DNA of 64,000 nt from Nitrospirota bacterium (GTDB lineage: Bacteria > Nitrospinota_A > UBA7883 > JACRGQ01). The stretch is taken from positions 44,117 to 108,116 of the forward strand of contig JAJRYD010000029.1 of the NCBI GenBank assembly GCA_024275955.1. The letters run 5' to 3'. Shown in pieces: positions 1 to 64,000 of the stretch (within the stretch, counting starts at the first letter, position 1; each line of letters starts with the position of its first letter). The position numbers were made by a program, and so were the translations under genes. The notes below the pieces were generated by a model that ran no database searches, was not told where the DNA came from, and saw only the letters and a program-made list of their open reading frames with translations.

Positions 1-243
1 GGCATAAACATAGTCGATTTGGGTTTGATCTATAATGTTAATGTCAGCGGTAACGACGTTTTTGTTACGATGATGATGACTTCACAGGCTTGCCCGATGG
101 GAGACCTCCTTAAAATCGAAGTGGTTGATGCCATCAGGAAGATTTTTCCGTCCGCGGGAAAGGTAGAAGCAGTTCTTACGGTAGATCCGCCGTGGACAAA
201 CGAAATGATGTCGGGCGACGCAAGGAAACAGCTTGGACTCTAA
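1..243 (+). CDS. Iron-sulfur cluster assembly factor, DUF59/MIP18 family (5' truncated by window edge)
   Basis: The reading frame is open from base 1 and ends in TAA at 241-243, so the start lies outside the window. The visible 80 residues match the C-terminal part of the small DUF59 (MIP18, SufT/PaaD-like) fold: an I-V-D-L-G-L-I-Y strand, a single conserved Cys in a Q-A-C-P turn, and the closing P-P-W-T-N-E-M-M-S stretch before A-R-K-Q-L-G. Family members help load Fe-S clusters onto target proteins in the cytosol. The next gene starts 8 bases downstream, so the two are probably co-transcribed. The family call is firm; the exact target is unknown. Confidence 0.85.
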   Translation, partial: GINIVDLGLIYNVNVSGNDVFVTMMMTSQACPMGDLLKIEVVDAIRKIFPSAGKVEAVLTVDPPWTNEMMSGDARKQLGL

Positions 244-251
244 AGGTTTCG

Positions 252-1337
252 ATGTTCCTTTATAAAGTAAGGTTTCCTCTGCTTGCTGTCGGTCTGCTCT
301 CGCTTATCGGCGCGCTCTACTCCGGCCTTATAAGGCTCGGTTTCGATCTGCCGTTTATACATTTCGATTTACCGGAGGCGCATGGGCCTCTTATGATTGC
401 CGCCTTTCTCGGTACCGTGATAGGGCTGGAAAGGGCTGTAGCGCTAGAGACACCGTGGGGTTATCTATCTCCGCTTCTTGCCGGTGTTGGCGGTCTGCTG
501 GCATTGCTTGGTGTTTCTAACGGTGCGCCGCAGTTACTTATCTTTCTTTCGAGCATAGTTCTTATCTTGATGTATGCCGTAGTTCTAAAGCGGCAGTTAG
601 AGTTTTTTAATGTCATCATGGCGCTTGGCGCTGTCTCTCTTTTTATCGGAAACCTTCTCTGGCTATCCGGCGAGCCTATATACAACTTTGTGCTTTGGTG
701 GGTAGCGTTTCTTGTGCTGACGATAGCGGGAGAGAGGCTGGAATTAAGCCGTGTGCTTAGCCATAGCAAAAATATTCTCTCTTTATTTTCTGTTGCTGTT
801 GCTGTTTTTCTTTTAGGTATTGCGTTAGAGCGGTTCTTGCCCGGCATCGGTGTGCGGATAGCAGGCGTTGGTATGATTTTCATTTCGCTCTGGCTACTCA
901 CCTTCGGTGTTGCAAGAGTTACGGTAAGGCAGAAAGGCCTTACACGGTATGTGGCTGTCTGTCTTTTGGCCGGCTACTTTTGGCTGATAATCGGCGGAGC
1001 TATAGCGGTAGTTGCCGGCGAGCTGGAGCCGGGCTTTGTGTACGACGCATTCTTGCACGCACTCTTTTTAGGCTTTACATTTACCATGATTTTCGGGCAT
1101 GCGCCGATAATCTTTCCGGCGGTATTGCGGATTCCTGTTCCGTATAGAGCCGGCTTTTATTCGCACCTTCTGCTTTTGCATGTTTCGCTTTCGCTTAGAG
1201 TAGGCGGCGATATCTTTGACCTTGACGAACTGCATGTATGGGGAGGGGTCGGCAACGTGGCGGCTCTTATACTATTTCTCGTCAACACAGTTTCATCGGT
1301 TGTAAGAGGTCTTCTGGCAAAACCTGCTAAGGGGTAA
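252..1337 (+). CDS. Polytopic inner-membrane protein, distantly NnrS-like
   Basis: About 361 residues, almost entirely hydrophobic, with roughly eleven or twelve likely membrane helices. I take ATG 252 rather than an in-frame upstream ATG at 192, because the upstream start would lie inside the DUF59 gene and adds a hydrophilic stretch. Notable motifs are H-G-P-L-M followed by G-L-E-R-A-V-A-L in the second to third helix, and a later F-L-H-A-L-F-L-G-F segment. Conserved membrane histidines of this kind occur in the NnrS family and in other heme or metal-linked membrane proteins, so NnrS-like is a loose label. No function can be assigned. A terminator hairpin follows the stop codon. Confidence 0.6.
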   Translation: MFLYKVRFPLLAVGLLSLIGALYSGLIRLGFDLPFIHFDLPEAHGPLMIAAFLGTVIGLERAVALETPWGYLSPLLAGVGGLLALLGVSNGAPQLLIFLSSIVLILMYAVVLKRQLEFFNVIMALGAVSLFIGNLLWLSGEPIYNFVLWWVAFLVLTIAGERLELSRVLSHSKNILSLFSVAVAVFLLGIALERFLPGIGVRIAGVGMIFISLWLLTFGVARVTVRQKGLTRYVAVCLLAGYFWLIIGGAIAVVAGELEPGFVYDAFLHALFLGFTFTMIFGHAPIIFPAVLRIPVPYRAGFYSHLLLLHVSLSLRVGGDIFDLDELHVWGGVGNVAALILFLVNTVSSVVRGLLAKPAKG

Positions 1338-1365
1338 AGGGGGGGCTGGTCTGCTTTGTTCGTTC

Positions 1366-1395
1366 ATCCAGCTTCAAGCGGTAAGCTGGATTTTC
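1366..1395 (+). terminator. Rho-independent terminator
   Basis: A perfect 9-bp stem (ATCCAGCTT at 1366-1374 with AAGCTGGAT at 1383-1391) closes an 8-base loop and runs into TTTT. It lies 28 bases past the stop of the membrane-protein gene and ends that transcript before the nuclease-like gene. Confidence 0.75.
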
Positions 1396-1460
1396 TCTCA
1401 TATTTGCTGATAAACTTACCGCGTGGCTGTTAAGGAAATAGTATAAGGGAATAAAGAAGT

Positions 1461-2714
1461 ATGAGCCAGAATTTACGACCGATAATCGAGCGCTATAAAA
1501 AGGATGGGGAGGCTGTTTATAACACTTGGTTTGTAAATAACGACGAGCGTCTCAAAGCGTTTCGTTCTATTAGGAGAGGCGTGCAGGATGTTATACGGGA
1601 TATAAAAGAGAAAAATTTTGGGAATGACTTTAAAGGCTCTTCACTGGAGTTTGTCTTAAACTGTATTACAGAGCAAAAACAGGTTTTCATCGGCGCTTCG
1701 CATCCGTTTTACTGGAAACCGAAATTACGCATTCCTGATATTTATGAAAATGAGGATAACAAAGCCGCATTTGGACAATTTCTGGAAAACTGCCATAATT
1801 CCATCAGTGAAGAACAAATCTTAAAGGAAATAATTTTACTTAATCAGCGTAAGATTAAAGGTCTTGGTCCGGCCGTGGCCAACATCTTGTATTTTCTGCA
1901 CCCAACGATAATTCCGCCTTTCAACACAGCTATAGTGAACGGCTTCAATCGCCTTTTTAAAGAAAAAATAAGACTGGGGTCATGGGATGAATATCGGAAA
2001 ATGCGCGCTGTTATTATGCATACAAATGCCGCCTTCAAGAATGATTTATCGAGCGATCTGGGCGCAATTTCCGGGTTTTTGTTTGATATCGGTGTTGGAA
2101 AAATTCATATCGGTGATGAACATACGCTTTCAGAAAAAGAAAAAACCAAAATTGAAAAGATGGTTAAAAACCGTCACCGCAAGGTAGTGGCGGAAAATGA
2201 AGAGGAAGATATCCATACAGAGATGCAGTACCATCTCTTAAAGATTGGCAATTCACTTGGCTATGATGTTATTAGCGCCTCAAACGATAGGGCAAAATGC
2301 CATAAGGGTAAAAGTTTTTCTTTTATAAGCCTACCAAGCTTTCCTAAATTAGATGTTGGTGTTGATAAAGATACATTCAAAACTATAGCTTTGATTGACG
2401 CTGTCTGGTTTAAAAAAGGCTCGAACAACATTGTATGTGCGTTTGAAGTGGAAAAGAGTACTTCCATCTATTCAGGAATTTTAAGATTAAAAGATTTATT
2501 CTATACATTTCCTAATAACCGACCGACGCTTTACTTGGTTATTCCCGACAATAGGGAAAAAGAGGTGATGCTACAATTAAACCGGCCGGCAATCAAAAAT
2601 GGCGAAGTTGAAGTACGCTATATATTATTTTCCGATTTGAAACTGCATTGTGATTCAATATGCAAACTTGGGGAAAATAAAGAGATTATGAAAAAAATAG
2701 CCAAGGGTCTGTAG
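1461..2714 (+). CDS. Solitary restriction-type nuclease-like protein (HhH region plus PD-(D/E)XK region)
   Basis: 417 residues. In the middle third, K-I-K-G-L-G-P-A-V-A-N-I-L reads like a helix-hairpin-helix segment of the DNA-glycosylase/RuvA kind. The last third contains I-D-A-V-W-F, then F-E-V-E-K-S-T-S-I-Y-S-G and L-R-L-K-D-L. That combination (D, then E-x-E within a strand, then a helix with S-G-x-L-R) is a recurrent PD-(D/E)XK signature in type II restriction endonuclease-like proteins. The gene is visibly richer in A and T than its neighbours, stands alone behind a terminator and has no methyltransferase beside it. I infer a defence or DNA-damage nuclease that arrived by transfer. Substrate and specificity cannot be read. 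Confidence 0.6.
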   Translation: MSQNLRPIIERYKKDGEAVYNTWFVNNDERLKAFRSIRRGVQDVIRDIKEKNFGNDFKGSSLEFVLNCITEQKQVFIGASHPFYWKPKLRIPDIYENEDNKAAFGQFLENCHNSISEEQILKEIILLNQRKIKGLGPAVANILYFLHPTIIPPFNTAIVNGFNRLFKEKIRLGSWDEYRKMRAVIMHTNAAFKNDLSSDLGAISGFLFDIGVGKIHIGDEHTLSEKEKTKIEKMVKNRHRKVVAENEEEDIHTEMQYHLLKIGNSLGYDVISASNDRAKCHKGKSFSFISLPSFPKLDVGVDKDTFKTIALIDAVWFKKGSNNIVCAFEVEKSTSIYSGILRLKDLFYTFPNNRPTLYLVIPDNREKEVMLQLNRPAIKNGEVEVRYILFSDLKLHCDSICKLGENKEIMKKIAKGL

Positions 2715-2770
2715 GGAAGACAACATAAGGAAGGAGTATCCCTCGACATCGGTCTCCGTTTTTATAAAAC

Positions 2771-3547
2771 CTACCCCTCTGCTTCCTCATCATGCTTGCT
2801 CTTTGCCAAAAGTTTGGCATAAAGGGCGGAGGCTACGGCGAGGGCAACTATGGCAACAGCTTGCGAAGTGCTAAATGGGCCGATAAAACCGCGAGGGTCT
2901 CCCCGATATATTTCTATAGTAAACCTGCCGATTGCGTAGAGAATCATCCATAGCAAAAATATCTGCCCTTTAAATTGTCTGAACCGTCTTACAGATATCA
3001 AAATAAGAAAGATTACCAATTCGTTTAGCGCCATGTAGAGCTGGGTTGGGTGTAGCGGTACGTTTAGCGGCGCGAGCGACGCGGGGTGCGTAAAGATTAC
3101 GCTCCATGCCACATCGCTGACATCGCCGTAACAGCATCCGGCGCCGAAACAGCCGAGCCTCCCAAACATATGCCCAAGTGCTAGGGCAGGGGCTATAATG
3201 TCTGCCATCTTCCATGCTTCTATATTATGTTTTCTTACAAACCAGATGCTTGTGACTACCGAGCCGATGAACCCGCCGTAAAAGACAAGCCCGCCCTCCC
3301 ATACCATAAAAACTTTTAGCGGGTTATGGATGTAGCTTGGCCATTCTATAAGCACATACATAATGCGCGCGCCTACAAGCGCCGAGAGTACTATATAGAA
3401 AGCTAGGTCTAGTGCTTTTTCTGGGTCTTCGCCTTCGGTTTTTGCTCTGCTGGCCATAAGGAAAGAGGCGACGAGAAAGCCTGTGGCGGCCATAAGGCCG
3501 TATGAATAAAGTTTTAGCGGGCCAATCTCGAATATTACAGGTAACAT
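2771..3547 (-). CDS. lgt: Prolipoprotein diacylglyceryl transferase
   Basis: 258 residues, about seven membrane helices. It moves a diacylglyceryl group from phosphatidylglycerol to the lipobox cysteine of prolipoproteins, the first step of lipoprotein maturation. The Lgt signature is clear: G-R-L-G-C-F-G-A-G-C-C-Y-G near residue 130, the early Y-S-Y-G-L segment, the H-P-T-Q-L-Y motif and R-F-x-I-E-I-Y-R-G near the C-terminus. Its ATG overlaps the TGA of the dehydrogenase gene upstream (ATGA), so it is the last gene of a three-gene minus-strand operon. BamD in this window is one likely client. Confidence 0.97.
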   Translation of the reverse strand: MLPVIFEIGPLKLYSYGLMAATGFLVASFLMASRAKTEGEDPEKALDLAFYIVLSALVGARIMYVLIEWPSYIHNPLKVFMVWEGGLVFYGGFIGSVVTSIWFVRKHNIEAWKMADIIAPALALGHMFGRLGCFGAGCCYGDVSDVAWSVIFTHPASLAPLNVPLHPTQLYMALNELVIFLILISVRRFRQFKGQIFLLWMILYAIGRFTIEIYRGDPRGFIGPFSTSQAVAIVALAVASALYAKLLAKSKHDEEAEG

Positions 3548-4494
3548 CAGGCTAATAGTATCTTGAGCGCGCCTGTTTTTCCAGCTTCTTCAAACGCCTT
3601 CAAACCTTTCTCCAGCCGATATGTTTTTTGTATAAGCTCTTTTACTTTTACCCCTTTTTGTTCCAGAAGGGCGATGCCTTGCTCGAACGAACCGCAACGG
3701 GAGCCGATTATCGAGATTTCGTCTACGATTATCTGGTTAAGGTCTACATACGGCTGTTCGGCAAGGGTAGACTTTATAACCAGCTTGCCTCTTGGCTTTA
3801 TCCGCTCCATAGCGGTAAGGAACCCTTCCTTACTGCCTGTAGCTTCTATCACTACAGAATACTTTTTGTTTGGCAAAAGTTCGTCCGCTGTTTTGGTGGT
3901 GAGGTTGGCCATCTGTATCAGCTCCATCTTTTCCGGGTGTCTGCCGCAAAGCACTACGTCGGCTCTAAGGAACGCAAGAGACTGCGCTATAAGAAGCCCC
4001 AGCTTTCCGTCGCCCAGCACCAGCACATCGTTGTTGATTACCTTTACCTGCTCCGCCACGCGGAAAGCGGCCGATAGAGGTTCTATAAATACCGCCTCTT
4101 CGTCGCTTATGAAATCCGGCACTGTGTGTAGATTTTTTTCCGGCAGTGTCAGCTTTTCGGCGAATGCTCCGTCGCGCCCCAAGATGCCGAGTACTGTTCT
4201 GTTCTGGCAGTGGTGCTCGTCGTCTATCCGGCATTCGGGGCATTCACCGCATCCGCAGTTTATATCGCCTACCACTCTGCCGCCGATGAGGGTTTTGTCG
4301 TCTGCGTCTTCCACTATGCCGACGAACTCGTGGCCGGGGACTCCTCTAAAGTTCATGTAACCTTTGGTAAGCTCCAGATCTGTTCTGCAGATGCCCCGCA
4401 GAGTGACTTTTATAAGCGCTTCGCCTTTTGCTCTTTGCGGTTCGGGCAGGTCTGTGCGGTATGTCAGTTTGCCGTCGTAGTAGATTGCGTTCAT
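3547..4494 (-). CDS. Zinc-type medium-chain dehydrogenase/reductase
   Basis: 315 residues, somewhat shorter than the usual 340-360 of the MDR family. The N-terminal catalytic half has G-I-C-R-T-D (first zinc ligand), G-H-E-F-V-G (H-E pair) and a structural-zinc lobe C-G-C-G-E-C-P-E-C-x7-H-C. The nucleotide-binding half shows L-V-L-G-D-G-K-L-G-L-L-I, a variant of the GxGxxG loop. It probably oxidises or reduces a sugar or small alcohol with NAD(P). It sits between a sugar nucleotidyltransferase (9-base gap) and lgt (4-base overlap), so a role in sugar-nucleotide or envelope precursor metabolism is possible. The substrate cannot be read from sequence. Confidence 0.85.
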   Translation of the reverse strand: MNAIYYDGKLTYRTDLPEPQRAKGEALIKVTLRGICRTDLELTKGYMNFRGVPGHEFVGIVEDADDKTLIGGRVVGDINCGCGECPECRIDDEHHCQNRTVLGILGRDGAFAEKLTLPEKNLHTVPDFISDEEAVFIEPLSAAFRVAEQVKVINNDVLVLGDGKLGLLIAQSLAFLRADVVLCGRHPEKMELIQMANLTTKTADELLPNKKYSVVIEATGSKEGFLTAMERIKPRGKLVIKSTLAEQPYVDLNQIIVDEISIIGSRCGSFEQGIALLEQKGVKVKELIQKTYRLEKGLKAFEEAGKTGALKILLA

Positions 4495-4503
4495 TATGTT
4501 TTC

Positions 4504-5250
4504 CTATTTGATGGAGTATGTTTTGAACCTGCTAAGGGCGACATCCATACGCACATCGGAATAGGTTTTCGGTGTGCCGATATCTGCCCAGTAGCCTGTA
4601 TGGTTGTAAGTATATATAGGTTTGCCGGTTTCTACCAGCTTGGGGTAAACTTCTGTAGAGATATCTACCCTCCTGCCTGCCGGTATGTAGTCAAAAATTT
4701 CTGCTGAGAAGATAGCTACTCCGGTAAACATTTTCTGCTTTGGCTCTACGTTACCGGCTTTGTAGCCCGGCATGGTGGTATCTAAAAAGCGCGCCAGCCT
4801 GCCGTTTGTATCTGCCGCCAAAGTTCCTATCTTGCCGGGGTTTGGGTTGTCCCGCAGTGCCAGTGTCGCTACCGCGCTGTTTGATTCGTGGATTTTTAGC
4901 ATTTCGTCGAGGTTTATGTCGTGCAGTATGTCGCTGTTTATAACGGCAAAAGTGGAGCCTGCAAGAAAGCTCTCGGCGCCTTTTATGCCGCCCGCGGTAC
5001 CCATAATCTCCTCTTCCTCTACTATATGGAGTGTAACCTTATCCCTCACCCCCCAAGAAAGTTCCTTTAGTATCAAGTGGCGGAGGTGGTGGATATTTAT
5101 CGCGATATCTTTTATGCCGTAGTGCGTAAGGTAGCCTATGCTGTTTCTTATCATGTTGGTTGTGCCTATGGAGAAGAGCGGTTTTGGCAATCTGTCGGTT
5201 TCTGGTCTTAGACGTATGCCGTAACCGGCGGCGAGAATCATTCCTTTCAT
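4504..5250 (-). CDS. Sugar-1-phosphate nucleotidyltransferase (NTP_transferase family)
   Basis: 248 residues. The family signature is at the very start: M-I-L-A-A-G-Y-G-I-R-L-R-P followed by L-P-K-P-L, the nucleotide-binding loop and base-contacting lysine. G-T-A-G-G-I and N-S-D-I further in match the sugar-binding and metal-binding positions, and W-A-D-I-G-T-P near the end is typical. It lacks the left-handed beta-helix of GlmU. It resembles MurU-like or mannose-1-phosphate guanylyltransferase-like enzymes, but nucleotide and sugar specificity are not decidable. First gene of the minus-strand operon with the dehydrogenase and lgt; divergent from thyX. Confidence 0.85.
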   Translation of the reverse strand: MKGMILAAGYGIRLRPETDRLPKPLFSIGTTNMIRNSIGYLTHYGIKDIAINIHHLRHLILKELSWGVRDKVTLHIVEEEEIMGTAGGIKGAESFLAGSTFAVINSDILHDINLDEMLKIHESNSAVATLALRDNPNPGKIGTLAADTNGRLARFLDTTMPGYKAGNVEPKQKMFTGVAIFSAEIFDYIPAGRRVDISTEVYPKLVETGKPIYTYNHTGYWADIGTPKTYSDVRMDVALSRFKTYSIK

Positions 5251-5325
5251 CTAACCTTCTTATTGAATACTGTTTTAAGAAGCGGTAGCATACCGCATGC
5301 TTCATTTAGATGGAAGGGGGATAGG

Positions 5326-5946
5326 GTGGACTTGATATCTTCCGGCAAGGCGGGGCAGGCCGAGGTGGAGCTGATAGCGATAACGCCCAATGCCGATAGG
5401 GTTATCGAAAATGCCGGTCGTACCTGCTACCTTTCTCACGATAAAATAAACGAAGAGTCGTCCCGCAAGTTCATAAGAATGCTTATAAAAAGCGGTCATA
5501 CTTCGGTTCTGGAGCATGCGTCGGCCACGTTTCGGATAAAAGGCGGCTCAAGGGCTTTTACGCATCAGATAGTAAGACACCGGATTGCCTCTTTTTCCCA
5601 ACAGTCGCAGAGGTATGTAGACGAAAGTGGTTTTGCGTTTATGATACCGCCCTCAATTGCCGAGAATGACGAGGCGAAAACACTTTATGACAGGCATCTA
5701 AAGCAAAGCCAAGAAGTTTACCAAAAGCTCAAAGCGATGAAGATACGAAAAGAAGATGCCCGCTATGTACTCCCAAACGCTGTTACCTCCGAAATTGTGG
5801 TTTCTGCCAATTTTCGTGAATGGCGGCACCTTATTGGCCTTAGGGTCGATAAATCAGCACAATGGGAGATTAGAGAGATATGCTCCGAAATATTGCGTCA
5901 GCTTTTTGCCCAAGTTCCGCCTATTTTTGAAGATATGCTTGAATGA
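5326..5946 (+). CDS. thyX: Flavin-dependent thymidylate synthase
   Basis: Makes dTMP from dUMP using methylene-THF and FADH2. The ThyX motif R-H-R-x7-S is present as R-H-R-I-A-S-F-S-Q-Q-S, followed by Q-R-Y, and the N-terminal half has the H-T-S-V-L-E-H segment. I place the start at GTG 5326, about five bases after a GAAGGGGG ribosome site. An in-frame ATG at 5263 would add 21 residues with no family resemblance and no ribosome site. This gives 206 residues, normal for the family. Divergent from the nucleotidyltransferase operon. Confidence 0.95.
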   Translation: MDLISSGKAGQAEVELIAITPNADRVIENAGRTCYLSHDKINEESSRKFIRMLIKSGHTSVLEHASATFRIKGGSRAFTHQIVRHRIASFSQQSQRYVDESGFAFMIPPSIAENDEAKTLYDRHLKQSQEVYQKLKAMKIRKEDARYVLPNAVTSEIVVSANFREWRHLIGLRVDKSAQWEIREICSEILRQLFAQVPPIFEDMLE

Positions 5947-6087
5947 GCATCTTCAAATCAATAGTATAAAGGGTAGGTTCATTTGTTGGCTTTACCGTAG
6001 GCTTGCCTTGCCTCTGGTTTTGGCCTGTGCAAATGGTCTGTCCTATTCTCGCGCGCTAGGCCGGTTTTTTGTGGGGTAAGAATTGTA

Positions 6088-8358
6088 GTGTCCGCCCAAA
6101 TAATTGAAAAACTCGATAAGCTCGCTATGCACCTTATGATGATAGACGAGTATCTTGGCGATCTTTTGCAGACCTCTGAAGCTAGTAGCATGGCTGACGA
6201 AGTTAAGGTACTGCTCGCCTCTACAGAACCACTCCAGCTTGTCGGTATTTTTGATGGAGTTTCTCAGCTGTTCGAAAAATTTCTGCTCGATTCCAGCTCC
6301 GGTAAAGGCCCTGACGCAATAAGACTTACTAATGAAGGGATAAATATTGTCAAAGATGTGCTTGGCGGAACCTCCGCTTTTGAGGACGTAAAAGATAAGT
6401 TCAATGCTCTTATCGGAGAGTTTAAGTCGGTTTTCGAAATTGAAGTTGAGGTTTTCCCTGTAGGGTCTGGCAGTGTGCCGCCTGCGCCGAAAAAGCCGGT
6501 AGAAACAGTGCCTCCTAAAGAGGAAGCCAAAGCAGATGGTGAAGGTAAGCGTACAGAGCTGGTTCTTCTGGACGAAAACGATGTCGAAATTTTCGATGGT
6601 TTTCTTGAGGAATCTTCTGAAAGTTTAGGAAAGGTGGAGGATTACCTTATCGAGCTTGAAGAAGACGCGAAGAATATGGAGATAGTAAACTCTCTGTTTC
6701 GGATTTTTCACAGCCTTAAAGGCGCGGCCGGTTTTCTTGGTATGACCGAGGTAAACTTTCTTTGCCACCAGACCGAAAACATGCTGGATCAGGCCCGCAA
6801 GTCTATGCTCGATATTGATGCCGAGGTAATAGACATACTTCTTGCTTCAAAGGATTTGCTTGAAAAGGGGCTTCATTTTCTTCACGACTTACTTAGCGAA
6901 GGAAGGGAAAAGCTTCCTAACTTTAGGGGAGAGTGCGACCCACTTGATGTTAAGCCGATAGTGGAGCTTATCGACAGGAAGCTTTACCTCGCTTCTATGG
7001 AAGATGATGACGATACGGGGCCTCCGAAGCTTGGACAGATTTTAGTAGAGCAAAAAGCGGTTTCCCCCGCGAAGCTGGAAGCGGCGCTGACCCAAAAATC
7101 GAAGCCTGTTGGTGAAGTTCTTGTCGAGATGGGGGTTCCAAGAAAAGATGTAGATAAAGCTGTTGCCACACAAGGCGCGAAAAAGAAAGAGTTCAAATCC
7201 TCCTCTGTCAAAGTAGACACTTCTAAGCTGAACATTTTGCTGGACCTTGTGGGTGAGCTTGTTATTTCGCAGTCGATTATTTCGCAGAATAAGGCTCTTG
7301 CCTCAGACACGAACGCGCGGCTTTCTAAGGATATTTCGGAGATGGCCAAAATTACCGACGGGATACAGGATCATATAATGAGCCTTAGAATGGTGCCGTT
7401 AAAGCAGACTTTCGGCAAAATGAATAGGCTGGTAAGAGACCTTTCTAGGAAAACCAATAAGCGTGTAACTCTTGAAGTAGATGGGGAAGATACCGAAATA
7501 GATAAAACCATAGTAGACCAGCTAAACGACCCGCTTGTGCATATCCTTCGGAATTCGGTTGATCACGGCATAGACACTGTGGAGGAGAGAATCGCCGCCG
7601 GCAAAAGCCCCGAAGGTACCGTTACCTTAAGCGCTTACCACAAAGGCGGTAACGTCGTAATAGAAATCAAGGACGACGGGAGAGGCTTGAACCTTGCGAA
7701 GCTGAAGGCAAAAGGTGTTGAAAAAGGCTTTTTTACCTAAGACGGAGAATACAGTGATGAGGAGCTTATAGAGGTAATCTTCAGGCCGGGGCTTTCTACC
7801 CACGCGGTAGCGACAGACCTTTCTGGCCGAGGTGTCGGTATGGATGTGGTGAGGAGAAATGTCGATAGCCTTGGCGGGCGTGTGGAAGTTCAGACGGTTT
7901 TGGGGGAAGGTAGCACCTTTCTTATCAGGCTTCCTCTTACGATGGCTATCGTCGATGGTATGTTAGTGCAGGTTGGAAGCGAGAGATATATAATCCCTAC
8001 CATATCAATCAGCGAGTCTATAAGGCCAAAAGCGGAGCAGTTTACGAGGGTTATTGGAAAGGGCGAGATGCTCAATGTAAGGGGAGAGATGATACAGCTG
8101 GTACGCCTGCACGATCTTTTTGGAATACAAAACGGAGATAAGGATATTTCCGAAAGTCTTGTTATAATTGTCAACACTGATAACGACAAAAGAGGTCTTT
8201 TGGTAGATGATCTGTTGGGCCAGCAACAGGTGGTGATTAAAAACCTCGACAAACGGTTGCAGGGGATAAAAGGTTTTTCAGGCAGTTCCATACTGGGTGA
8301 CGGGCTTGTTGGCCTTATCCTTGATATCGGCGGTATTTTTAAGTTGGCTTCTTCGTGA
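6088..8358 (+). pseudogene. cheA: CheA histidine kinase, copy 1, interrupted by an in-frame TAA
   Basis: Starts at GTG 6088. The frame carries an Hpt domain with the phosphoacceptor His208 in I-F-H-S-L-K-G-A-A-G, two short LG..L modules (K-L-G-Q-I-L-V-E-Q near residue 313), the dimerisation helices, and the N box H-I-L-R-N-S-V-D-H-G and G1 box D-D-G-R-G-L of the kinase. A TAA at 7738-7740 (codon 551) then stops translation. The same frame continues without loss into the rest of the ATP-binding domain (D-L-S-G-R-G-V-G-M-D, then G-E-G-S-T-F) and a CheW-like regulatory domain ending at 8358. A truncated product would lack the G2 box and the coupling domain. No good restart codon follows until ATG 7840, which is inside the kinase. 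Most likely a nonsense mutation; readthrough or a sequencing error is possible. Confidence 0.85.
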
Positions 8359-8426
8359 ACTGCTTTGGTGTATAATGGAGCGGATTCGGGTTTCTCTAGG
8401 ATTGATAGTTTTGTTAGGAGGTAGAG

Positions 8427-8960
8427 ATGGAAGAATTAGCTGACACTAATAAGTCGTCGGTAGAAACGGCAAATGCCAAAATACAGTCCTCCGATGCTAA
8501 TAGTCAGGAGGGGAAGTATCTTACCTTTGTTCTGTCTGACGAGGAATATGGGCTGGAAATTTTAAAAGTCCGTGAAATTATTAGTGTTATGGAAATCACT
8601 GAGGTGCCTCAGGTACCAGACTATATAAAAGGTGTCATCAATCTTAGGGGCAGGGTTATCCCTGTTATAGACCTCAGGCTGAAGTTTGGGATGCCGGCGA
8701 TAGAGTATACCCGTGAGACCTGCATAATCGTGGTAAATGTACTTGATATTCTTCTTGGAATTGTTGTTGATACCGTTGCGGAGGTGTTGGATATCTCGTC
8801 GGCAGATATCGACCCATCTCCGGCTTTTGGAGGTTCTGTCGATACCGACTTTATTCTTGGTATGGGGAAGGTGAAGGGAAAAGTTAAGATACTTCTCGAT
8901 ATTGACAGAGTACTGTCTGTAGCCGAATTGGAAACGGTAAGGCAGGCCGATTCTACTTAG
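8427..8960 (+). CDS. cheW: Chemotaxis coupling protein CheW
   Basis: 177 residues. It links receptors to CheA. After a 30-residue polar leader the CheW fold begins with Y-L-T-F-V-L-S-D-E-E-Y-G-L-E-I, followed by V-R-E-I-I and the family hallmark V-I-N-L-R-G-R-V-I-P-V-I-D-L-R. A strong ribosome site (GGAGG) precedes ATG 8427. A TATAAT at 8371 upstream has no convincing -35, so co-transcription with cheA1 is the simpler reading. The adjacent intact partner is cheA2. Confidence 0.95.
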   Translation: MEELADTNKSSVETANAKIQSSDANSQEGKYLTFVLSDEEYGLEILKVREIISVMEITEVPQVPDYIKGVINLRGRVIPVIDLRLKFGMPAIEYTRETCIIVVNVLDILLGIVVDTVAEVLDISSADIDPSPAFGGSVDTDFILGMGKVKGKVKILLDIDRVLSVAELETVRQADST

Positions 8961-9088
8961 GCATAGAATACTGTTTTTAGGTGACGGCAAGGCTCTTTTG
9001 TCGAGAAGGTCGGGTTTGTCGTTGTTTTCATGCTGTAAAGCCGGGTTCGTTGAGCTTTGCTTTAAGCGAGTAGAAATTAAATTATAAA

Positions 9089-9964
9089 ATGAGTCTTTTT
9101 TCGTCAGCAACAGGTGGTCATCTGAAAGCAGAATTAAAAGATCTTACTGATGAAGACTTTGATCTTTTCCGCCGTCTCATTTACGAACAGTCCGGTATTT
9201 CACTAAATGATACCAAGAAGGAACTGCTACGCACAAGGCTCCGCTCCAGGCTGATAAGGGAGGGGTATAGGTCGTACAGGGAGTACTACAGCTTTATAAA
9301 AAAAGACCAGACAGGCAATGCGATAGTGCCTCTGCTTGATGACATTTCGACGAACCTCACTTCGTTTTTTCGGGAAATAAACCATTTCAGTTTTCTTGAT
9401 ACCGTTATCCCCAAGATGATAGCCGAAAAGGAAAAGAAGCGCGACAGCACTTTTCGTATATGGAGTGCCGGCTGTTCGTCGGGGGAGGAGGTCTACTCAC
9501 TTCTTTTTACGATGCAGGCTCATTTAAAGAACAAAAAACCGGAGTGGAACCTTAAGATGCTCGCTACCGATATTTCGACAGATATACTCCAAAAAGCTAG
9601 CAACGGACTCTACGATGTAAAACGAGTGGACGCAGTGCCGCCGTATATGGTTAAGAAATATTTTGTAAAAGAGCTTGGCCCTAAAGGCAGAGAGATGATG
9701 CGTATCAAGCCGGAATATAGGCAGATTGTTACTTTCCGAAGATTTAACCTAATGACAGAAAACTTTCCATTTAAGCATCAGTTCGACTATATTTTCTGCC
9801 GCAATGTTATGATCTACTTCGATAAGCCGACACAGGAGGTTCTGGTGTCCAAATATCACAAACTTTTAAAGCCCAACGGATACCTTTTTATCGGGCATTC
9901 TGAGAGCCTGACAGGGCTTAATCATAGTTTTAGGTACGCCCAGCCTACGATTTACCAAAAATAG
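9089..9964 (+). CDS. cheR: Chemotaxis methyltransferase CheR
   Basis: 291 residues. Methylates glutamates of chemoreceptors using S-adenosylmethionine. The N-terminal helical domain (R-L-I-Y-E-Q-S-G-I, then K-E-L-L-R-T-R-L-R-S-R-L) and the T-N-L-T-S-F-F-R-E segment are typical of CheR. The SAM site shows I-W-S-A-G-C-S-S-G-E-E-V-Y-S and A-T-D-I-S. The C-terminal part has I-F-C-R-N-V-M-I-Y-F-D and G-Y-L-F-I-G-H-S-E-S. Length and motifs are complete. No receptor gene lies in the window, so its substrate is encoded elsewhere. Confidence 0.97.
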   Translation: MSLFSSATGGHLKAELKDLTDEDFDLFRRLIYEQSGISLNDTKKELLRTRLRSRLIREGYRSYREYYSFIKKDQTGNAIVPLLDDISTNLTSFFREINHFSFLDTVIPKMIAEKEKKRDSTFRIWSAGCSSGEEVYSLLFTMQAHLKNKKPEWNLKMLATDISTDILQKASNGLYDVKRVDAVPPYMVKKYFVKELGPKGREMMRIKPEYRQIVTFRRFNLMTENFPFKHQFDYIFCRNVMIYFDKPTQEVLVSKYHKLLKPNGYLFIGHSESLTGLNHSFRYAQPTIYQK

Positions 9965-10245
9965 AAGCATGGGATACAAGTTGCGCGAAATACGGAATTT
10001 TCATCTGGAAGCTATCGCTTCTCTATTTTTAAAGTGTAAAGATTTTTTCCAATATTATATAAATAATCATAGTTCAATAGTGGTTATGATTGCTAGAATG
10101 ACTGACCGATAGGTTTACTTAAGATATAATTTTAGAAGTATGGGTGCCTTTGACAGTTAGCTGGAAAGGACGGATTGTAGCTAAGTATAAATGTTTAAAA
10201 ACTCTTTGTTAAATTTGTTGCAAAGTATCGCTGGGGAGTCTTGGT
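9965..10245. other. Intergenic region between cheR and cheA2
   Basis: 281 AT-rich bases without a coding frame. It holds one plausible promoter (10102-10130) facing cheA2 and no terminator I can recognise. Its length compared with the tight packing after it suggests that cheA2 begins its own transcription unit. Confidence 0.6.
10102..10130 (+). promoter_or_regulatory. Candidate sigma-70 promoter for the cheA2 unit
   Basis: CTGACC at 10102-10107, a 17-base spacer, then a perfect TATAAT at 10125-10130. The start codon of cheA2 is about 115 bases downstream. Confidence 0.45.
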
Positions 10246-12291
10246 ATGACTGATATGGATCCTGAAATATTTCGGGAATATATGTCGGAAGTGTTCGAGT
10301 CGCTTGAAGGGCTTGACGAAAAGTTTGTCGCCCTCGAAACGAATCCAGATGACCTGAATATAGTAGATTCCATTTTTAGACCTGTTCACAGCATTAAAGG
10401 CAGTTCCGCCTTTTTTAAGCTCGATCATATTACCGGCTTTTCTCATAAACTGGAGAACCTCCTTGATGATATCAGGAAGGAAAAACGGTCTATCAACCCA
10501 ACGATTATAGATGCCCTTCTCAAGGGTACCGATTTTCTTATGGAGATGTTCAAAAGGCTTGCCTCTGGCGACATGAAGGTTGAGCTTCTTCCAGATGAAA
10601 AGGACTTTATAGAGAATCTGGATGATAACCTTTCTAAAGGCGATGATAAAGCGCCAAAGACCTTTAACAGCCACCTCGACAATATAGACGACGCTGTCAA
10701 CAGTCTTCGTGAAAGCGGTAGAGATGCCGAACTTTTAGACAAAATCTCCAAAAGCCTGTCGGTTGTCCGAAGGCTGGCGAGCGATAAGGGGCAGGTAATA
10801 ATGATAGGAGAGATTGACAGCATGCTTGGAGATGGGGCTATGCCTCAAATTGGAGTATTGGGCGACCTTCTTGTTGAACCGGATGAGCTTCCCAAGGTAG
10901 AAAAGCTTGGCGACATTCTTGTAGGCAGTGGAGAGGTAGACAAAGAGGCTCTGGAAATGGCTCTTGCCAATAAAGAACCGGATCAAATGGTTGGTGACGC
11001 TCTGGTAGAGCAAGGCGTAGCGACGGAGGAACAGGTAGGCAAAGCTATTGACAAGCAGAAGAAGGAGAAGGAGGAGCAGAGGATCGCCAAACTGAGCATG
11101 ACGATGCAAAAGACGATGCGCATAGACGAAGAGAAAGTCGATGAGTTTATGGAGCAGATTGGCGAGCTGGTAATCATTTCGGAAGTGTTCAACTATCTTG
11201 ATAAAAGACTTAGCTCTATGGATGGAGCCGAGGTTATTTCTAAAGAATTTAAGAACGCGAACATGAATTTTTCGGAATTGACGCTAAGGCTACAGCATGG
11301 GCTGTCGGAAGTGCGGAAGGTAGCTATCAAAGGGATATTCCAGAAAATTCCACGAATAGTGCGCGATATCGCCACCGCAATCGGGAAAGATGTAGAAGTT
11401 ATTACCGAGGGAGACGGTATTATGCTCGATAAAAGCCTTGCCGAGAAACTTGAAAGCCCTGTTATCCATATGGTCCGTAACTCTGTGGATCATGGCGTAG
11501 AAACACCGGATATACGAAAGGCGGCCGGCAAACCGGAAAGAGGCACGGTTCGGATTAAGGGCGAAATAATAGGTGAGACACTGCATATAACCCTTCACGA
11601 CGACGGGGCTGGGCTTAATCGGGAAAAGCTTATCGCAAAGGCTATAGAAAAAGGGGTTCTAAATCAGGCTCAGGGTAGCGCGATGTCGGACGAAGAGGTG
11701 TTTAACCTTATTTTCCATCCCGGCTTTTCCACTGCGGCAAAGGTAACGGATATCTCCGGTCGTGGTGTTGGGATGGATGTGGTTAGACGGGCTATCGACG
11801 ATACCAAAGGGAAAATATCTATCCAATCCAAGCTGGGTGAGGGGTCGACCTTTACCATATCGGTTCCGATTTCCACTACGCTGGTGACTATAAACGGCCT
11901 GATTGTCGCCATAGGAGAGAGTAAGTTTATATTCCCTGTCGAGGATGTAAAGGAATCGCTAAGGCCGACCGGCGAAGAGGTCTTCTCGATTAAAGACAGT
12001 ATAGAGATGGTCAATATAAGAGGAGATATATATCCCCTTATCAGGCTTCACCAAAAGTTTTCAATCGAAACCGATGTCACCAAACCACAGGATGGCGTTT
12101 GCCTGATAATTGAAAAAAATGGAAACCGATGCTGTGTCTTGACCGACGCTATAGTGGAGCAACAGAATGTGGTGTTGAAGGATCTTGGAGTTATTTTTCA
12201 GCGGGTAAAGTCTATTATGGGCGGAGCTATTCTGGGCGACGGTTCCATAGGACTTGTTATGAATGTAGAAGGGTTAATGGGGGAGGGGTAG
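10246..12291 (+). CDS. cheA: CheA histidine kinase, copy 2 (intact)
   Basis: 681 residues. Sensor kinase that phosphorylates response regulators and CheB. Domains in order: Hpt with His48 in P-V-H-S-I-K-G-S-S; a middle region with two LG..L modules (K-L-G-D-I-L-V-G-S and M-V-G-D-A-L-V-E-Q) that resemble the N-terminal domain of GspE ATPases; dimerisation helices; kinase domain with H-M-V-R-N-S-V-D-H-G (N box), D-D-G-A-G-L (G1) and D-I-S-G-R-G-V-G-M-D (G2); C-terminal CheW-like domain. No recognisable P2 domain. It is similar in plan to copy 1 but whole. Its stop codon abuts the ATG of the next gene, so the two are translationally linked. Confidence 0.96.
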   Translation: MTDMDPEIFREYMSEVFESLEGLDEKFVALETNPDDLNIVDSIFRPVHSIKGSSAFFKLDHITGFSHKLENLLDDIRKEKRSINPTIIDALLKGTDFLMEMFKRLASGDMKVELLPDEKDFIENLDDNLSKGDDKAPKTFNSHLDNIDDAVNSLRESGRDAELLDKISKSLSVVRRLASDKGQVIMIGEIDSMLGDGAMPQIGVLGDLLVEPDELPKVEKLGDILVGSGEVDKEALEMALANKEPDQMVGDALVEQGVATEEQVGKAIDKQKKEKEEQRIAKLSMTMQKTMRIDEEKVDEFMEQIGELVIISEVFNYLDKRLSSMDGAEVISKEFKNANMNFSELTLRLQHGLSEVRKVAIKGIFQKIPRIVRDIATAIGKDVEVITEGDGIMLDKSLAEKLESPVIHMVRNSVDHGVETPDIRKAAGKPERGTVRIKGEIIGETLHITLHDDGAGLNREKLIAKAIEKGVLNQAQGSAMSDEEVFNLIFHPGFSTAAKVTDISGRGVGMDVVRRAIDDTKGKISIQSKLGEGSTFTISVPISTTLVTINGLIVAIGESKFIFPVEDVKESLRPTGEEVFSIKDSIEMVNIRGDIYPLIRLHQKFSIETDVTKPQDGVCLIIEKNGNRCCVLTDAIVEQQNVVLKDLGVIFQRVKSIMGGAILGDGSIGLVMNVEGLMGEG

Positions 12292-13254
12292 ATGGCATCT
12301 TCCGCGGCGATGGACGCTTTTTTTGAGGAAAGCGATTCTCATATAGAGATAGCAGAAGCGGCACTGCTTGAACTAGAGAAAAATAAAGCCGACGCAGATA
12401 CGATTAATGAGCTGTTTAGGGCGATTCATAGCATCAAAGGGAATGCCGGTCTTGTAGGGCTTACCGAAATACATGCGGCGGCTACGGAAATGGAGACTAT
12501 CCTCGACAGAATAAGAAGCGGCAAGGAAACTGTGTCGGATGAAGATAGGGATAGGCTTTTCGATGATATCGACTTGATTAAAAGCATGGTGAATAGCGCG
12601 AAAAATGATTTGGGGGTAGAAACTGAATCTGCGGTAACAGCGGGAGAGACCTCTACCCCTGATGCCGCAAAACCTGCTGATGAAACAGTAGCGCGTGCTG
12701 GTTCAGCTCCTACTTCCGCCCCTGTGGGAAAGCCTGACAAGGCGGTCAAAGTAACAGCTAAGAGCAAAGCTCTAGCTAGTGAAGGCGGAGGAACTGACGA
12801 TATCCAAAAAAAGACGGTATCGTACCTCACCTTCTTTCTCGGCAAGGAGCAATATGGATTTATTATTGGTGATGTGCGTGAGATTATTATAAAGAAAGAT
12901 ATAACTATAGTGCCGAACTCCAAGGAGTTTGTCGCCGGGGTAATGAACCTGCGGGGGGTGGTTATTCCTGTCGTAGACGCAAGGAAGAGGCTCGGGTTTT
13001 CCGAGCGTGGCGACCGGCCAAAAGAGGAGAATATAGTTGTCGTGGAGAATGACGGGTTGTCTACCGGAGTTCTTGTTGATATGGTAGATGATATACTAAA
13101 GCTTGAGCCGGATATGATTGTTTCCGCGGATAAGGCTCTGGGCGGTCTTAGAGACAGCAGTAAATTTATAGGTGGTCTTGGTAAAGCTGGGAAAAGTACA
13201 ATTATGCTTATAGAGACATCTTCTTTTTGTGACTCCAACGAAGAGTTTTTTTAA
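12292..13254 (+). CDS. Hpt-CheW fusion protein (kinase-less)
   Basis: 320 residues. Residues 1-110 form an Hpt domain with His46 in R-A-I-H-S-I-K-G-N-A-G. A low-complexity Ala/Thr/Pro/Glu linker of about 60 residues follows. Residues 175-320 are a CheW fold with Y-L-T-F-F-L-G-K-E-Q-Y-G-F and V-M-N-L-R-G-V-V-I-P-V-V-D-A-R. There is no dimerisation or ATP-binding domain. It therefore looks like a CheA with the catalytic core removed. It could act as a phosphate sink or shuttle tethered to the receptor array by its CheW part and phosphorylated in trans by cheA2. It starts directly after the cheA2 stop codon. Confidence 0.88.
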   Translation: MASSAAMDAFFEESDSHIEIAEAALLELEKNKADADTINELFRAIHSIKGNAGLVGLTEIHAAATEMETILDRIRSGKETVSDEDRDRLFDDIDLIKSMVNSAKNDLGVETESAVTAGETSTPDAAKPADETVARAGSAPTSAPVGKPDKAVKVTAKSKALASEGGGTDDIQKKTVSYLTFFLGKEQYGFIIGDVREIIIKKDITIVPNSKEFVAGVMNLRGVVIPVVDARKRLGFSERGDRPKEENIVVVENDGLSTGVLVDMVDDILKLEPDMIVSADKALGGLRDSSKFIGGLGKAGKSTIMLIETSSFCDSNEEFF

Positions 13255-13259
13255 CTTAA

Positions 13260-14303
13260 ATGTCAAAAATCAAAGTTCTTATAGTCGATGATTCTGCCGT
13301 AGTGCGGAATATACTTGCCGAGGCGCTTTCCAAAGATTCTGAGATAGAGGTGGTTGGCACCGCTACTGACCCGTATGCCGCCCGCGACAAAATTGTAAAA
13401 CTTAATCCCGATGTTTTGACACTCGATGTCGAAATGCCGCGCATGGACGGCATTACATTTTTAAAAAAACTTATGCATTCCAAGCCTATGCCGGTGGTTA
13501 TGGTAAGCTCCCTTACGCAGTCGGGTGCCGACACCACAATGGCGGCGATGGAAGCAGGTGCCGTGGAGATTGTCGCCAAACCGGCGATAGATCTTCATAG
13601 AGGGCTCAACGACATGGTTGTTGAGATTGTCGATAAGGTTAAGGCCGCCTCCAAGGTGAAAATGGATGTGTATACGCAAAGGTTATCTGCCGTAAAAAAA
13701 GCGGCGCCGAAGGTGCTTAGCTCCGCAATGATAAAAACTACCGACAAGATTATTTCTATTGGAGCTTCTACCGGCGGAACAGAAGCTTTAAGAGAGGTTT
13801 TGATGCAGATGCCTTCCAACTCTCCTGGAATCTGCATAGTACAGCATATGCCAGCGGGCTTTACCAAAGCTTTTTCAGATAGGCTAAACGGGTTGTGCCA
13901 GCTTGTAATAAAGGAAGCAGAGAATAACGACACCGTTATACCGGGGAGGGTTCTTATCGCTCCCGGGCATAGCCATATGCTCCTTAAAAGAAGCGGTGCC
14001 AGATATTATGTGGAAGTGAAAGACGGCCCATTAGTGATGAGACACAAACCGTCCGTGGAGGTACTTTTCAATTCCACCGCGAAATATGCCGGCGCCAACT
14101 CTATAGGTGTGATACTTACAGGTATGGGGGGGGATGGTTCATCCGGCATGCTGGAGATGAAAAAGTCTGGAGCGCATACGATAGCGCAGGACGAAAAGTC
14201 GTGCGTTGTGTTTGGGATGCCAAAGGAAGCTATCAAACTCGGTGGAGTAAACGACATCATTTCGCTGGATAAAATTCCATCAGCAATACTTAAATCTCTC
14301 TAG
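13260..14303 (+). CDS. cheB: Chemotaxis methylesterase CheB
   Basis: 347 residues. Receiver domain first (D-D at residues 10-11, phosphoacceptor Asp56 in L-T-L-D-V-E-M-P, lysine in V-A-K-P), then a linker, then the methylesterase domain with the catalytic set S in I-G-A-S-T-G-G-T, H in V-Q-H-M-P, and D in G-M-G-G-D-G. It removes methyl groups from, or deamidates, receptor glutamates, opposing CheR. Starts five bases after the Hpt-CheW gene, in the same operon. Confidence 0.97.
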   Translation: MSKIKVLIVDDSAVVRNILAEALSKDSEIEVVGTATDPYAARDKIVKLNPDVLTLDVEMPRMDGITFLKKLMHSKPMPVVMVSSLTQSGADTTMAAMEAGAVEIVAKPAIDLHRGLNDMVVEIVDKVKAASKVKMDVYTQRLSAVKKAAPKVLSSAMIKTTDKIISIGASTGGTEALREVLMQMPSNSPGICIVQHMPAGFTKAFSDRLNGLCQLVIKEAENNDTVIPGRVLIAPGHSHMLLKRSGARYYVEVKDGPLVMRHKPSVEVLFNSTAKYAGANSIGVILTGMGGDGSSGMLEMKKSGAHTIAQDEKSCVVFGMPKEAIKLGGVNDIISLDKIPSAILKSL

Positions 14304-14424
14304 CGGCAGAACTTCTTCTCAAACGCCTGTTTTTAGGCTTATAGATTTATCTGGTTTTAAAATTGGGATATAATCCGGTGATGGTAAACCATCTATTGAT
14401 AAGGGACAACAAAAAGGGGGCGAT

Positions 14425-15780
14425 TTGGGAATAAAACTTCTTTTTGCCGATGACTCTGAAACGATGCGGAAAGTTATAAAGCTTACCCTAGAAAACGAAG
14501 GGATAGACCTTAGTGTCGTTAGCGATGGGCAGGAAGCGATTAAGGCGGTTTATGAGGCAAAGCCCGATATTGTTGTCGCGGATATATCTATGCCGGAAAT
14601 AAACGGATTTGAGCTTTGCGCGCGGATAAAAGGTTCTCCTGAGACAAAAGATATTTCGGTTGTTCTTATTTCTGGAGAGCTTGAGAATTATGATGACGTG
14701 AGGGGTGGCTCAGTTGGAGCCGATGGACACCTGACTAAGCCGTTTAAATCTAAAGAGTTTGTTGCCGCTATTAAGAGCTTTGTGGAAAAAAAGGGGACGG
14801 CAGAGGCTTTGCCCGCCGAACAGGTGGACGAAAGCAAAGCTACCACAGCTCCTTTTGATTCCAGAAAAATTCTCACACTTACAGCTTCGCAGGGCGTTTC
14901 GCCTATGGCTGGTCAAATTATGCAGACCGACGATGAACTAGAGATTATCGAAGACGACATAGGCTTGGACGATGACCTTTACGAGGAGCTGGACGATGAC
15001 GAGATGCTTATCACTCCCAACGATGTTAAAGACGAACCGCCGGGGGGTTTCTCTAGTTCTGTCTTGAGTTCCGGCAGTATGGAGAACGAGCCTCTTGATA
15101 ATGACGAAATAGTTAAGGACGGTTCGTCTGCTTTGGAGGATATGCTGGTCGATGAAATTTCTGCCGAGACGGGCTTTGCCCCTTCGAACGCTCACTCTTT
15201 GGCATATAGCTTTGAGAGTGAAATAAAAGAGACGCTTCTTGATGATGACGAAATTGATTCTATCGTGAAGGAGCCTTTAGGATCCAATCCGCTTCTTGGC
15301 AGGTCGAGTATTGAATCTTCCGGGAGTGCGGATGAGTACGATGTAGAGTCTCTCTGGGACTCGTTAAAGGACAAACATAATGCCGAGGAAGTTACAAAAG
15401 CTGTCGATGAGGCGGCGCACCGCAAGATAAGTACCGCACTTGACATCAGCGGTTCTGTGCCTGTTTCGGAGGCAGACGCGGAGCCGGACTCTTTACGGGA
15501 ATCTGTAGAGGAGAGCGTGAAAGAGTTTATCGAAAAGCAGGGGAAAGAAGTTTTAGAGGAGATTATCGCGAAGTCTGTAGAGGATAACGTAAAGCTTGTT
15601 ATCGAGAGAGAGCTTGAAAGGTCGATTCGCGAAGAGGTAGCAAAGCTTGTAGGAGATAGTTTTGAGGCGGCTATGCCGGAGCTTATCGAATCTGTAAAAG
15701 GTATGATATCCGGGCTTGCACCTGGGATGGCGGCTGAAATCGCAAAAAAAACGGCAGGGCGAATAAAAAAAGAGGATTAA
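14425..15780 (+). CDS. Receiver-domain protein with a long acidic, helical C-terminal extension
   Basis: Starts at TTG 14425 behind AGGGGG. 451 residues. Residues 1-120 are a canonical receiver (F-A-D-D at 7-10, Asp53 in V-A-D-I-S-M-P, lysine in L-T-K-P-F). Residues 160-370 are acidic and probably disordered, with runs such as D-D-D-L-Y-E-E-L-D-D-D. The last 90 residues are amphipathic helices rich in Glu/Lys (E-S-V-E-E-S-V-K-E-F and similar). There is no DNA-binding or enzymatic domain. I infer that phosphorylation controls a protein interaction or localisation; it may be the output protein of the chemosensory cluster, which has no stand-alone CheY. A TATAAT at 14369 could mean an own promoter. 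Confidence 0.85.
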   Translation: MGIKLLFADDSETMRKVIKLTLENEGIDLSVVSDGQEAIKAVYEAKPDIVVADISMPEINGFELCARIKGSPETKDISVVLISGELENYDDVRGGSVGADGHLTKPFKSKEFVAAIKSFVEKKGTAEALPAEQVDESKATTAPFDSRKILTLTASQGVSPMAGQIMQTDDELEIIEDDIGLDDDLYEELDDDEMLITPNDVKDEPPGGFSSSVLSSGSMENEPLDNDEIVKDGSSALEDMLVDEISAETGFAPSNAHSLAYSFESEIKETLLDDDEIDSIVKEPLGSNPLLGRSSIESSGSADEYDVESLWDSLKDKHNAEEVTKAVDEAAHRKISTALDISGSVPVSEADAEPDSLRESVEESVKEFIEKQGKEVLEEIIAKSVEDNVKLVIERELERSIREEVAKLVGDSFEAAMPELIESVKGMISGLAPGMAAEIAKKTAGRIKKED

Positions 15781-15847
15781 GAGCTCTTCGACTGTTGTAG
15801 AATCGTGGTTTCTTATTTATCCAACATTTTAATTATTCAGGAAAGTT

Positions 15848-18481
15848 TTGAGTAAGCACGAGTTAAGCAAAAGATACGACCCAAAAGAGGTAGGCAGACG
15901 CTGGTATAAGTACTGGCTTGAAAAAGGATACTTCAAAGCGGATGATAACTCAGAGCGTCCTCCGTTTACCATAGTAATCCCCCCGCCTAACGTAACAGGC
16001 TCTTTGCATCTTGGTCACGCGCTCGATAACACATTGCAGGATATTCTCATCCGCTATAAAAGGATGAGCGGCTTTAATACCCTCTGGATGCCGGGGACAG
16101 ACCATGCAGGTATAGCTACCCAGAACGTCGTTGAAAAACAGCTCGCCTTAGAAGGTACCGACCGCCACGCGCTGGGACGGGAAAAATTCGTGGAGCGTGT
16201 GTGGGAATGGAAGGAGCAGTACGGCGGAAAAATTATTGAACAGCTAAAAGAGCTTGGCGCGTCGTGCGACTGGGATAGGCAAAGGTTTACTCTGGATGAA
16301 CAGCTTTCCAAAGCTGTTCGTGAGGTGTTCGTCAAGCTTTACGAAGAAGGGCTTATATACAGGGCTAAGTATATAACCAATTGGTGTCCGCGGTGTCATA
16401 CAGCTCTTTCCGATCTTGAAGTTGAGTATCAAGACAGACACGGGCATCTATATGAGATTGAATACCATCTGTCAGATGGAAGCGGCTCGCTTATAGTCGC
16501 CACTACAAGGCCAGAGACTATGCTTGGCGACAGTGCCGTTGCGGTAAACCCCGAAGACGAAAGATATAAACCGTTCGTAGGCAAAAAAGTAAAACTGCCG
16601 CTTACCGATAGAGAAATTCCTGTAATAGAAGATTCTTATGTAGCGGTCGATTTTGGTACCGGTGCGCTGAAGATAACACCGGCACACGACCCTAACGATT
16701 TCGAGATAGGCAAACGCCACGGCCTAGAGCAGATTAAGGTAATAGGCGACGATGGGCGGATGGTAAATGTTTCCGATAACTATCTTGGGCTTAGCCGTGA
16801 AGAGTGCCGAAAAAGAATAGTGGAAGAGCTCAAAGAGCAGGGCTTTCTTAAAAGTATGAAAAAACATATTCATGCCGTTGGCGACTGTTATAGGTGCAAG
16901 ACGGTAATAGAGCCTAACCTTAGCATGCAGTGGTTTGTTAAAGCAAAACCGCTTGCGAAGAGAGCGGCGAAAGCGGTTAGGGACGGCGAGATGGAGTTTG
17001 TCCCGAAAACATGGGAGAACACCTACTTCGAGTGGATGGACAACATCCGCGACTGGTGCATAAGCCGTCAGATTTGGTGGGGGCATAGGATACCGGCATG
17101 GTACTGCGATGACTGCGGCGAGGTGACGGTATCGCTTGATGAGGTTGTTCAATGTTATAAATGCAAAAGCAGAAAGATAACGCAGGAAAGCGACGTGCTT
17201 GATACATGGTTCTCTTCCGGTCTCTGGCCTTTTTCGACCCTCGGCTGGCCGGAAAAAACCAAAGCACTAGAGACCTTCTATCCGACATCGGTGCTGGTAA
17301 CAGGGTTCGATATCATCTTCTTCTGGGTGGCGAGGATGATGATGATGGGCCTGAAGTTTATGGATAAGGCTCCTTTCTCAAAAGTTTACATCCACGCGCT
17401 TGTGAGAGACGCTAAAGGGAAAAAGATGAGCAAGTCTAAGGGAAACGTAATAGACCCGCTCGAGCTTATGTACAAATACGGTGCCGACTCTCTGCGGTTT
17501 ACCATGTGCGCGCTTGAGTCGCAGGGGCGTGACATACGGATGTCGGAAAAGAGAATAGAAGGGTACCGCAACTTTGTAAACAAGCTTTGGAACGCGTCTC
17601 GCTTTGTGCTTATGAACCTCGGTGAGAACGAGAAGGTAAAAGATATTTCGGAAATAAAGCTGGATGTAACCGATAGGTGGATACTCAGTCGACTGCAAAA
17701 GACCGCCTTTCAGGCTAACAATGCTTTGGATAAATTTAGATTTAACGATCTTGCCAACATACTCTACTCGTTTACATGGAACGAGTTTTGCGATTGGTAT
17801 ATAGAATTTCAAAAGACACGGCTTCAGTCCAGCGAAAAGGAAGATTCGCTTGCTGTATTGGTTTACGTTCTCGACAAGCTATTGAAGCTGTTACACCCGA
17901 TAATGCCTTTTGTAACGGAAGAGATTTACCAAAAGCTTCCCGGCCACGGCGAGTCGATAATGGTTGAGGAGTACCCAACGCGTGACGAAAAATTTCTGGA
18001 TGAAACGGCCGAAGCCGAGATGAAACTGGTGATGGAGGTTTTGACTTCGGCGAGGACTATAAGGTCGGAATTAAAAATTCCGCCTGATAACAAACTGGTA
18101 GCAAAGCTTAAATGTGAGACAGAGGAAATAGCAGGCAAGGTAAGCGCGCATGCCGATTCGATACGCTTTCTAGCAAAACTTTCTTCGCTCGATATCTCTG
18201 TCGAAATGGAGCGTCCGCCGACATCGGCGACAGCGGTAATGGACGATCTTGAGGTCTATATCCCGCTTGGTGGAATAATAGATATAGACGAAGAGAAGGC
18301 GAGGCTTGAAAAGGAGATTGCCAAAGCGGAAAAAGATATAAAGTTTTTTGAAAAGAAATTCTCAAATGAGAATTTTGTGAAAAACGCTCCAAAAGAGGTT
18401 CTCGAAAAGGATATGTCCCGCAACGAAGAGCTTAAACGCCTTTTAGTAGGGCTTCGCGACTCGGTATCATGGCTTTCATAA
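15848..18481 (+). CDS. valS: Valyl-tRNA synthetase
   Basis: 877 residues from TTG 15848 (ribosome site CAGGAAA just upstream). Class I synthetase: the HIGH box is H-L-G-H in P-N-V-T-G-S-L-H-L-G-H, and KMSKS is K-K-M-S-K-S-K-G-N. The editing domain (T-T-R-P-E-T-M-L-G-D), the zinc-like C-x2-C sites, the W-C-I-S-R-Q-I-W-W-G-H segment and a C-terminal coiled-coil arm (residues 810-870, rich in Lys/Glu) are all present. Length is normal. The preceding receiver protein is 67 bases upstream. Confidence 0.98.
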   Translation: MSKHELSKRYDPKEVGRRWYKYWLEKGYFKADDNSERPPFTIVIPPPNVTGSLHLGHALDNTLQDILIRYKRMSGFNTLWMPGTDHAGIATQNVVEKQLALEGTDRHALGREKFVERVWEWKEQYGGKIIEQLKELGASCDWDRQRFTLDEQLSKAVREVFVKLYEEGLIYRAKYITNWCPRCHTALSDLEVEYQDRHGHLYEIEYHLSDGSGSLIVATTRPETMLGDSAVAVNPEDERYKPFVGKKVKLPLTDREIPVIEDSYVAVDFGTGALKITPAHDPNDFEIGKRHGLEQIKVIGDDGRMVNVSDNYLGLSREECRKRIVEELKEQGFLKSMKKHIHAVGDCYRCKTVIEPNLSMQWFVKAKPLAKRAAKAVRDGEMEFVPKTWENTYFEWMDNIRDWCISRQIWWGHRIPAWYCDDCGEVTVSLDEVVQCYKCKSRKITQESDVLDTWFSSGLWPFSTLGWPEKTKALETFYPTSVLVTGFDIIFFWVARMMMMGLKFMDKAPFSKVYIHALVRDAKGKKMSKSKGNVIDPLELMYKYGADSLRFTMCALESQGRDIRMSEKRIEGYRNFVNKLWNASRFVLMNLGENEKVKDISEIKLDVTDRWILSRLQKTAFQANNALDKFRFNDLANILYSFTWNEFCDWYIEFQKTRLQSSEKEDSLAVLVYVLDKLLKLLHPIMPFVTEEIYQKLPGHGESIMVEEYPTRDEKFLDETAEAEMKLVMEVLTSARTIRSELKIPPDNKLVAKLKCETEEIAGKVSAHADSIRFLAKLSSLDISVEMERPPTSATAVMDDLEVYIPLGGIIDIDEEKARLEKEIAKAEKDIKFFEKKFSNENFVKNAPKEVLEKDMSRNEELKRLLVGLRDSVSWLS

Positions 18482-18536
18482 AACCTTCCTAGCCTTTATG
18501 TATCTTTAAGAGCTGGTATCTGGCGGTGTCAGCAGG

Positions 18537-18722
18537 CTAAACGATAATGTTCACACGGGAGCCGATTTCCGACATCTCCGCAGACTTTCGTATATCCTGC
18601 GTTTCCTGCACTCTGTCGCGCTCCGCCTGTGTGACAGCGTAATTGTCCTTAAGGGCTATCTCTTTGGTTGGCGTGGTTACAGGCTGGGGAAATTCTGTAT
18701 GTCCCGATATAGCTTCTGGCAT
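18537..18722 (-). CDS. Small hypothetical protein (61 aa)
   Basis: Polar protein without a signal peptide or membrane segment. An ordered central helix is likely (T-Q-A-E-R-D-R-V-Q-E), and the tail is S-R-V-N-I-I-V. A good ribosome site (GATGAGGTAAGG) directly precedes the ATG at 18722, which is the main reason to accept such a short frame. I do not recognise the family. It stands alone between valS (convergent) and a repeat-containing gap. Confidence 0.5.
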   Translation of the reverse strand: MPEAISGHTEFPQPVTTPTKEIALKDNYAVTQAERDRVQETQDIRKSAEMSEIGSRVNIIV

Positions 18723-19156
18723 CCTTACCTCATCTTTACCTTAGCTCGATTTTATACTTTTTGCAGGGATATTCAAAGCATTATAGGGGCTGTTGGCAAA
18801 AGAGTTTTTTAAGCATTTTAAGGGAAAGTTTATTTTCTAACTTCTTAAAAATAGAGCCTTTGGAGATTGGTAATTTGTAGCAAAACCAAGATTGTCTTAT
18901 TCGGCAACAGCCCCATTATAGGGTGCCGGCATCTAAGATAGAATCTGAACGCAAGAGTGCAGGCCTCTTTTTATCTGGTTGTGGCTGGTGACAGCTTGAT
19001 GCCGGAGATTCCTTTTTAACAGCTCTGCCGGATACGATAGTGGAGAGATAATTTTTTTTGTTAAATGCAAAAAGTCGTGTTTGCCGTTTGGGGAAAACTG
19101 CCTTTTGCTTTTGCTGGAGGCCAGTGCTACCGCTGGCGGGGCGAGACAGCTTTGGC
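18723..19156. other. Gene-free region between the small ORF and bamD
   Basis: 434 bases. It contains a 129-bp miniature inverted-repeat element (18786-18914). Beyond it lies a long-range inverted repeat (CCGGCATC at 18926-18933 and GATGCCGG at 18998-19005). I see no coding frame and no confident promoter. Confidence 0.6.
18786..18914 (-). mobile_element. Miniature inverted-repeat element, family 1, copy A
   Basis: 129 bp bounded by GGGGCTGTTG and its complement CAACAGCCCC, with the match extending a few more bases inward. It is flanked on both sides by ATTATA (18780-18785 and 18915-18920), a probable 6-bp target duplication. No coding capacity. The interior matches, in reverse orientation, the elements at 36783-36913 and 44601-44728. 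The intact ends and duplication suggest it is the youngest copy. Confidence 0.8.
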
Positions 19157-19924
19157 TTAGCTGTTTTTTAGTTTTTTTAGCTCTTCAAGTGCCGCTTTTG
19201 CCTGTAATGCCTCTTTTGTTTCGGCAAAGTTTTCTACGATTCTCTGAAAAGTGTTTCTCGCTTTGCTGAACGCTTCTTCTTTCATGTACGATTTGCCTTT
19301 TAAAAGAAGCGCTTTTGGTGCGTAACGGCTTTTTGGATGTTTTGCTACAAACTCCTCTGCTCTCGATATGCAGGAGACAAAGCTGTCTATCTGATAATAA
19401 AACTCGATTATGTAGATATCCTTTCGGGATATCATGTCGGTCAGCTCTGCTATCTTACTTTTAGCAAAAGGGATTGCTGAATGATCAGGGTATTTTATTA
19501 TAAATTGTTCGAACAGATCTTTCGCTTTTTGAGCCGGTGTTTGATCTCTAGGTATTTTTCCCAGCGACTGATAATGGCTCATCGCTTTGTAGAAAAGGGC
19601 ATGGTCAGTGGTGGATGTCATCGGGTAGAGTTCGACAAAGCTCTCGTAGGACGTTTCGGACATTTCATACTCTTTGTTCATGTAGTATGAATCGGCTACT
19701 CCAAGCAGAGCGTGAACCTGAAAAGGGCTGTCTGGAAATTCGTCCAAAATCTGCTTGTAATACTTCCTGGATAGATCGTACTTACCGTTGGTGAAGCGGT
19801 AGTTGGCATCGTTAAAAAGCTCCAGTTCTTTTTTTACGATGTCATCAGTTTTGCACCCGGAAAGGAAAAGTACCGCGGTGCAGGCTACGGCGGCGATTTG
19901 GATTTTGGGCAAAATCTTTTTCAT
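19157..19924 (-). CDS. bamD: Outer-membrane assembly lipoprotein BamD-like (TPR)
   Basis: 255 residues. The N-terminus is a lipoprotein signal: M-K-K, a hydrophobic stretch, then the lipobox L-S-G-C with Cys24 as the lipidated residue. The rest is a run of TPR-like helix pairs (A-N-Y-R-F-T-N-G-K-Y-D, Y-K-Q-I-L-D-E-F-P-D-S-P-F, and F-I-I-K-Y-P-D-H-S), the pattern of BamD/YfiO, the essential partner of BamA in beta-barrel insertion. Length matches the family. Divergent from the trkH-type gene 102 bases away. Confidence 0.9.
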   Translation of the reverse strand: MKKILPKIQIAAVACTAVLFLSGCKTDDIVKKELELFNDANYRFTNGKYDLSRKYYKQILDEFPDSPFQVHALLGVADSYYMNKEYEMSETSYESFVELYPMTSTTDHALFYKAMSHYQSLGKIPRDQTPAQKAKDLFEQFIIKYPDHSAIPFAKSKIAELTDMISRKDIYIIEFYYQIDSFVSCISRAEEFVAKHPKSRYAPKALLLKGKSYMKEEAFSKARNTFQRIVENFAETKEALQAKAALEELKKLKNS

Positions 19925-20026
19925 AGCGGTACAGTCTAACCTGTAATCGGTTTTTGGTGTAGAAGAGAAATATGTTTTTTGTTTTTATGCAGATAATAGG
20001 CTTTTTAGAGGTAAAATTGACCGCTT

Positions 20027-21400
20027 ATGCGTATAAGACAGGGTATAGCTTGGGCTAGGCTTCAGGTATCCGAAGCGATGGTATTGCTGTTCGTTGGGGT
20101 AATATCAGCTGGGACATTGCTTTTGCTTTTGCCTGTTTCCCGCCTAAAGCCTATCTCCTTTGTCGATGCTGTTTTTACGGCGACATCCGCGACTTGCGTT
20201 ACAGGACTTCTTACCATTAACGTCGCTGAAAATTTTACACTTTTCGGGCAGGCGGTAATACTGGTGCTTATACAGTTTGGGGGGCTTGGCATAATATTCG
20301 TCTCAACTATCTTTATGCTTGTGCTTGGAAGGGCTGTTTCGTACCGCGACTCGGCAATGGTTTACAGTAGCTTTAGCACATCGCACAGTATAAATTTTGA
20401 AAAGCTCATTTACTCTATTCTGGTACTCGTATTCGGTTTTGAACTGCTTGGAACCATCCTTCTTACATCGGCATGGTACGGAGAGTACGGTTTTAAGATA
20501 GCTTTTTTTACAGCACTTTTTCATTCGATATCGGCATTTTGCAACGCCGGTATTTCTATTCTTCCAGAAGGGCTTAAAGGTTTTGACAGCCGTCCATTCG
20601 TCGACACCATAGTTATGATGCAAATAGCTTTCGGGGCAACAGGTTTTTTTGTCTTTAGAGAACTTTACGAACGGTTCAAGTACCAATCAGTCAAAAGGCG
20701 GGTATGGTCGCTTCAGTCTAGGCTTATGATGCTATATACCGCAATCTTTGTTATTGCCGGAACCATCGGTTTTTTGTTTTTTGAATACCACAACACTCTT
20801 TCCCAGATGCCTTTTGGGCAGAAAATAATGAATTCCCTTTTTCATTCTATATCCGGGCGCACTGCCGGTTTTTCCAATCTTGATGTCGGCGAGTTTAACC
20901 CGACTACTCTTTATATGTTTATCATATTCATGTTCATAGGCGGCGCTCCCGGGTCGGTCGCCGGCGGAATAAAAATAACTACGTTCGCTGTGTTAATCGG
21001 TCTTGCGGTTTCCCGCTATAAGGGCAACGAGCATGTTAATATTTTTAACCACACTATACCGGAGACGATAGTTTCAAGGTCTATCTCCATTGTGTTCATA
21101 TCATTCGCGGTTGTGACGGTGTTCCTGTTTCTTCTGCTTATAACGGAAGGGAGTAACCCTGCCTTTAGTAGCGGCAGGCATGGAGCGTTTCTTGATATTC
21201 TTTTTGAAACGGTGTCGGCCAACGGAACGGTAGGATTAAGCACCGGCATAACTTCGTCGCTTTCCGTTACCGGGAAATGGCTTGTAATACTTCTTATGCT
21301 TATAGGCAGGCTGGGGCCGCTTACAGTAGCTATGGCAGTTGGAAGCAGAAGGAGAACAGCAAGGTATAAGTTGTCGGAAGAAAGCGTTATGGTAGGATAA
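20027..21400 (+). CDS. Potassium uptake channel subunit, TrkH/KtrB family
   Basis: 457 residues, eight to ten membrane helices. It shows the four pore-loop repeats of TrkH/KtrB proteins: T-A-T-S-A-T-C-V-T-G-L, then S-I-S-A-F-C-N-A-G, S-I-S-G-R-T-A-G-F and V-S-A-N-G-T-V-G-L-S, each carrying the selectivity-filter glycine. The C-terminal I-G-R-L-G-P-L-T segment is also typical. The size is closer to KtrB/NtpJ than to E. coli TrkH. No trkA/ktrA gene (the gating NAD-binding partner) follows in this window, so the partner is encoded elsewhere or absent. Confidence 0.93.
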   Translation: MRIRQGIAWARLQVSEAMVLLFVGVISAGTLLLLLPVSRLKPISFVDAVFTATSATCVTGLLTINVAENFTLFGQAVILVLIQFGGLGIIFVSTIFMLVLGRAVSYRDSAMVYSSFSTSHSINFEKLIYSILVLVFGFELLGTILLTSAWYGEYGFKIAFFTALFHSISAFCNAGISILPEGLKGFDSRPFVDTIVMMQIAFGATGFFVFRELYERFKYQSVKRRVWSLQSRLMMLYTAIFVIAGTIGFLFFEYHNTLSQMPFGQKIMNSLFHSISGRTAGFSNLDVGEFNPTTLYMFIIFMFIGGAPGSVAGGIKITTFAVLIGLAVSRYKGNEHVNIFNHTIPETIVSRSISIVFISFAVVTVFLFLLLITEGSNPAFSSGRHGAFLDILFETVSANGTVGLSTGITSSLSVTGKWLVILLMLIGRLGPLTVAMAVGSRRRTARYKLSEESVMVG

Positions 21401-21501
21401 CGTCTTTCGGTTGATGGTTCCTATCTATTTGAAAATAGTATAGTTAAAATTTCGTATTTTCGTCAATTTTCGGTTTGCCACACACGCAATTTTTTCTATG
21501 G

Positions 21502-22755
21502 TTATTTCGCCCGTTTTTGGCGCATATTCAATATCGTGGTTTTCCGGGCCACGTCTATTTCTGGGGCATATACACTATCGATCATTCCCTTCGTGTTCCC
21601 CAATATGGAGGCGGTATCGGATGAGCTCACCCCTGCATTTTTTAGCTGCTGTGCCATTGAGTGACGGACAAAAACATTAAGCGTTACTGTTGGATAACCG
21701 GCTTTAGTTGCCGCATCTTTGTATATTGCCCCTAGGATTGGGTGGGTGTATGGAGTCCGTTCCCCTTTTTTACAGTGCTTGGTAGTTCTTTTGGCCTTGT
21801 ACTGGAAGATGTAGCTAGAAGGGCCAGCATTGGGGATGAGTGTCATTGAATCTCGTACTGCCTTCATCACCTTTGCAGATAAAGGGAACTCTAACCCCGC
21901 TTTGTCCTGGTCTTTCGGGAAATCTTTATAGCTCTCAATGCCGCTGGTGTTGAAGGCTCCGCTCAATATGTGTACCTGCTGTTTAAAATTAACGTCCTTA
22001 ATCTTCACCGCTCTAGCTTCGTTCATTCGTCGACTTGTACCTTCTAGGAAGATAAAAATATGTATATCTTCTTCGGGGATGTGATGCAATATCTCTGCTT
22101 GCTGATCCCCGTTTAAACCTTTTTTTCTTTTCTTCTGGACTCTCACTGAAGGCTTGGGTACAGGGGCCACGATATCGCCTCTTTTGTATGCCCAGTTAAG
22201 CACCTGCATAAGGTTGTCAATAATCTTCTTTTTAAAAGAATCTTTAAAATACTCCTGCTTACTGTGCTTTTTTCGCAACGTGCCTAGATGTTCTTTGAAA
22301 TCTTCAAGAAGGGGGTAGCTTATATCCGCAACATCATATTTATCTAAAAACGAAAGATATGTATTTATCGTAGCTTCCTTATGCTGGTAACTGCCGATAG
22401 ACAGCCAGCCATCAGAACCGGGCTTCAATTCCGTTCTGGCCTTCATCTTTTCTAAATAGAAAATCTTGTAGTTTACAAACTTGTACTTATTTCGCTGGCC
22501 ACTTTCCCATTTCTTGGGATTAAAGGAGCCATCACTGATTTGAGACACAAGCAATTGTTTCTCGGACACCGCTTTTAAAAGAGATAGCGTATCTCCATCA
22601 CGGTCGTGGTATCTCTCTATAGACACCTTTTCGCGTCTCCACCGCCCCCGAATACGAATATAGACCTTGTTGGGGATTGTAAAGATGGTCGAGACGAATT
22701 TTAAAAAGAAGACTCTGATTATCACGCTCTTTTGCCTGCATAAAATCACTCGCAT
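21502..22755 (-). CDS. Orphan phage-type tyrosine recombinase/integrase
   Basis: About 417 residues if ATG 22755 is used. That start has no ribosome site, so a later start in the segment before V-Y-I-R-I-R-G-R-W is possible. Plan: arm-binding N-terminus, core-binding helices around residues 120-200, and a catalytic domain with Arg in S-R-R-M-N-E-A-R, the box N-V-F-V-R-H-S (normally H-x-x-R-H, here the first His is Asn) and the nucleophile Tyr in D-S-V-Y-A-P. No excisionase, phage or cargo genes lie beside it and no tRNA flanks it. Likely the relic of an integrated element. It lies between trkH and the GspE/PilB ATPase, next to a solitary inverted-repeat end. Confidence 0.8.
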   Translation of the reverse strand: MRVILCRQKSVIIRVFFLKFVSTIFTIPNKVYIRIRGRWRREKVSIERYHDRDGDTLSLLKAVSEKQLLVSQISDGSFNPKKWESGQRNKYKFVNYKIFYLEKMKARTELKPGSDGWLSIGSYQHKEATINTYLSFLDKYDVADISYPLLEDFKEHLGTLRKKHSKQEYFKDSFKKKIIDNLMQVLNWAYKRGDIVAPVPKPSVRVQKKRKKGLNGDQQAEILHHIPEEDIHIFIFLEGTSRRMNEARAVKIKDVNFKQQVHILSGAFNTSGIESYKDFPKDQDKAGLEFPLSAKVMKAVRDSMTLIPNAGPSSYIFQYKAKRTTKHCKKGERTPYTHPILGAIYKDAATKAGYPTVTLNVFVRHSMAQQLKNAGVSSSDTASILGNTKGMIDSVYAPEIDVARKTTILNMRQKRAK

Positions 22756-22877
22756 TTTTTGGGAAGTTCTGTGGAGGCAAGTACAAGCCCCAGCTTTTTA
22801 AGGTGAATCGCTCATTCCTTGCAATTATAACAGGCTGAATTCACACTTTAAATCAATACCTATAGGGGTAATAGAGC

Positions 22878-22893
22878 TTTTCAGGGACGACTA
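22878..22893 (+). repeat. Solo terminal repeat of element family 2
   Basis: TTTTCAGGGACGACTA is an exact match to the complement of the left end of the 290-bp element at 50915-51204. No partner end is visible nearby, so this may be a decayed insertion or one end of a deleted element upstream of the integrase. Confidence 0.5.
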
Positions 22894-23036
22894 GTTAAGC
22901 TACCAGATTTCTAGGCTGTCCAAAAGCTGTGGGCATTTCTCGGCATTAGATATTTCGCGACACTTGGGCTTACCGCAGGCGGCAACTGCGCGTCGGCTAG
23001 AAGCATATTTTCTGCCAGTGAGGGCTGTTGTGGTTG

Positions 23037-24818
23037 TTAAGCGTGGGTGAGGCGGAGCAGTTCTTCCAGTGTGGTCTCTCCCTTTATCAGCAGTTTGGCG
23101 GCGTTTTGCTGAAGGGTTGTCATTCCCGCCTTTATAGCTTTTGCTCTTATCGTTTCTTCTTCTGTTTTGCCGTCTATAAGCGCTCGGATGTTGTCAGTCA
23201 TCTCTAGCAGTTCGTGTATGCCTGTTCTGCCGTAGTAGCCGGTTTTCCGGCATTTTTCACAGCCTGTTCCCTTAAAGAATTTTAGACCGCTGTCGCTTTT
23301 AATGCCGACAGCTGTTAACGCCTCTTCCGGGTAGTTCGCTGGTTTTTTGCAATCATTGCAGACAACCCGTATAAGCCGTTGCGACAAGATGCCGTTTAAC
23401 GCTGTTTTCATAAGAAACGGGTCTATGCCTAAATCGTACAGCCTAGTGAGTGACGAGACGGTGTCGTTCGTATGCAGGGTTGATATTACCATATGTCCGG
23501 TTAGCGCCGCCTGCACCGCGTTCTCTGCTGTTTCGGGGTCGCGTATTTCGCCTATCATTATTATGTCTGGGTCTTGTCTTAGTATAGCCCTTAGGGCATG
23601 AGCGAATGTAAGCTCTATCGACGGCTGTACGCCGAGCTGATTAAACTCCGGCACTACCATCTCTATAGGGTCTTCTATCGTTACGATATTTTTTTCTGCT
23701 GAGCTTAGGAACTTGAGCGAGGAGTATAGCGTGCTGGTTTTGCCGGAACCTGTAGGGCCTGTTACCAGCACTACCCCGTACGGTTTTTTAAGAAGCGTTT
23801 TATAACGGCTAAGCTCACGCGCGGGGAAGCCGAGCGAATCGAGGTCGCGGTATGCCATTTCGTAATCGAAGATACGCACCACCACCTTTTCGCCGAACGC
23901 GACAGGGAGAACCGATACGCGCATCTCCACCTCTTTTTCGTTGTGGCTTATTTTAATTCTTCCATCCTGCGGGCGGCGCTTTTCGGAGATGTCCATTCTG
24001 GCGAGCAGTTTAATTCTCGATACGATAGCGGAGTGTACAGCTTTTGGGAACCTGTATGTGTCGATAAGCATTCCATCTATACGGTTGCGCACTATTGTTT
24101 CGCCTCTTTTTGGTTCTATATGTATATCGCTGGAGCGGATGTTAAGCGCGTCGCGGAAAAGCGAGTCGACCGCGTTTTGAATATGCTTGTCGGTGGAAGA
24201 TACTTCCGCCTCGGATCTTATGTGGGCCAGCTGTTCAAGGTTGCCGAGGTCTACCGAAAGGCCGGTTACGTCGTCTTCCGCCTGTTGCATCGTTTTGCTG
24301 AACGAGAAGAACTGGTTTATTATTTTCTCTATGTCGGTTCTAGTGGAGATGACGAGGTCTATCTTCATTCCTGAAACCATTTTGATTTTGTCCAGCGCGT
24401 CTTTTTCCTCCGGGTCTGTTAGCGCGATGGTGAGACTGCCGTTGGCTTCGTAAAGCGGCACGGTGAGATGCTTCATAGCAAAAGGCATCGGTATGGTGTC
24501 GGTAACGACATCGGCATCGAGTTCTAGCGGGTCAAGTTTTCTAAACTCTAGGTTGTACTCTTTTGCCACTGCCCGCATGATAACGGTTTCGTCTAGTTTT
24601 CTGTTCTTCCCGGCGTTTAGCTTTAGCTTTTCTATAATTTTTATGGCGTTGTTCGGTTCTTGACCGGCAATGCCTTTGTTTCCATATTTTTTGCGCTGTC
24701 GTTCCTTTTTGTTTTTTTCATTTTCAAGGAGTGCCAGTTGTTCCTCGTTAATAACTTTTTGGCGCAGAAGGATGTTTCCCAGTTTCATAACATTATCTGT
24801 AAGCGACATTCTGCCCAC
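23037..24818 (-). CDS. Type II secretion/type IV pilus assembly ATPase, GspE/PilB family
   Basis: 593 residues. The N-terminal GspE-N-like module starts K-L-G-N-I-L-L-R-Q-K. The ATPase core has Walker A G-P-T-G-S-G-K-T-S, the Asp box (I-E-D-P-I-E), Walker B L-R-Q-D-P-D-I-I-M-I-G-E and the His box S-T-L-H-T-N. The zinc-binding C-terminal part has C-N-D-C and C-E-K-C-R-K-T-G-Y-Y-G-R-T-G. It powers pilus or pseudopilus assembly at the inner membrane. No other secretion or pilus gene is adjacent except a short secretin-like gene across the permease, so GspE versus PilB cannot be decided by context. Confidence 0.93.
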   Translation of the reverse strand: MGRMSLTDNVMKLGNILLRQKVINEEQLALLENEKNKKERQRKKYGNKGIAGQEPNNAIKIIEKLKLNAGKNRKLDETVIMRAVAKEYNLEFRKLDPLELDADVVTDTIPMPFAMKHLTVPLYEANGSLTIALTDPEEKDALDKIKMVSGMKIDLVISTRTDIEKIINQFFSFSKTMQQAEDDVTGLSVDLGNLEQLAHIRSEAEVSSTDKHIQNAVDSLFRDALNIRSSDIHIEPKRGETIVRNRIDGMLIDTYRFPKAVHSAIVSRIKLLARMDISEKRRPQDGRIKISHNEKEVEMRVSVLPVAFGEKVVVRIFDYEMAYRDLDSLGFPARELSRYKTLLKKPYGVVLVTGPTGSGKTSTLYSSLKFLSSAEKNIVTIEDPIEMVVPEFNQLGVQPSIELTFAHALRAILRQDPDIIMIGEIRDPETAENAVQAALTGHMVISTLHTNDTVSSLTRLYDLGIDPFLMKTALNGILSQRLIRVVCNDCKKPANYPEEALTAVGIKSDSGLKFFKGTGCEKCRKTGYYGRTGIHELLEMTDNIRALIDGKTEEETIRAKAIKAGMTTLQQNAAKLLIKGETTLEELLRLTHA

Positions 24819-24885
24819 CCCTATATATATTTCTTTTTGTTTCTCTAAATTCTATACTGAATGCGCGGCACAATTAATTTTTTGT

Positions 24886-26247
24886 ATGTTTTTGGGGGAA
24901 AAGGTTTTGGTTGAGAGCTTTTTCAAAATCAAGGAACGCGGTTCCAGCGTCTCTACCGAGCTGGTAGGAGGCCTGACCACCTTTGTGACGATGTCGTATG
25001 TCATATTCGTCCAGCCTGCGGTACTTTCGATAGCTGGGCTTGATTTTGGATCGGTGATGACAGCAACCTGCATTTCCGCCGCTTTTGGGTCGATTTTAAT
25101 GGGGCTTTTGGCCAACCTTCCTGTGGCTCAGGCACCGGCGATGGGGCACAACTTCTTTTTTGTATTTACAGTATGCGGCGCTACCGCTGTAGGCGGGTAC
25201 GGGTTTTCTTGGCAGGCGGGGCTTGGGGCTGTTTTTATTTCCGGCTCGCTGATGACTGTTCTTTCTCTTTGGGGTATGCGCGATAAGGTTGTGACGGCGA
25301 TGCCGTCATCGCTTAAGTTTGCCATTCCGGCCGGCATAGGGCTTTTTATAGCCTTAATAGGTATGAAGTGGGGCGGGGTGGTGGTCGATAGCCCAGATAC
25401 CTTTGTTGCCCTCGGTTCGTTTAGAGACGGCCCTGCCGGAATGGTGATGATAGCGGTTCTGATAATAGCTCTTCTAATGATGCTAAATATTAGGGGAGGC
25501 ATTCTTATAGGAATCGGCTTTGCCGCTCTATCGGCTTTAGCTTCCGGCTATTCGCAGTGGCATGGGTTTATAGGGCTTCCTGCTTCAATAAGCCCGACGC
25601 TTTTCTCGCTTGATATAATAGGAGCGATCTCTACTCCTCATCTGCTTACGGTCGTTTTTGTTTTTTTTATTCTCGACCTCTTCGATACGATAGGCACTCT
25701 TACCGCCGTCTGCTCCGGCGCGGGGCTTATGAAAGACGGCAAGCTTCCAAAGGCGAGAGAGGCTCTTTTTTCCGATGGCGTCTCTTCGGTAGTCGGCTCT
25801 CTTCTTGGCACCACGACGGTTACAAGCTATATAGAAAGCGCGTCCGGTGTGGCGGAAGGCAGTAAAACAGGCTTGAGCGCTGTCGTTACCGGCCTTATTT
25901 TTCTTGCGGCGCTTTTTCTCTACCCTTTGGCCGAGATGGTAGGAGGCGGTTACGAAACAGCTGACGGCGATTATCTATATCCTATTATCGCTCCGGCTCT
26001 TATAGTGGTAGGCTCCTTTATGCTTCCTCTTGCCGCTAAGGTCGAGTGGGAGAGAGTGTCGGAGGCTATCCCAGCGTTTCTTACAATGGTTGCTATGCCT
26101 TTTACCTTTTCGATAACGGAAGGGGTGTCGTTTGGGATAATTTCATACAGCCTGCTTCACCTCGGTATATTCGGTCTGCCGAAAACCAGCCTGCTTATCC
26201 ATCTCCTTGCTCTCTGTTTTCTTTTCCGCTATCTCTTCTTAGTATGA
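24886..26247 (+). CDS. Purine permease, AzgA/NCS2 family
   Basis: About 453 residues and 12 or more membrane helices. It imports hypoxanthine, guanine or adenine by proton symport in known relatives. The family is recognised by F-K-I-K-E-R-G-S-S-V-S-T-E followed by G-G-L-T-T-F-V-T-M-S-Y-V-I-F-V, then A-Q-A-P-A-M-G-H-N-F-F-F, and D-L-F-D-T-I-G-T-L and T-S-Y-I-E-S-A-S-G later. I use ATG 24886; TTG 24907 behind GGGGGAAAAGG is an equally good start. A longer in-frame ATG at 24670 lies inside the divergent ATPase gene and is rejected. The stop overlaps the next ATG (ATGA). Confidence 0.92.
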   Translation: MFLGEKVLVESFFKIKERGSSVSTELVGGLTTFVTMSYVIFVQPAVLSIAGLDFGSVMTATCISAAFGSILMGLLANLPVAQAPAMGHNFFFVFTVCGATAVGGYGFSWQAGLGAVFISGSLMTVLSLWGMRDKVVTAMPSSLKFAIPAGIGLFIALIGMKWGGVVVDSPDTFVALGSFRDGPAGMVMIAVLIIALLMMLNIRGGILIGIGFAALSALASGYSQWHGFIGLPASISPTLFSLDIIGAISTPHLLTVVFVFFILDLFDTIGTLTAVCSGAGLMKDGKLPKAREALFSDGVSSVVGSLLGTTTVTSYIESASGVAEGSKTGLSAVVTGLIFLAALFLYPLAEMVGGGYETADGDYLYPIIAPALIVVGSFMLPLAAKVEWERVSEAIPAFLTMVAMPFTFSITEGVSFGIISYSLLHLGIFGLPKTSLLIHLLALCFLFRYLFLV

Positions 26248-27104
26248 GTAAAACCTTCTCCACCTTCGCGGTACTGTCCGTCTGCGTGCTTTTATCTTCT
26301 CCGCTGGTTTCGACATCGGCCGAAATGAAGGTGGAGGTTCTGACAGTTTATTGGCGTAGTGCTGTGGATCTGGTGGAATCTGTTTCGATGGCAAAATCTG
26401 AGCGGGGGAAAGTGGTTGCCGCGGCGGCTACCAACTCGCTTATCGTTAGAGATTACCCTCAAAATATAGTGGCAATGCGGGAACTCCTCAAGGAGCTTGA
26501 TTTGAAGAGACGGCAGGCAAGAATTTCTGTCAGCTTTATCGAAAAGGAACAGCTGGAAAAACTTGGAGTAGATATTAGCTGGCAAATATCAGGCAAGGGC
26601 TGGTCTGTCGGCAATCTGCCGCCAGGCTGGAGCGGGGGTAATGCTCTGGCAGTTTCTGCCGGAGGTGAAAAGGGAAAGATCGAACGCGGTAACAGGCAAA
26701 ACCTGCTGATTATGGAAGGTGCCGAAGGGTCGATATTTGTTGGAAGTGAAATTCCGTATGCTGAACGGTTGGTGAGCTATAGCGAGAGAGAACGGTATGT
26801 TGCGGTTGGAACGGTTTTCAAGGTGGTTGGTATATCTTTTTCCGTTATTCCAAGAGTTCTCGACGACAATATGGTGGAACTGCAAATCGTGCCGAGAATG
26901 TCGGTTATAAACCGTGATAAAGGCAAGAGCGATATATTCTTTTCAAAAGCTTCTACCATCGTTACGCTAAAAAATAGGGAGTCGGTACTTATAGCTGGCA
27001 ACGAGTCGGAAAGCTTGAGTATCGTGGGTATCTTTCTATCTGGCTATCAAACTTCCGGGCAGAAAAGCAGTTTTGCCATACTTCTCTCTGTTGCCATAGA
27101 ATAG
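26244..27104 (+). CDS. Short secretin-like periplasmic protein
   Basis: 286 residues with a signal peptide (hydrophobic V-L-L-S-S-P-L-V then S-T-S-A). The first part has the short repeat fold of secretin N-domains (A-A-T-N-S-L-I-V-R-D-Y-P, then L-K-E-L-D-L-K-R-R-Q-A-R-I-S-V-S-F-I-E). The second half resembles the start of the secretin barrel domain (G-S-E-I-P-Y, a V-P-R-M-S-V strand, T-I-V-T-L-K-N-R-E-S-V-L-I-A-G). It is about half the length of GspD/PilQ and may not form a full pore. ATG overlaps the permease TGA. Its link to the GspE/PilB gene is only by proximity. Confidence 0.65.
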   Translation: MSKTFSTFAVLSVCVLLSSPLVSTSAEMKVEVLTVYWRSAVDLVESVSMAKSERGKVVAAAATNSLIVRDYPQNIVAMRELLKELDLKRRQARISVSFIEKEQLEKLGVDISWQISGKGWSVGNLPPGWSGGNALAVSAGGEKGKIERGNRQNLLIMEGAEGSIFVGSEIPYAERLVSYSERERYVAVGTVFKVVGISFSVIPRVLDDNMVELQIVPRMSVINRDKGKSDIFFSKASTIVTLKNRESVLIAGNESESLSIVGIFLSGYQTSGQKSSFAILLSVAIE

Positions 27105-27328
27105 AATATTGTCTATTTAGCTATATTAGAATTGGATAGATGTCGGTCTCTTTTTTCCCAGACTATGTTAGACTGAAGGTATAGTTCGTCTTGCATTTTG
27201 CATTTAATGCTTATAAAACAGCCTGTTGGTATCGACTTTTTTATCTGTTTTTTTATATAAAAACGGTTGCTTTCTTGCTTAAGTTAAATATACTTAAAGG
27301 AACAACGATTAAGGGGGTCAAAGTAGTC

Positions 27329-27823
27329 GTGTTTAGGTTGTCGAAAAAGGGCGAGTATGCTCTTAGGTCTGTTTTTCATCTCGCTGTCCGCGATACCATC
27401 TGTACTACAGAAGAGATTTCAAAGGCTCAAGATATACCTCGTCCGTTTCTAAAAAAAATTATCCAGTCGCTTAGTGTGGCGGGAATTGTCATTTCGACCA
27501 AAGGTCAAAAAGGCGGAGTCGTTCTGGCTCTCCCTTCAAACAAAATTACACCCAAAGACGTTATCGAGAAAGTAGAGGGGCCGTTGTTTCTTAACGACTG
27601 CCTTTTGTGCGAAGGAACATGTCCGCGAGACAGCATCTGCCCTTTGCATGAGGTCTGGAAAAAGTGTCAGGGAAAAATTGTCGAAGAGCTGAGCGCGAGC
27701 AACTTCGCGGAGCTTGGAAAGCGGCACCTTGAGCTTGTCGCGGCCGCAAAAAAAGACAAACGGAAAATGGGGGTAATTCCAAAGTCAATTTTAGGCCTAG
27801 TTCCGGCAAATGCTGAAGGCTGA
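27329..27823 (+). CDS. Rrf2-family transcription regulator with C-terminal cysteines
   Basis: 164 residues from GTG 27329; an in-frame upstream ATG at 27191 adds 46 hydrophobic residues not seen in the family. The winged-helix start F-R-L-S-K-K-G-E-Y-A-L-R, then I-P-R-P-F-L-K-K-I-I-Q-S-L and the wing T-K-G-Q-K-G-G-V, are typical Rrf2/IscR/NsrR. The C-terminal C-L-L-C-E-G-T-C-x5-C-P-L-H provides enough cysteines for an Fe-S cluster, so it may sense oxygen, NO or iron. It lies 85 bases upstream of ccoN in the same direction, with a palindrome between them, so control of the cbb3 operon is the natural inference. Confidence 0.88.
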   Translation: MFRLSKKGEYALRSVFHLAVRDTICTTEEISKAQDIPRPFLKKIIQSLSVAGIVISTKGQKGGVVLALPSNKITPKDVIEKVEGPLFLNDCLLCEGTCPRDSICPLHEVWKKCQGKIVEELSASNFAELGKRHLELVAAAKKDKRKMGVIPKSILGLVPANAEG

Positions 27824-27856
27824 ATAGTTTTAAGGGTTAATTTTTTGTAGGTTAAG

Positions 27857-27872
27857 CTGGTTAAGCAACCAG
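27857..27872. promoter_or_regulatory. Candidate operator palindrome upstream of ccoN
   Basis: CTGGTT-AAGC-AACCAG, a perfect 6-bp inverted repeat with a 4-base centre, 37 bases before the ccoN start and not followed by a T-run. Position between the Rrf2 gene and ccoN makes it a candidate binding site for that regulator. Confidence 0.4.
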
Positions 27873-27908
27873 TATAAAGTGCGAGTTTAATATAGCGGGG
27901 AGGGGACG

Positions 27909-29330
27909 TTGTCGAATAATCAGGAAGATAGTTTATATAACTTTAAAATAGTCCAGTGGTTTACCTTTTGCGCGGTGCTCTATCTGCTGGTTGGAACCTT
28001 TGTAGGTTTATACATAGCGGCTGAGCTTGCGTGGCCTTTTCTTAACTTCGATATACCATACCTAACATTTGGACGGCTTCGCCCGCTTCATACTAACGCG
28101 GTAATTTTCGCGTTCGGCGGTTGCGTGTTGATGGCCTCTTCGCACTATATAGTGCAAAGGACATGCGCGGTGAGGATATGGAGCGACAAACTGGCGTGGT
28201 TCACATTCACGACATGGAATATCGTAATAGTATCTGCCGTCATTACGCTTCCGCTAGGGCTTACTCAGGGTAAGGAATACGCGGAGCTTGAATGGCCTAT
28301 CGACATACTGATTGCTGTTTCATGGCTTTCGTATCTTTTTAACTTTGTGATGACATTGGCAAACAGAAAAGTCTCTCACATTTATGTGGCCAACTGGTTT
28401 TTCCTCGCGATGATGGTAATGATTACCTATCTTCATGTGGTAAACAGTCTTGCCATACCTGTGGGGCTCTTTAAGTCTTACTCCATATTTTCAGGGGTGC
28501 ATGACGCGATGATTCAATGGTGGTATGGGCATAACGCCGTCGGCTTTTTTCTTACGGCCGGTTTTCTTGGAATAATGTACTACTTCATACCGAAACAGGC
28601 AGGAAGGCCTATTTTTTCCTACAGGCTTTCGGTAGTCCACTTTTGGGCGCTGACATTCGGGTATGTTTGGCTCGGTTCGCACCACCTGCAATATACCGCT
28701 CTGCCAGATTGGGCAGGCTCTCTTGGCGCCGCTGTTTCTCTTGCGATGATAATCCCATCGTGGGGCGGGGCGGTAAACGGGCTATTCACGCTTAGCGGGG
28801 CATGGCACAAGCTTAGGACCGACTATGTACTGCGGTTCCTTATTATGGCGGTCGCCTTCTACGCGATGTCTACCTTTGAAGGGCCTTTGATGAGCATTAG
28901 AACTGTCAACGCTCTTTCTCACTACACCGATTGGACTATAGGCCATGTTCATTCCGGCGCTCTTGGCTGGGTAGCGATGGTTGGCATAGGAGCGATTTAT
29001 CACCTAATACCAGTACTCTGGAATACAAAAATGTATTCAGAAAACCTCATCAATGTCCATTTCTGGATGGCTACGATAGGAACAGTTATATACATCTGCG
29101 CCATGTGGGTATCGGGAATTATGCAGGGCCTTATGTGGAGAGCGTATGACGAGCAAGGCTCGCTTCTTTACACCTTTGCCGAATCGGTAGAGGCTATGCA
29201 CCCCTATTATGCTTTGCGGGTGCTTGGAGGGTTGGTCTTTGTCGGCGGTGTCGCCTTGATGTTCTTCAACATGATTATGACGATTAAAAACTCCGGCCAG
29301 ACGGCCGAAGCTACGGAAGGGGGGCGTTAA
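27909..29330 (+). CDS. ccoN: cbb3-type cytochrome c oxidase subunit I
   Basis: 473 residues, 12 or more membrane helices, TTG start behind GGGGAGGGG. Catalytic subunit of the high-affinity terminal oxidase. All metal ligands are present: the low-spin heme His in P-L-H-T-N-A-V-I-F, the CuB His in W-Y-G-H-N-A-V-G-F and the pair in G-S-H-H-L-Q-Y, and the heme pair in I-G-H-V-H-S-G. First gene of ccoNOQP; the next start is one base after its stop. Confidence 0.97.
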
Positions 29331-29331
29331 G

Positions 29332-30000
29332 ATGAGTACGAATACCGAAAACGAAACCTTCCAACAAAAGCTGGAGAAGAATGTTGTTGCTCTGACACTG
29401 GTGCTGGCTCTTGTTCTGTCAATAGGCGGAATTGTTATGATAGTTCCTCTTTTTTATCTTGATAATACGCTTGAGAGCTCGGAAAAGTTTCCCGAGCTTG
29501 AAGGGGTACGACCATACACAGCATTGGAACTGGCGGGGCGGGATGTCTACCTGCGCGAAGGATGCTATCTTTGCCATTCTCAGATGATAAGGCCTTTTAG
29601 AGACGAGAAGGAGCGTTACGGCCATTATTCTTTGGCTGTCGAGTCTAAGTACGACCATCCACACCAATGGGGCTCTAAACGAACAGGCCCCGACCTTGCG
29701 AGGGTAGGCGGAAAATATTCCGATGAGTGGCATTACGAACACCTAGAAGACCCGAGGTCTGTCGTGCCGGAATCGGTAATGCCCAGGTACCGCTGGCTGA
29801 AGAAAGCAGAGGTAAATGGAGAGCAGATTAAGAGCAATATGAACGGGATGAAGATTATCGGTGTGCCGTATTCCGACAAAGATATAGAGAACGCCCCTAA
29901 CGATGTCAACGGCAAAACAGAGCTGGAAGCTCTTGTCGCGTATCTGCAGGTGCTTGGCACCATGATTAAGTTTGAAGAAGGGAAGGATTATCGTGACTAG
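29332..30000 (+). CDS. ccoO: cbb3-type oxidase monoheme cytochrome c subunit
   Basis: 222 residues. One N-terminal membrane anchor (residues 20-45) and a periplasmic cytochrome c domain with heme site C-Y-L-C-H followed by S-Q-M-I-R-P. The axial Met is probably in V-M-P-R-Y. CcoO takes electrons from CcoP to the CcoN hemes. Its last bases overlap the ccoQ start by 8. Confidence 0.96.
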
Positions 30001-30196
30001 TATTAAAGCATTTTTCCAAACCGACTTCCAAGCTATGACAGCGTCCGATTATGTTGGCCTTGCCATGACCATTATTGTATTTCTGCTGATGGCCGCGGCG
30101 TATCTATACGCATTTCATCCTAAAAACAGGGAAAAATTAAATTCTTACGGAGATATCCCTTTAAGAGATGATTTACACGAAAGGGGGGGGAAGTAA
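29993..30196 (+). CDS. ccoQ: cbb3-type oxidase small subunit CcoQ/FixQ
   Basis: 67 residues from GTG 29993, chosen because GGAAGGA precedes it; an earlier in-frame start would lie inside ccoO. One membrane helix ([13 protein letters not shown]) followed by the F-H-P-K-N-R-E-K segment usual in CcoQ. It stabilises the complex in known systems. ccoP starts on the next base. Confidence 0.9.
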
Positions 30197-31063
30197 ATGA
30201 GCGACATAAACGAAACTCCTGATGAAGCGGGCGATACCGGCCATGAGTGGGATGGAATACGCGAGCTGAAAAACCCTATCCCAAGATGGTGGATGGTCTC
30301 CTTTTATGCTTCTATTCTCTGGTTGGTGCTGTACCTCATTCTTTACCCCAGCATTCCGCTGATAACCGGAAATTCCGAGGGACTGCTGGGCTGGACTCAG
30401 GTAAAAGAGTATAAAGACGGCATGAAAGAGGTAGAAGCTATAAGGGCGCCTTTTGAAAAACGGATAAAAGAGCTTGATGTTGGCGGAATACTTAAAGACA
30501 CCGAGCTGTCCCAGTTTGCCATAGCCTCCTCTAAAGTTCTTTTTGGCGACCACTGCGCTCCGTGTCACGGGTCTGGCGGGCAGGGTACTTCCGGCCTCTA
30601 TCCAGTACTTGTGGATGACGACTGGCTCTACGGAGGCAAAATCGAAACTATAGTGGAAACAATCGCCGAAGGGCGCGAAGGTTCTATGCCGGGTCATAAA
30701 GATTCGCTCTCCCAAAAGGAGCTTGACGATGTTGTAAAGTTTGTCCAAAGCCTGAGTGCCGGAAGCTTTTACGCGCCTGGAAAGAAAGTATATCTTGGCG
30801 AAACAGCGGGTGAGGCAGAGTGTGCCGGCTGTCACGGCGAAGACGGCAAAGGCCTTACAGATTTCGGCTCTGCAAACCTTGCCGACGGCATATGGCGTTT
30901 TGATGGAACGCAGGAAGGGATAATGCACACGATTTTGTACGGGGTTAACGAAGACAACCCTGACACGAGGAAAGCAAAAATGCCTGCATTTGGCGAAAAA
31001 CTTATGCCGGAGCAGATTAAAAAGCTTGCCGTAAAGGTACACCTTCTCGGTGGCGGGCAGTAG
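30197..31063 (+). CDS. ccoP: cbb3-type oxidase diheme cytochrome c subunit
   Basis: 288 residues. The N-terminal part has the CcoP pattern W-D-G-I-R-E-L-K-N-P-I-P-R-W-W before one membrane helix. Two cytochrome c domains follow with C-A-P-C-H-G and C-A-G-C-H-G; Met ligands are likely in S-M-P-G-H and K-M-P-A-F-G. It receives electrons from soluble cytochrome c. Last gene of ccoNOQP. Confidence 0.97.
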   Translation: MSDINETPDEAGDTGHEWDGIRELKNPIPRWWMVSFYASILWLVLYLILYPSIPLITGNSEGLLGWTQVKEYKDGMKEVEAIRAPFEKRIKELDVGGILKDTELSQFAIASSKVLFGDHCAPCHGSGGQGTSGLYPVLVDDDWLYGGKIETIVETIAEGREGSMPGHKDSLSQKELDDVVKFVQSLSAGSFYAPGKKVYLGETAGEAECAGCHGEDGKGLTDFGSANLADGIWRFDGTQEGIMHTILYGVNEDNPDTRKAKMPAFGEKLMPEQIKKLAVKVHLLGGGQ

Positions 31064-31101
31064 AAGAGTAAATTTCGCTGAAATTTGTTTCTAGTTATCG
31101 T

Positions 31102-31139
31102 TATATTCCCAGCCGCTTTTAAGGCGGCTGGGGATATAC
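31102..31139. terminator. Strong hairpin between ccoP and ccoG
   Basis: CCCAGCCGC (31108-31116) pairs with GCGGCTGGG (31124-31132) around a 7-base loop, and the flanking TATAT/ATATA extends the stem past one wobble pair. There is no T-run on either strand, so it may reduce transcription into ccoG or protect the ccoP mRNA end rather than act as a classic terminator. Confidence 0.45.
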
Positions 31140-31303
31140 GAACTTTCTGCCGGTGTGGTGCCGGCTTTCATTAGAAAGGTGCAAAACATCTTTTTAATTG
31201 TTATTCTTAAGGTTTAGGCATCTCGATTTTCGGGAAATTATAAATCTAATTTCAAAAAGTCTGAATTTAGGCCGCTTTTAATCTGGCTGTGGGGAACAAA
31301 AGC

Positions 31304-32725
31304 TTGAGCGAAAATATAAAAGAGCAGGAGCTAGCAGAGCTTTATAGCGAATCTGAGTATTGGCATGTAAATCTTGGCGAAACGACAATACATGCCAAGA
31401 GAATTTCGGGCAAGTTTCGTAATATAAAGTGGATTATCGCCGCCGCTGTCTACCTTCCATGTTTCCTCGTGCCTTATATTAGGTGGGAGGGCAAGCAGGC
31501 GATACTTCTGGATATTCCGGGAAGAAAATTTAATTTTTTTAGTCTGCATATATGGCCTCAGGAAGTATGGATGCTGGCTCTTTTACTTATGCTCTTTTTT
31601 TTGGTCATGCATGCCGTTACCTCTGTGGCCGGAAGAGTCTTTTGCGGTTATTTTTGTTGGCAGACTGTCTGGGTAGACGTTTTTACATGGATAGAGGAAA
31701 AGTTAGAAGGCCCGCCGGTAGCTAGAGTAAAGCTCGACGCCGCTCCGCTCTCTTTCCATAAAGTAAAAATAAAAGCGGCTAAGCATACAATATTTCTTCT
31801 GCTTGGAGTTTTTACGGGCATTTCGTTTATATCCTACTTTATAGATGTTTACGATATGTGGGGGTACTATTTCACTCTATCCGGGCCTAAGGAGATATGG
31901 ATAACTATCCTCCCTTTTGCTATCGGCACATACCTTGGTGTCGCGTTCATGCGGGAGCAGATATGTTTTTGGCTTTGTCCATACGCCAGGATACAAGGCG
32001 TTATGAGTGATGCCGATACGATAATGCCTACCTACAATTTTAAGCGCGGGGAGCCAAGAGGCAAGATAAAACGCGAAAGCGGTGATGATGAAAAAAAGCT
32101 TGGAGACTGCATAGATTGTAGCCTTTGCGTGGCGGTATGCCCCACAGGTATAGATATCCGTCATGGACAGCAAGAGGGCTGTATTACCTGCGGGCTTTGC
32201 ATAGATGCCTGCAATTCAATAATGGAGAAGGTAGACCGCCCGAAAGAACTTATTACCTACATATCGTTAAGGGAACTGCTTGGACATAGGCACCGTCCTT
32301 TCTATAAAAGGGGCAGGGTGCTTTTATATTTCGCTATAATTTTATCGCTCTGTTCCGGAATTGTTTGGGGGCTTATAACTATAACGCCTCTTTCACTTAC
32401 CGTCATAAGGGAACGCCAGCCGCTTTTTGTCATGCTGAGCAACGGAGATATACAGAACAAGTACACGCTTAAAATTTTAAATAAATCAAATTCCGACATA
32501 GATGTCGCCGTAAAAGTTAGAGGGCTTAGAGGGGCGGTTCTTGAGTTAAGGCCGTCAAAGATTACGGTGCCTGCCGGAAAGCTTAAAAAGGTTACTGCTT
32601 TTGTCAGGGAACACCGCGAGAATATTGATGGCAAAAGCACGCTGACCTATTTTAAAGTGGAAAACATGAAAAATAAAAAAATGAGAGATAGTTACAAAAC
32701 AGTTTTTATGGGGCCAAAACGATGA
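31304..32725 (+). CDS. ccoG: cbb3 oxidase maturation ferredoxin CcoG/FixG (RdxA)
   Basis: 473 residues from TTG 31304, which has GGGGA eight bases upstream; GTG 31289 is the alternative. Several membrane helices, then two 4Fe-4S sites: C-I-D-C-S-L-C-V-A-V-C-P-T-G-I-D-I-R and C-I-T-C-G-L-C-I-D-A-C, and a C-terminal periplasmic Ig-like domain (FixG C-term). In studied bacteria it reduces Cu(II) for delivery to CcoN. It overlaps ccoH by ATGA. Confidence 0.95.
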   Translation: MSENIKEQELAELYSESEYWHVNLGETTIHAKRISGKFRNIKWIIAAAVYLPCFLVPYIRWEGKQAILLDIPGRKFNFFSLHIWPQEVWMLALLLMLFFLVMHAVTSVAGRVFCGYFCWQTVWVDVFTWIEEKLEGPPVARVKLDAAPLSFHKVKIKAAKHTIFLLLGVFTGISFISYFIDVYDMWGYYFTLSGPKEIWITILPFAIGTYLGVAFMREQICFWLCPYARIQGVMSDADTIMPTYNFKRGEPRGKIKRESGDDEKKLGDCIDCSLCVAVCPTGIDIRHGQQEGCITCGLCIDACNSIMEKVDRPKELITYISLRELLGHRHRPFYKRGRVLLYFAIILSLCSGIVWGLITITPLSLTVIRERQPLFVMLSNGDIQNKYTLKILNKSNSDIDVAVKVRGLRGAVLELRPSKITVPAGKLKKVTAFVREHRENIDGKSTLTYFKVENMKNKKMRDSYKTVFMGPKR

Positions 32726-33246
32726 CGGATAACGAGAAAGAAAAAAAGAGATGGCCGGAGGAAAAGTCGGACTTTAGGTCTCCTTGGGTTTGGGGGATAG
32801 GCACGCTGTTTTTACTTTTTATGTCTGTCGAAGTTTATATGGTCATAACCGCTATAGCGGCAAAACCAGACCTCGTAACGAACGATTACTACGAGCGCGG
32901 GCAAAGCTTTACCGAAAGGTCAAAGCTAAAAAGCGAAACTATCCAAAAGCTCGGCTGGGAGATGAATTTTACCGTCGGCGAGATAATAGTGGATGAGCCT
33001 GCACGCTTATCATTGTCTATCACTTCCAAAGGCGATGCCATAGATGTCGGTGAGGTCTTTTTGTTCGTCTACCGCCCTTCCAACGCTAAGAAAGATTTTA
33101 AAAGGCAGATGGAGAAAGCTACAGAAGGTAACTATCAGGCAGAATTGACATTTGACGAGCCGGGGTATTGGGATGTTATCGCGGTGGCCAGACGCGATGG
33201 AAAAGAGGCAGACGTGGCAAGACGTATATATGTAAAAAGCGATTAG
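32722..33246 (+). CDS. ccoH: FixH/CcoH family membrane protein
   Basis: 174 residues, one N-terminal membrane helix (W-G-I-G-T-L-F-L-L-F-M-S), then a periplasmic beta-domain. The K-P-D-L-V-T-N-D-Y-Y-E-R-G motif just after the helix is characteristic of FixH. It is needed for assembly of the cbb3 oxidase. Overlaps ccoG by four bases; ccoI starts nine bases downstream. Confidence 0.92.
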   Translation: MTDNEKEKKRWPEEKSDFRSPWVWGIGTLFLLFMSVEVYMVITAIAAKPDLVTNDYYERGQSFTERSKLKSETIQKLGWEMNFTVGEIIVDEPARLSLSITSKGDAIDVGEVFLFVYRPSNAKKDFKRQMEKATEGNYQAELTFDEPGYWDVIAVARRDGKEADVARRIYVKSD

Positions 33247-33255
33247 AATGAGCGG

Positions 33256-35706
33256 ATGAAGGAGTCAGCCTGCTACCATTGCGGTCTTCCTGTTCCTCAG
33301 TCGGGTACGGTTGCCGGCAGTATTAACGGCGTGGACAGGCTCTTTTGCTGTGAAGGATGCAAGTCTGTTTCATCTGTCATACACGAGGCTGGGCTGGAAG
33401 GCTTTTACGGCAGAGTTCCAGATGATATAAGCCTCGCACTTCCTTTACAGGCAACCGCTCAAGCCGATATATATGATATAGATGAGTTGCAGTCCGAATT
33501 TGCCGATACCAGCTCCGATATACGGGAGGTGACTCTCCTTGTCGAGGGGATGCACTGCGCCGCCTGTGTGTGGCTTATCGAGAAGGTTTTGGAAAAAGCA
33601 GAAGGAACCAAAGAGGGGAGGGTGAATCTTGCCGCTAAGAAGCTTCGTGTCAGGTGGGACAACAGCACAACGAAGCTTTCCGAAATAATCAAAAAGGTCG
33701 CCTCGGTTGGATACTCGTCTGTTCCATACACAGCTAGCGCGGCGATGGAGGAAGCTGAGAGTTCCAGGAGAAGTTCACTTTTTCGTATCGGCTTTTCAGG
33801 TTTTGCCGCCATGAATATGATGTGGATATCTATTGCATTGTGGACAGGTGCCGGCGATGGCGAATACCGTGATTTTTTCAGGATTATAGGGATGTTTCTC
33901 TCGTTCTTTACGCTTGCCTACTCCGGCTACCCGTTTTTTAAAAATTCTTTTTTGGGGCTAAAAAGCTTTTATCTGACTATGGACCTTCCGATAGTAATAG
34001 GCGCGCTTTCTGTATTTTTTTACTCTTCCTACATAACACTTCTTTCGCCGGATAGCGGTGAAGTTTATTTCGACACGGTGGTCGCGCTTATATTTATTAT
34101 CCTCATAGGCCGGCATCTTGAAACATCTTCCAGAGCTATGGCGATGGATGCCGCAGGACGGCTTATGCAACTCCAGCCAAAAGTTGCCACAGTTTTAAGA
34201 GATCGGCTGGAGTCAGCAGTACATGTAAAAACCGTAAAGAAAGGCGAAACTATTTTAATAAGGCCGGGCGAGCGTATAGCGCTTGATGCCGAAGTTATCA
34301 GCGGAGAGAGTGATGTCGATGAATCTATCGTAACCGGCGAGTCGAAAATGGTTAAAAAGTCTGTCGGCAGTCTGCTGGTGGCGGGAGCTATGAATGGAAA
34401 CGGGTCATTAACCGCAAAGGTTGTAAACGCTCTCCCCAACGGTACGCTTAGCAAAATGGCAAAGCTTATAGACGAAGCGCAAACCAGCAAAGCACCTACC
34501 GAGCGTATAGCGGAGAAGATCGTGCCGTGGTTTATAGCGGCAACCATCTCTGCATCGGTAGTTACTTTTTATCTATGGTATGGAGAAGGGCTAGAGACCG
34601 CGCTTTTGACCGCTGTTTCGGTGTTGATAATAACATGTCCGTGCGCTCTCGGTCTTGCCACTCCGATGGCTGTAACGGCTGGCATGAGGCTTGGCTCCCG
34701 TATAGGGGTGCTTGTAAAAAACGGAGCCGCGATAGAGATTTTGTCGACTGTCGACAGGTTTATATTCGATAAAACCGGAGCATTGACCGAAGGGAAAATG
34801 AGCGTAATAGAAATAAAAACCTTTAACGGTTTTTTAGAAAAGGAGCTTCTTTTAGTTTCGGCTTCTGTCGAATCGCATTCCGAACACAATATAGCGAAGG
34901 CTGTAGTCCGCGCCGCCAAAGCTGAAAATATCGGCATTCTTATATCCGATATAAAAAGTTTTAAGGCGGCTCAAGGGTACGGCGTTACGGCTGTCTTTGG
35001 TGAACGAAAGGTAGTTATAGGCTCTAGAGAATGGATGGATAAGCATGATGTTTTGACTGATGGAATGTATCTGACAGAATATTTTTCTAAAGGCCGAACG
35101 GTGGTTTTTTGCGCTATCGAAGGAAAACTGGCAGGGCTGTTTGTGCTGGGCGATAGACTAAGAGATGGCTCGCTGGAGGTGATTGATTTTTTACGCAAAG
35201 AACATCTAAAAATTTCTATCTTAACCGGCGATGTAAAAGAGGTGGCGGAGCATGTCGCAAGTTCGCTTCATCTTTCTGGTTCAAACGAGGTAGAGATAAA
35301 AAGCGGAATGAAACCAGAGGAGAAGTACTTCAAAGTGGCGCAGTATCAAGAGGAGGGGAATGAAAGGGTGGTTATGATAGGTGACGGGGTGAACGACGCT
35401 CCGGCACTGGTAAAGGCAGATGTAGGGATAGCTATTAGTTCGGGTGCGGACGTTTCGGTTCAAAGCGCGGATATGATTATCACCGGAGGATCGCTTCAAA
35501 AGCTTGTTAAAGCGGTAAAACTTTCCAGAGCTACCACTGCAGTGATAAGACAGAATATCGCGATTTCGCTGGTATATAATATCGTTTTGGTTCCTATGGC
35601 GGTTATGGGGCTTATCACCCCGGTGTTTGCCGCCATTATTATGCCTCTTAGCTCGCTGACCGTTATAGGCAACACATTCCGAGTGAGGAAAGAAAAGCTG
35701 TTATGA
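33256..35706 (+). CDS. ccoI: Copper P-type ATPase of the cbb3 operon, with altered catalytic motifs
   Basis: 816 residues. It supplies copper for the CuB centre in known cbb3 systems. N-terminal cysteine domain (C-Y-H-C-G-L-P-V-P, C-C-E-G-C), an HMA domain (G-M-H-C-A-A-C), membrane C-P-C in I-T-C-P-C-A-L-G, T-G-E-S actuator motif and G-D-G-V-N-D-A-P hinge are all normal. The phosphorylation motif reads D505-K-T-G-A509 instead of DKTGT, and the nucleotide-site motif S-E-H544-N545 instead of SEHP. The catalytic Asp and His are kept. Both are single-residue changes in near-invariant motifs, so activity may be reduced. Overlaps ccoS by ATGA. Confidence 0.94.
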   Translation: MKESACYHCGLPVPQSGTVAGSINGVDRLFCCEGCKSVSSVIHEAGLEGFYGRVPDDISLALPLQATAQADIYDIDELQSEFADTSSDIREVTLLVEGMHCAACVWLIEKVLEKAEGTKEGRVNLAAKKLRVRWDNSTTKLSEIIKKVASVGYSSVPYTASAAMEEAESSRRSSLFRIGFSGFAAMNMMWISIALWTGAGDGEYRDFFRIIGMFLSFFTLAYSGYPFFKNSFLGLKSFYLTMDLPIVIGALSVFFYSSYITLLSPDSGEVYFDTVVALIFIILIGRHLETSSRAMAMDAAGRLMQLQPKVATVLRDRLESAVHVKTVKKGETILIRPGERIALDAEVISGESDVDESIVTGESKMVKKSVGSLLVAGAMNGNGSLTAKVVNALPNGTLSKMAKLIDEAQTSKAPTERIAEKIVPWFIAATISASVVTFYLWYGEGLETALLTAVSVLIITCPCALGLATPMAVTAGMRLGSRIGVLVKNGAAIEILSTVDRFIFDKTGALTEGKMSVIEIKTFNGFLEKELLLVSASVESHSEHNIAKAVVRAAKAENIGILISDIKSFKAAQGYGVTAVFGERKVVIGSREWMDKHDVLTDGMYLTEYFSKGRTVVFCAIEGKLAGLFVLGDRLRDGSLEVIDFLRKEHLKISILTGDVKEVAEHVASSLHLSGSNEVEIKSGMKPEEKYFKVAQYQEEGNERVVMIGDGVNDAPALVKADVGIAISSGADVSVQSADMIITGGSLQKLVKAVKLSRATTAVIRQNIAISLVYNIVLVPMAVMGLITPVFAAIIMPLSSLTVIGNTFRVRKEKLL

Positions 35707-35894
35707 GTGTGATTTACTGGCTTGTGCCTATAATGATTCTGGTTGGCGGGGTGGCTGTGCTTATGCTTTTTTGGTCGGTTAAAAGCGGGCAGTATGACGA
35801 TTTGGAAGGCTCTTCAAACAGAATTTTGATGGACGATGACGACCCAAAACTTCCGTGGAACCAAAAGCAAAAAGAGGACGAAGAAGACAGATAG
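35703..35894 (+). CDS. ccoS: cbb3 oxidase maturation protein CcoS
   Basis: 63 residues: one membrane helix with the family-typical I-Y-W-L-V-P-I-M-I segment and W-S-V-K-S-G-Q-Y-D-D-L-E after it, and an acidic tail with D-D-D-D-P. CcoS is required for cofactor insertion into CcoN. Last gene of the cluster; its stop is one base from the end of the convergent next gene. Confidence 0.93.
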   Translation: MSVIYWLVPIMILVGGVAVLMLFWSVKSGQYDDLEGSSNRILMDDDDPKLPWNQKQKEDEEDR

Positions 35895-35895
35895 C

Positions 35896-36570
35896 CTACA
35901 TCTCCATCATAAAGCGGTCAAAGAGAGCTGTTGATTTTAAGATTAACAAAAGCCCGTACAAAGCCATTGCGGCCGCCGCTACTTTTATGAAGCGGTTGCG
36001 AACCGAAGGCTCTATCCGTTTTACCGTCCATGCCACCCCGAAAAGCCACGGCACAGTGCCAAGCCCGAAAAGAAACATTATGGCGACGCTGTGGAAGATG
36101 TCGGCTTTTTCGAGAGCTATAGCTAGGGCCGAGTAGACAAGCCCGCAGGGAAGGAGGCCGTTAAAAATTCCGAGCAGTATCCAGTAATAAATGGAGCCTT
36201 CCTTTTGCGTTCCTTTCAAGACGGATGATGGGATTTTTAAAAATTTTGAAAGGAAGCCGAATTTTTCCGGTATCCAGCCGCCTACTTGAATAGCCAAAAA
36301 GGTTATCGAAACCCCAGCTATAAGAGAGAGCATTTTTTGGCCGTTGGCAAAGAGGTTGGACTTTAGAAAAACAATGCCGATGGTGGTTGCCGCTATCCCG
36401 AGAAAAATATAGGTAGCGACCCTTGAAAGCTGATAGAGGGCTATACCGGGCCAAGATATACGGCCGCTCCCGATAGAAACTGACGCGACAATTCCGCCGC
36501 ACATTCCAACGCAGTGAAACCCGCCCAAAAAACCTAGCAAAAATGGTGGAACATACTCGTACAACGCCAT
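35896..36570 (-). CDS. DsbD/TauE-SafE-like membrane protein (UreH-type domain)
   Basis: 224 residues from ATG 36570 (the frame extends to TTG 36606, less likely). Six or so membrane helices. The first carries G-F-L-G-G-F-H-C-V-G-M-C-G-G, and the C-terminal half has G-L-L-P-C-G-L-V-Y: paired membrane cysteines of the DsbD-like sulfite-exporter/UreH group. Such genes commonly sit at the end of cbb3 clusters, where a role in copper or thiol handling for oxidase assembly is suspected. Convergent with ccoS, so not in the same transcript. Confidence 0.8.
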   Translation of the reverse strand: MALYEYVPPFLLGFLGGFHCVGMCGGIVASVSIGSGRISWPGIALYQLSRVATYIFLGIAATTIGIVFLKSNLFANGQKMLSLIAGVSITFLAIQVGGWIPEKFGFLSKFLKIPSSVLKGTQKEGSIYYWILLGIFNGLLPCGLVYSALAIALEKADIFHSVAIMFLFGLGTVPWLFGVAWTVKRIEPSVRNRFIKVAAAAMALYGLLLILKSTALFDRFMMEM

Positions 36571-36782
36571 AAAAAACCTAACGCTGGATAAATTAAAACT
36601 GTTCAAAACAGTCTTACATAGATAAGCGAAATAATGAAAGCCTGTTTAACGCTTGGTCGCGCGTCAATTTGAGTTTCAGTCGCTTCCCATCCTTTAACTT
36701 CGCTCGTAGAAGCTGATAGGGAGTGAAAAGCTTCGGAAACTTGCTTTTGTGAAAGAGGGGCTAAGGTGTGACGCCACTTGTT

Positions 36783-36913
36783 GAGACTGTTGTCAAAACC
36801 GATAAATTCGATTTTGCTATAGATTGCCAATCTCTAACGGCTCTATTTTCGAAGAAGTTAAAAGATGAACCTTTCCTTAAAATGCTCCAAAAGCTCTCTT
36901 GGAAATGGTCTCC
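36783..36913 (+). mobile_element. Miniature inverted-repeat element, family 1, copy B (degenerate)
   Basis: About 131 bp, left end GAGACTGTTGTC and right end GGTCTCC. The interior (GATTTTGCTATAGATTGCCA and following bases) aligns with copies A and C. The ends have drifted and no clean target duplication is visible. It lies directly upstream of ctaA and creates a spurious N-terminal extension of that reading frame. Confidence 0.7.
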
Positions 36914-36995
36914 TTTTAAGGTGTGGCACTTCTCCCGTATTTCCACTAAACTTAAGTTCTTTTTTAATTTTTCACTGGGGGAGAGGGGCTCTTTA

Positions 36996-37916
36996 ATGTC
37001 TGACACCATGTCGTCCAACAACAACATGTTTGCGCCAAAATTGCTTCTTGGCTCTACCATAGCTTTCACCTATGCGCTTTTAATAATGGGAAACCTTGTA
37101 ACTACAACAGGTTCTGGCCTCGATTGCCCAGACTGGCCTCTTTGCCACGGCTCCTTTAACCCTCCCAAACAGGTTGGGATATGGATAGAGTGGACACACA
37201 GGCTAATGGGCGGGATTGCCGGCATTCTGATAGCTGGTTCTATCATATATATGTTCAAGAAGGTTTCAGGAGCTGTCAAATTCCTTTTTAAGATGATTCT
37301 AGGTCTCTTGGTTACGGTTATCATTCTCGGCGGAGTGGTGGTTTTAATAGAGGCTCCTTTGCTCGATAACTTGGTGAGGATAGCGACTGTTTCGAGCCAC
37401 ATAATTATAGCGACGATTATCTTCACCAGCCTGATACTCGCCTTTAGGATGACATTTAAAAGCGGGGAGAGGACGGAAAAGGTTTATACCTTGTGGCTCT
37501 TCGGGCTTGTATCGTTTCAGGTTCTTTTGGGGATTCTCGTAAGGTATTCAAACTCTTCTCTCGCCTGTCCCGACTGGCCTCTATGCCATGGGGCTATCTT
37601 TCCTCCATCTATGATGCCGGAAGTTCTTTTGCATTACACTCACCGGCTTTTTGCCTACACCGTATTCGGGCTTACCCTCTGGAAGCTGGTCAGCACCGTA
37701 AGATCCGGTGGCGAAAATAAGCTTATACATTCCATAACCTTCGGGCTGGTGCTTATGCAGGCAAGCATAGGCGTCTTTATAGTGCTTACCAAAATGTTCC
37801 TGCCGTTTCTTATCGCTCATGGAGCGGGAGCTTTCCTCATACTTGGATGGGTTGCCTTTCAGGCGGCGCCTTATCTTGTACTACCCGGCGAAACGGCCGA
37901 GAGTCCGGCAGGCTGA
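36996..37916 (+). CDS. ctaA: Heme A synthase, CtaA/COX15 family
   Basis: 306 residues from ATG 36996, preceded by GGGGGAGAGGGG. The longer frame from 36768 is encoded by a mobile element and is rejected. Eight helices in two homologous halves, each with the C-P-D-W-P-L-C-H-G block (residues about 45 and 195) and the heme-ligand histidines in W-T-H-R-L and Y-T-H-R-L. It oxidises heme O to heme A. Stop overlaps the ctaB start. The adjacent cbb3 oxidase does not use heme A, so the product must serve another oxidase. Confidence 0.94.
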   Translation: MSDTMSSNNNMFAPKLLLGSTIAFTYALLIMGNLVTTTGSGLDCPDWPLCHGSFNPPKQVGIWIEWTHRLMGGIAGILIAGSIIYMFKKVSGAVKFLFKMILGLLVTVIILGGVVVLIEAPLLDNLVRIATVSSHIIIATIIFTSLILAFRMTFKSGERTEKVYTLWLFGLVSFQVLLGILVRYSNSSLACPDWPLCHGAIFPPSMMPEVLLHYTHRLFAYTVFGLTLWKLVSTVRSGGENKLIHSITFGLVLMQASIGVFIVLTKMFLPFLIAHGAGAFLILGWVAFQAAPYLVLPGETAESPAG

Positions 37917-38806
37917 TGAAAAGTTCTTCACTGTTCGCAGGCTTTCCTATGACGAAAAAGTCTTTGACAGCTCTTTTTATGCTACCAAAGCCGGGAATTG
38001 TGCTTCTTTCGCTGGTAGCAGGCTGGACAGGGGTTTATATAGGCTCTCACGGCCATCCCAGCCCTCATGTTGTTCTCTGGCTCTCTGTAGGTCTCGGTCT
38101 CGCTACTGCCGGAGCGGCGGTTATGAATAATGTTGTAGACAGAGATATAGATTCCGTAATGAAGAGGACGAAAGGGAGAACATTACCGTCCGGCGCTATA
38201 TCGCCAAGGAGTGCTTACTGGATAGGGGTTTTGATGATACTAAGCTCCCTTTTGGTCACTATGTACTACTTTGGAAGCTTGGTAACGATACTTACATGGA
38301 TTGCGATATTCATATATGTTGTTCTCTATTCAATTTACCTTAAACGCACCACCCCGATGGCGACTCATATAGGAGGCTTATCCGGCGCGTTGCCGCCTCT
38401 TATAGGCTACGCCGCCGCGAATGGAAGCCTAGATGTTAATGCCTACATACTTTTTGCCATCATCGTTGTGTGGCAACAGCCTCACTTCTGGGCGCTCGCC
38501 TTAAAGTATAAAGACGACTACGCGAGTGCCGGCGTTCCGATAATGCCGGTCTCGATGGGGGTAGAGGCAACGAAGGTCAGGCTGTTGTGGTGGACTGTCG
38601 GCCTTTTACCTATAGCAGTTTTGCCGTACTTTTCCGGAATGGCTGGCATATATTATCTGGTGGTCGCTGTACTGCTCTCTATTGTCTATATAGGGTTTAC
38701 TGTTCGTTTTGTAATGTCCAACAAAGATAAGGAGATGTTCCTTTTTTTCTTTTCGATTTTTTACCTTGGAGTTCTGTTCGGCACCATGGTTCTTGATATG
38801 ACATAA
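37916..38806 (+). CDS. ctaB: Protoheme IX farnesyltransferase (heme O synthase)
   Basis: 296 residues from ATG 37916 overlapping the ctaA stop (TGATG). Membrane prenyltransferase with the Asp-rich N-V-V-D-R-D-I-D and K-R-T-K-G-R-T-L-P-S-G signature near residue 75, and the second motif Y-K-D-D-Y-A-S-A-G-V-P. It attaches a farnesyl chain to heme B to make heme O, the substrate of CtaA. Confidence 0.96.
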   Translation: MKSSSLFAGFPMTKKSLTALFMLPKPGIVLLSLVAGWTGVYIGSHGHPSPHVVLWLSVGLGLATAGAAVMNNVVDRDIDSVMKRTKGRTLPSGAISPRSAYWIGVLMILSSLLVTMYYFGSLVTILTWIAIFIYVVLYSIYLKRTTPMATHIGGLSGALPPLIGYAAANGSLDVNAYILFAIIVVWQQPHFWALALKYKDDYASAGVPIMPVSMGVEATKVRLLWWTVGLLPIAVLPYFSGMAGIYYLVVAVLLSIVYIGFTVRFVMSNKDKEMFLFFFSIFYLGVLFGTMVLDMT

Positions 38807-38827
38807 ACTTTTTTTACAGGAAAAAAT

Positions 38828-40147
38828 ATGCGAAACAGTTATACAGGCAGGTGGTTTATTCTTTCGGTGCTTTCTCTTGGAATGGGGGGTGCGTTCGCGT
38901 TTCTTATAGGAATGAGCAGAATGCCGGGTGCCGCCGATTTTTTTCCGAGCAACTATTTTCAACGCGCGCTTGTTGGGCATGTCGATTTGGCGATACTGTG
39001 CTGGCTGATGATTTCGGCCATTGTCCTTTGGAGCTATCATCTAAAAGAAGCAGGCGCAAAGACAAGCTTTTGGGTAGGCTCTGCCGGTGTTTTTATGATT
39101 GCCGCGGCGGCACTGCCTGGAAGCGGAGAAGCTGTTCTTAATAACTATGTCCCTACAATAGTAAGCCCGCTCTTTTTTACGGGGCTTATGCTCTTCTTTG
39201 TCGCTTTTAGCGTAAATGTTTTCGGCTATCTAAAATATGTAAGGAGTGGTTTTCGTTCGGAAAGCATGGTCTACGACGCTATCTCCGTCTCACTTGTAAT
39301 ATCTCTGGTTATGATATTTTCTGTCGTAATATCGTTTGCCCTTCTTTGGTCAGATAGTTCCAATACGCAAGTTTACTTCGAAAAGATTTTCTGGACACCG
39401 GGTCATATTCAGCAGGTTCTCAACGGTGCTATGCTCATAATCGTTTGGTACGCGCTTCTTGGCAAAACTATAGAAAACGAGCCAGAATTTCCAAACTTTC
39501 TCAAAGTGGCAAACAAGATGCTTATACTCTCGACGATAACGATGCTGGGTATGCTGTTTTTGATGGATCCGCTTGATAGGGCCTCTAGGATAGGTTCTGA
39601 AGTTATATACGCGATAGGGCTTGGCATACCGCTTTTTATGCATATATGGAATATCCTAAAGCAATATAAGTTTGATAAATCGAAACCGGCATCGGTATCA
39701 CTCTTAATCTCGATAATCATCTATCTCTTCGGTATTTTTATAGCCTACGGCGGCTTTGGAAACGACACAAGGGTACCGGCCCACTACCACGGAGCGGTAA
39801 CGGCATTGACGCTTGCTCTTATGGGCTTTGGGTATCATATGGTTAAAGAGTCGGGGGTGAAAATTTACTTCGAAAAGATAGCCCGCTCACAGCCGTATGT
39901 TTACGGGGTCGGCATGGTTATGTTTATAGCAGGTCTTTTCGTCTCCGGCCTTCATGGAGCGCCAAGAACAACACACGGAGTGGCATGGACAGACGACCCG
40001 ATTGTGCTAGGCGCGATGACACTGATGGGAGTAGGCACGTTGCTGGCCGTCGCCGGCGGTATAATGTTCGTATTTTATATCGGTATAACGGTCATAAAGG
40101 AAAAAAGAGCAATGAGTGACAACGGCAATATGCCAAAGCCGGAGTAA
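38828..40147 (+). CDS. Divergent heme-copper oxidase subunit I homologue lacking the CuB His pair
   Basis: 439 residues, about 12 helices. Alignment by eye to subunit I places His51 (L-V-G-H-V-D-L-A-I) at the low-spin heme ligand, His193 (P-G-H-I-Q-Q) at the helix VI CuB ligand, and His319/His321 (A-H-Y-H-G-A-V) at the two heme ligands of helix X. Where helix VII should carry His-His there is M-D-P-L-D (246-250). So both hemes can be bound, but CuB lacks two of three ligands. It lies after ctaA and ctaB and before an ABC exporter and a DUF420 gene, and no subunit II or III is near. Function unknown: a heme A-dependent reductase or electron carrier, or an assembly protein. Confidence 0.75.
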   Translation: MRNSYTGRWFILSVLSLGMGGAFAFLIGMSRMPGAADFFPSNYFQRALVGHVDLAILCWLMISAIVLWSYHLKEAGAKTSFWVGSAGVFMIAAAALPGSGEAVLNNYVPTIVSPLFFTGLMLFFVAFSVNVFGYLKYVRSGFRSESMVYDAISVSLVISLVMIFSVVISFALLWSDSSNTQVYFEKIFWTPGHIQQVLNGAMLIIVWYALLGKTIENEPEFPNFLKVANKMLILSTITMLGMLFLMDPLDRASRIGSEVIYAIGLGIPLFMHIWNILKQYKFDKSKPASVSLLISIIIYLFGIFIAYGGFGNDTRVPAHYHGAVTALTLALMGFGYHMVKESGVKIYFEKIARSQPYVYGVGMVMFIAGLFVSGLHGAPRTTHGVAWTDDPIVLGAMTLMGVGTLLAVAGGIMFVFYIGITVIKEKRAMSDNGNMPKPE

Positions 40148-40353
40148 ATCAGTTACAGAATGCCATCCGGCTAATGGCTGTTGTCTTCATCTGCCGTAGC
40201 ATCCTTTACTAGGCTAGATTGCGGCGGCTCCGGTTTTTGCTGTTTGTATTGCTATTGTTTAAATCGCTACCGCCGGCTTTTAGCAGATGATATGATTCCC
40301 CATACAAGAATTTTATTCGCACTGGTAACAAAAGGTTTGGAGAAGCGGAGTAG

Positions 40354-41298
40354 ATGGATGCTGTTCGTATAAGCGGGTTGCGCCACAGCTATCCAAAGAC
40401 AGATACCGAGGTTCTAAAAGGGATATCTCTTTCCGTGCCGGAACGGTTGATTTTTGGGTTTCTTGGCCCCAACGGCTCGGGCAAGACAACACTCTTTAAA
40501 ATTCTTTCCACGCTTTTTGTTTCTACCTCTGGTTCGGTCGAAGTTTTTGGTATTAATACCAGCAGGAATCCTTACGAAGCCCGCAAGCTTATAGGAACGG
40601 TTTTCCAGTTTCCAAGTATAGATTTAAAGCTGACGGTAGATGAAAACCTCCGGCACCACGGTCATCTTTACGGCATGAGAGGCGAAGAGCTTAACTCACG
40701 AATAGATGAGCAGGTAGAGCGGTTCGGGCTTTTGGAAAAGCGGGCTGAATTTACCGGAAAACTTTCCGGTGGACAGCGTAGACGGGTAGAGCTTGCTAAG
40801 GGGATGATACATTCTCCAAAGCTTCTTATTATGGACGAGCCGTCCACAGGGCTGGACCCAAGCGCGCGCCTCTCTTTGTGGGAGACACTTTGCGAATTGA
40901 AAGAGAGTAGCGGCGTAACAATTCTGCTTACCACGCACCTTATAACCGAGGCAGAAAAGTGCGACCGTCTTGCCATTCTTAACAAAGGGGAGATAATCGC
41001 CAGCGGTTCGCCCAAAAAGCTTAAAGGCGAGATAGGCGGGGATATCTTGACAGTCTCCAGTCATTCGCCGTTAGAGTTCATAAGCAGGTATAAAGAAAAG
41101 TACGGTGGTAATCCGGTTCAGCTTAACGGGAAGGTAAGAGTGGAGCATGAAAACGGATACCGCCTAGTACCGGAACTTGTAGATGCTTTTCCTGACCTTG
41201 TCGATAGCATCACCTATGGCAAACCTACCTTAGAAGATATTTTTGCGCTCCGTACCGGACGTTCTTTCTGGAGCGGCGGGGCAGATAAAAATGAGTAA
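40354..41298 (+). CDS. ABC transporter ATP-binding protein (DrrA/NodI/CcmA type)
   Basis: 314 residues. Walker A G-P-N-G-S-G-K-T-T, Q-loop V-F-Q-F-P, signature L-S-G-G-Q-R-R-R, Walker B L-L-I-M-D-E-P-S, His switch T-T-H-L. A C-terminal extension of about 80 residues is typical of exporters of the ABC-2 type. Forms a pair with the following permease (8-base overlap). Context suggests export or membrane insertion of something needed by the heme A module. Confidence 0.92.
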   Translation: MDAVRISGLRHSYPKTDTEVLKGISLSVPERLIFGFLGPNGSGKTTLFKILSTLFVSTSGSVEVFGINTSRNPYEARKLIGTVFQFPSIDLKLTVDENLRHHGHLYGMRGEELNSRIDEQVERFGLLEKRAEFTGKLSGGQRRRVELAKGMIHSPKLLIMDEPSTGLDPSARLSLWETLCELKESSGVTILLTTHLITEAEKCDRLAILNKGEIIASGSPKKLKGEIGGDILTVSSHSPLEFISRYKEKYGGNPVQLNGKVRVEHENGYRLVPELVDAFPDLVDSITYGKPTLEDIFALRTGRSFWSGGADKNE

Positions 41299-42067
41299 CC
41301 AGCTTCTCGGCATAGCCACGCTTTGGCAAAGGGAGATGGTTCGCTTCTACAGAGACAAAAGTAGGGTTATAGGCGGGCTTGTTCCGCCGGTTATTTTTTG
41401 GGTTTTTATCGGTTCCGGTTTTAGCGGTTCGTTTCGTGTAGGCACAGGGGATGGTATGAACTATATGGTCTACTTTTTCCCAGGTATCATTACGCTTATA
41501 TTTTTGTTTACGTCGGTTTTTTCCAACATGTCTATAATAGAGGACAAAGTGCAAGGGTTTATGCAGTCGGTACTTGTAGCTCCGGTTCCAAGGTATGTGA
41601 TAGTTGTCGGCAAGGTGTTTGGCAGTACTACGCTTGCGTTCATACAGGCGTTGCCGTTTTTGGTTATAGGATATTTTGCCGGAATAAACTTTCGGGCGGA
41701 AATGCTTTTCGAGATGGTCATAATCCTTTTTAGCATCGCGTTTGTTCTCTCATCTATCGGTTTTATCGTTGCGTGGGTTCTCGATAGTTCGCAAGGGTTT
41801 CACGCTATTATGAATATGTTTCTGATGCCTATGTGGCTTTTGTCCGGCGCACTTTTCCCATTGGAAAACCTGCCGGTATGGCTTGAATGGATGGTAAAGG
41901 TAAACCCGCTTACATACGCTGTTGCCGCGCTACAGCGTGTTATTTTCGACCCGGGCCTCATCACCACTCTGCCGACGATGCGGCAATGTTATATTGTAAT
42001 ATTCGTTTACTGTGCCGTTTGCTTTCTTGGCGCGCTTTTTGTGGCAAATAGAGGAAACAATAGATGA
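41291..42067 (+). CDS. ABC-2 type transporter permease
   Basis: 258 residues from ATG 41291 (an earlier start at 41243 would be deep inside the ATPase gene). Six membrane helices; I-E-D-K-V-Q-G-F-M-Q-S-V-L-V-A-P and the W-L-L-S-G-A-L-F-P-L-E-N-L-P block are characteristic of the ABC-2 family. Partner of the preceding ATPase; its stop overlaps the DUF420 start (ATGA). Confidence 0.92.
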   Translation: MSNQLLGIATLWQREMVRFYRDKSRVIGGLVPPVIFWVFIGSGFSGSFRVGTGDGMNYMVYFFPGIITLIFLFTSVFSNMSIIEDKVQGFMQSVLVAPVPRYVIVVGKVFGSTTLAFIQALPFLVIGYFAGINFRAEMLFEMVIILFSIAFVLSSIGFIVAWVLDSSQGFHAIMNMFLMPMWLLSGALFPLENLPVWLEWMVKVNPLTYAVAALQRVIFDPGLITTLPTMRQCYIVIFVYCAVCFLGALFVANRGNNR

Positions 42068-42504
42068 TAGATATAAGTATCCTGCCCCATTTTCAGGCTT
42101 TGATGAACAGCACGACAGTCTGCCTTATGCTTATAGCGTTTTATTTTATAAAACAAGATAAGGAAAAGAACAAAAAAAAACATATGTGGTTTATGCTTTC
42201 AGCGCTCTTTACCTCTATGCTTTTTCTTATCTCCTATACCATTCACCATAAATACGCAGGGCTCACAAAGTTCAGCGAAGATGGTCTTGTTAGGTATTTT
42301 TATCTTACATTGCTTCTTGTCCATACTGTTGTCTCTTTTGTGCTTTTGCCGATGGTACTGCTTATACTTTACAGAGCGTTCAAAGGCGACTTTAAGCGTC
42401 ATGGAAAACTTGCGAAGTGGACATTGCCGACATGGCTTTTCGTCTCGGCTTCCGGCGTTATAATATACACCATGCTGTATCATCTATATCCGCCGTCCGG
42501 CTAA
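42064..42504 (+). CDS. DUF420/CtaM-like membrane protein
   Basis: 146 residues, four membrane helices. Histidines in L-P-H-F-Q-A-L-M-N, Y-T-I-H-H-K and L-L-V-H-T-V-V-S are at the positions conserved in DUF420. The family includes CtaM of Staphylococcus aureus, needed for heme A-type oxidase activity. Its presence here supports reading this operon as a heme A oxidase module. Confidence 0.85.
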   Translation: MIDISILPHFQALMNSTTVCLMLIAFYFIKQDKEKNKKKHMWFMLSALFTSMLFLISYTIHHKYAGLTKFSEDGLVRYFYLTLLLVHTVVSFVLLPMVLLILYRAFKGDFKRHGKLAKWTLPTWLFVSASGVIIYTMLYHLYPPSG

Positions 42505-42508
42505 GAAG

Positions 42509-43873
42509 ATGAAAAGATACCACCTTGTTACCTTCGGGTGCCAGATGAACAAGTACGACTCTCAGAGGATGGAAGGAGTGCTTGCGTCTAACGGCATGCG
42601 GCAGGTAGAAGAGGCGGAGAACGCCGACGTTATCATTCTCAACACATGCTCAGTAAGAGAAAAGGCGGAGAATAAAGTTTTTTCTATGATAGGCAGGCTG
42701 TCATCGCTGAAAAACGGAAACACAAAACCTCTTATCGGGCTTGGCGGCTGTATGGCGACATTTTGGAAAGAAAATATTTTCCAAAGAGCGCCGGCGCTCG
42801 ATTTCGCTTTCGGGCCGGACGCGCTGGAAAGGCTACCCTGCATTATCAATGAACGGATAGCGACAGGAAAGAAACAGCTAGATATAGGTTTTGGCAAAAA
42901 ACCGGCGTGGGACGGCCCTGAATCGTTCGTAAGGCCAAGCACTGTTACCGCATGGGTAGGGATAATGAAAGGGTGCGACAACCATTGCTCATACTGTGTG
43001 GTGCCTGGTACCAGAGGCTCAGAGGTAAGCCGCTCCGCCGATTCTATATTGAGTGAGGTAGAAGAACTCGCAAAGAAAGGTTTTAAAGAGGTTACTCTTA
43101 TAGGGCAGAATGTCAACTCGTATGACTGGCAGTCGGCAGGGGGGAGAATTTCTTTCCCATCGCTTTTGAAAAAAGTAGATAAGGTTACAGGTATCGAGCG
43201 GATAAGATTTATGAGTTCACACCCAAAAGACCTTACGGACGAGCTGATAGAGACCATCAGCGGTTCAAAAAAAATATGTTCTTCTATTCACCTGCCTGTC
43301 CAGTCCGGCTCGGACAGAATATTGAAAATGATGAACAGGAAATATAGCTCTGCCGAATATCTGGAAAAGGTCGGCAGGCTAAAGTCGGCTATAGAAGGGA
43401 TAACTATTTCCACAGATCTTATGGTAGGCTTTCCATCTGAGACGGAAGATGATTTTAAGCAGACTCTTGAGCTTATGGAGAAGGTTCGGTTTGACGCTCT
43501 GTACCTCTTTATCTATTCGAAGCGCGGCGGAACGCCGGCAGAGAAATATGATGGACATCTTTCGCGTGGGATAGCGCAAGAGAGATTTGAGATAGCTTAT
43601 TCACTGCATAAAAGATTGATTTTAGAGAAGAACGCCAAGTTTGTAGGAAGAACTGTTGAGGTGCTTTGCGAGGGGCAATATAATGGCAGTCCTGGAAGCG
43701 GTGATGATTCTTTCGGAGTGAATGGCCAGTTCGGAAGAAGTGATGGAAACCACGATGTCGCTTTTGTAGCTGATCGCGACATGACCGGCAGGTTTGTGCA
43801 GGTAGAGATTGCCGATTCCAGCGCGTTCAAGCTGAGGGGCATCGCCTCTAATGAAAGGGTTTTAGATGAGTGA
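42509..43873 (+). CDS. miaB: tRNA-2-methylthio-N6-dimethylallyladenosine synthase
   Basis: 454 residues. N-terminal domain with F-G-C-Q-M-N, the L-N-T-C-S-V-R cysteine and G-G-C-M-A (auxiliary 4Fe-4S cluster), radical-SAM domain with C-D-N-H-C-S-Y-C, and a C-terminal TRAM domain. It adds the methylthio group at A37 of tRNAs. The residues I-M-K-G-C-D-N-H-C-S-Y-C-V-V-P distinguish MiaB from MtaB/RimO. The stop overlaps the next gene by 8 bases. Confidence 0.96.
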   Translation: MKRYHLVTFGCQMNKYDSQRMEGVLASNGMRQVEEAENADVIILNTCSVREKAENKVFSMIGRLSSLKNGNTKPLIGLGGCMATFWKENIFQRAPALDFAFGPDALERLPCIINERIATGKKQLDIGFGKKPAWDGPESFVRPSTVTAWVGIMKGCDNHCSYCVVPGTRGSEVSRSADSILSEVEELAKKGFKEVTLIGQNVNSYDWQSAGGRISFPSLLKKVDKVTGIERIRFMSSHPKDLTDELIETISGSKKICSSIHLPVQSGSDRILKMMNRKYSSAEYLEKVGRLKSAIEGITISTDLMVGFPSETEDDFKQTLELMEKVRFDALYLFIYSKRGGTPAEKYDGHLSRGIAQERFEIAYSLHKRLILEKNAKFVGRTVEVLCEGQYNGSPGSGDDSFGVNGQFGRSDGNHDVAFVADRDMTGRFVQVEIADSSAFKLRGIASNERVLDE

Positions 43874-44369
43874 AGATACGATGATCGAGATGAGGGTTGA
43901 AGGGCTTGTACTCGACCCTGTTACAAATATGCCGATAATAATTCTTAAAGATATGGATGGGAAACGTTCGCTTCCTATATGGGTTGGGATATTCGAAGCG
44001 AATGCTATAGCGCTTGAGATGGAAAAGATAGAAACACCGCGCCCTATGACGCACGACCTTGTGAAAAATATTTTCGACGGTCTTGAAGCCGAGGTTAATT
44101 ACATTTGTGTGAGCGAACTTAAGGATAATACCTTTTACGCGGTTATCTCTGCCTCTATTAACGGTAAGAAGGTGGAGATAGATTCTAGGCCTTCAGACGC
44201 GATAGCTGTGGCATTGCGGCTCGACACAAAAATTCTCGTAGAAGAAAAAGTGCTGGCCGAAGCCAAAACTTTTGACGTTTCGGCAGAGGGAAGCCTAGGA
44301 GAAGACGACCAGTGGAAGAAGTGGCTCGACAACGTAAGACCGGAAGATTTTGGTAAGGACGACCAGTAG
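43866..44369 (+). CDS. Bifunctional nuclease-family protein (DUF151)
   Basis: 167 residues. The DUF151 core is clear: P-I-W-V-G-I-F-E-A-N-A-I-A, then the R-P-M-T-H-D-L block and R-P-S-D-A-I-A-V-A-L-R. Relatives have been reported with nuclease activity in plants; the bacterial role is not established. Overlaps miaB, a frequent pairing in Deltaproteobacteria-like genomes. Confidence 0.9.
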   Translation: MSEDTMIEMRVEGLVLDPVTNMPIIILKDMDGKRSLPIWVGIFEANAIALEMEKIETPRPMTHDLVKNIFDGLEAEVNYICVSELKDNTFYAVISASINGKKVEIDSRPSDAIAVALRLDTKILVEEKVLAEAKTFDVSAEGSLGEDDQWKKWLDNVRPEDFGKDDQ

Positions 44370-44600
44370 CAAACAAAATTAATCACTTCGAGGGAAAGCT
44401 TTTACCCTATTCTCTATGGTTCGTTATTGCTATAGCGGTTTGGAATTATCTAAAGAGCATATCCTTGACCGCAAGCTTGTAAAAAGCGGCAGGCAACGCT
44501 TGTGCCGGGGGGGATGGTACGGCTGATTTAAAAGCATCCAGATGCTGACTAACTCTTGGGGGAGATGCCTTTGCCAACTGACACGACCGAACCAAAACAA

Positions 44601-44728
44601 GGGGCTGTTGCCGAATGGCATAAACTTGATTTTGCTGTAAATCGCCAATCTCTAAAGCCTCTGTTTTTACGAAGTTAGAAGATGAGCTTTCCTTTAAAAC
44701 GCTTAAAAACTATTTTGGAAACAGTCCC
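44601..44728 (+). mobile_element. Miniature inverted-repeat element, family 1, copy C
   Basis: 128 bp from GGGGCTGTTGCCGAA to AAACAGTCCC, colinear with copy B and the reverse of copy A. AACAA lies on both sides (44596-44600 and 44729-44733), a probable 5-bp target duplication. No coding capacity. Confidence 0.75.
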
Positions 44729-44920
44729 AACAAAAGACCACAGCCTTAGATTTACAATACCTCTTCGTCTTTCTAAAATGATTGCCAGAACATAAAGCTA
44801 CGGCAGTAAGCGGCAAAGCGGTATTCACTATCTTTCTTAATCACCTGCAACACTTCAAGGAAATTGGGCGAAAAACCGATAAGAAAGCTACGGTACTTCT
44901 CTAGCTTGGTTTAAAAAGTA

Positions 44921-44948
44921 TTGAAATTTCAAAGGTTTAGTTTATAAT
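44921..44948 (+). promoter_or_regulatory. Sigma-70 promoter of the polysaccharide operon
   Basis: TTGAAA at 44921-44926, a 16-base spacer, TATAAT at 44943-44948. The first gene starts 18 bases downstream. Confidence 0.65.
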
Positions 44949-44965
44949 CTTCATTAAAGGGATTT

Positions 44966-45730
44966 ATGGTTAGCAAGGGTAGCAGTAGGGCGGGGTTTGC
45001 GCTCGCACTTTTTCTTTTTGGGGCGGGCTATCTTTTTTGGATGGAAAGTGCGCAGATTCATCTTAGGCTTGGAATCAAGCTCAACAAAGAAAGCCACCCA
45101 GCGGCGGTTCGTATCCTAAGGGGTGGCATCGCCAAAGATTCCAGCAACTACATGCTCCATCATTATCTAGCCAAGGCACTTTACGCGGAGGCCTTTAGAG
45201 AGCAGGCCCAAGGTGTCAAAAGTTCTATCATGCTTATTGAAGCAAAGAAAGAGCTGTACGACGCGCATACCTTGCGGTTTGATAGTTTTAATTACCTACT
45301 GCGGGCATCAATCTATGAGGCCGAAGGTGATTTGGACAGATACCTTACCGACCTTAACTTAAGCTTTTTTTTCTCTCAAAATCCCAAAGAGCTTAAAAGG
45401 CTGTTAAGGCTCAAGGGCCGGCAGACGGCACTGTCTGAAAAGCTTCTTAAAGGCGGCTCCGTTACAGCCGCGCTTATCGTAGCGTTCAATCATATTTCCA
45501 GATACAAACCATTCTGGAACCCAGACACCGCGGGAACTCTTTTAAAAGATTTTTTTCTTTCCATCCCTCCAGCGCTCTGGCTGGAAGAAGCAGGCCCAAA
45601 AGAGCCGCAAAAAAGAAAAGAGCTTTTAAGAGATATTTTTAAAAACCTTGATGCGAACGAAAAGAAAGATGTTCTCAAGATTTTTAGTTCGGCAGGGTTT
45701 GGTTTTTTGTCGGAGTTTTTGAGCAAATGA
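44966..45730 (+). CDS. Membrane-anchored TPR-like protein of the polysaccharide operon
   Basis: 254 residues. One N-terminal membrane helix (F-A-L-A-L-F-L-F-G-A-G-Y-L-F-W), then a helical domain with weak TPR character (A-A-V-R-I-L-R-G-G-I-A, then Y-M-L-H-H-Y-L-A-K-A-L-Y). Such proteins often accompany O-antigen ligase/polymerase genes. Its stop overlaps the next start (ATGA). No specific function can be named. Confidence 0.6.
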   Translation: MVSKGSSRAGFALALFLFGAGYLFWMESAQIHLRLGIKLNKESHPAAVRILRGGIAKDSSNYMLHHYLAKALYAEAFREQAQGVKSSIMLIEAKKELYDAHTLRFDSFNYLLRASIYEAEGDLDRYLTDLNLSFFFSQNPKELKRLLRLKGRQTALSEKLLKGGSVTAALIVAFNHISRYKPFWNPDTAGTLLKDFFLSIPPALWLEEAGPKEPQKRKELLRDIFKNLDANEKKDVLKIFSSAGFGFLSEFLSK

Positions 45731-47073
45731 AGCTTCTTTTCAGCCAGCCTATAACAGTTCTTCTTCAAACCTTGCTGGCCACCTCTCCTGTCATTTTTTT
45801 TCCATTGGCCGATGACCCGTTTCGGCTTTTCCGCGAAACCTTTTTTCATGTCGTGATGCTCGGTCTAGCTATAGCGCTATTGTATCGGCTGATATTTGAT
45901 GGTAACGGTATCGAAAAGATAAAGGCTTACATCAGCGCTGACAGGCTGAAAAAGTTTTTACTGGCGATGTTCGCTTTTTCTTCCGTAGCCTTTTCAATAA
46001 CGCTACCGTTTATATCTCCTACCAGTTTACAGGTAAGCAGTGCGTTAAACTACTTTTTAGGCGGTGCTTTGTTTTTTTTCTTTATCGAGAATATAGACAC
46101 AGCATCGTCTTTAAAATGGGTAAAGCTTTTGCTGGCCGCCGTGATGGTAAACTCGGCTTTGGCTATAAGCCAGTATTTTGGGTTTGATCCGTTCTTTACA
46201 AGCTTAGACCCCAGCTTCCACGAAACCCACAGAAAGTACATCGTAACAGGTTTTATGGATAGCCCCAATATGCTCTCCGCGCTTCTTGCTTCGATGGTGC
46301 CGTTTTTGCTATGCCGAATGCTTATCGCCGGTGAAGGAAAAGGCATTCTCTTTTGGGGCTTGGCTACAGCTTTCGTACTGCTTCCGATAGTGCTTACTAA
46401 AAACCTAGCGAGTCTTATAGCTCTCGCGGTTGTTGTCATTTGCGTGCTTATCTTTTTTTCTCTGAATTCTATGATGAACCGGCCTGTGCGGCTGTACCGT
46501 CTTGCTATCTGCTGGCTGGCGGTTTTTCTTCTGTTTATCGGCGGCCTTTATACCTTTTCAAAGACAGACGCAGATGTAATCAAAATGAAAAAATGGTCAA
46601 TACAGGAACGAGCCACGCAAAATGCGGTGGCATGGAGGATGTTTTTAGAATCGCCCCTTACTGGAAAAGGGCCGGGATATTTTTACAGGCATTTCGTTGA
46701 ATACCGGCGGGCGGTATGGTTTTCCAGTCCTGTTGAAAAATATCCAGAGAGAGCGGCGCACCAGACGCACAACGACTATGCCCAACTGCTGGCGGAGGGA
46801 GGGCTTTTAACAGCGTTGCCGGTTATCGCTTTTTTGGGAGCTTTCTGGTTTCTAGCTTTCCGTTATGCCAAGCCGGCATTGAAAAGAAAGATAGATAGCA
46901 ATCTGGACGCGGCGGCAATCGGCTCTACCGGAGGGTTTACGGTTATCGCTATAAACGGGCTGGTAAATTTTCCGTTTCATATAGAGCCTTTAGCGGTTAC
47001 CGCTATCTTTTGGCTTTCTATAATGTTTATTCTTTTACAGCGTAGAGCCACTGATGAGCTTGCGGGAGCATAG
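45727..47073 (+). CDS. O-antigen ligase/Wzy-type polymerase family membrane protein
   Basis: 448 residues, about 12 helices. The large periplasmic loop region contains R-M-F-L-E-S-P-L-T-G-K-G-P-G-Y-F and A-H-Q-T-H-N-D-Y-A-Q-L-L-A-E-G-G, the hallmark of the WaaL/O-antigen-ligase superfamily with its essential histidine. It joins or polymerises lipid-linked sugar chains on the periplasmic face. Ligase and polymerase cannot be separated by sequence. In the same operon as the glycosyltransferase and WecA-like genes. Confidence 0.85.
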   Translation: MKLLFSQPITVLLQTLLATSPVIFFPLADDPFRLFRETFFHVVMLGLAIALLYRLIFDGNGIEKIKAYISADRLKKFLLAMFAFSSVAFSITLPFISPTSLQVSSALNYFLGGALFFFFIENIDTASSLKWVKLLLAAVMVNSALAISQYFGFDPFFTSLDPSFHETHRKYIVTGFMDSPNMLSALLASMVPFLLCRMLIAGEGKGILFWGLATAFVLLPIVLTKNLASLIALAVVVICVLIFFSLNSMMNRPVRLYRLAICWLAVFLLFIGGLYTFSKTDADVIKMKKWSIQERATQNAVAWRMFLESPLTGKGPGYFYRHFVEYRRAVWFSSPVEKYPERAAHQTHNDYAQLLAEGGLLTALPVIAFLGAFWFLAFRYAKPALKRKIDSNLDAAAIGSTGGFTVIAINGLVNFPFHIEPLAVTAIFWLSIMFILLQRRATDELAGA

Positions 47074-47076
47074 ACA

Positions 47077-48047
47077 GTGATGGAAAAACCTTTAGTCAGC
47101 ATAATTATCGTTAATTGGAACGGCATGGAGGAGATAAAGGCTTTCATTAAAAGTTTGGAACGCTTTGAAGATGTCGCAGAACTGCAGATAATAATCTCCG
47201 ATAACAACTCTACCGATGGTTCCATTGAGATGGTAAGGGAGAAGTTTCCCTATGTAGAGATATTGGAAAACAAAAAAAATATAGGGTTTGGAGCCGGCAA
47301 CAACCGAGCGGTTTCTCTTGCGAGGGCTGGCTATATTCTTTTTGCGAATCCTGATATGGAGTTTGTAGAAAGAGGCCTTAAAAAGCTGGTAGACCTTATG
47401 GAAAACGAAAAGGATGTCGCCGCGTGCGGCTGTATGGTCTTGAACAGTGACGGTTCCTTTATGAGCCAGTGCCGGCGCGGTTTCCCAGATCCACTTACAT
47501 CTTTTTACTATCTAAGCGGGCTTGCTTTTCTTTTTCCAAGCATCCTAAATTTGGAAAGTATCTTTACTCCAACATGCCTATTGATAAGGAGATGGATGTG
47601 GACGCGCTTTCCGGCTCCTTTTTTATCGTAAGAAAAGAGGCATTCAGCGAGGCAGGAGGTTTTGACGAGGCTTACTTCCTTTTTGTTGAGGAGGTAGACC
47701 TCTTTAAAAGAATGCGTCTGCAAGGGCGCAGGCTAAAGTATCTGCCGAGCTTTAAAATAAAACATCATGGCGGAGCATGCATGAAGAAAAGGGACAGTCC
47801 GCAGGTTTTTTATAATTACCATATGACGAGATCTCACCTGATACTTTTTGCAAAAGAGAGGCTTGGCCTTGGCGGAGACCTGCCGGCCACTTTAATCGGC
47901 AAAGCTGGGTATCACGCTACGTTTGCGTTTATAATCCTCAGGTATGTTGTTATCTCAGTTTTTGGGCTTAATGTAAGCGTGGCGAGCCATCTTGCCGAAT
48001 TTACCACGATACATTTCGGAAAGTTTTCAAAGTTGGAAGATGTTTGA
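47077..48047 (+). pseudogene. Family 2 glycosyltransferase split by a frameshift
   Basis: The N-terminal half (GTG 47077; ATG 47080 possible) reads V-S-I-I-I-V-N-W-N-G, S-D-N-N-S-T-D-G-S, N-P-D-M-E-F, all GT2 hallmarks, and goes on to Y-Y-L-S-G-L-A-F-L-F. The frame then departs into a stop at 47631. From the T-run at about 47532 the reading continues in the -1 frame with H-P-K-F-G-K-Y, D-V-D-A-L-S-G-S-F-F-I-V-R-K-E-A-F and E-E-V-D-L-F-K-R to 48047, giving a full rhamnosyltransferase-like GT2. One missing T in a T-rich tract explains it. It may be a real mutation, phase variation or a base-call error. It would add a sugar to the surface polysaccharide. Confidence 0.85.
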
Positions 48048-48068
48048 AATGAGTGAGGGTGTAGCCAG

Positions 48069-49109
48069 ATGATATGGTTTGAATATATATCTTTTTTTGC
48101 CGCCGCTTTTATCATGTCATTTATTATTTCTGGAAGGTTGCCGGATATTCTTGAGCGATATTCCGTTTACGACAGAAAGTCGCTTCCACGCAAGGTTCTT
48201 ACATCTGGCGGAGCCGCGATAGCTGTTTCATTTATTACCGTGGTAGTTATCGCCACTGTTTTTAATTCGCCGGTTTTTAATTTAGCCCCCCAAATGATGC
48301 TGTCGCTTTGCGTCGCTTCGGCGCTGGTCGCGTCGATGGGATTTTGGGATGATACCAAAGGCCTTAGCGCGGTTGCCAAACTGGCTATACAGGCGGTAGC
48401 CGCGCTGATACTTATAGGATCCGGCCTGCAGATGGGAGAGATAACCAACCCGTTTGCCGGTTCCGTCAGCACCGGCCTTCTGGGCAATTTTATACTGGTA
48501 GTTTGGATACTTGCCATAACCAACGCGGTAAATCTTATTGACGGAATAGACGGGCTGGCGGGAGGGATTTCCCTTATTTCGGCGTTTACACTTTTTATCA
48601 TTTCACATATCTTTGGCGAGCATACGCTTTCGCTGTTATCGCTGGTTCTTGCCGGCGGTATTGTAGGCTTTATCCGGTTTAACCTTCCTCCAGCAAAAAT
48701 CTATCTTGGAGATACAGGTTCGCTATTTTTAGGTTTTGCACTGGCGGCGATATCGCTTACCGAAAGGCGTAAAGGCTCGGTAACTATTACTTTGCTGGTA
48801 CCGCTTCTCGTGCTTGCCGTGCCGCTCATCGACACCATCATGGCTTTTTTTAGGAGAATGCTCAGCGGTAAAAACCCGCTTAAAGGCGATACGATGCATA
48901 TACACCACAGGCTTCTAAAGCTTGGGCTTTCGGCAAAACAGATAAATCTTATGCTTTATATGTTCACAGTTTATTTAAGCTTAGTTGCCGGTGTGATGGC
49001 ATTTTTTCCAAAAGAAACGACAATGGTGGTCGTAATCCTTCTTGCTGTCGGCATTCTTATGGGGCTTGAGTTTCTAAATTCGCTGGAGCGTGATAAAACC
49101 TCGGAGTAA
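48069..49109 (+). CDS. Undecaprenyl-phosphate sugar-1-phosphate transferase, WecA/MraY superfamily
   Basis: 346 residues, ten or eleven helices. Cytoplasmic loops carry F-W-D-D-T-K-G-L, N-A-V-N-L-I-D-G-I-D-G-L-A-G-G, G-D-T-G-S-L-F-L-G-F and the C-terminal H-I-H-H-R-L. The His-rich end and length favour WecA/WbpL (sugar-1-phosphate to undecaprenyl phosphate, first step of O-antigen or enterobacterial-type glycan) over MraY. Likely the initiating enzyme for the polymer handled by the neighbouring ligase. Confidence 0.92.
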   Translation: MIWFEYISFFAAAFIMSFIISGRLPDILERYSVYDRKSLPRKVLTSGGAAIAVSFITVVVIATVFNSPVFNLAPQMMLSLCVASALVASMGFWDDTKGLSAVAKLAIQAVAALILIGSGLQMGEITNPFAGSVSTGLLGNFILVVWILAITNAVNLIDGIDGLAGGISLISAFTLFIISHIFGEHTLSLLSLVLAGGIVGFIRFNLPPAKIYLGDTGSLFLGFALAAISLTERRKGSVTITLLVPLLVLAVPLIDTIMAFFRRMLSGKNPLKGDTMHIHHRLLKLGLSAKQINLMLYMFTVYLSLVAGVMAFFPKETTMVVVILLAVGILMGLEFLNSLERDKTSE

Positions 49110-49215
49110 TTTCAACAGGCATTTTAATTTTCTTGAATGCTTCCTAAAATGAAATAGAATGTAACAGGAAGCAGAGTGCATGGCAATTTTCTTTAAATGC
49201 AGTTAAAGGTACCCA

Positions 49216-49401
49216 ATGGACAAGTTTTCCATGGACGAATTCTCCAATATTATGCAGGATTTTGGGCAGGCAAACCCCGGCGACCCTATGTTGTGGACTG
49301 CTTGGCTTATTCTTTTTCTTTTTCTTTTTCTGGCTGTAAAGTGGGATGCAAGAAGGCAGAGAAAAGAAGAAGAAGAGTTACAAAAAATACACGAAAAGTA
49401 G
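49216..49401 (+). CDS. Small single-pass membrane protein (61 aa)
   Basis: A polar, acidic N-terminus, one membrane helix (L-W-T-A-W-L-I-L-F-L-F-L-F-L-A-V) and a charged tail R-R-Q-R-K-E-E-E-E. TAAAGGTA precedes the ATG at a usable distance. I do not recognise it. Confidence 0.5.
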   Translation: MDKFSMDEFSNIMQDFGQANPGDPMLWTAWLILFLFLFLAVKWDARRQRKEEEELQKIHEK

Positions 49402-49574
49402 ACCGGCTAAACCAGCATAGCTTAGAGGCTAACATCTTGTTTTTATTGGCATTGTTACTCTTGGGTGATAGTTTGGCTTTTCCTTTGGCTTGATAGAATT
49501 TTAGGCCTGCTTTAGACTAAGCGAAGAGTTGCCGATAGGTATTCTATCTGTTTTGCGAAGAGGGTTTTTATTTT

Positions 49575-50774
49575 ATGGTTAATGCTTTTGAGTTGAAAGG
49601 TTCGCTTTCTCCTTCCAAGCTGTCGGAGAAGGCTGATGGCGGTGTAGTTATCGTCGCTGTCAGCATGTCTGATTTGCGGAAAACTATAAGAGGCATCATA
49701 AAGAAGGCGGGGCAGTTCTCCGTCCTAGAGGCGGGAGAAGGTGCCGCAGTATTGCGACTCCTAAAAGATAACAATACGAAAACTGATGCTTTCGTCATAC
49801 TCGATTGGGATTTGGAAGGGCTTTCCGGTGTTGGTGTTGCCAGAGAAATTAGAAGCAACCCGGATTTTAAAGATACCGCGATAATGATTTTGATGTCTGA
49901 CCCAACTGCCGAATATATAGGTCTTGCGGCCGAAGTGGGAGTAAGCGGCGTTGTGCTAAAACCGTTCGCTCCGGTAACATTGGTCGACAAATTTTTAAAC
50001 ATAAGGAAGGGCAGGGCCAACCCGCCGGAGCATGTGCTTTTGATGAAAGCTGGTGAAGACCTTGTTGAGCATGGCAGTTACGACGAAGCGCTGGAACTTT
50101 ATATAGAGTCGCAGAAAATAAAAAACAGCGCGCGCATAATCGTTCTTATAGGCGAAGTTTACGAAAAGAAAAGAGATTTTGCCAGCGCTCAGGTGTCGTA
50201 CGAGGAGGCGGCCCAGATGAACCCGCTTTACCTTAAGGCATATAATAACGCCTCAAGCCTTTTGATGAAGCTGGGGGATGAAGCCTCTGCGATGGGCTAT
50301 CTTGAAAAAGCTGTTGAGATAAGCCCGCTTAGCGCGGATAGACAGGCTACCCTTGGCGGGCTTTATTTAAAGAACGGCGATAAACAAAGTGCCGATAGAG
50401 CGCTTAGTGAGGCATTAAGGCTTGACCCAACCAAAGGGGTGGAAATAGGCGATAAATATCTTGAGGCTGGGGACGCAGAGAGATCTGCCGACTGTTTTAG
50501 GAAATACCTTAAAGGAGATGATGACCTGCATACCTATAACCAGCTGGGAATAGCCTTGAGAAGACAGGGCAAGTGGCAGGAGGCGATAGACGAGTATAAA
50601 AAAGCTTTGAGGCTGTTCAGCGACGACGAGGCTTTGCATTTTAATATGGGGAAAGCGTATCTAGAGGGCGAAATGACATTCGAAGCGAGAGAATGTTTTG
50701 GCAAAGCTCTTGCGACGAACCCGAACTTCAAGGAAGCAACGAAAGAGTTACAAAGGCTCGGGTTCGGTTATTAA
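49575..50774 (+). CDS. Receiver-like domain fused to TPR repeats
   Basis: 399 residues. Residues 22-145 follow the receiver fold: Asp77 in V-I-L-D-W-D-L-E-G-L-S-G at the phosphoacceptor position and lysine in V-V-L-K-P-F. The acidic pair after the first strand is replaced by A-V-S-M-S-D, so phosphorylation is uncertain. Residues 155-395 hold about seven TPR units (G-S-Y-D-E-A-L-E-L-Y, and A-Y-N-N-A-S-S-L-L, and others). A scaffold or signalling protein; partner unknown. Ends where the convergent Nudix remnant ends (4-base overlap). Confidence 0.85.
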   Translation: MVNAFELKGSLSPSKLSEKADGGVVIVAVSMSDLRKTIRGIIKKAGQFSVLEAGEGAAVLRLLKDNNTKTDAFVILDWDLEGLSGVGVAREIRSNPDFKDTAIMILMSDPTAEYIGLAAEVGVSGVVLKPFAPVTLVDKFLNIRKGRANPPEHVLLMKAGEDLVEHGSYDEALELYIESQKIKNSARIIVLIGEVYEKKRDFASAQVSYEEAAQMNPLYLKAYNNASSLLMKLGDEASAMGYLEKAVEISPLSADRQATLGGLYLKNGDKQSADRALSEALRLDPTKGVEIGDKYLEAGDAERSADCFRKYLKGDDDLHTYNQLGIALRRQGKWQEAIDEYKKALRLFSDDEALHFNMGKAYLEGEMTFEARECFGKALATNPNFKEATKELQRLGFGY

Positions 50775-51489
50775 TCGGCGCGTAGGCTTGTAAGTTCTCG
50801 AAAATAGTTGTCCAGTATTTTTATCTGGTCAAACCCGAGCGTTTTTGGGATATCTTTTTTTTAAATTTCGATATCATCCGCGTCATCTTTTGCTTTGGCT
50901 GTAAAAACGGCATTTAGTCGTCCCTGAAAAAGTCGTTTACTGTTTAAACGATTATAAAAACTTTTCCCTTTTTAAGAAGGGAAGGTGGCGCAAGCCTGTC
51001 GAACGCCGGAAGGCTACCGCAACCACCCCCGCCCTTCAGGCTACCCCTCATTCCGCTTCACTAAGGAGGAAGTTTTTGCAAATAACCTTGAGTTTAATAA
51101 CTATGTTTTTCATTACTTCTTCATTTTTCTTGCGATTTCCAAAGAGTTAAAAACCGATATTAATCTTTGTCTGCGGTACGAAACAACTTTATCAGGGGCG
51201 ACTAGATATCGCATGCAGTCTTTTGTCTCTCTTTGGGTCGGAATAGGTGGAACTGTTTTAAATCAAAAACTTTCAGTGAAGTTTCCTCCCTAGCTTCACG
51301 CATCGCTACAGATTAGAGCGGCTCCCCGTAATCTACAAAGCCGGCCGGTACCGCCCAAACCTTCGGTTCGTTTTTCCGGTGTATAAGGACTATGCCGTTT
51401 TCCATCTCGATGACCGTAGGTTTCGGGTTTTTAAAAGTATCTACGCTTTCCCCGCATTTGGGGCAGTTGACGGTTCTCACTGTTGCCAT
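50771..51489 (-). pseudogene. Nudix hydrolase pseudogene split by a 290-bp inverted-repeat element
   Basis: From ATG 51489 the frame shows the two-cysteine start C-P-K-C-G, the strand [19 protein letters not shown], then TAA at 51313-51315. The same frame goes on S-V-A-M-R-E-A-R-E-E-T-S-L, which completes the Nudix box (G-x5-E-x7-R-E-x2-E-E) if the stop replaced Glu. It breaks at the element (51204). Beyond the element, from 50914, the C-terminus reads V-F-T-A-K-A-K-D-D-A, another TAA, then D-I-P-K-T-L-G-F-D-Q-I-K-I-L-D-N-Y to 50771. Three lesions, so it is dead. Clear remnant of an ADP-ribose/NADH-type Nudix gene. Confidence 0.85.
50915..51204. mobile_element. Miniature inverted-repeat element, family 2 (290 bp)
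   Basis: Ends are inverted repeats of about 24 bp with three mismatches: TAGTCGTCCCTGAAAAAGT on the left and TAGTCGCCCCTGATAAAGT as the complement of the right. No transposase frame lies inside. The ends begin with TA on both sides, which fits TA-targeting IS630/Tc1-like transposition, but this is inference. It disrupts the Nudix gene. A lone end of the same family lies at 22878-22893. Confidence 0.75.
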
Positions 51490-51558
51490 CTTTCGATTTT
51501 ATACTTTTTGGCAAGCTTCGTGAAGAAAAGGAGCCGCGAAAAGCCGAAGGATAATTTT

Positions 51559-52431
51559 TTAAACGAGAGAATGTTTTTTGAGAGCCTTTTTTAATTTATC
51601 TCTATTAACTTTTGACATAGCGGTAAGCGGAAGGCGCAGTTCATCGCCCATCCTGCCCATAATCGAAAGAGCGGTCTTTACAGGCACGGGGTTTGTTTCG
51701 TAAAACATCGCTTTGGTCAGCTCCCGCATTTCATAATGAAGTTTTAACGCTTCATCATGGTTTCCAGCGAAGAACGTGTCGTGCATTTTTGCCATTTTCT
51801 TTGGAACCACATTGATAGTTACCGATATCGAGCCATGACCGCCGACAGCGAGCATCGGGTAGTTAATGGCATCGTCGCCGGAAAGAAGCAAAAAACCTTC
51901 GGGACAAAGCGCAAGCAGGTCGATAGCCTGCTCTAGTGAGCCGGTAGCCTCTTTTATCCCGACAATATTCTGGTGTTTGGCAAGCCTTGCTACTGTTTCT
52001 GGGCGTATATCAAGAGCTGTCCTTCCGGGGACATTGTAAAGCACCTGCGGGATGTCGACAGCGTCGGCTATTTTCATATGGTGGCGGTATGTTCCTTCTT
52101 GAGTAGGCTTGTTGTAGTAGGGCGATATCAACAGCGAGCCGTCCGCCCCCAAATCTTTCGCGGCGGCTGTAAGCCTCACCGCTTCGTTTGTGGAGTTGCT
52201 TCCTGTGCCGGCGATTACCTTTACCCTACCATCGGCCACTTTTACCGTGAGTCCGATAAGCTCCTTATGCTCTTCATGGCTAAGAGTCGCCGACTCTCCG
52301 GTAGAGCCACACGGCACTACGCCGTTTACTCCGCTCTCGATAAGCCATTCAATATGCTCGGAAAATTTTCCCATATCAGGCTTACCGTTTTCCATCGGTG
52401 TAGGTAACGCGGCAAAAGAACCTCTAAACAT
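51559..52431 (-). CDS. dapA: 4-hydroxy-tetrahydrodipicolinate synthase
   Basis: 290 residues. Aldolase-barrel enzyme of lysine/diaminopimelate synthesis, condensing pyruvate with aspartate semialdehyde. Catalytic residues visible: T in G-S-T-G-E-S-A-T, the Tyr of Y-N-V-P-G-R-T, and the Schiff-base Lys in G-I-K-E-A-T-G. Length and order are normal. lysA and dapF are on the plus strand several kb away. Confidence 0.97.
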   Translation of the reverse strand: MFRGSFAALPTPMENGKPDMGKFSEHIEWLIESGVNGVVPCGSTGESATLSHEEHKELIGLTVKVADGRVKVIAGTGSNSTNEAVRLTAAAKDLGADGSLLISPYYNKPTQEGTYRHHMKIADAVDIPQVLYNVPGRTALDIRPETVARLAKHQNIVGIKEATGSLEQAIDLLALCPEGFLLLSGDDAINYPMLAVGGHGSISVTINVVPKKMAKMHDTFFAGNHDEALKLHYEMRELTKAMFYETNPVPVKTALSIMGRMGDELRLPLTAMSKVNRDKLKKALKKHSLV

Positions 52432-52808
52432 TCACAACCCCTCTTTTAAAAACCAATAGTATAGTTCTAACCTTTCTATCTTGACAACCTATTCGGAGAA
52501 TAACAGCCTGATATTAGTCTGTCGTATCTTTTTTACACTTTCACGTACTTTTAAAACTGTTTTAGGCTGGCTGATGGCAGGCTTGGCTGTCCGTTGCCGG
52601 CTAGCGCAATGATACTACTGGAAATGGTCTTTCCAGTTGTCCAGCTATGGGCTATCTTTACTGCTTCTCTTGCCATTTTCTTTGCAGGTTATTTTTTTAG
52701 AAACCGCTCGAAACAGCCTAAAAACAGCCCAAAACAGCTAAAAATTTGCAAAAATCACTCAAAAATGGTTAAATTCGGTTCTTCAACAGAATTACAAGGA
52801 GAGTTTGC
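52432..52808. other. Gene-free region between dapA and efp
   Basis: 377 bases serving two divergent genes. The stretch 52700-52780 is A-rich with repeated AACAGCC units. A 75-codon frame here (52594-52821) runs into efp and has no family features. No confident promoter box. Confidence 0.5.
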
Positions 52809-53369
52809 ATGTATTCGATGAGCGACCTTAAGGTTGGTCTAAAAATTGAGCTCGACAGCTCAATTTATATAGTCACCACTTATGCCCATACCAACCCTGG
52901 CAAGGGGCAGGCTTTTGTGAAAGTGAAGATAAAAAATATGAAAACAGGTCAAGTTTTGGAAAAAACCTTTAAGAAGGGCGATTCCATAAAAAAACCTGAC
53001 TTTGAGGACAAGGAGATGCAGTATCTCTACAAAGATGACCAAGGCTATCACTTTATGGACACCGCCACATACGAGCAGACGTTTATAGAAGAGGAGCAGT
53101 TGGGTGACGTGGGTAAATTTCTTCAGGAAAATGCTAATGTAAAGGTTCTTTTTCATAACGAAGAGATGATAGACATACAGCTTCCGGCTCACCTTGTGTT
53201 TGTTATATCGCACACGGAACCGGGGCTAAAAGGCGATACAACCGGAACAGCCACAAAGCCGGCAACGCTTGATACCGGCGCTATCATACAGGTACCGCTT
53301 TTTGTCAACGAGGGAGAGAAGGTAAGGGTTGATACGAGAACAGGGGCATATATAGAAAGAGCGAAGTAA
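52809..53369 (+). CDS. efp: Elongation factor P
   Basis: 186 residues (186 from ATG 52809 with AAGGAGA six bases upstream; ATG 52818 would be the family-typical start M-S-D-L-K-V-G). KOW-like domain with T-N-P-G-K-G-Q-A-F-V-K-V-K: Lys at the position of the modified residue. C-terminal domain with V-D-T-R-T-G-A-Y-I-E-R. It relieves ribosome stalling at polyproline. First gene of an efp-accB-accC group. Confidence 0.97.
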   Translation: MYSMSDLKVGLKIELDSSIYIVTTYAHTNPGKGQAFVKVKIKNMKTGQVLEKTFKKGDSIKKPDFEDKEMQYLYKDDQGYHFMDTATYEQTFIEEEQLGDVGKFLQENANVKVLFHNEEMIDIQLPAHLVFVISHTEPGLKGDTTGTATKPATLDTGAIIQVPLFVNEGEKVRVDTRTGAYIERAK

Positions 53370-53386
53370 GAAATAAGGGGTATCTA

Positions 53387-53854
53387 ATGGATCTTGATGA
53401 AATAAAAAAGCTTGTGCGTCTTGTGGAAAAGAGCGGGATAAGCGAACTGGAAATAGAAGAAGACGGTAAGAAGATAAAGATAACCAAAGCAGAAAGCGGG
53501 ACGGCTCGGTCTCAGCCTGTTTCTATACCTGTTCCGGTTAACGAGCCTGAGACAGCTCCCATCAAGGAAGTGGTTCGGCCTGTTGCCCAAAAGGCGGAAG
53601 CCGATGTTTCAGGACTTCACTCGATTAAAAGCCCGATAGTAGGCACTTTTTACAACGCGCCATCGCCTGATGCCGGCCCGTATGTAAAAGTGGGCGACAG
53701 CGTGGAGAAGGGGCAGACGCTTTGCATTATTGAAGCTATGAAGCTGATGAATGAAATCGAATCCGATATAAGCGGAAAAATAGTTAATATCGTTCCAGAC
53801 AACTCATCGCCGGTAGAATTCGGCGAAACACTTTTTAGGATTCAGCCGTCATAA
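53387..53854 (+). CDS. accB: Biotin carboxyl carrier protein of acetyl-CoA carboxylase
   Basis: 155 residues. An N-terminal segment typical of AccB (I-K-K-L-V-R-L-V-E-K-S), a Pro/Ala/Glu linker, and the biotinyl domain with the biotinylated lysine in E-A-M-K-L-M-N-E-I. Carries CO2 to malonyl-CoA in fatty-acid synthesis. Starts 17 bases after efp and 33 before accC. Confidence 0.97.
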   Translation: MDLDEIKKLVRLVEKSGISELEIEEDGKKIKITKAESGTARSQPVSIPVPVNEPETAPIKEVVRPVAQKAEADVSGLHSIKSPIVGTFYNAPSPDAGPYVKVGDSVEKGQTLCIIEAMKLMNEIESDISGKIVNIVPDNSSPVEFGETLFRIQPS

Positions 53855-53887
53855 GGGCGATGCGGCGCGGACAGTGCTTTACTACTG

Positions 53888-55225
53888 ATGTTTAAAAAAA
53901 TCCTTGTTGCTAATCGCGGTGAAGTGGCTATGCGCATTATCCGGGCCTGTAAGGAGCTCGGAATCGACACCGTCGTAGCACATTCAGAAGCCGACGCAGA
54001 CTCTCTGCCTGTCAGGTTTGCCGAGCTGTCGGTATGTATAGGCCCAAAGCAGGCGGATAAAAGCTACCTCAATATACCAGCGATAATTTCTGCCGCCGAA
54101 GTTACCGGTTGCGACGCTATACATCCCGGTTACGGTTTTTTATCGGAGAACGCTGGTTTTGCGGAGATATGCGAATCGTGCGAGATGACCTTTATCGGCC
54201 CCTCCGTCAAGCATATAAAAATGATGGGCGACAAAATACAGGCACGGCAAACGGCGATAAAGGCTGGAGTGCCGGTTGTTCCTGGTAGTGACGGCCCCCT
54301 AAAAGAAAAAGATGAAATAATAGCAATCGCTAAAAAAGTAGGCTTTCCGGTGATGCTAAAAGCGTCGGCTGGCGGTGGCGGACGTGGCATGAGAATGGTA
54401 GAGAATGAAAGTGAGTTACTGTCTACGTTAAAAATTGTGCAGACAGAGGCTCAGGCGGCGTTCGGCAGTGATGTTATTTATCTTGAAAAGTTTATCACCC
54501 AGCCGCGTCATATAGAAGTGCAGTTGCTTGGCGATAAACATGGCAATATAGTTCACCTTTTCGAGAGGGATTGTTCGGTCCAACGCCGTCACCAAAAGCT
54601 GATAGAAGAAGCTCCGTCCGGCACGCTTGACGAAGATGTTCGCAGGAAGATGGGCGAAACCTCCGTCGCGCTTGCAAAGCATATCGGCTACTATTCAGCT
54701 GGTACCGTCGAGTTTCTTTTAGACGGTGATACAGATTTCTACTTTATGGAGATGAACACAAGGCTTCAGGTAGAACACCCCGTGACTGAAATGATTACCG
54801 GCATTGATATTCTAAAGGAGCAGATTAAAATCGCGGCGGGGGAGAAAATGCCGTTTTCGCAGGAAGATATCGGTATAAACGGCCATAGTATCGAATGCAG
54901 AATTAACGCGGAAGACCCGGAAAAATTTCTCCCTTCCGTGGGGAAAATACACGAAGTCTACTTCCCGGGCGGGCCTGGCGTTAGGGTTGATACCGCTCTT
55001 TTCGCAGGGTTCGAGGTAACACCATACTACGATTCTCTTATCGCTAAAGTAATCGTCCATTCGCCAAACAGGGAAGAAGCGATTATAAGAATGAAGCGCG
55101 CGCTGGGCGAGTTTCATATCACCGATATAAAAACAACCATTCCTATTTTATCCAGCATTCTCGATTCCGAGCAGTTTCATGGCGGAAAGGTTACCACTAG
55201 GTTTCTGGAAGACTTTATGAAATGA
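53888..55225 (+). CDS. accC: Biotin carboxylase subunit of acetyl-CoA carboxylase
   Basis: 445 residues. ATP-grasp enzyme: start I-L-V-A-N-R-G-E-V-A-M-R, glycine loop K-A-S-A-G-G-G-G-R-G-M, E-R-D-C-S-V-Q-R-R-H-Q-K and M-E-M-N-T-R-L-Q-V-E-H-P-V-T-E catalytic stretch. Complete. Its last codons overlap the start of the symporter gene by ATGA. Confidence 0.98.
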   Translation: MFKKILVANRGEVAMRIIRACKELGIDTVVAHSEADADSLPVRFAELSVCIGPKQADKSYLNIPAIISAAEVTGCDAIHPGYGFLSENAGFAEICESCEMTFIGPSVKHIKMMGDKIQARQTAIKAGVPVVPGSDGPLKEKDEIIAIAKKVGFPVMLKASAGGGGRGMRMVENESELLSTLKIVQTEAQAAFGSDVIYLEKFITQPRHIEVQLLGDKHGNIVHLFERDCSVQRRHQKLIEEAPSGTLDEDVRRKMGETSVALAKHIGYYSAGTVEFLLDGDTDFYFMEMNTRLQVEHPVTEMITGIDILKEQIKIAAGEKMPFSQEDIGINGHSIECRINAEDPEKFLPSVGKIHEVYFPGGPGVRVDTALFAGFEVTPYYDSLIAKVIVHSPNREEAIIRMKRALGEFHITDIKTTIPILSSILDSEQFHGGKVTTRFLEDFMK

Positions 55226-56712
55226 GCGGCAGGAAGGCTACCAGTAGAGAGTTTTTTTCGTCTCGCTGGGGTCTGCTTGCGGCATCGCTTGGCTGTGCCA
55301 TCGGTGTCGGCAATATCTGGAGGTTTCCACGGCTTGCCGCGGAGTACGGCGGCGGTTCCTTCATTATAATCTGGCTTATATTCCTTTTCGTGTGGTCTAT
55401 ACCACTTATCATTGCCGAATACACATTAGGCAGAAAAATGCGCTTAGGGCTTGTAGGAACCTTTGCCAAGTTTGGAGAGAAAAACCGCGCGTGGATGGGC
55501 GCCTTCATAGCTCTTGTCGCTACCGCCGTTCTTTTTTACTACTCGGTTATAGCGGGGTGGTGTTTTTACTATTTTTTCCAGTCGCTTGGCGGCGGAGTTG
55601 CCGGCTTGGAAAGCGGAGATGCCAAACAGTTTTTTCTCGATTTTGCGGCAAACCCCGTCAATGGCCTTTCTTACATGATTATTCCTCTGCTTATTTGCGG
55701 CGGAATTATTTTTGCGAAAGGCGTTCATGGGATAGAGCAGATGAACAAGTTCATGATTCCCTCGCTTTTTGTGCTTCTCATAATTACCGCCGGATATGCC
55801 TGCGCTATGCCGGGAGCTATGCGGGGCATCGGCTACCTGCTTATCCCTAAGTGGGAACAGTTTTTAAATTACGAAACATGGATAATGGCGCTTGGGCAGT
55901 CGGCATGGTCTACTGGTGCTGGTTTCGGGCTTTTTCTTACCTATGCCGTTTATGTTAAAGAAGAAGAAAATATAGTAGCCAACTCGATACTCACAGGAAT
56001 AGGAAACAACATAGCATCCATAATAGCGGCGCTAGCGATAATACCTACCATATACGCTTTCATGCCGCCGGAAGATGCGGCGACCGTTCTTAAGTCAGGC
56101 TCGGTAGGGCTTACATTTTTTACATTGCCGGAGCTTTTCGCGCAGATGCCGATGGGGAGTGTGATAGGCCCGCTCTTTTTCCTTACGCTGATATTCGCCG
56201 CACTCAGCTCAATGATATCACTGATGGAACTGCCGACAAGAGTGTTGATGGACTTTCATCTGCCGAGAAAAAAAGCTGTGGTAATCGTAGTAGCTACCGC
56301 TATAGCTCTCGGGTTTCCCTCCGCGTACAGTCTCGACTTTCTCGACAATCAGGATTTCGTTTGGGGGCAGGGGCTTATAATCTCCGGTTTTCTATTTGCT
56401 TTTTTAATTATCAGTTACGGTGTAACACGGTTCCGCGAACAGCTACTCGATGTCGCTAAACGGTTTCGTGTGGGAGGTTGGTTCGACTTAGCTATCAAAT
56501 ATGTCATACCTGTCGAGTTCGCGCTGTTGATGCTCTGGTGGTTTGTCGGGGCTATCGGCGAAGAAGCAGACTGGTACGATATTTTTGCCGTCAAAAGTCT
56601 TGGCACTTGCCTTTTTCAGTGGGGTCTTGCCGCTTTTGTCTTTTACCTGCTAAACGATTTTATGAAACGAAAGCTTCACGCATCGGCAGAACCTTCCGAT
56701 CATAATTTCTGA
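55222..56712 (+). CDS. Sodium:neurotransmitter symporter-family transporter (SNF/NSS)
   Basis: 496 residues, about 12 helices. LeuT-like: N-terminal W-G-L-L-A-A-S-L-G-C-A-I-G-V-G-N-I-W-R-F-P (with the Na+/substrate-site glycines) and S-L-G-G-G-V, then Q-S-A-W-S-T-G-A-G-F-G in helix 6. It imports an amino acid with sodium. Substrate not decidable. Overlaps accC, so translation is coupled. Confidence 0.93.
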   Translation: MSGRKATSREFFSSRWGLLAASLGCAIGVGNIWRFPRLAAEYGGGSFIIIWLIFLFVWSIPLIIAEYTLGRKMRLGLVGTFAKFGEKNRAWMGAFIALVATAVLFYYSVIAGWCFYYFFQSLGGGVAGLESGDAKQFFLDFAANPVNGLSYMIIPLLICGGIIFAKGVHGIEQMNKFMIPSLFVLLIITAGYACAMPGAMRGIGYLLIPKWEQFLNYETWIMALGQSAWSTGAGFGLFLTYAVYVKEEENIVANSILTGIGNNIASIIAALAIIPTIYAFMPPEDAATVLKSGSVGLTFFTLPELFAQMPMGSVIGPLFFLTLIFAALSSMISLMELPTRVLMDFHLPRKKAVVIVVATAIALGFPSAYSLDFLDNQDFVWGQGLIISGFLFAFLIISYGVTRFREQLLDVAKRFRVGGWFDLAIKYVIPVEFALLMLWWFVGAIGEEADWYDIFAVKSLGTCLFQWGLAAFVFYLLNDFMKRKLHASAEPSDHNF

Positions 56713-56935
56713 TTCCTGTTTTCGTAATAGGCTTGGCGCATGTCGCGCCTGTTATGCCGGTTTTCTCCGTTCTACCCCTCGGTGCCGTGTAATAAACGTC
56801 TCCCGAAGGTGGTAGCGGTGCTATTAGCTAAAGTTCAGAAGTTTTCAAAGATATTATTATCCGTCTGTGAGGGCTGGTTCTACGCCTATATAGTGGTGTA
56901 GAATACCTGCTTTCTGTATATTACGAGGAGGGTCG

Positions 56936-58189
56936 ATGCATCATTTTGATTATAAGGACGGTATCCTGCATTGCGAGGATGTCTCACTCGAAAAGATTGC
57001 CGAGGAGGTCGGCACACCGTTCTACTGCTACAGCCAGGCGACACTTTCGCGGCATTTTAGAGTATTTGATGACGCATTTAAAGATATCGACCATCTTGTC
57101 TGTTTTGCTGTAAAGGCGAACTCCAACCTTGCTATAGTCAACGAGCTTGTAAAGGCCGGCTCCGGCTGTGATACCGTTTCGGCAGGGGAGATTTTCCGCG
57201 CTTTAAAGGCAGGGTGCGATCCAAAAAAGATAGTCTACGCCGGAGTAGGCAAGACAGAAAGCGAGATCGAATATGCCCTAAAAAGCGGCGTGCTTATGTT
57301 CAATGTCGAATCTTCGCAGGAACTTTTTGCGATAGACTCTGTCGCGGCGAGGCTCAACACAAAAGCTAGAGTAGCCTTAAGGATAAACCCCGACGTAGAC
57401 CCACAAACACATCCGTACATCTCTACAGGTTTAAAGGAGAACAAGTTCGGCTTCAATATCAACACGGCGATAGACGAATACCGGCTCGCGGCAAAGATGG
57501 ACAATCTCGAGATTGTCGGCGTGCATCAGCATATAGGTAGCCAGATAACTATGATAAGCCCGTTCGTCGACGCTCTTTCACGGCTTCTTGAATTTGTTGT
57601 AAAACTAAAGGACGATGGAATTAACATTAAGTATATAAACCTCGGCGGTGGGCTGGGCATCACTTACAAAGACGAATCGCCCCCTCTTCCAGCGGAGCTG
57701 GCAAAAGAGATAGTACCGCTTTTAAAAGATAGCGGCTGTACTATTGTTTTTGAGCCGGGCAGAATGATTGTCGGCAACGCCGGGGTTATGGTCTCCCGCA
57801 TCATCTACACAAAGAAAAACGAAGGGAAGACGTTTTACATTGCCGATGCCGGCATGAACGATCTTGTCCGCCCATCTCTATATAACGCGCATCAGGCTAT
57901 ACAGCCTGTTTCGCAGAGTGCCGCCCAAAGAAAAAAAGTAGAGGCCGACGTGGTAGGCCCGATATGCGAGAGCGGGGACTTTCTGGCCAAAGATAGGGTA
58001 TTGCCGGAGTTTAAAAAGGGAGAGCTTTTTGCCGTTATGAGCTCCGGAGCTTACGGGTTTACTATGTCTTCCAACTACAATTCCCGCAGGCGTGTGCCGG
58101 AAATCTTCGTAAAAGGAGACAGGTACGATATAATACGCGAGAGGGAAAGTATGGAAGATCTTATTCGCGGCGAAAAGATACCTGTATAG
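56936..58189 (+). CDS. lysA: Diaminopimelate decarboxylase
   Basis: 417 residues. PLP enzyme of fold III converting meso-diaminopimelate to lysine. Pyridoxal lysine in F-A-V-K-A-N-S-N, phosphate loop G-G-G-L-G-I, E-P-G-R and C-E-S-G-D-F segments are present. GAGGAGGG precedes the ATG. Followed six bases later by dapF, so the last two steps of the pathway are co-transcribed. Confidence 0.97.
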   Translation: MHHFDYKDGILHCEDVSLEKIAEEVGTPFYCYSQATLSRHFRVFDDAFKDIDHLVCFAVKANSNLAIVNELVKAGSGCDTVSAGEIFRALKAGCDPKKIVYAGVGKTESEIEYALKSGVLMFNVESSQELFAIDSVAARLNTKARVALRINPDVDPQTHPYISTGLKENKFGFNINTAIDEYRLAAKMDNLEIVGVHQHIGSQITMISPFVDALSRLLEFVVKLKDDGINIKYINLGGGLGITYKDESPPLPAELAKEIVPLLKDSGCTIVFEPGRMIVGNAGVMVSRIIYTKKNEGKTFYIADAGMNDLVRPSLYNAHQAIQPVSQSAAQRKKVEADVVGPICESGDFLAKDRVLPEFKKGELFAVMSSGAYGFTMSSNYNSRRRVPEIFVKGDRYDIIRERESMEDLIRGEKIPV

Positions 58190-58195
58190 CTAAAA

Positions 58196-59026
58196 ATGGC
58201 AAAGAGGTTAAACTTCTCCAAATGGCATGGGCATGGCAACGATTTTATAATAATCGACGATCGCGCCAACAGGTTTACTTTTAGTAAAAAACTTGTGGCA
58301 CAGCTTGGCGACCGCAACTTTGGAATAGGGTGCGACCAGTTTATGGTGATACGCAACTCCAAAAAAGCCGATTTTAAAATGGAGCTTTACAATCAAGACG
58401 GCGGAAAAGCGGAGATGTGCGGCAACGGTATACGTTGCTTTGCCGTTTACCTTTATTCACGAAAAATTACGCGCAAAAAACTGCTGGAGATTGAAACCGG
58501 AGCTGGGATAATACGTCCAAAGATAAAGAGTGACGGAACGGTAGAGGTCGACATGGGTACGCCGATACTAGAAGGGCGGAAAATACCTGTGGCACGCGAT
58601 GGGCTTATAGTAAACCAGCCCCTAAAAATAGGAGCAGGCAGGTTTAGCTTTACCGCCGTTTCTATGGGAAACCCGCACGCGGTTATTTTTGGACATACGC
58701 TGGATGAGGCCGAGTTTCAAAAATACGGCCCGGCAATAGAAAGCCATCCGCTTTTTCCAAAAAGGATAAATGTAGAGTTCGTCCATCTTATAAGCCGCAA
58801 AAAGGTGAGGGCGAAAGTATGGGAACGCGGCGCAGGGCCTACTCTTGCCTGCGGTACAGGCGCGTGCGCCATAGCGGTGGCAGGTGTGCTTAACGGCCTT
58901 ACCGACAGGAAGGTTACCGTCGTGCTTCCCGGCGGAAGCTTAAAAATAGAATGGAGAGAAGATAGCAACAGAGTTTTTATGACAGGCCCCGCTACGGAAG
59001 TTTTTAACGGAACGCTGAAGGTCTAG
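58196..59026 (+). CDS. dapF: Diaminopimelate epimerase
   Basis: 276 residues. Catalytic cysteines: Cys in E-M-C-G-N-G-I-R and the second in L-A-C-G-T-G-A-C-A. K-W-H-G-H-G-N-D-F near the start is the usual N-terminal block. Converts LL- to meso-diaminopimelate for peptidoglycan and lysine. Confidence 0.97.
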   Translation: MAKRLNFSKWHGHGNDFIIIDDRANRFTFSKKLVAQLGDRNFGIGCDQFMVIRNSKKADFKMELYNQDGGKAEMCGNGIRCFAVYLYSRKITRKKLLEIETGAGIIRPKIKSDGTVEVDMGTPILEGRKIPVARDGLIVNQPLKIGAGRFSFTAVSMGNPHAVIFGHTLDEAEFQKYGPAIESHPLFPKRINVEFVHLISRKKVRAKVWERGAGPTLACGTGACAIAVAGVLNGLTDRKVTVVLPGGSLKIEWREDSNRVFMTGPATEVFNGTLKV

Positions 59027-59032
59027 AACAGC

Positions 59033-60511
59033 TTATCGCTTTAAGTCCGGCGACATCTTTTCCTTGATGTCGTACCGCTTCAAAAGCTCGGCCTCGCTTT
59101 CCTTTACCGCCTTGTTATCTAGGATACTCTGCGTGCCGTCTTTAGTTTCTATTCGGGTAAACTTGCCGCTACTGTTCTCTAGCGCTGTTACCAGCTCCAG
59201 CATGTCGCCAATCTCGATGCCGTTTACTTTGCTCACCAGCAGGTCGGCCTTTTTGTGGTAGCCGATATTAACTTTGTGCGCAAGCACACTGCCTATGATT
59301 ACCAGCTCCCTTGTTTTTTCCGTAGGGTACTGGCTTTCCTCGGTAGCTCTTAAGTATGGCGGCGCCTTTAGGTAATACCATTTTCTGCCGCGTTCCATAA
59401 GGTAGTTTTTGGTAAGTGGCATTAGGATAAGGCCCCCAAAAATGTAGTAGCTTGGCTTTTTGTCGTGAACTTTTGGTATCAGCTGTACGTTCGGCTTGAG
59501 TGGCATAGAAATATCAATCTTCTTTTTATCTCGTATTACGCCAAACTTAAGCGTCTCCCCCAGATAATGGCTACGCACAAGATAGGTCGCCGCGAGCCTT
59601 ATATCTTTGTTTAGTTTTATCGTGCCGTCGTTAGCGGTAGATATGCCGTCTACCTCCACTATTACATCGTCTTTTTGTATAAAGCCGTAAGCCGAACTGC
59701 CAAAGGAAACGTGGTGGACAAGTAGCCCTGCCTCTCCATTTTTCAGACCATAGTATTTTCTTAGCGATTCGCTTTCCATCCCTTGCGCGAAAATGCCGCT
59801 ATCGGGGAATCCGTCGTAACTGCCGTCTTCCACATCTTTTAGAAAATGTTTTATTATCGGAGTAGGGATTATATAGCCGATGTTGTTGCTCGACTGTATT
59901 CCCTGCATTACAATTCCGATAATTTTTCCTTTCTCTAAAGCAGGGCCTCCGCTGTTGCCGGGGTTTATAGCTGCGTCTATCTGCACGCCAAGAAGGTCGT
60001 AACTGCTGTGCGTATATTCCATCTGTTCTATACGGGAGACGATCCCTTTGGTAATAGATATCTCGTTGCCGCCCATCGGGAACCCGAATACCGAAACCTC
60101 GTCCTGTAGTTTAGGCAGTTTGCCTAGGTTTAACGCTTTCGTTTCGTCAAAGAACGACAGGTTGTCAATCTTCAATATCGCAAGGTCGCACTGATGACCG
60201 ATTTTTTCTATCCGCGCCGTATACCTTTGCGGGTCGTTCGCTTTTTTAACCTGTATGAAAACCGAATCGCTAACTACATGGGCGTTTGTAAGTATCCGGT
60301 TTCCACTGATTATTACTCCTGTGCCTGTCGCGCTTTTTTGCATTTTGTACTGCCACGGAGTCGAAAAGCTCGGCGCTCTTGATATCGAGAAAATCTTCAC
60401 GACAGACCTGTTTATAGTGTCGAGTTTGGTTTTCGCATGCGAGGCCGCCGGAGCCGACAAAACAAAAAGCAGGCCAGCGATGACGGCGATAGTAGATTGT
60501 TTAATAGACAT
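59033..60511 (-). CDS. HtrA-like periplasmic serine protease with PDZ regions
   Basis: 492 residues from ATG 60511; an in-frame start at 60646 would add a basic leader without merit. Signal peptide (V-I-A-G-L-L-F-V-L-S-A-P-A-A-S-H-A). Trypsin-like domain with the triad His in L-T-N-A-H-V-V, Asp in C-D-L-A-I-L-K, Ser in N-P-G-N-S-G-G-P. PDZ-like modules follow (G-L-L-V-H-H-V-S-F-G-S-S-A), with a C-terminal part unlike DegP. Likely protein quality control in the periplasm. Lies 11 bases after pepA on the same strand. Confidence 0.88.
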   Translation of the reverse strand: MSIKQSTIAVIAGLLFVLSAPAASHAKTKLDTINRSVVKIFSISRAPSFSTPWQYKMQKSATGTGVIISGNRILTNAHVVSDSVFIQVKKANDPQRYTARIEKIGHQCDLAILKIDNLSFFDETKALNLGKLPKLQDEVSVFGFPMGGNEISITKGIVSRIEQMEYTHSSYDLLGVQIDAAINPGNSGGPALEKGKIIGIVMQGIQSSNNIGYIIPTPIIKHFLKDVEDGSYDGFPDSGIFAQGMESESLRKYYGLKNGEAGLLVHHVSFGSSAYGFIQKDDVIVEVDGISTANDGTIKLNKDIRLAATYLVRSHYLGETLKFGVIRDKKKIDISMPLKPNVQLIPKVHDKKPSYYIFGGLILMPLTKNYLMERGRKWYYLKAPPYLRATEESQYPTEKTRELVIIGSVLAHKVNIGYHKKADLLVSKVNGIEIGDMLELVTALENSSGKFTRIETKDGTQSILDNKAVKESEAELLKRYDIKEKMSPDLKR

Positions 60512-60522
60512 CTGTGCCGGCG

Positions 60523-62022
60523 CTATCTGTTTTTTTGCAAAAAGTCTAACAACAGCCTTACCCCTACGCCGGTTCCGCCGGAGGAGTTGTATGGGGTTGT
60601 CGGTTTCGCGCTGTCTGCCGTGCCTGCTATATCTAGGTGTACCCACGGGTAGTCTGTAAATTTTTTGAGAAACGCGGCGGCAGTTATAGAGCCTGCGTAC
60701 CTTCCGCCGATATTTTGCATATCGGCTATTTTACTTTTAATCATATTTTCATACTCTTCCCATAGAGGAAACTGCCAGCATCTCTCGCCTGTGCGTCTGC
60801 CCGATTCCAGCACGGAGTCGGCCAGCTTCTGGTCGTTAGAAAATAAGCCTGTGGCGTAGCTTCCAAGCGCTACCATTATCGCGCCTGTAAGAGTCGCTAG
60901 GTCTATCACCTTTGCAGGTTTGTACTTTTGCGCGTATACCAGCGCGTCGGCAAGTATCAAACGGCCTTCGGCATCGGTATTGAGTACTTCGATTGTCTGT
61001 CCGTCGGATGCTTTAATTACATCGCCAGGTTTATTTGCTTTTCCACCCGGCATATTTTCTGTCAATGGCACAAGCCCTACGATATTTTTCTTGGTTTTTA
61101 AAAGCCCTGTGGAGAGCATAGTTCCTATAACAGCCGCGCCGCCGCTCATGTCAAACTTCATCGCTTCCATACCGCCAGCAGGCTTTAAAGATATACCGCC
61201 GGTATCGAACGTAAGCCCCTTGCCGACTAAGACAATAGGCTTTTGCGATTTTGGGCCTTTCATATGCTCCATGATGAGAAACTTTGGTTCTTCCGCGCTT
61301 CCCTTTGCTACGGCCCAAAACGAACCCATATTCAGCTTTAGTATCTGTTGCTTGCCTAGAACCTTACACTTTACCCCTGCTTTTTGTAAATGTTTTCTCG
61401 CCTGATTTGCTACGAACGCAGGCGTTGCGATATTGCCCGGATGGTTTTGCAAATCGCGCGCGAGGAAAACACCTCTGGCCGTTTTTTCTGCCGTGGTTAT
61501 CGCTTTTTTAACTTTAATGCTCTCTTTCTTTTGCGAAAATATTATCGCTATAGCTTTCTTTTTTGTGTTGTCAGATTTTTTCTTTTTCTTGTAGGCGGTA
61601 AATGAATATCCAGAAAGAATCAAACCTTCCGCCGCCGCCTGTGCAAGCTCGGCAATTCCTATATTTTTGGAAGGAAGGTGTTCAATCGAAAGGCCTATGC
61701 TTTTCGCGCTTCGAGATTTAGCGGCCGCTATAGCCTTAGCCGAAGCTTGCCGTAGAACTTCTGCCGAGAAATTTCTGTCCTTGCCGAGGCCTACGACGAT
61801 TACGGTTTCGGCTTTCAGCTTTTGGAGGGTGTCTATAGCTCTTACCGACAGTTTTTTGGCCGTGAACTCTTTTTTGCTTAAAAGGGAGGTTATCTTTTTG
61901 CCAAGTTTCGTGTCGACCGTCTTGTAATGTGTGTCGTTTTTTTTGTCTTCAAAGAGGAATATGACGATTGCGTCGGTTTTAAGTTTTTCAACTGATTCTG
62001 GTTTTAGCTTGATGTTTGCCAT
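60523..62022 (-). CDS. pepA: Leucyl aminopeptidase (M17)
   Basis: 499 residues from ATG 62022, chosen because the frame upstream (to 62277) has no family similarity. Zinc ligands and catalytic residues: V-G-K-G-L-T-F-D-T-G-G-I, K-x-D-M-S-G-G-A-A, N-T-D-A-E-G-R-L-I-L-A-D-A, and G-A-I-M-V-A-L-G near the end. N-terminal domain is typical PepA. Cleaves N-terminal residues from peptides in the cytosol. Upstream gene of the pepA-htrA pair. Confidence 0.96.
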   Translation of the reverse strand: MANIKLKPESVEKLKTDAIVIFLFEDKKNDTHYKTVDTKLGKKITSLLSKKEFTAKKLSVRAIDTLQKLKAETVIVVGLGKDRNFSAEVLRQASAKAIAAAKSRSAKSIGLSIEHLPSKNIGIAELAQAAAEGLILSGYSFTAYKKKKKSDNTKKKAIAIIFSQKKESIKVKKAITTAEKTARGVFLARDLQNHPGNIATPAFVANQARKHLQKAGVKCKVLGKQQILKLNMGSFWAVAKGSAEEPKFLIMEHMKGPKSQKPIVLVGKGLTFDTGGISLKPAGGMEAMKFDMSGGAAVIGTMLSTGLLKTKKNIVGLVPLTENMPGGKANKPGDVIKASDGQTIEVLNTDAEGRLILADALVYAQKYKPAKVIDLATLTGAIMVALGSYATGLFSNDQKLADSVLESGRRTGERCWQFPLWEEYENMIKSKIADMQNIGGRYAGSITAAAFLKKFTDYPWVHLDIAGTADSAKPTTPYNSSGGTGVGVRLLLDFLQKNR

Positions 62023-62116
62023 AAGGCCCGCTTCTCCAATATAATCACAGTTTCTTAATATTTGATGGTTTCTAATTAACATCGACAGTATAGTATATCT
62101 GAAAGGAAAACAGAAA

Positions 62117-62632
62117 ATGTCTATACGCTTTATTAAAGTTTTAACGCTTTCCTCCCTGCTGTTGTCGACCGCAGTTTCCAGTGCCGTTGCAGATGAATGG
62201 AGGAACTTTAGTGCCGTTGTCATCGAGTATACTCCTGGTAAAGCTACGGAGCTTAAAAGGTCGTCTTTTAAAAGCAAGGTCTCTGTCTTTGAGCAGGGTG
62301 CTGTAAAAGTTATTCAGATAAAAAACTTTATCAGTGGAAAAAGAAAGCACGATGCCCTTATAAAGATCGCCATTTCGTCCAACTCGATGGGCAGTATAAT
62401 TTACGATTCGCAAAATAAGCCGATAGCCGAATATGGCAATGGGAAGATTGTAAGCGACACTCATTATATGTTTGAGCAGGAGTTAAAAGACGGCGTTACA
62501 GTAGGCAGGTGGTTTATAGAAGAAGACTATATTATGAGTGATATCTCGTATATGGATAAGGAAGGCAACCTCTTGTACAAGGAAACAGTTATATACATAG
62601 CCAAACGGCCAAAGAAGAAAAAGCGGAAGTAG
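62117..62632 (+). CDS. Secreted protein of unknown function
   Basis: 171 residues with a Sec signal (L-S-S-L-L-L-S-T-A-V-S-S-A-V-A-D). The mature part is mostly beta-strand-like, basic at the end (R-P-K-K-K-K-R-K). No recognised family. Divergent from pepA. Confidence 0.65.
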   Translation: MSIRFIKVLTLSSLLLSTAVSSAVADEWRNFSAVVIEYTPGKATELKRSSFKSKVSVFEQGAVKVIQIKNFISGKRKHDALIKIAISSNSMGSIIYDSQNKPIAEYGNGKIVSDTHYMFEQELKDGVTVGRWFIEEDYIMSDISYMDKEGNLLYKETVIYIAKRPKKKKRK

Positions 62633-62758
62633 TACCAATTTTCAAATCTATCAGCTTGCGCTCCATTTTCTCTTTGCATGTTTTATAAACGAAGTTTTTT
62701 GACAAAAATATATTAGAATCATTGCCATGTAGGAGTCTGTGGTGGAGAATAGTTATTA

Positions 62759-63460
62759 ATGTCAAAATCGCTTAAAGAGCTTTTAGCCGAACATCTTGAA
62801 ACCTATACCATCGCTAAAAACCCGATTAATCCCGAAATTTTTGGGGAGATACCTTTCTTCAACGAACTGTTCCCCAAAGATGTTTGGCCGCTACTGGTCA
62901 AGATGGGGGGGAACGATGGTATAGCCTATATAGAGCTGAAAAAAATCGCTCCCCGGACACGCATCATTCAAAAAGGGGTATTCGACATGATGGTCTATTG
63001 GCTGATAGACGGAGAGGCCGACGTAATGGCGACAATAGGCAAAAGAAAAACAATCGTAAAAAAATATAATGAACAGGGGCATTGTTTTGGGGAGATGGCA
63101 ATAATAGACGAGAACGAACGCACGGCAGATGTCTATACATGCTCCGATAAAGGAGCAACCATCCTTGAGATAGATTGGTCGATTACAGGCAGAGTTGCCG
63201 AGCTTGAAAAAAGGTTTAATAAGCTTTTGCTTAAAACAGTAAGCAAAAAACTGCAGGATAGCTATGCGCTAACCAAAAAAGCTTATCTTGCATTGATAAA
63301 TATGAAGAATGCTTCCGATGCGCAGTTGGTGGAAATTGCCGAACTGCGCGCGAAACTCGAAAATCATGGCGTTGATGCCGGGGAGCAGACTTCGATGGAT
63401 CTTACAGGCGAAATTACCGCTATTACAGATGAGATAACTTCCAGAATAGGCCAGCCGTAA
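62759..63460 (+). CDS. Cyclic nucleotide-binding-like domain protein without DNA-binding domain
   Basis: 233 residues. Residues 60-155 follow the CRP/cNMP-binding fold: I-I-Q-K-G-V-F-D, Y-W-L-I-D-G-E-A-D-V, then the phosphate-binding-cassette-like H-C-F-G-E-M-A-I-I-D-E-N-E-R-T-A-D-V. A helical C-terminal part carries no helix-turn-helix. So it may be a cyclic-di-GMP or cAMP-responsive adaptor rather than a transcription factor. Ligand unknown. Confidence 0.75.
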   Translation: MSKSLKELLAEHLETYTIAKNPINPEIFGEIPFFNELFPKDVWPLLVKMGGNDGIAYIELKKIAPRTRIIQKGVFDMMVYWLIDGEADVMATIGKRKTIVKKYNEQGHCFGEMAIIDENERTADVYTCSDKGATILEIDWSITGRVAELEKRFNKLLLKTVSKKLQDSYALTKKAYLALINMKNASDAQLVEIAELRAKLENHGVDAGEQTSMDLTGEITAITDEITSRIGQP

Positions 63461-63853
63461 TGATAAGAATTTAAGTTAGGAAACAGCAGGCGTGCTTATA
63501 ACCAGAGAGCTTTGCGCACTGCCTTGAGTTTGGGCTATAGGCTTGGGGGAGAGAGCTTATGTATTGGCGGTAGGTTGCCGGCAATATAGAGTCTGCGATT
63601 CTCGCCTTCATGCGAACAGCTACTCAAAAACCTGAGCTTAGGGAGAGGCTTAATGTCGAAACATCTGCCGGTAAGCTGAGCAATCTCTTTTACGGCAAGC
63701 AAATACCAGTTGTCCTATTTCGCCAGAATAGACGGTTATAGAGCTGTACACTTTCTGAGCAGAGGCAGAGCTTGCCGTACTCGACGACGAATATGCGAAA
63801 TATGGCGGATTTTTTTGGGGCATATTGGCCAGTCGATAAGTTAACTTGTAATT

Positions 63854-63873
63854 CCTCGTAGCTTGCTGCGGGG
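63854..63873. repeat. REP-like palindrome
   Basis: CCTCGTAGC and GCTGCGGGG form a 9-bp stem with wobble pairs around TT. This sequence style (CCTCGTAGCTTGCTGCGGGG) recalls the REP hairpins linked to Y1 REP-associated tyrosine transposases. No such transposase is in view. Confidence 0.55.
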
Positions 63874-63879
63874 TGAGAT

Positions 63880-63893
63880 TCCTTATATAAGGA
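63880..63893. repeat. Perfect palindrome next to the REP-like hairpin
   Basis: TCCTTATATAAGGA, fully self-complementary, six bases after the REP-like hairpin. Possibly part of the same mobile hairpin unit. Confidence 0.4.
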
Positions 63894-64000
63894 GTGGATG
63901 GGAACGCTCCGGCGAAGTAGACATAATGTATATCAAATTCACTATCATTTTGTGACCCCTATAAAGTATCGCAAAGGGATATTTAAAAAGCCGGTGCGAG

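Follow-up and report, generated by a model that had tools for sequence, protein, structure and literature searches.

The evolution of heme A synthase has been described (PMC8239418, PMC12808453), and the route by which heme A passes from CtaA to subunit I of the oxidase is an open question (PMC9145763). Surf1 binds heme A, and CtaM, described in PMC4958251, acts late in oxidase assembly (both PMC9145763). In Acetobacter, a COX1-like protein that lacks all metal ligands is kept beside ctaB, and stabilisation of CtaB has been put forward as its role (PMC10715153). A further described relative of the oxidases is sNOR (PMC6967387), and NO reduction has been proposed for the sNOR-like branch.

In the window, by which we mean the whole stretch of 64,000 nucleotides that was analysed, a homologue of oxidase subunit I, here called COX1L, is encoded together with the genes for heme A synthesis. 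The nearest clade is formed by subunit I of the B-type oxidases and sNOR (NorSY), which have in common with COX1L the GHxxQ motif in helix VI, W189, the heme ligands and the P-R motif. In COX1L, however, the His-His pair and the Y-G-T-E-Q loop segment are gone, no CuA subunit accompanies the protein, and E185 stands where the B-type proteins have Arg. The Thermus ba3 oxidase has the same fold, at about 16% identity, but contains CuB and CuA, of which COX1L has neither. Subunit I of the aa3 oxidases (CtaD) also has the same fold (VIA Z ~31), and its gene lies near COX1L in several relatives, but it is far from COX1L in the tree, contains CuB and partners with subunits II and III. The Acetobacter protein is likewise a non-catalytic subunit I homologue, encoded next to ctaB, with a proposed structural role; it is reported to lack all metal-binding residues, whereas COX1L keeps every heme ligand. 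A DUF420 gene is part of the COX1L cluster, but CtaM/DUF420 and Surf1 are other families, and COX1L itself is a subunit I homologue.

A subunit I homologue among heme A synthesis genes

The six-gene order reported in the earlier note, ctaA, ctaB, COX1L, ABC ATPase, ABC-2 permease and DUF420, was recovered with all of its open reading frames, followed by miaB, and no subunit II or III gene follows COX1L in the cluster, as that note had also stated (Table 1). A mechanical GTG start for ctaA at 36768 would exceed the length of the proteins in relatives. The ctaA, ctaB and COX1L genes are tightly packed, and 206 bp separate COX1L from the ABC ATPase gene, which occupies the same place in relatives L047, L049, L051, L052 and L054. 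The gap at this position is similar in L047, L051, L052 and L054 (approximately 220 to 320 bp), and the cluster may therefore form two transcription units. Terminator-like matches numbered 15 against 6.8 in shuffled sequences, which by themselves are not evidence, and an Rfam scan of positions 26000-45000 gave no match.

Table 1. Features of the COX1L cluster and the upstream cbb3 region, in positions of the window
Feature	Coordinates	Strand	Basis and remarks
ccoN (cbb3 oxidase)	27909-29330	+	TIGR00780, 659.6 bits; upstream of ctaA
ccoO	29332-30000	+	TIGR00781, 290.8 bits
ccoG	31289-32725	+	TIGR02745, 445.5 bits
Putative ccoH ORF	32722-33246		After ccoG; named from position alone
Copper P-type ATPase-like ORF	33256-35706		Motifs CPC and DKTG, by eye
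DsbD_2-family membrane protein	35896-36606	-	PF13386, E 1.5e-41; between cbb3 genes and ctaA
ctaA, heme A synthase	36996-37916	+	306 aa; PF02628, E 9e-32
ctaB, heme O synthase	37916-38806	+	296 aa; TIGR01473, 269 bits (cut-off 210)
COX1L, heme-copper oxidase subunit I homologue	38828-40147	+	439 aa; PF00115
ABC exporter ATPase	40354-41298	+	PF00005
ABC-2 type permease	41291-42067	+	PF01061, E 2e-34
DUF420 protein, CtaM family	42064-42504	+	PF04238, E 4e-35
miaB	from 42509		After DUF420

Just upstream of ccoN lies a gene for an Rrf2-family regulator (27191-27823), and L036 has a homologue of it close to its B-type oxidase genes. A secretin-like (PilQ/GspD) open reading frame (26046-27104) has a homologue that precedes ctaA in L175.

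Heme ligands, copper site and phylogenetic position

The only Pfam match of COX1L is a weak one to PF00115 (45.8 bits against a cut-off of 34.8) and no NCBIfam model matched, which places the protein outside the CtaM, Surf1, Cox11 and SCO families. Its AlphaFold2 model (pLDDT 86, pTM 0.89), from which cofactors are absent, aligns with oxidase subunits I at VIA-align Z values of ~29-32 across ~410 residues, and PF00115 and VIA agree on the 12-TM subunit I fold of the heme-copper oxidase superfamily over the whole length of the protein. The best Foldseek matches are the Thermus ba3 oxidase structures 3s8f and 1ehk (E 9e-8, TM ~0.75 by query). Sequence searches of the PDB with COX1L or its profile found no oxidase; the distance between COX1L and the oxidases is therefore large, even though the fold search did find them.

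To describe the metal sites we aligned the COX1L of the window and 82 further homologues with 44 oxidases, among them 30 B-type/sNOR-like and 13 aa3 sequences. The ligands of the low-spin and high-spin hemes in helices II and X (H51, H319 and H321) and the CuB-type ligand H193 on the distal side lie where the earlier note had put them, and all four are invariant in the 83 homologues, as are W189, G192, Q196 and Y320. E185 occurs in 81 of the 83, the P-R motif arginine R380 is invariant in the family, and K381 is near-invariant, with Thr in the window protein. At the helix VII columns of the CuB pair, none of the 83 homologues has His-His, which stands at the end of this helix in every one of the B-type/sNOR-like (30/30) and aa3 (13/13) sequences of the same alignment. 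The loss of the pair noted earlier thus holds for the whole family, but its site is M242-L243, in the last turn of the predicted helix VII (224-245) of the AlphaFold2 model, and not the MDPLD motif (246-250), which lies just after it and lines up with the V-D-P found after His-His in the B-type proteins.

No conserved metal ligand substitutes for the pair in the COX1L alignment: Tyr occupies position 243 in 54 of the 83 homologues and Leu does so in the window's subclade, D247 and D250 are not invariant, and the single His-His seen (in L125) sits on the helix VIII side and not at the CuB columns. Other histidines at CuB, which the earlier note had named as a way in which its reading might fail, gave no convincing candidate. 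H272, the sole further histidine of helix VIII, is kept in the window's family and not in the whole clade, and at 21 residues into the helix it would lie on the far side from the CuB pair. Also missing from the COX1L alignment are two further features of the B-type proteins, the Y-G-T-E-Q loop segment and H400/N401, in a region that we take to face subunit II in those proteins. By these residues, COX1L is a heme-copper-superfamily protein without a copper site; it would bind two hemes (A or O, perhaps B) and would be incapable of four-electron O2 reduction at a heme-copper centre.

Genome contigs searched with a profile yielded 576 confirmed relatives of COX1L, of which 80 were kept, from Nitrospinota, Nitrospirota, Aquificota, several classes of Pseudomonadota, Deltaproteobacteria/Desulfuromonadales, Rokubacteria and Methylomirabilota; the 83 aligned homologues span at least six phyla. 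In a quick IQ-TREE phylogeny of 89 proteins, with SH-aLRT as its only support measure, the 46 COX1L rows, two of them long-branched, form one clade (SH-aLRT 100), sister to and outside the B-type/sNOR-like clade (SH-aLRT 99), from which HMM scores also separate COX1L cleanly. The aa3, CcoN and NorB proteins are placed elsewhere, and COX1L groups with neither CcoN nor NorB. Given a single clade, the CuB pair was most simply lost once. A plasmid search returned one weak archaeal match only.

In the open-access literature we found no description of this clade or of a subunit I without CuB, apart from the Acetobacter protein, one query being swamped by unrelated matches; nor did we find there an account of COX1L as a known assembly factor, the other outcome that would have spoken against the earlier proposal. 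That proposal stands in so far as it describes a member of the heme-copper superfamily that has neither a copper site nor a subunit II, sits in a conserved gene order and has no description in the literature covered. The family is apparently both large and undescribed. A PF00115 match alone is not evidence of an O2 or NO reductase, and with COX1L present in hundreds of genomes, automated annotation may count too many terminal oxidases.

Users of heme A, distribution and gene neighbours

The earlier note had placed COX1L at the centre of the module as the likely only user of heme A, a claim that is probably wrong in the light of other genomes and contigs. In HMM searches of the window's genome (98.4% complete) neither COX2 nor COX3 was found, and the only PF00115 matches are ccoN, COX1L and a short 4-TM protein; however, for one B-type oxidase the absence is probably an assembly gap. 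A 4.9-kb contig of this genome, C26, begins with an open reading frame of ~41 residues that resembles subunit IIa, followed by SCO1, cytochrome b-FeS and c6 protein genes. In 10 of the 12 relatives checked, a small frame of this kind separates the B-type oxidase gene from SCO1, and the same gene order follows; none was found in L041 and L043, the two relatives with long gaps. Because C26 starts where such an operon should continue, we read the oxidase as missing from the assembly: its CuA and oxidase genes probably lie just off the contig edge, with a true deletion as the alternative. This contig weakens the case for COX1L as sole heme A client of the genome. The aa3 genes of relatives point the same way: immediately before ctaA, at the place taken in the window by the DsbD_2 and cbb3 genes, the sister genome G010 encodes an aa3 subunit I (L173), and aa3 genes lie upstream of ctaA in L051 and L052 and upstream of ctaB in L063. 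The family is also found with B-type/sNOR-like operons.

Several side observations concern these contigs. The protein of ~42 residues between the oxidase and SCO1 genes (L034-L045 and L053) has one hydrophobic stretch, is like subunit IIa of B-type oxidases and is easily missed by annotation. On C26, L180 (1125-2720) encodes a cytochrome b - 4Fe-4S - FlpD-like fusion, followed by the unnamed c6 family protein; this pair is conserved beside B-type/sNOR-like oxidase operons and often lies beside COX1L in Proteobacteria. A 311-aa protein of the window's genome (L003 1486-2421, contig C3) combines a short, weakly CcoN-like 4-TM region with a hybrid-cluster-protein-associated redox disulfide domain (TIGR03980).

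Of 24 genomes of the phylum, 22 had CtaA, 20 had COX2 and about 21 had COX1L, with G014 having a B-type match only; CtaA and COX1L are jointly missing from two (G003 and G017). Of 40 genomes found by way of their COX1L loci, 34 gave a CtaA match and 35 a COX2 match, several of the latter being frames of nitrous-oxide reductase size. Since CtaA went undetected in six of the 40, heme A is not always available to COX1L. In 41 genomes from the order of the Magnetococcales genome G055, PF00115 matches were classed by size and score, with low scorers confirmed as COX1L by HMM: 19 genomes have COX1L and an A/B oxidase, three COX1L alone, 13 an A/B oxidase alone and six neither, an association that is not significant in this order (Fisher p 0.26). 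As 13 of the 32 genomes with an A/B oxidase are without COX1L, it is not required wherever such an oxidase is built.

Within 4 kb of COX1L at 83 loci, the genes found were those for CtaB (36), SCO-type proteins (35), CtaA (28), cytochrome b-FeS (26), DUF420 (19), aa3 subunit I (9) and B-type subunit I (8). Operon-like arrangements return in lineages far apart from each other: the order is ctaA-ctaB-COX1L in Nitrospinota and Aquificota, and appears as ctaA-DUF420-COX1L in Alphaproteobacteria (Terasakiella/Methylocystaceae), as ctaA-SCO-COX1L in Gammaproteobacteria and as COX1L-ABC-ABC in Magnetococcales (L135) and the window's family; many homologues have no maturation gene nearby. Some homologues have a COX2 gene nearby, and these loci have a catalytic subunit I gene besides COX1L. 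Three Magnetococcales copies (L249, L250 and L251) carry an extra hydrophobic segment and then a C-terminal TPR domain (Pfam TPR match in L249). Genes for CcsB-like and ResB-like proteins lie directly upstream of this form in L249 (by HMM) and L250 (by BLAST); in L251 a ResB-like gene adjoins it, the CcsB-like gene not being kept in the non-overlapping ORF list. Longer open frames around other Magnetococcales copies are upstream read-through, and only the TPR forms resemble fusions.

Candidate roles

COX1L most likely helps to build heme proteins or carries electrons; that it is a new enzyme which uses oxygen is less likely. We tentatively prefer, at slightly less than an even chance, to read it as a copper-free, heme-binding accessory protein of oxidase or cytochrome biogenesis, because maturation genes dominate its neighbours, CtaM/DUF420 acts late in assembly and the TPR forms adjoin cytochrome c assembly genes; the c-type cytochrome that adjoins COX1L in Nitrospinaceae counts against this, because it fits a redox protein better, as do the A/B oxidases built without COX1L, the homologues without a maturation gene close by and the genomes in which CtaA went undetected. 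As an accessory protein, COX1L could, for example, hold newly made heme A or heme O on its way from CtaB/CtaA to the real subunit I, or, loaded with heme, take the place of subunit I while metals are inserted; its possible partners are DUF420/CtaM, SCO and, in the window's lineage, the ABC exporter. Its client in the window's genome may be the B-type oxidase probably missing from the assembly, and in the ancestor may have been an aa3 oxidase. Encoded with ctaA, ctaB, DUF420 and SCO, COX1L is a concrete candidate for the delivery of heme A to subunit I.

Close behind biogenesis, because of these c-type cytochrome partners, comes the possible but on balance unlikely role of a diheme membrane electron-transfer protein that would swap electrons with c-type cytochromes, and possibly also with quinol, with no O2 reduction. 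The invariance of all heme ligands and of the P-R motif arginine would fit such a carrier, as would the small c-type cytochrome gene that follows COX1L in Nitrospinaceae and overlaps its stop by 1-11 bp in five loci, the cytochrome b-FeS and cytochrome b-NAD(P)H-type genes that flank it in many Proteobacteria, the large multiheme cytochrome and NHL protein encoded near the Magnetococcales TPR form (L249), and the few genomes with COX1L in which A/B oxidases went undetected. However, genes for synthesis and maturation are commoner beside COX1L than those for electron carriers, and the cluster in the window has no cytochrome partner.

A further, improbable reading is that COX1L catalyses a redox reaction at a high-spin heme without copper, like an NO reductase, a peroxidase or an O2-binding protein, with H193, Q196 and E185 on the distal side. 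The conservation of these three residues would suit such a site, as would the sister relationship to the sNOR-like branch with its proposed NO reduction, but no conserved metal ligand stands in for the pair, with either Tyr or Leu at position 243 in many of the proteins and D247 and D250 not invariant. That the ctaA-ctaB-COX1L-DUF420 block of the window is a relic left by the loss of an aa3 oxidase is very improbable: the DsbD_2 and cbb3 genes that the window has in place of the aa3 gene found upstream of ctaA in G010, the Thr at position 381 and the slightly faster look of CtaB and DUF420 would agree with decay, but every open reading frame is intact, all invariant histidines are kept, a B-type oxidase probably remains in the genome, and COX1L has not diverged more quickly than its counterparts in relatives with aa3 (59.2% against 57.8-58.8% identity to G007, these being identities and not dN/dS).

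In Magnetococcales, the TPR forms of COX1L are part of a cluster of genes for an NHL protein, a multiheme cytochrome and ResB-like and CcsB-like proteins (L249 7242-14805, also L250 and L251), which may be a unit of its own for electron transfer or for the assembly of cytochromes.
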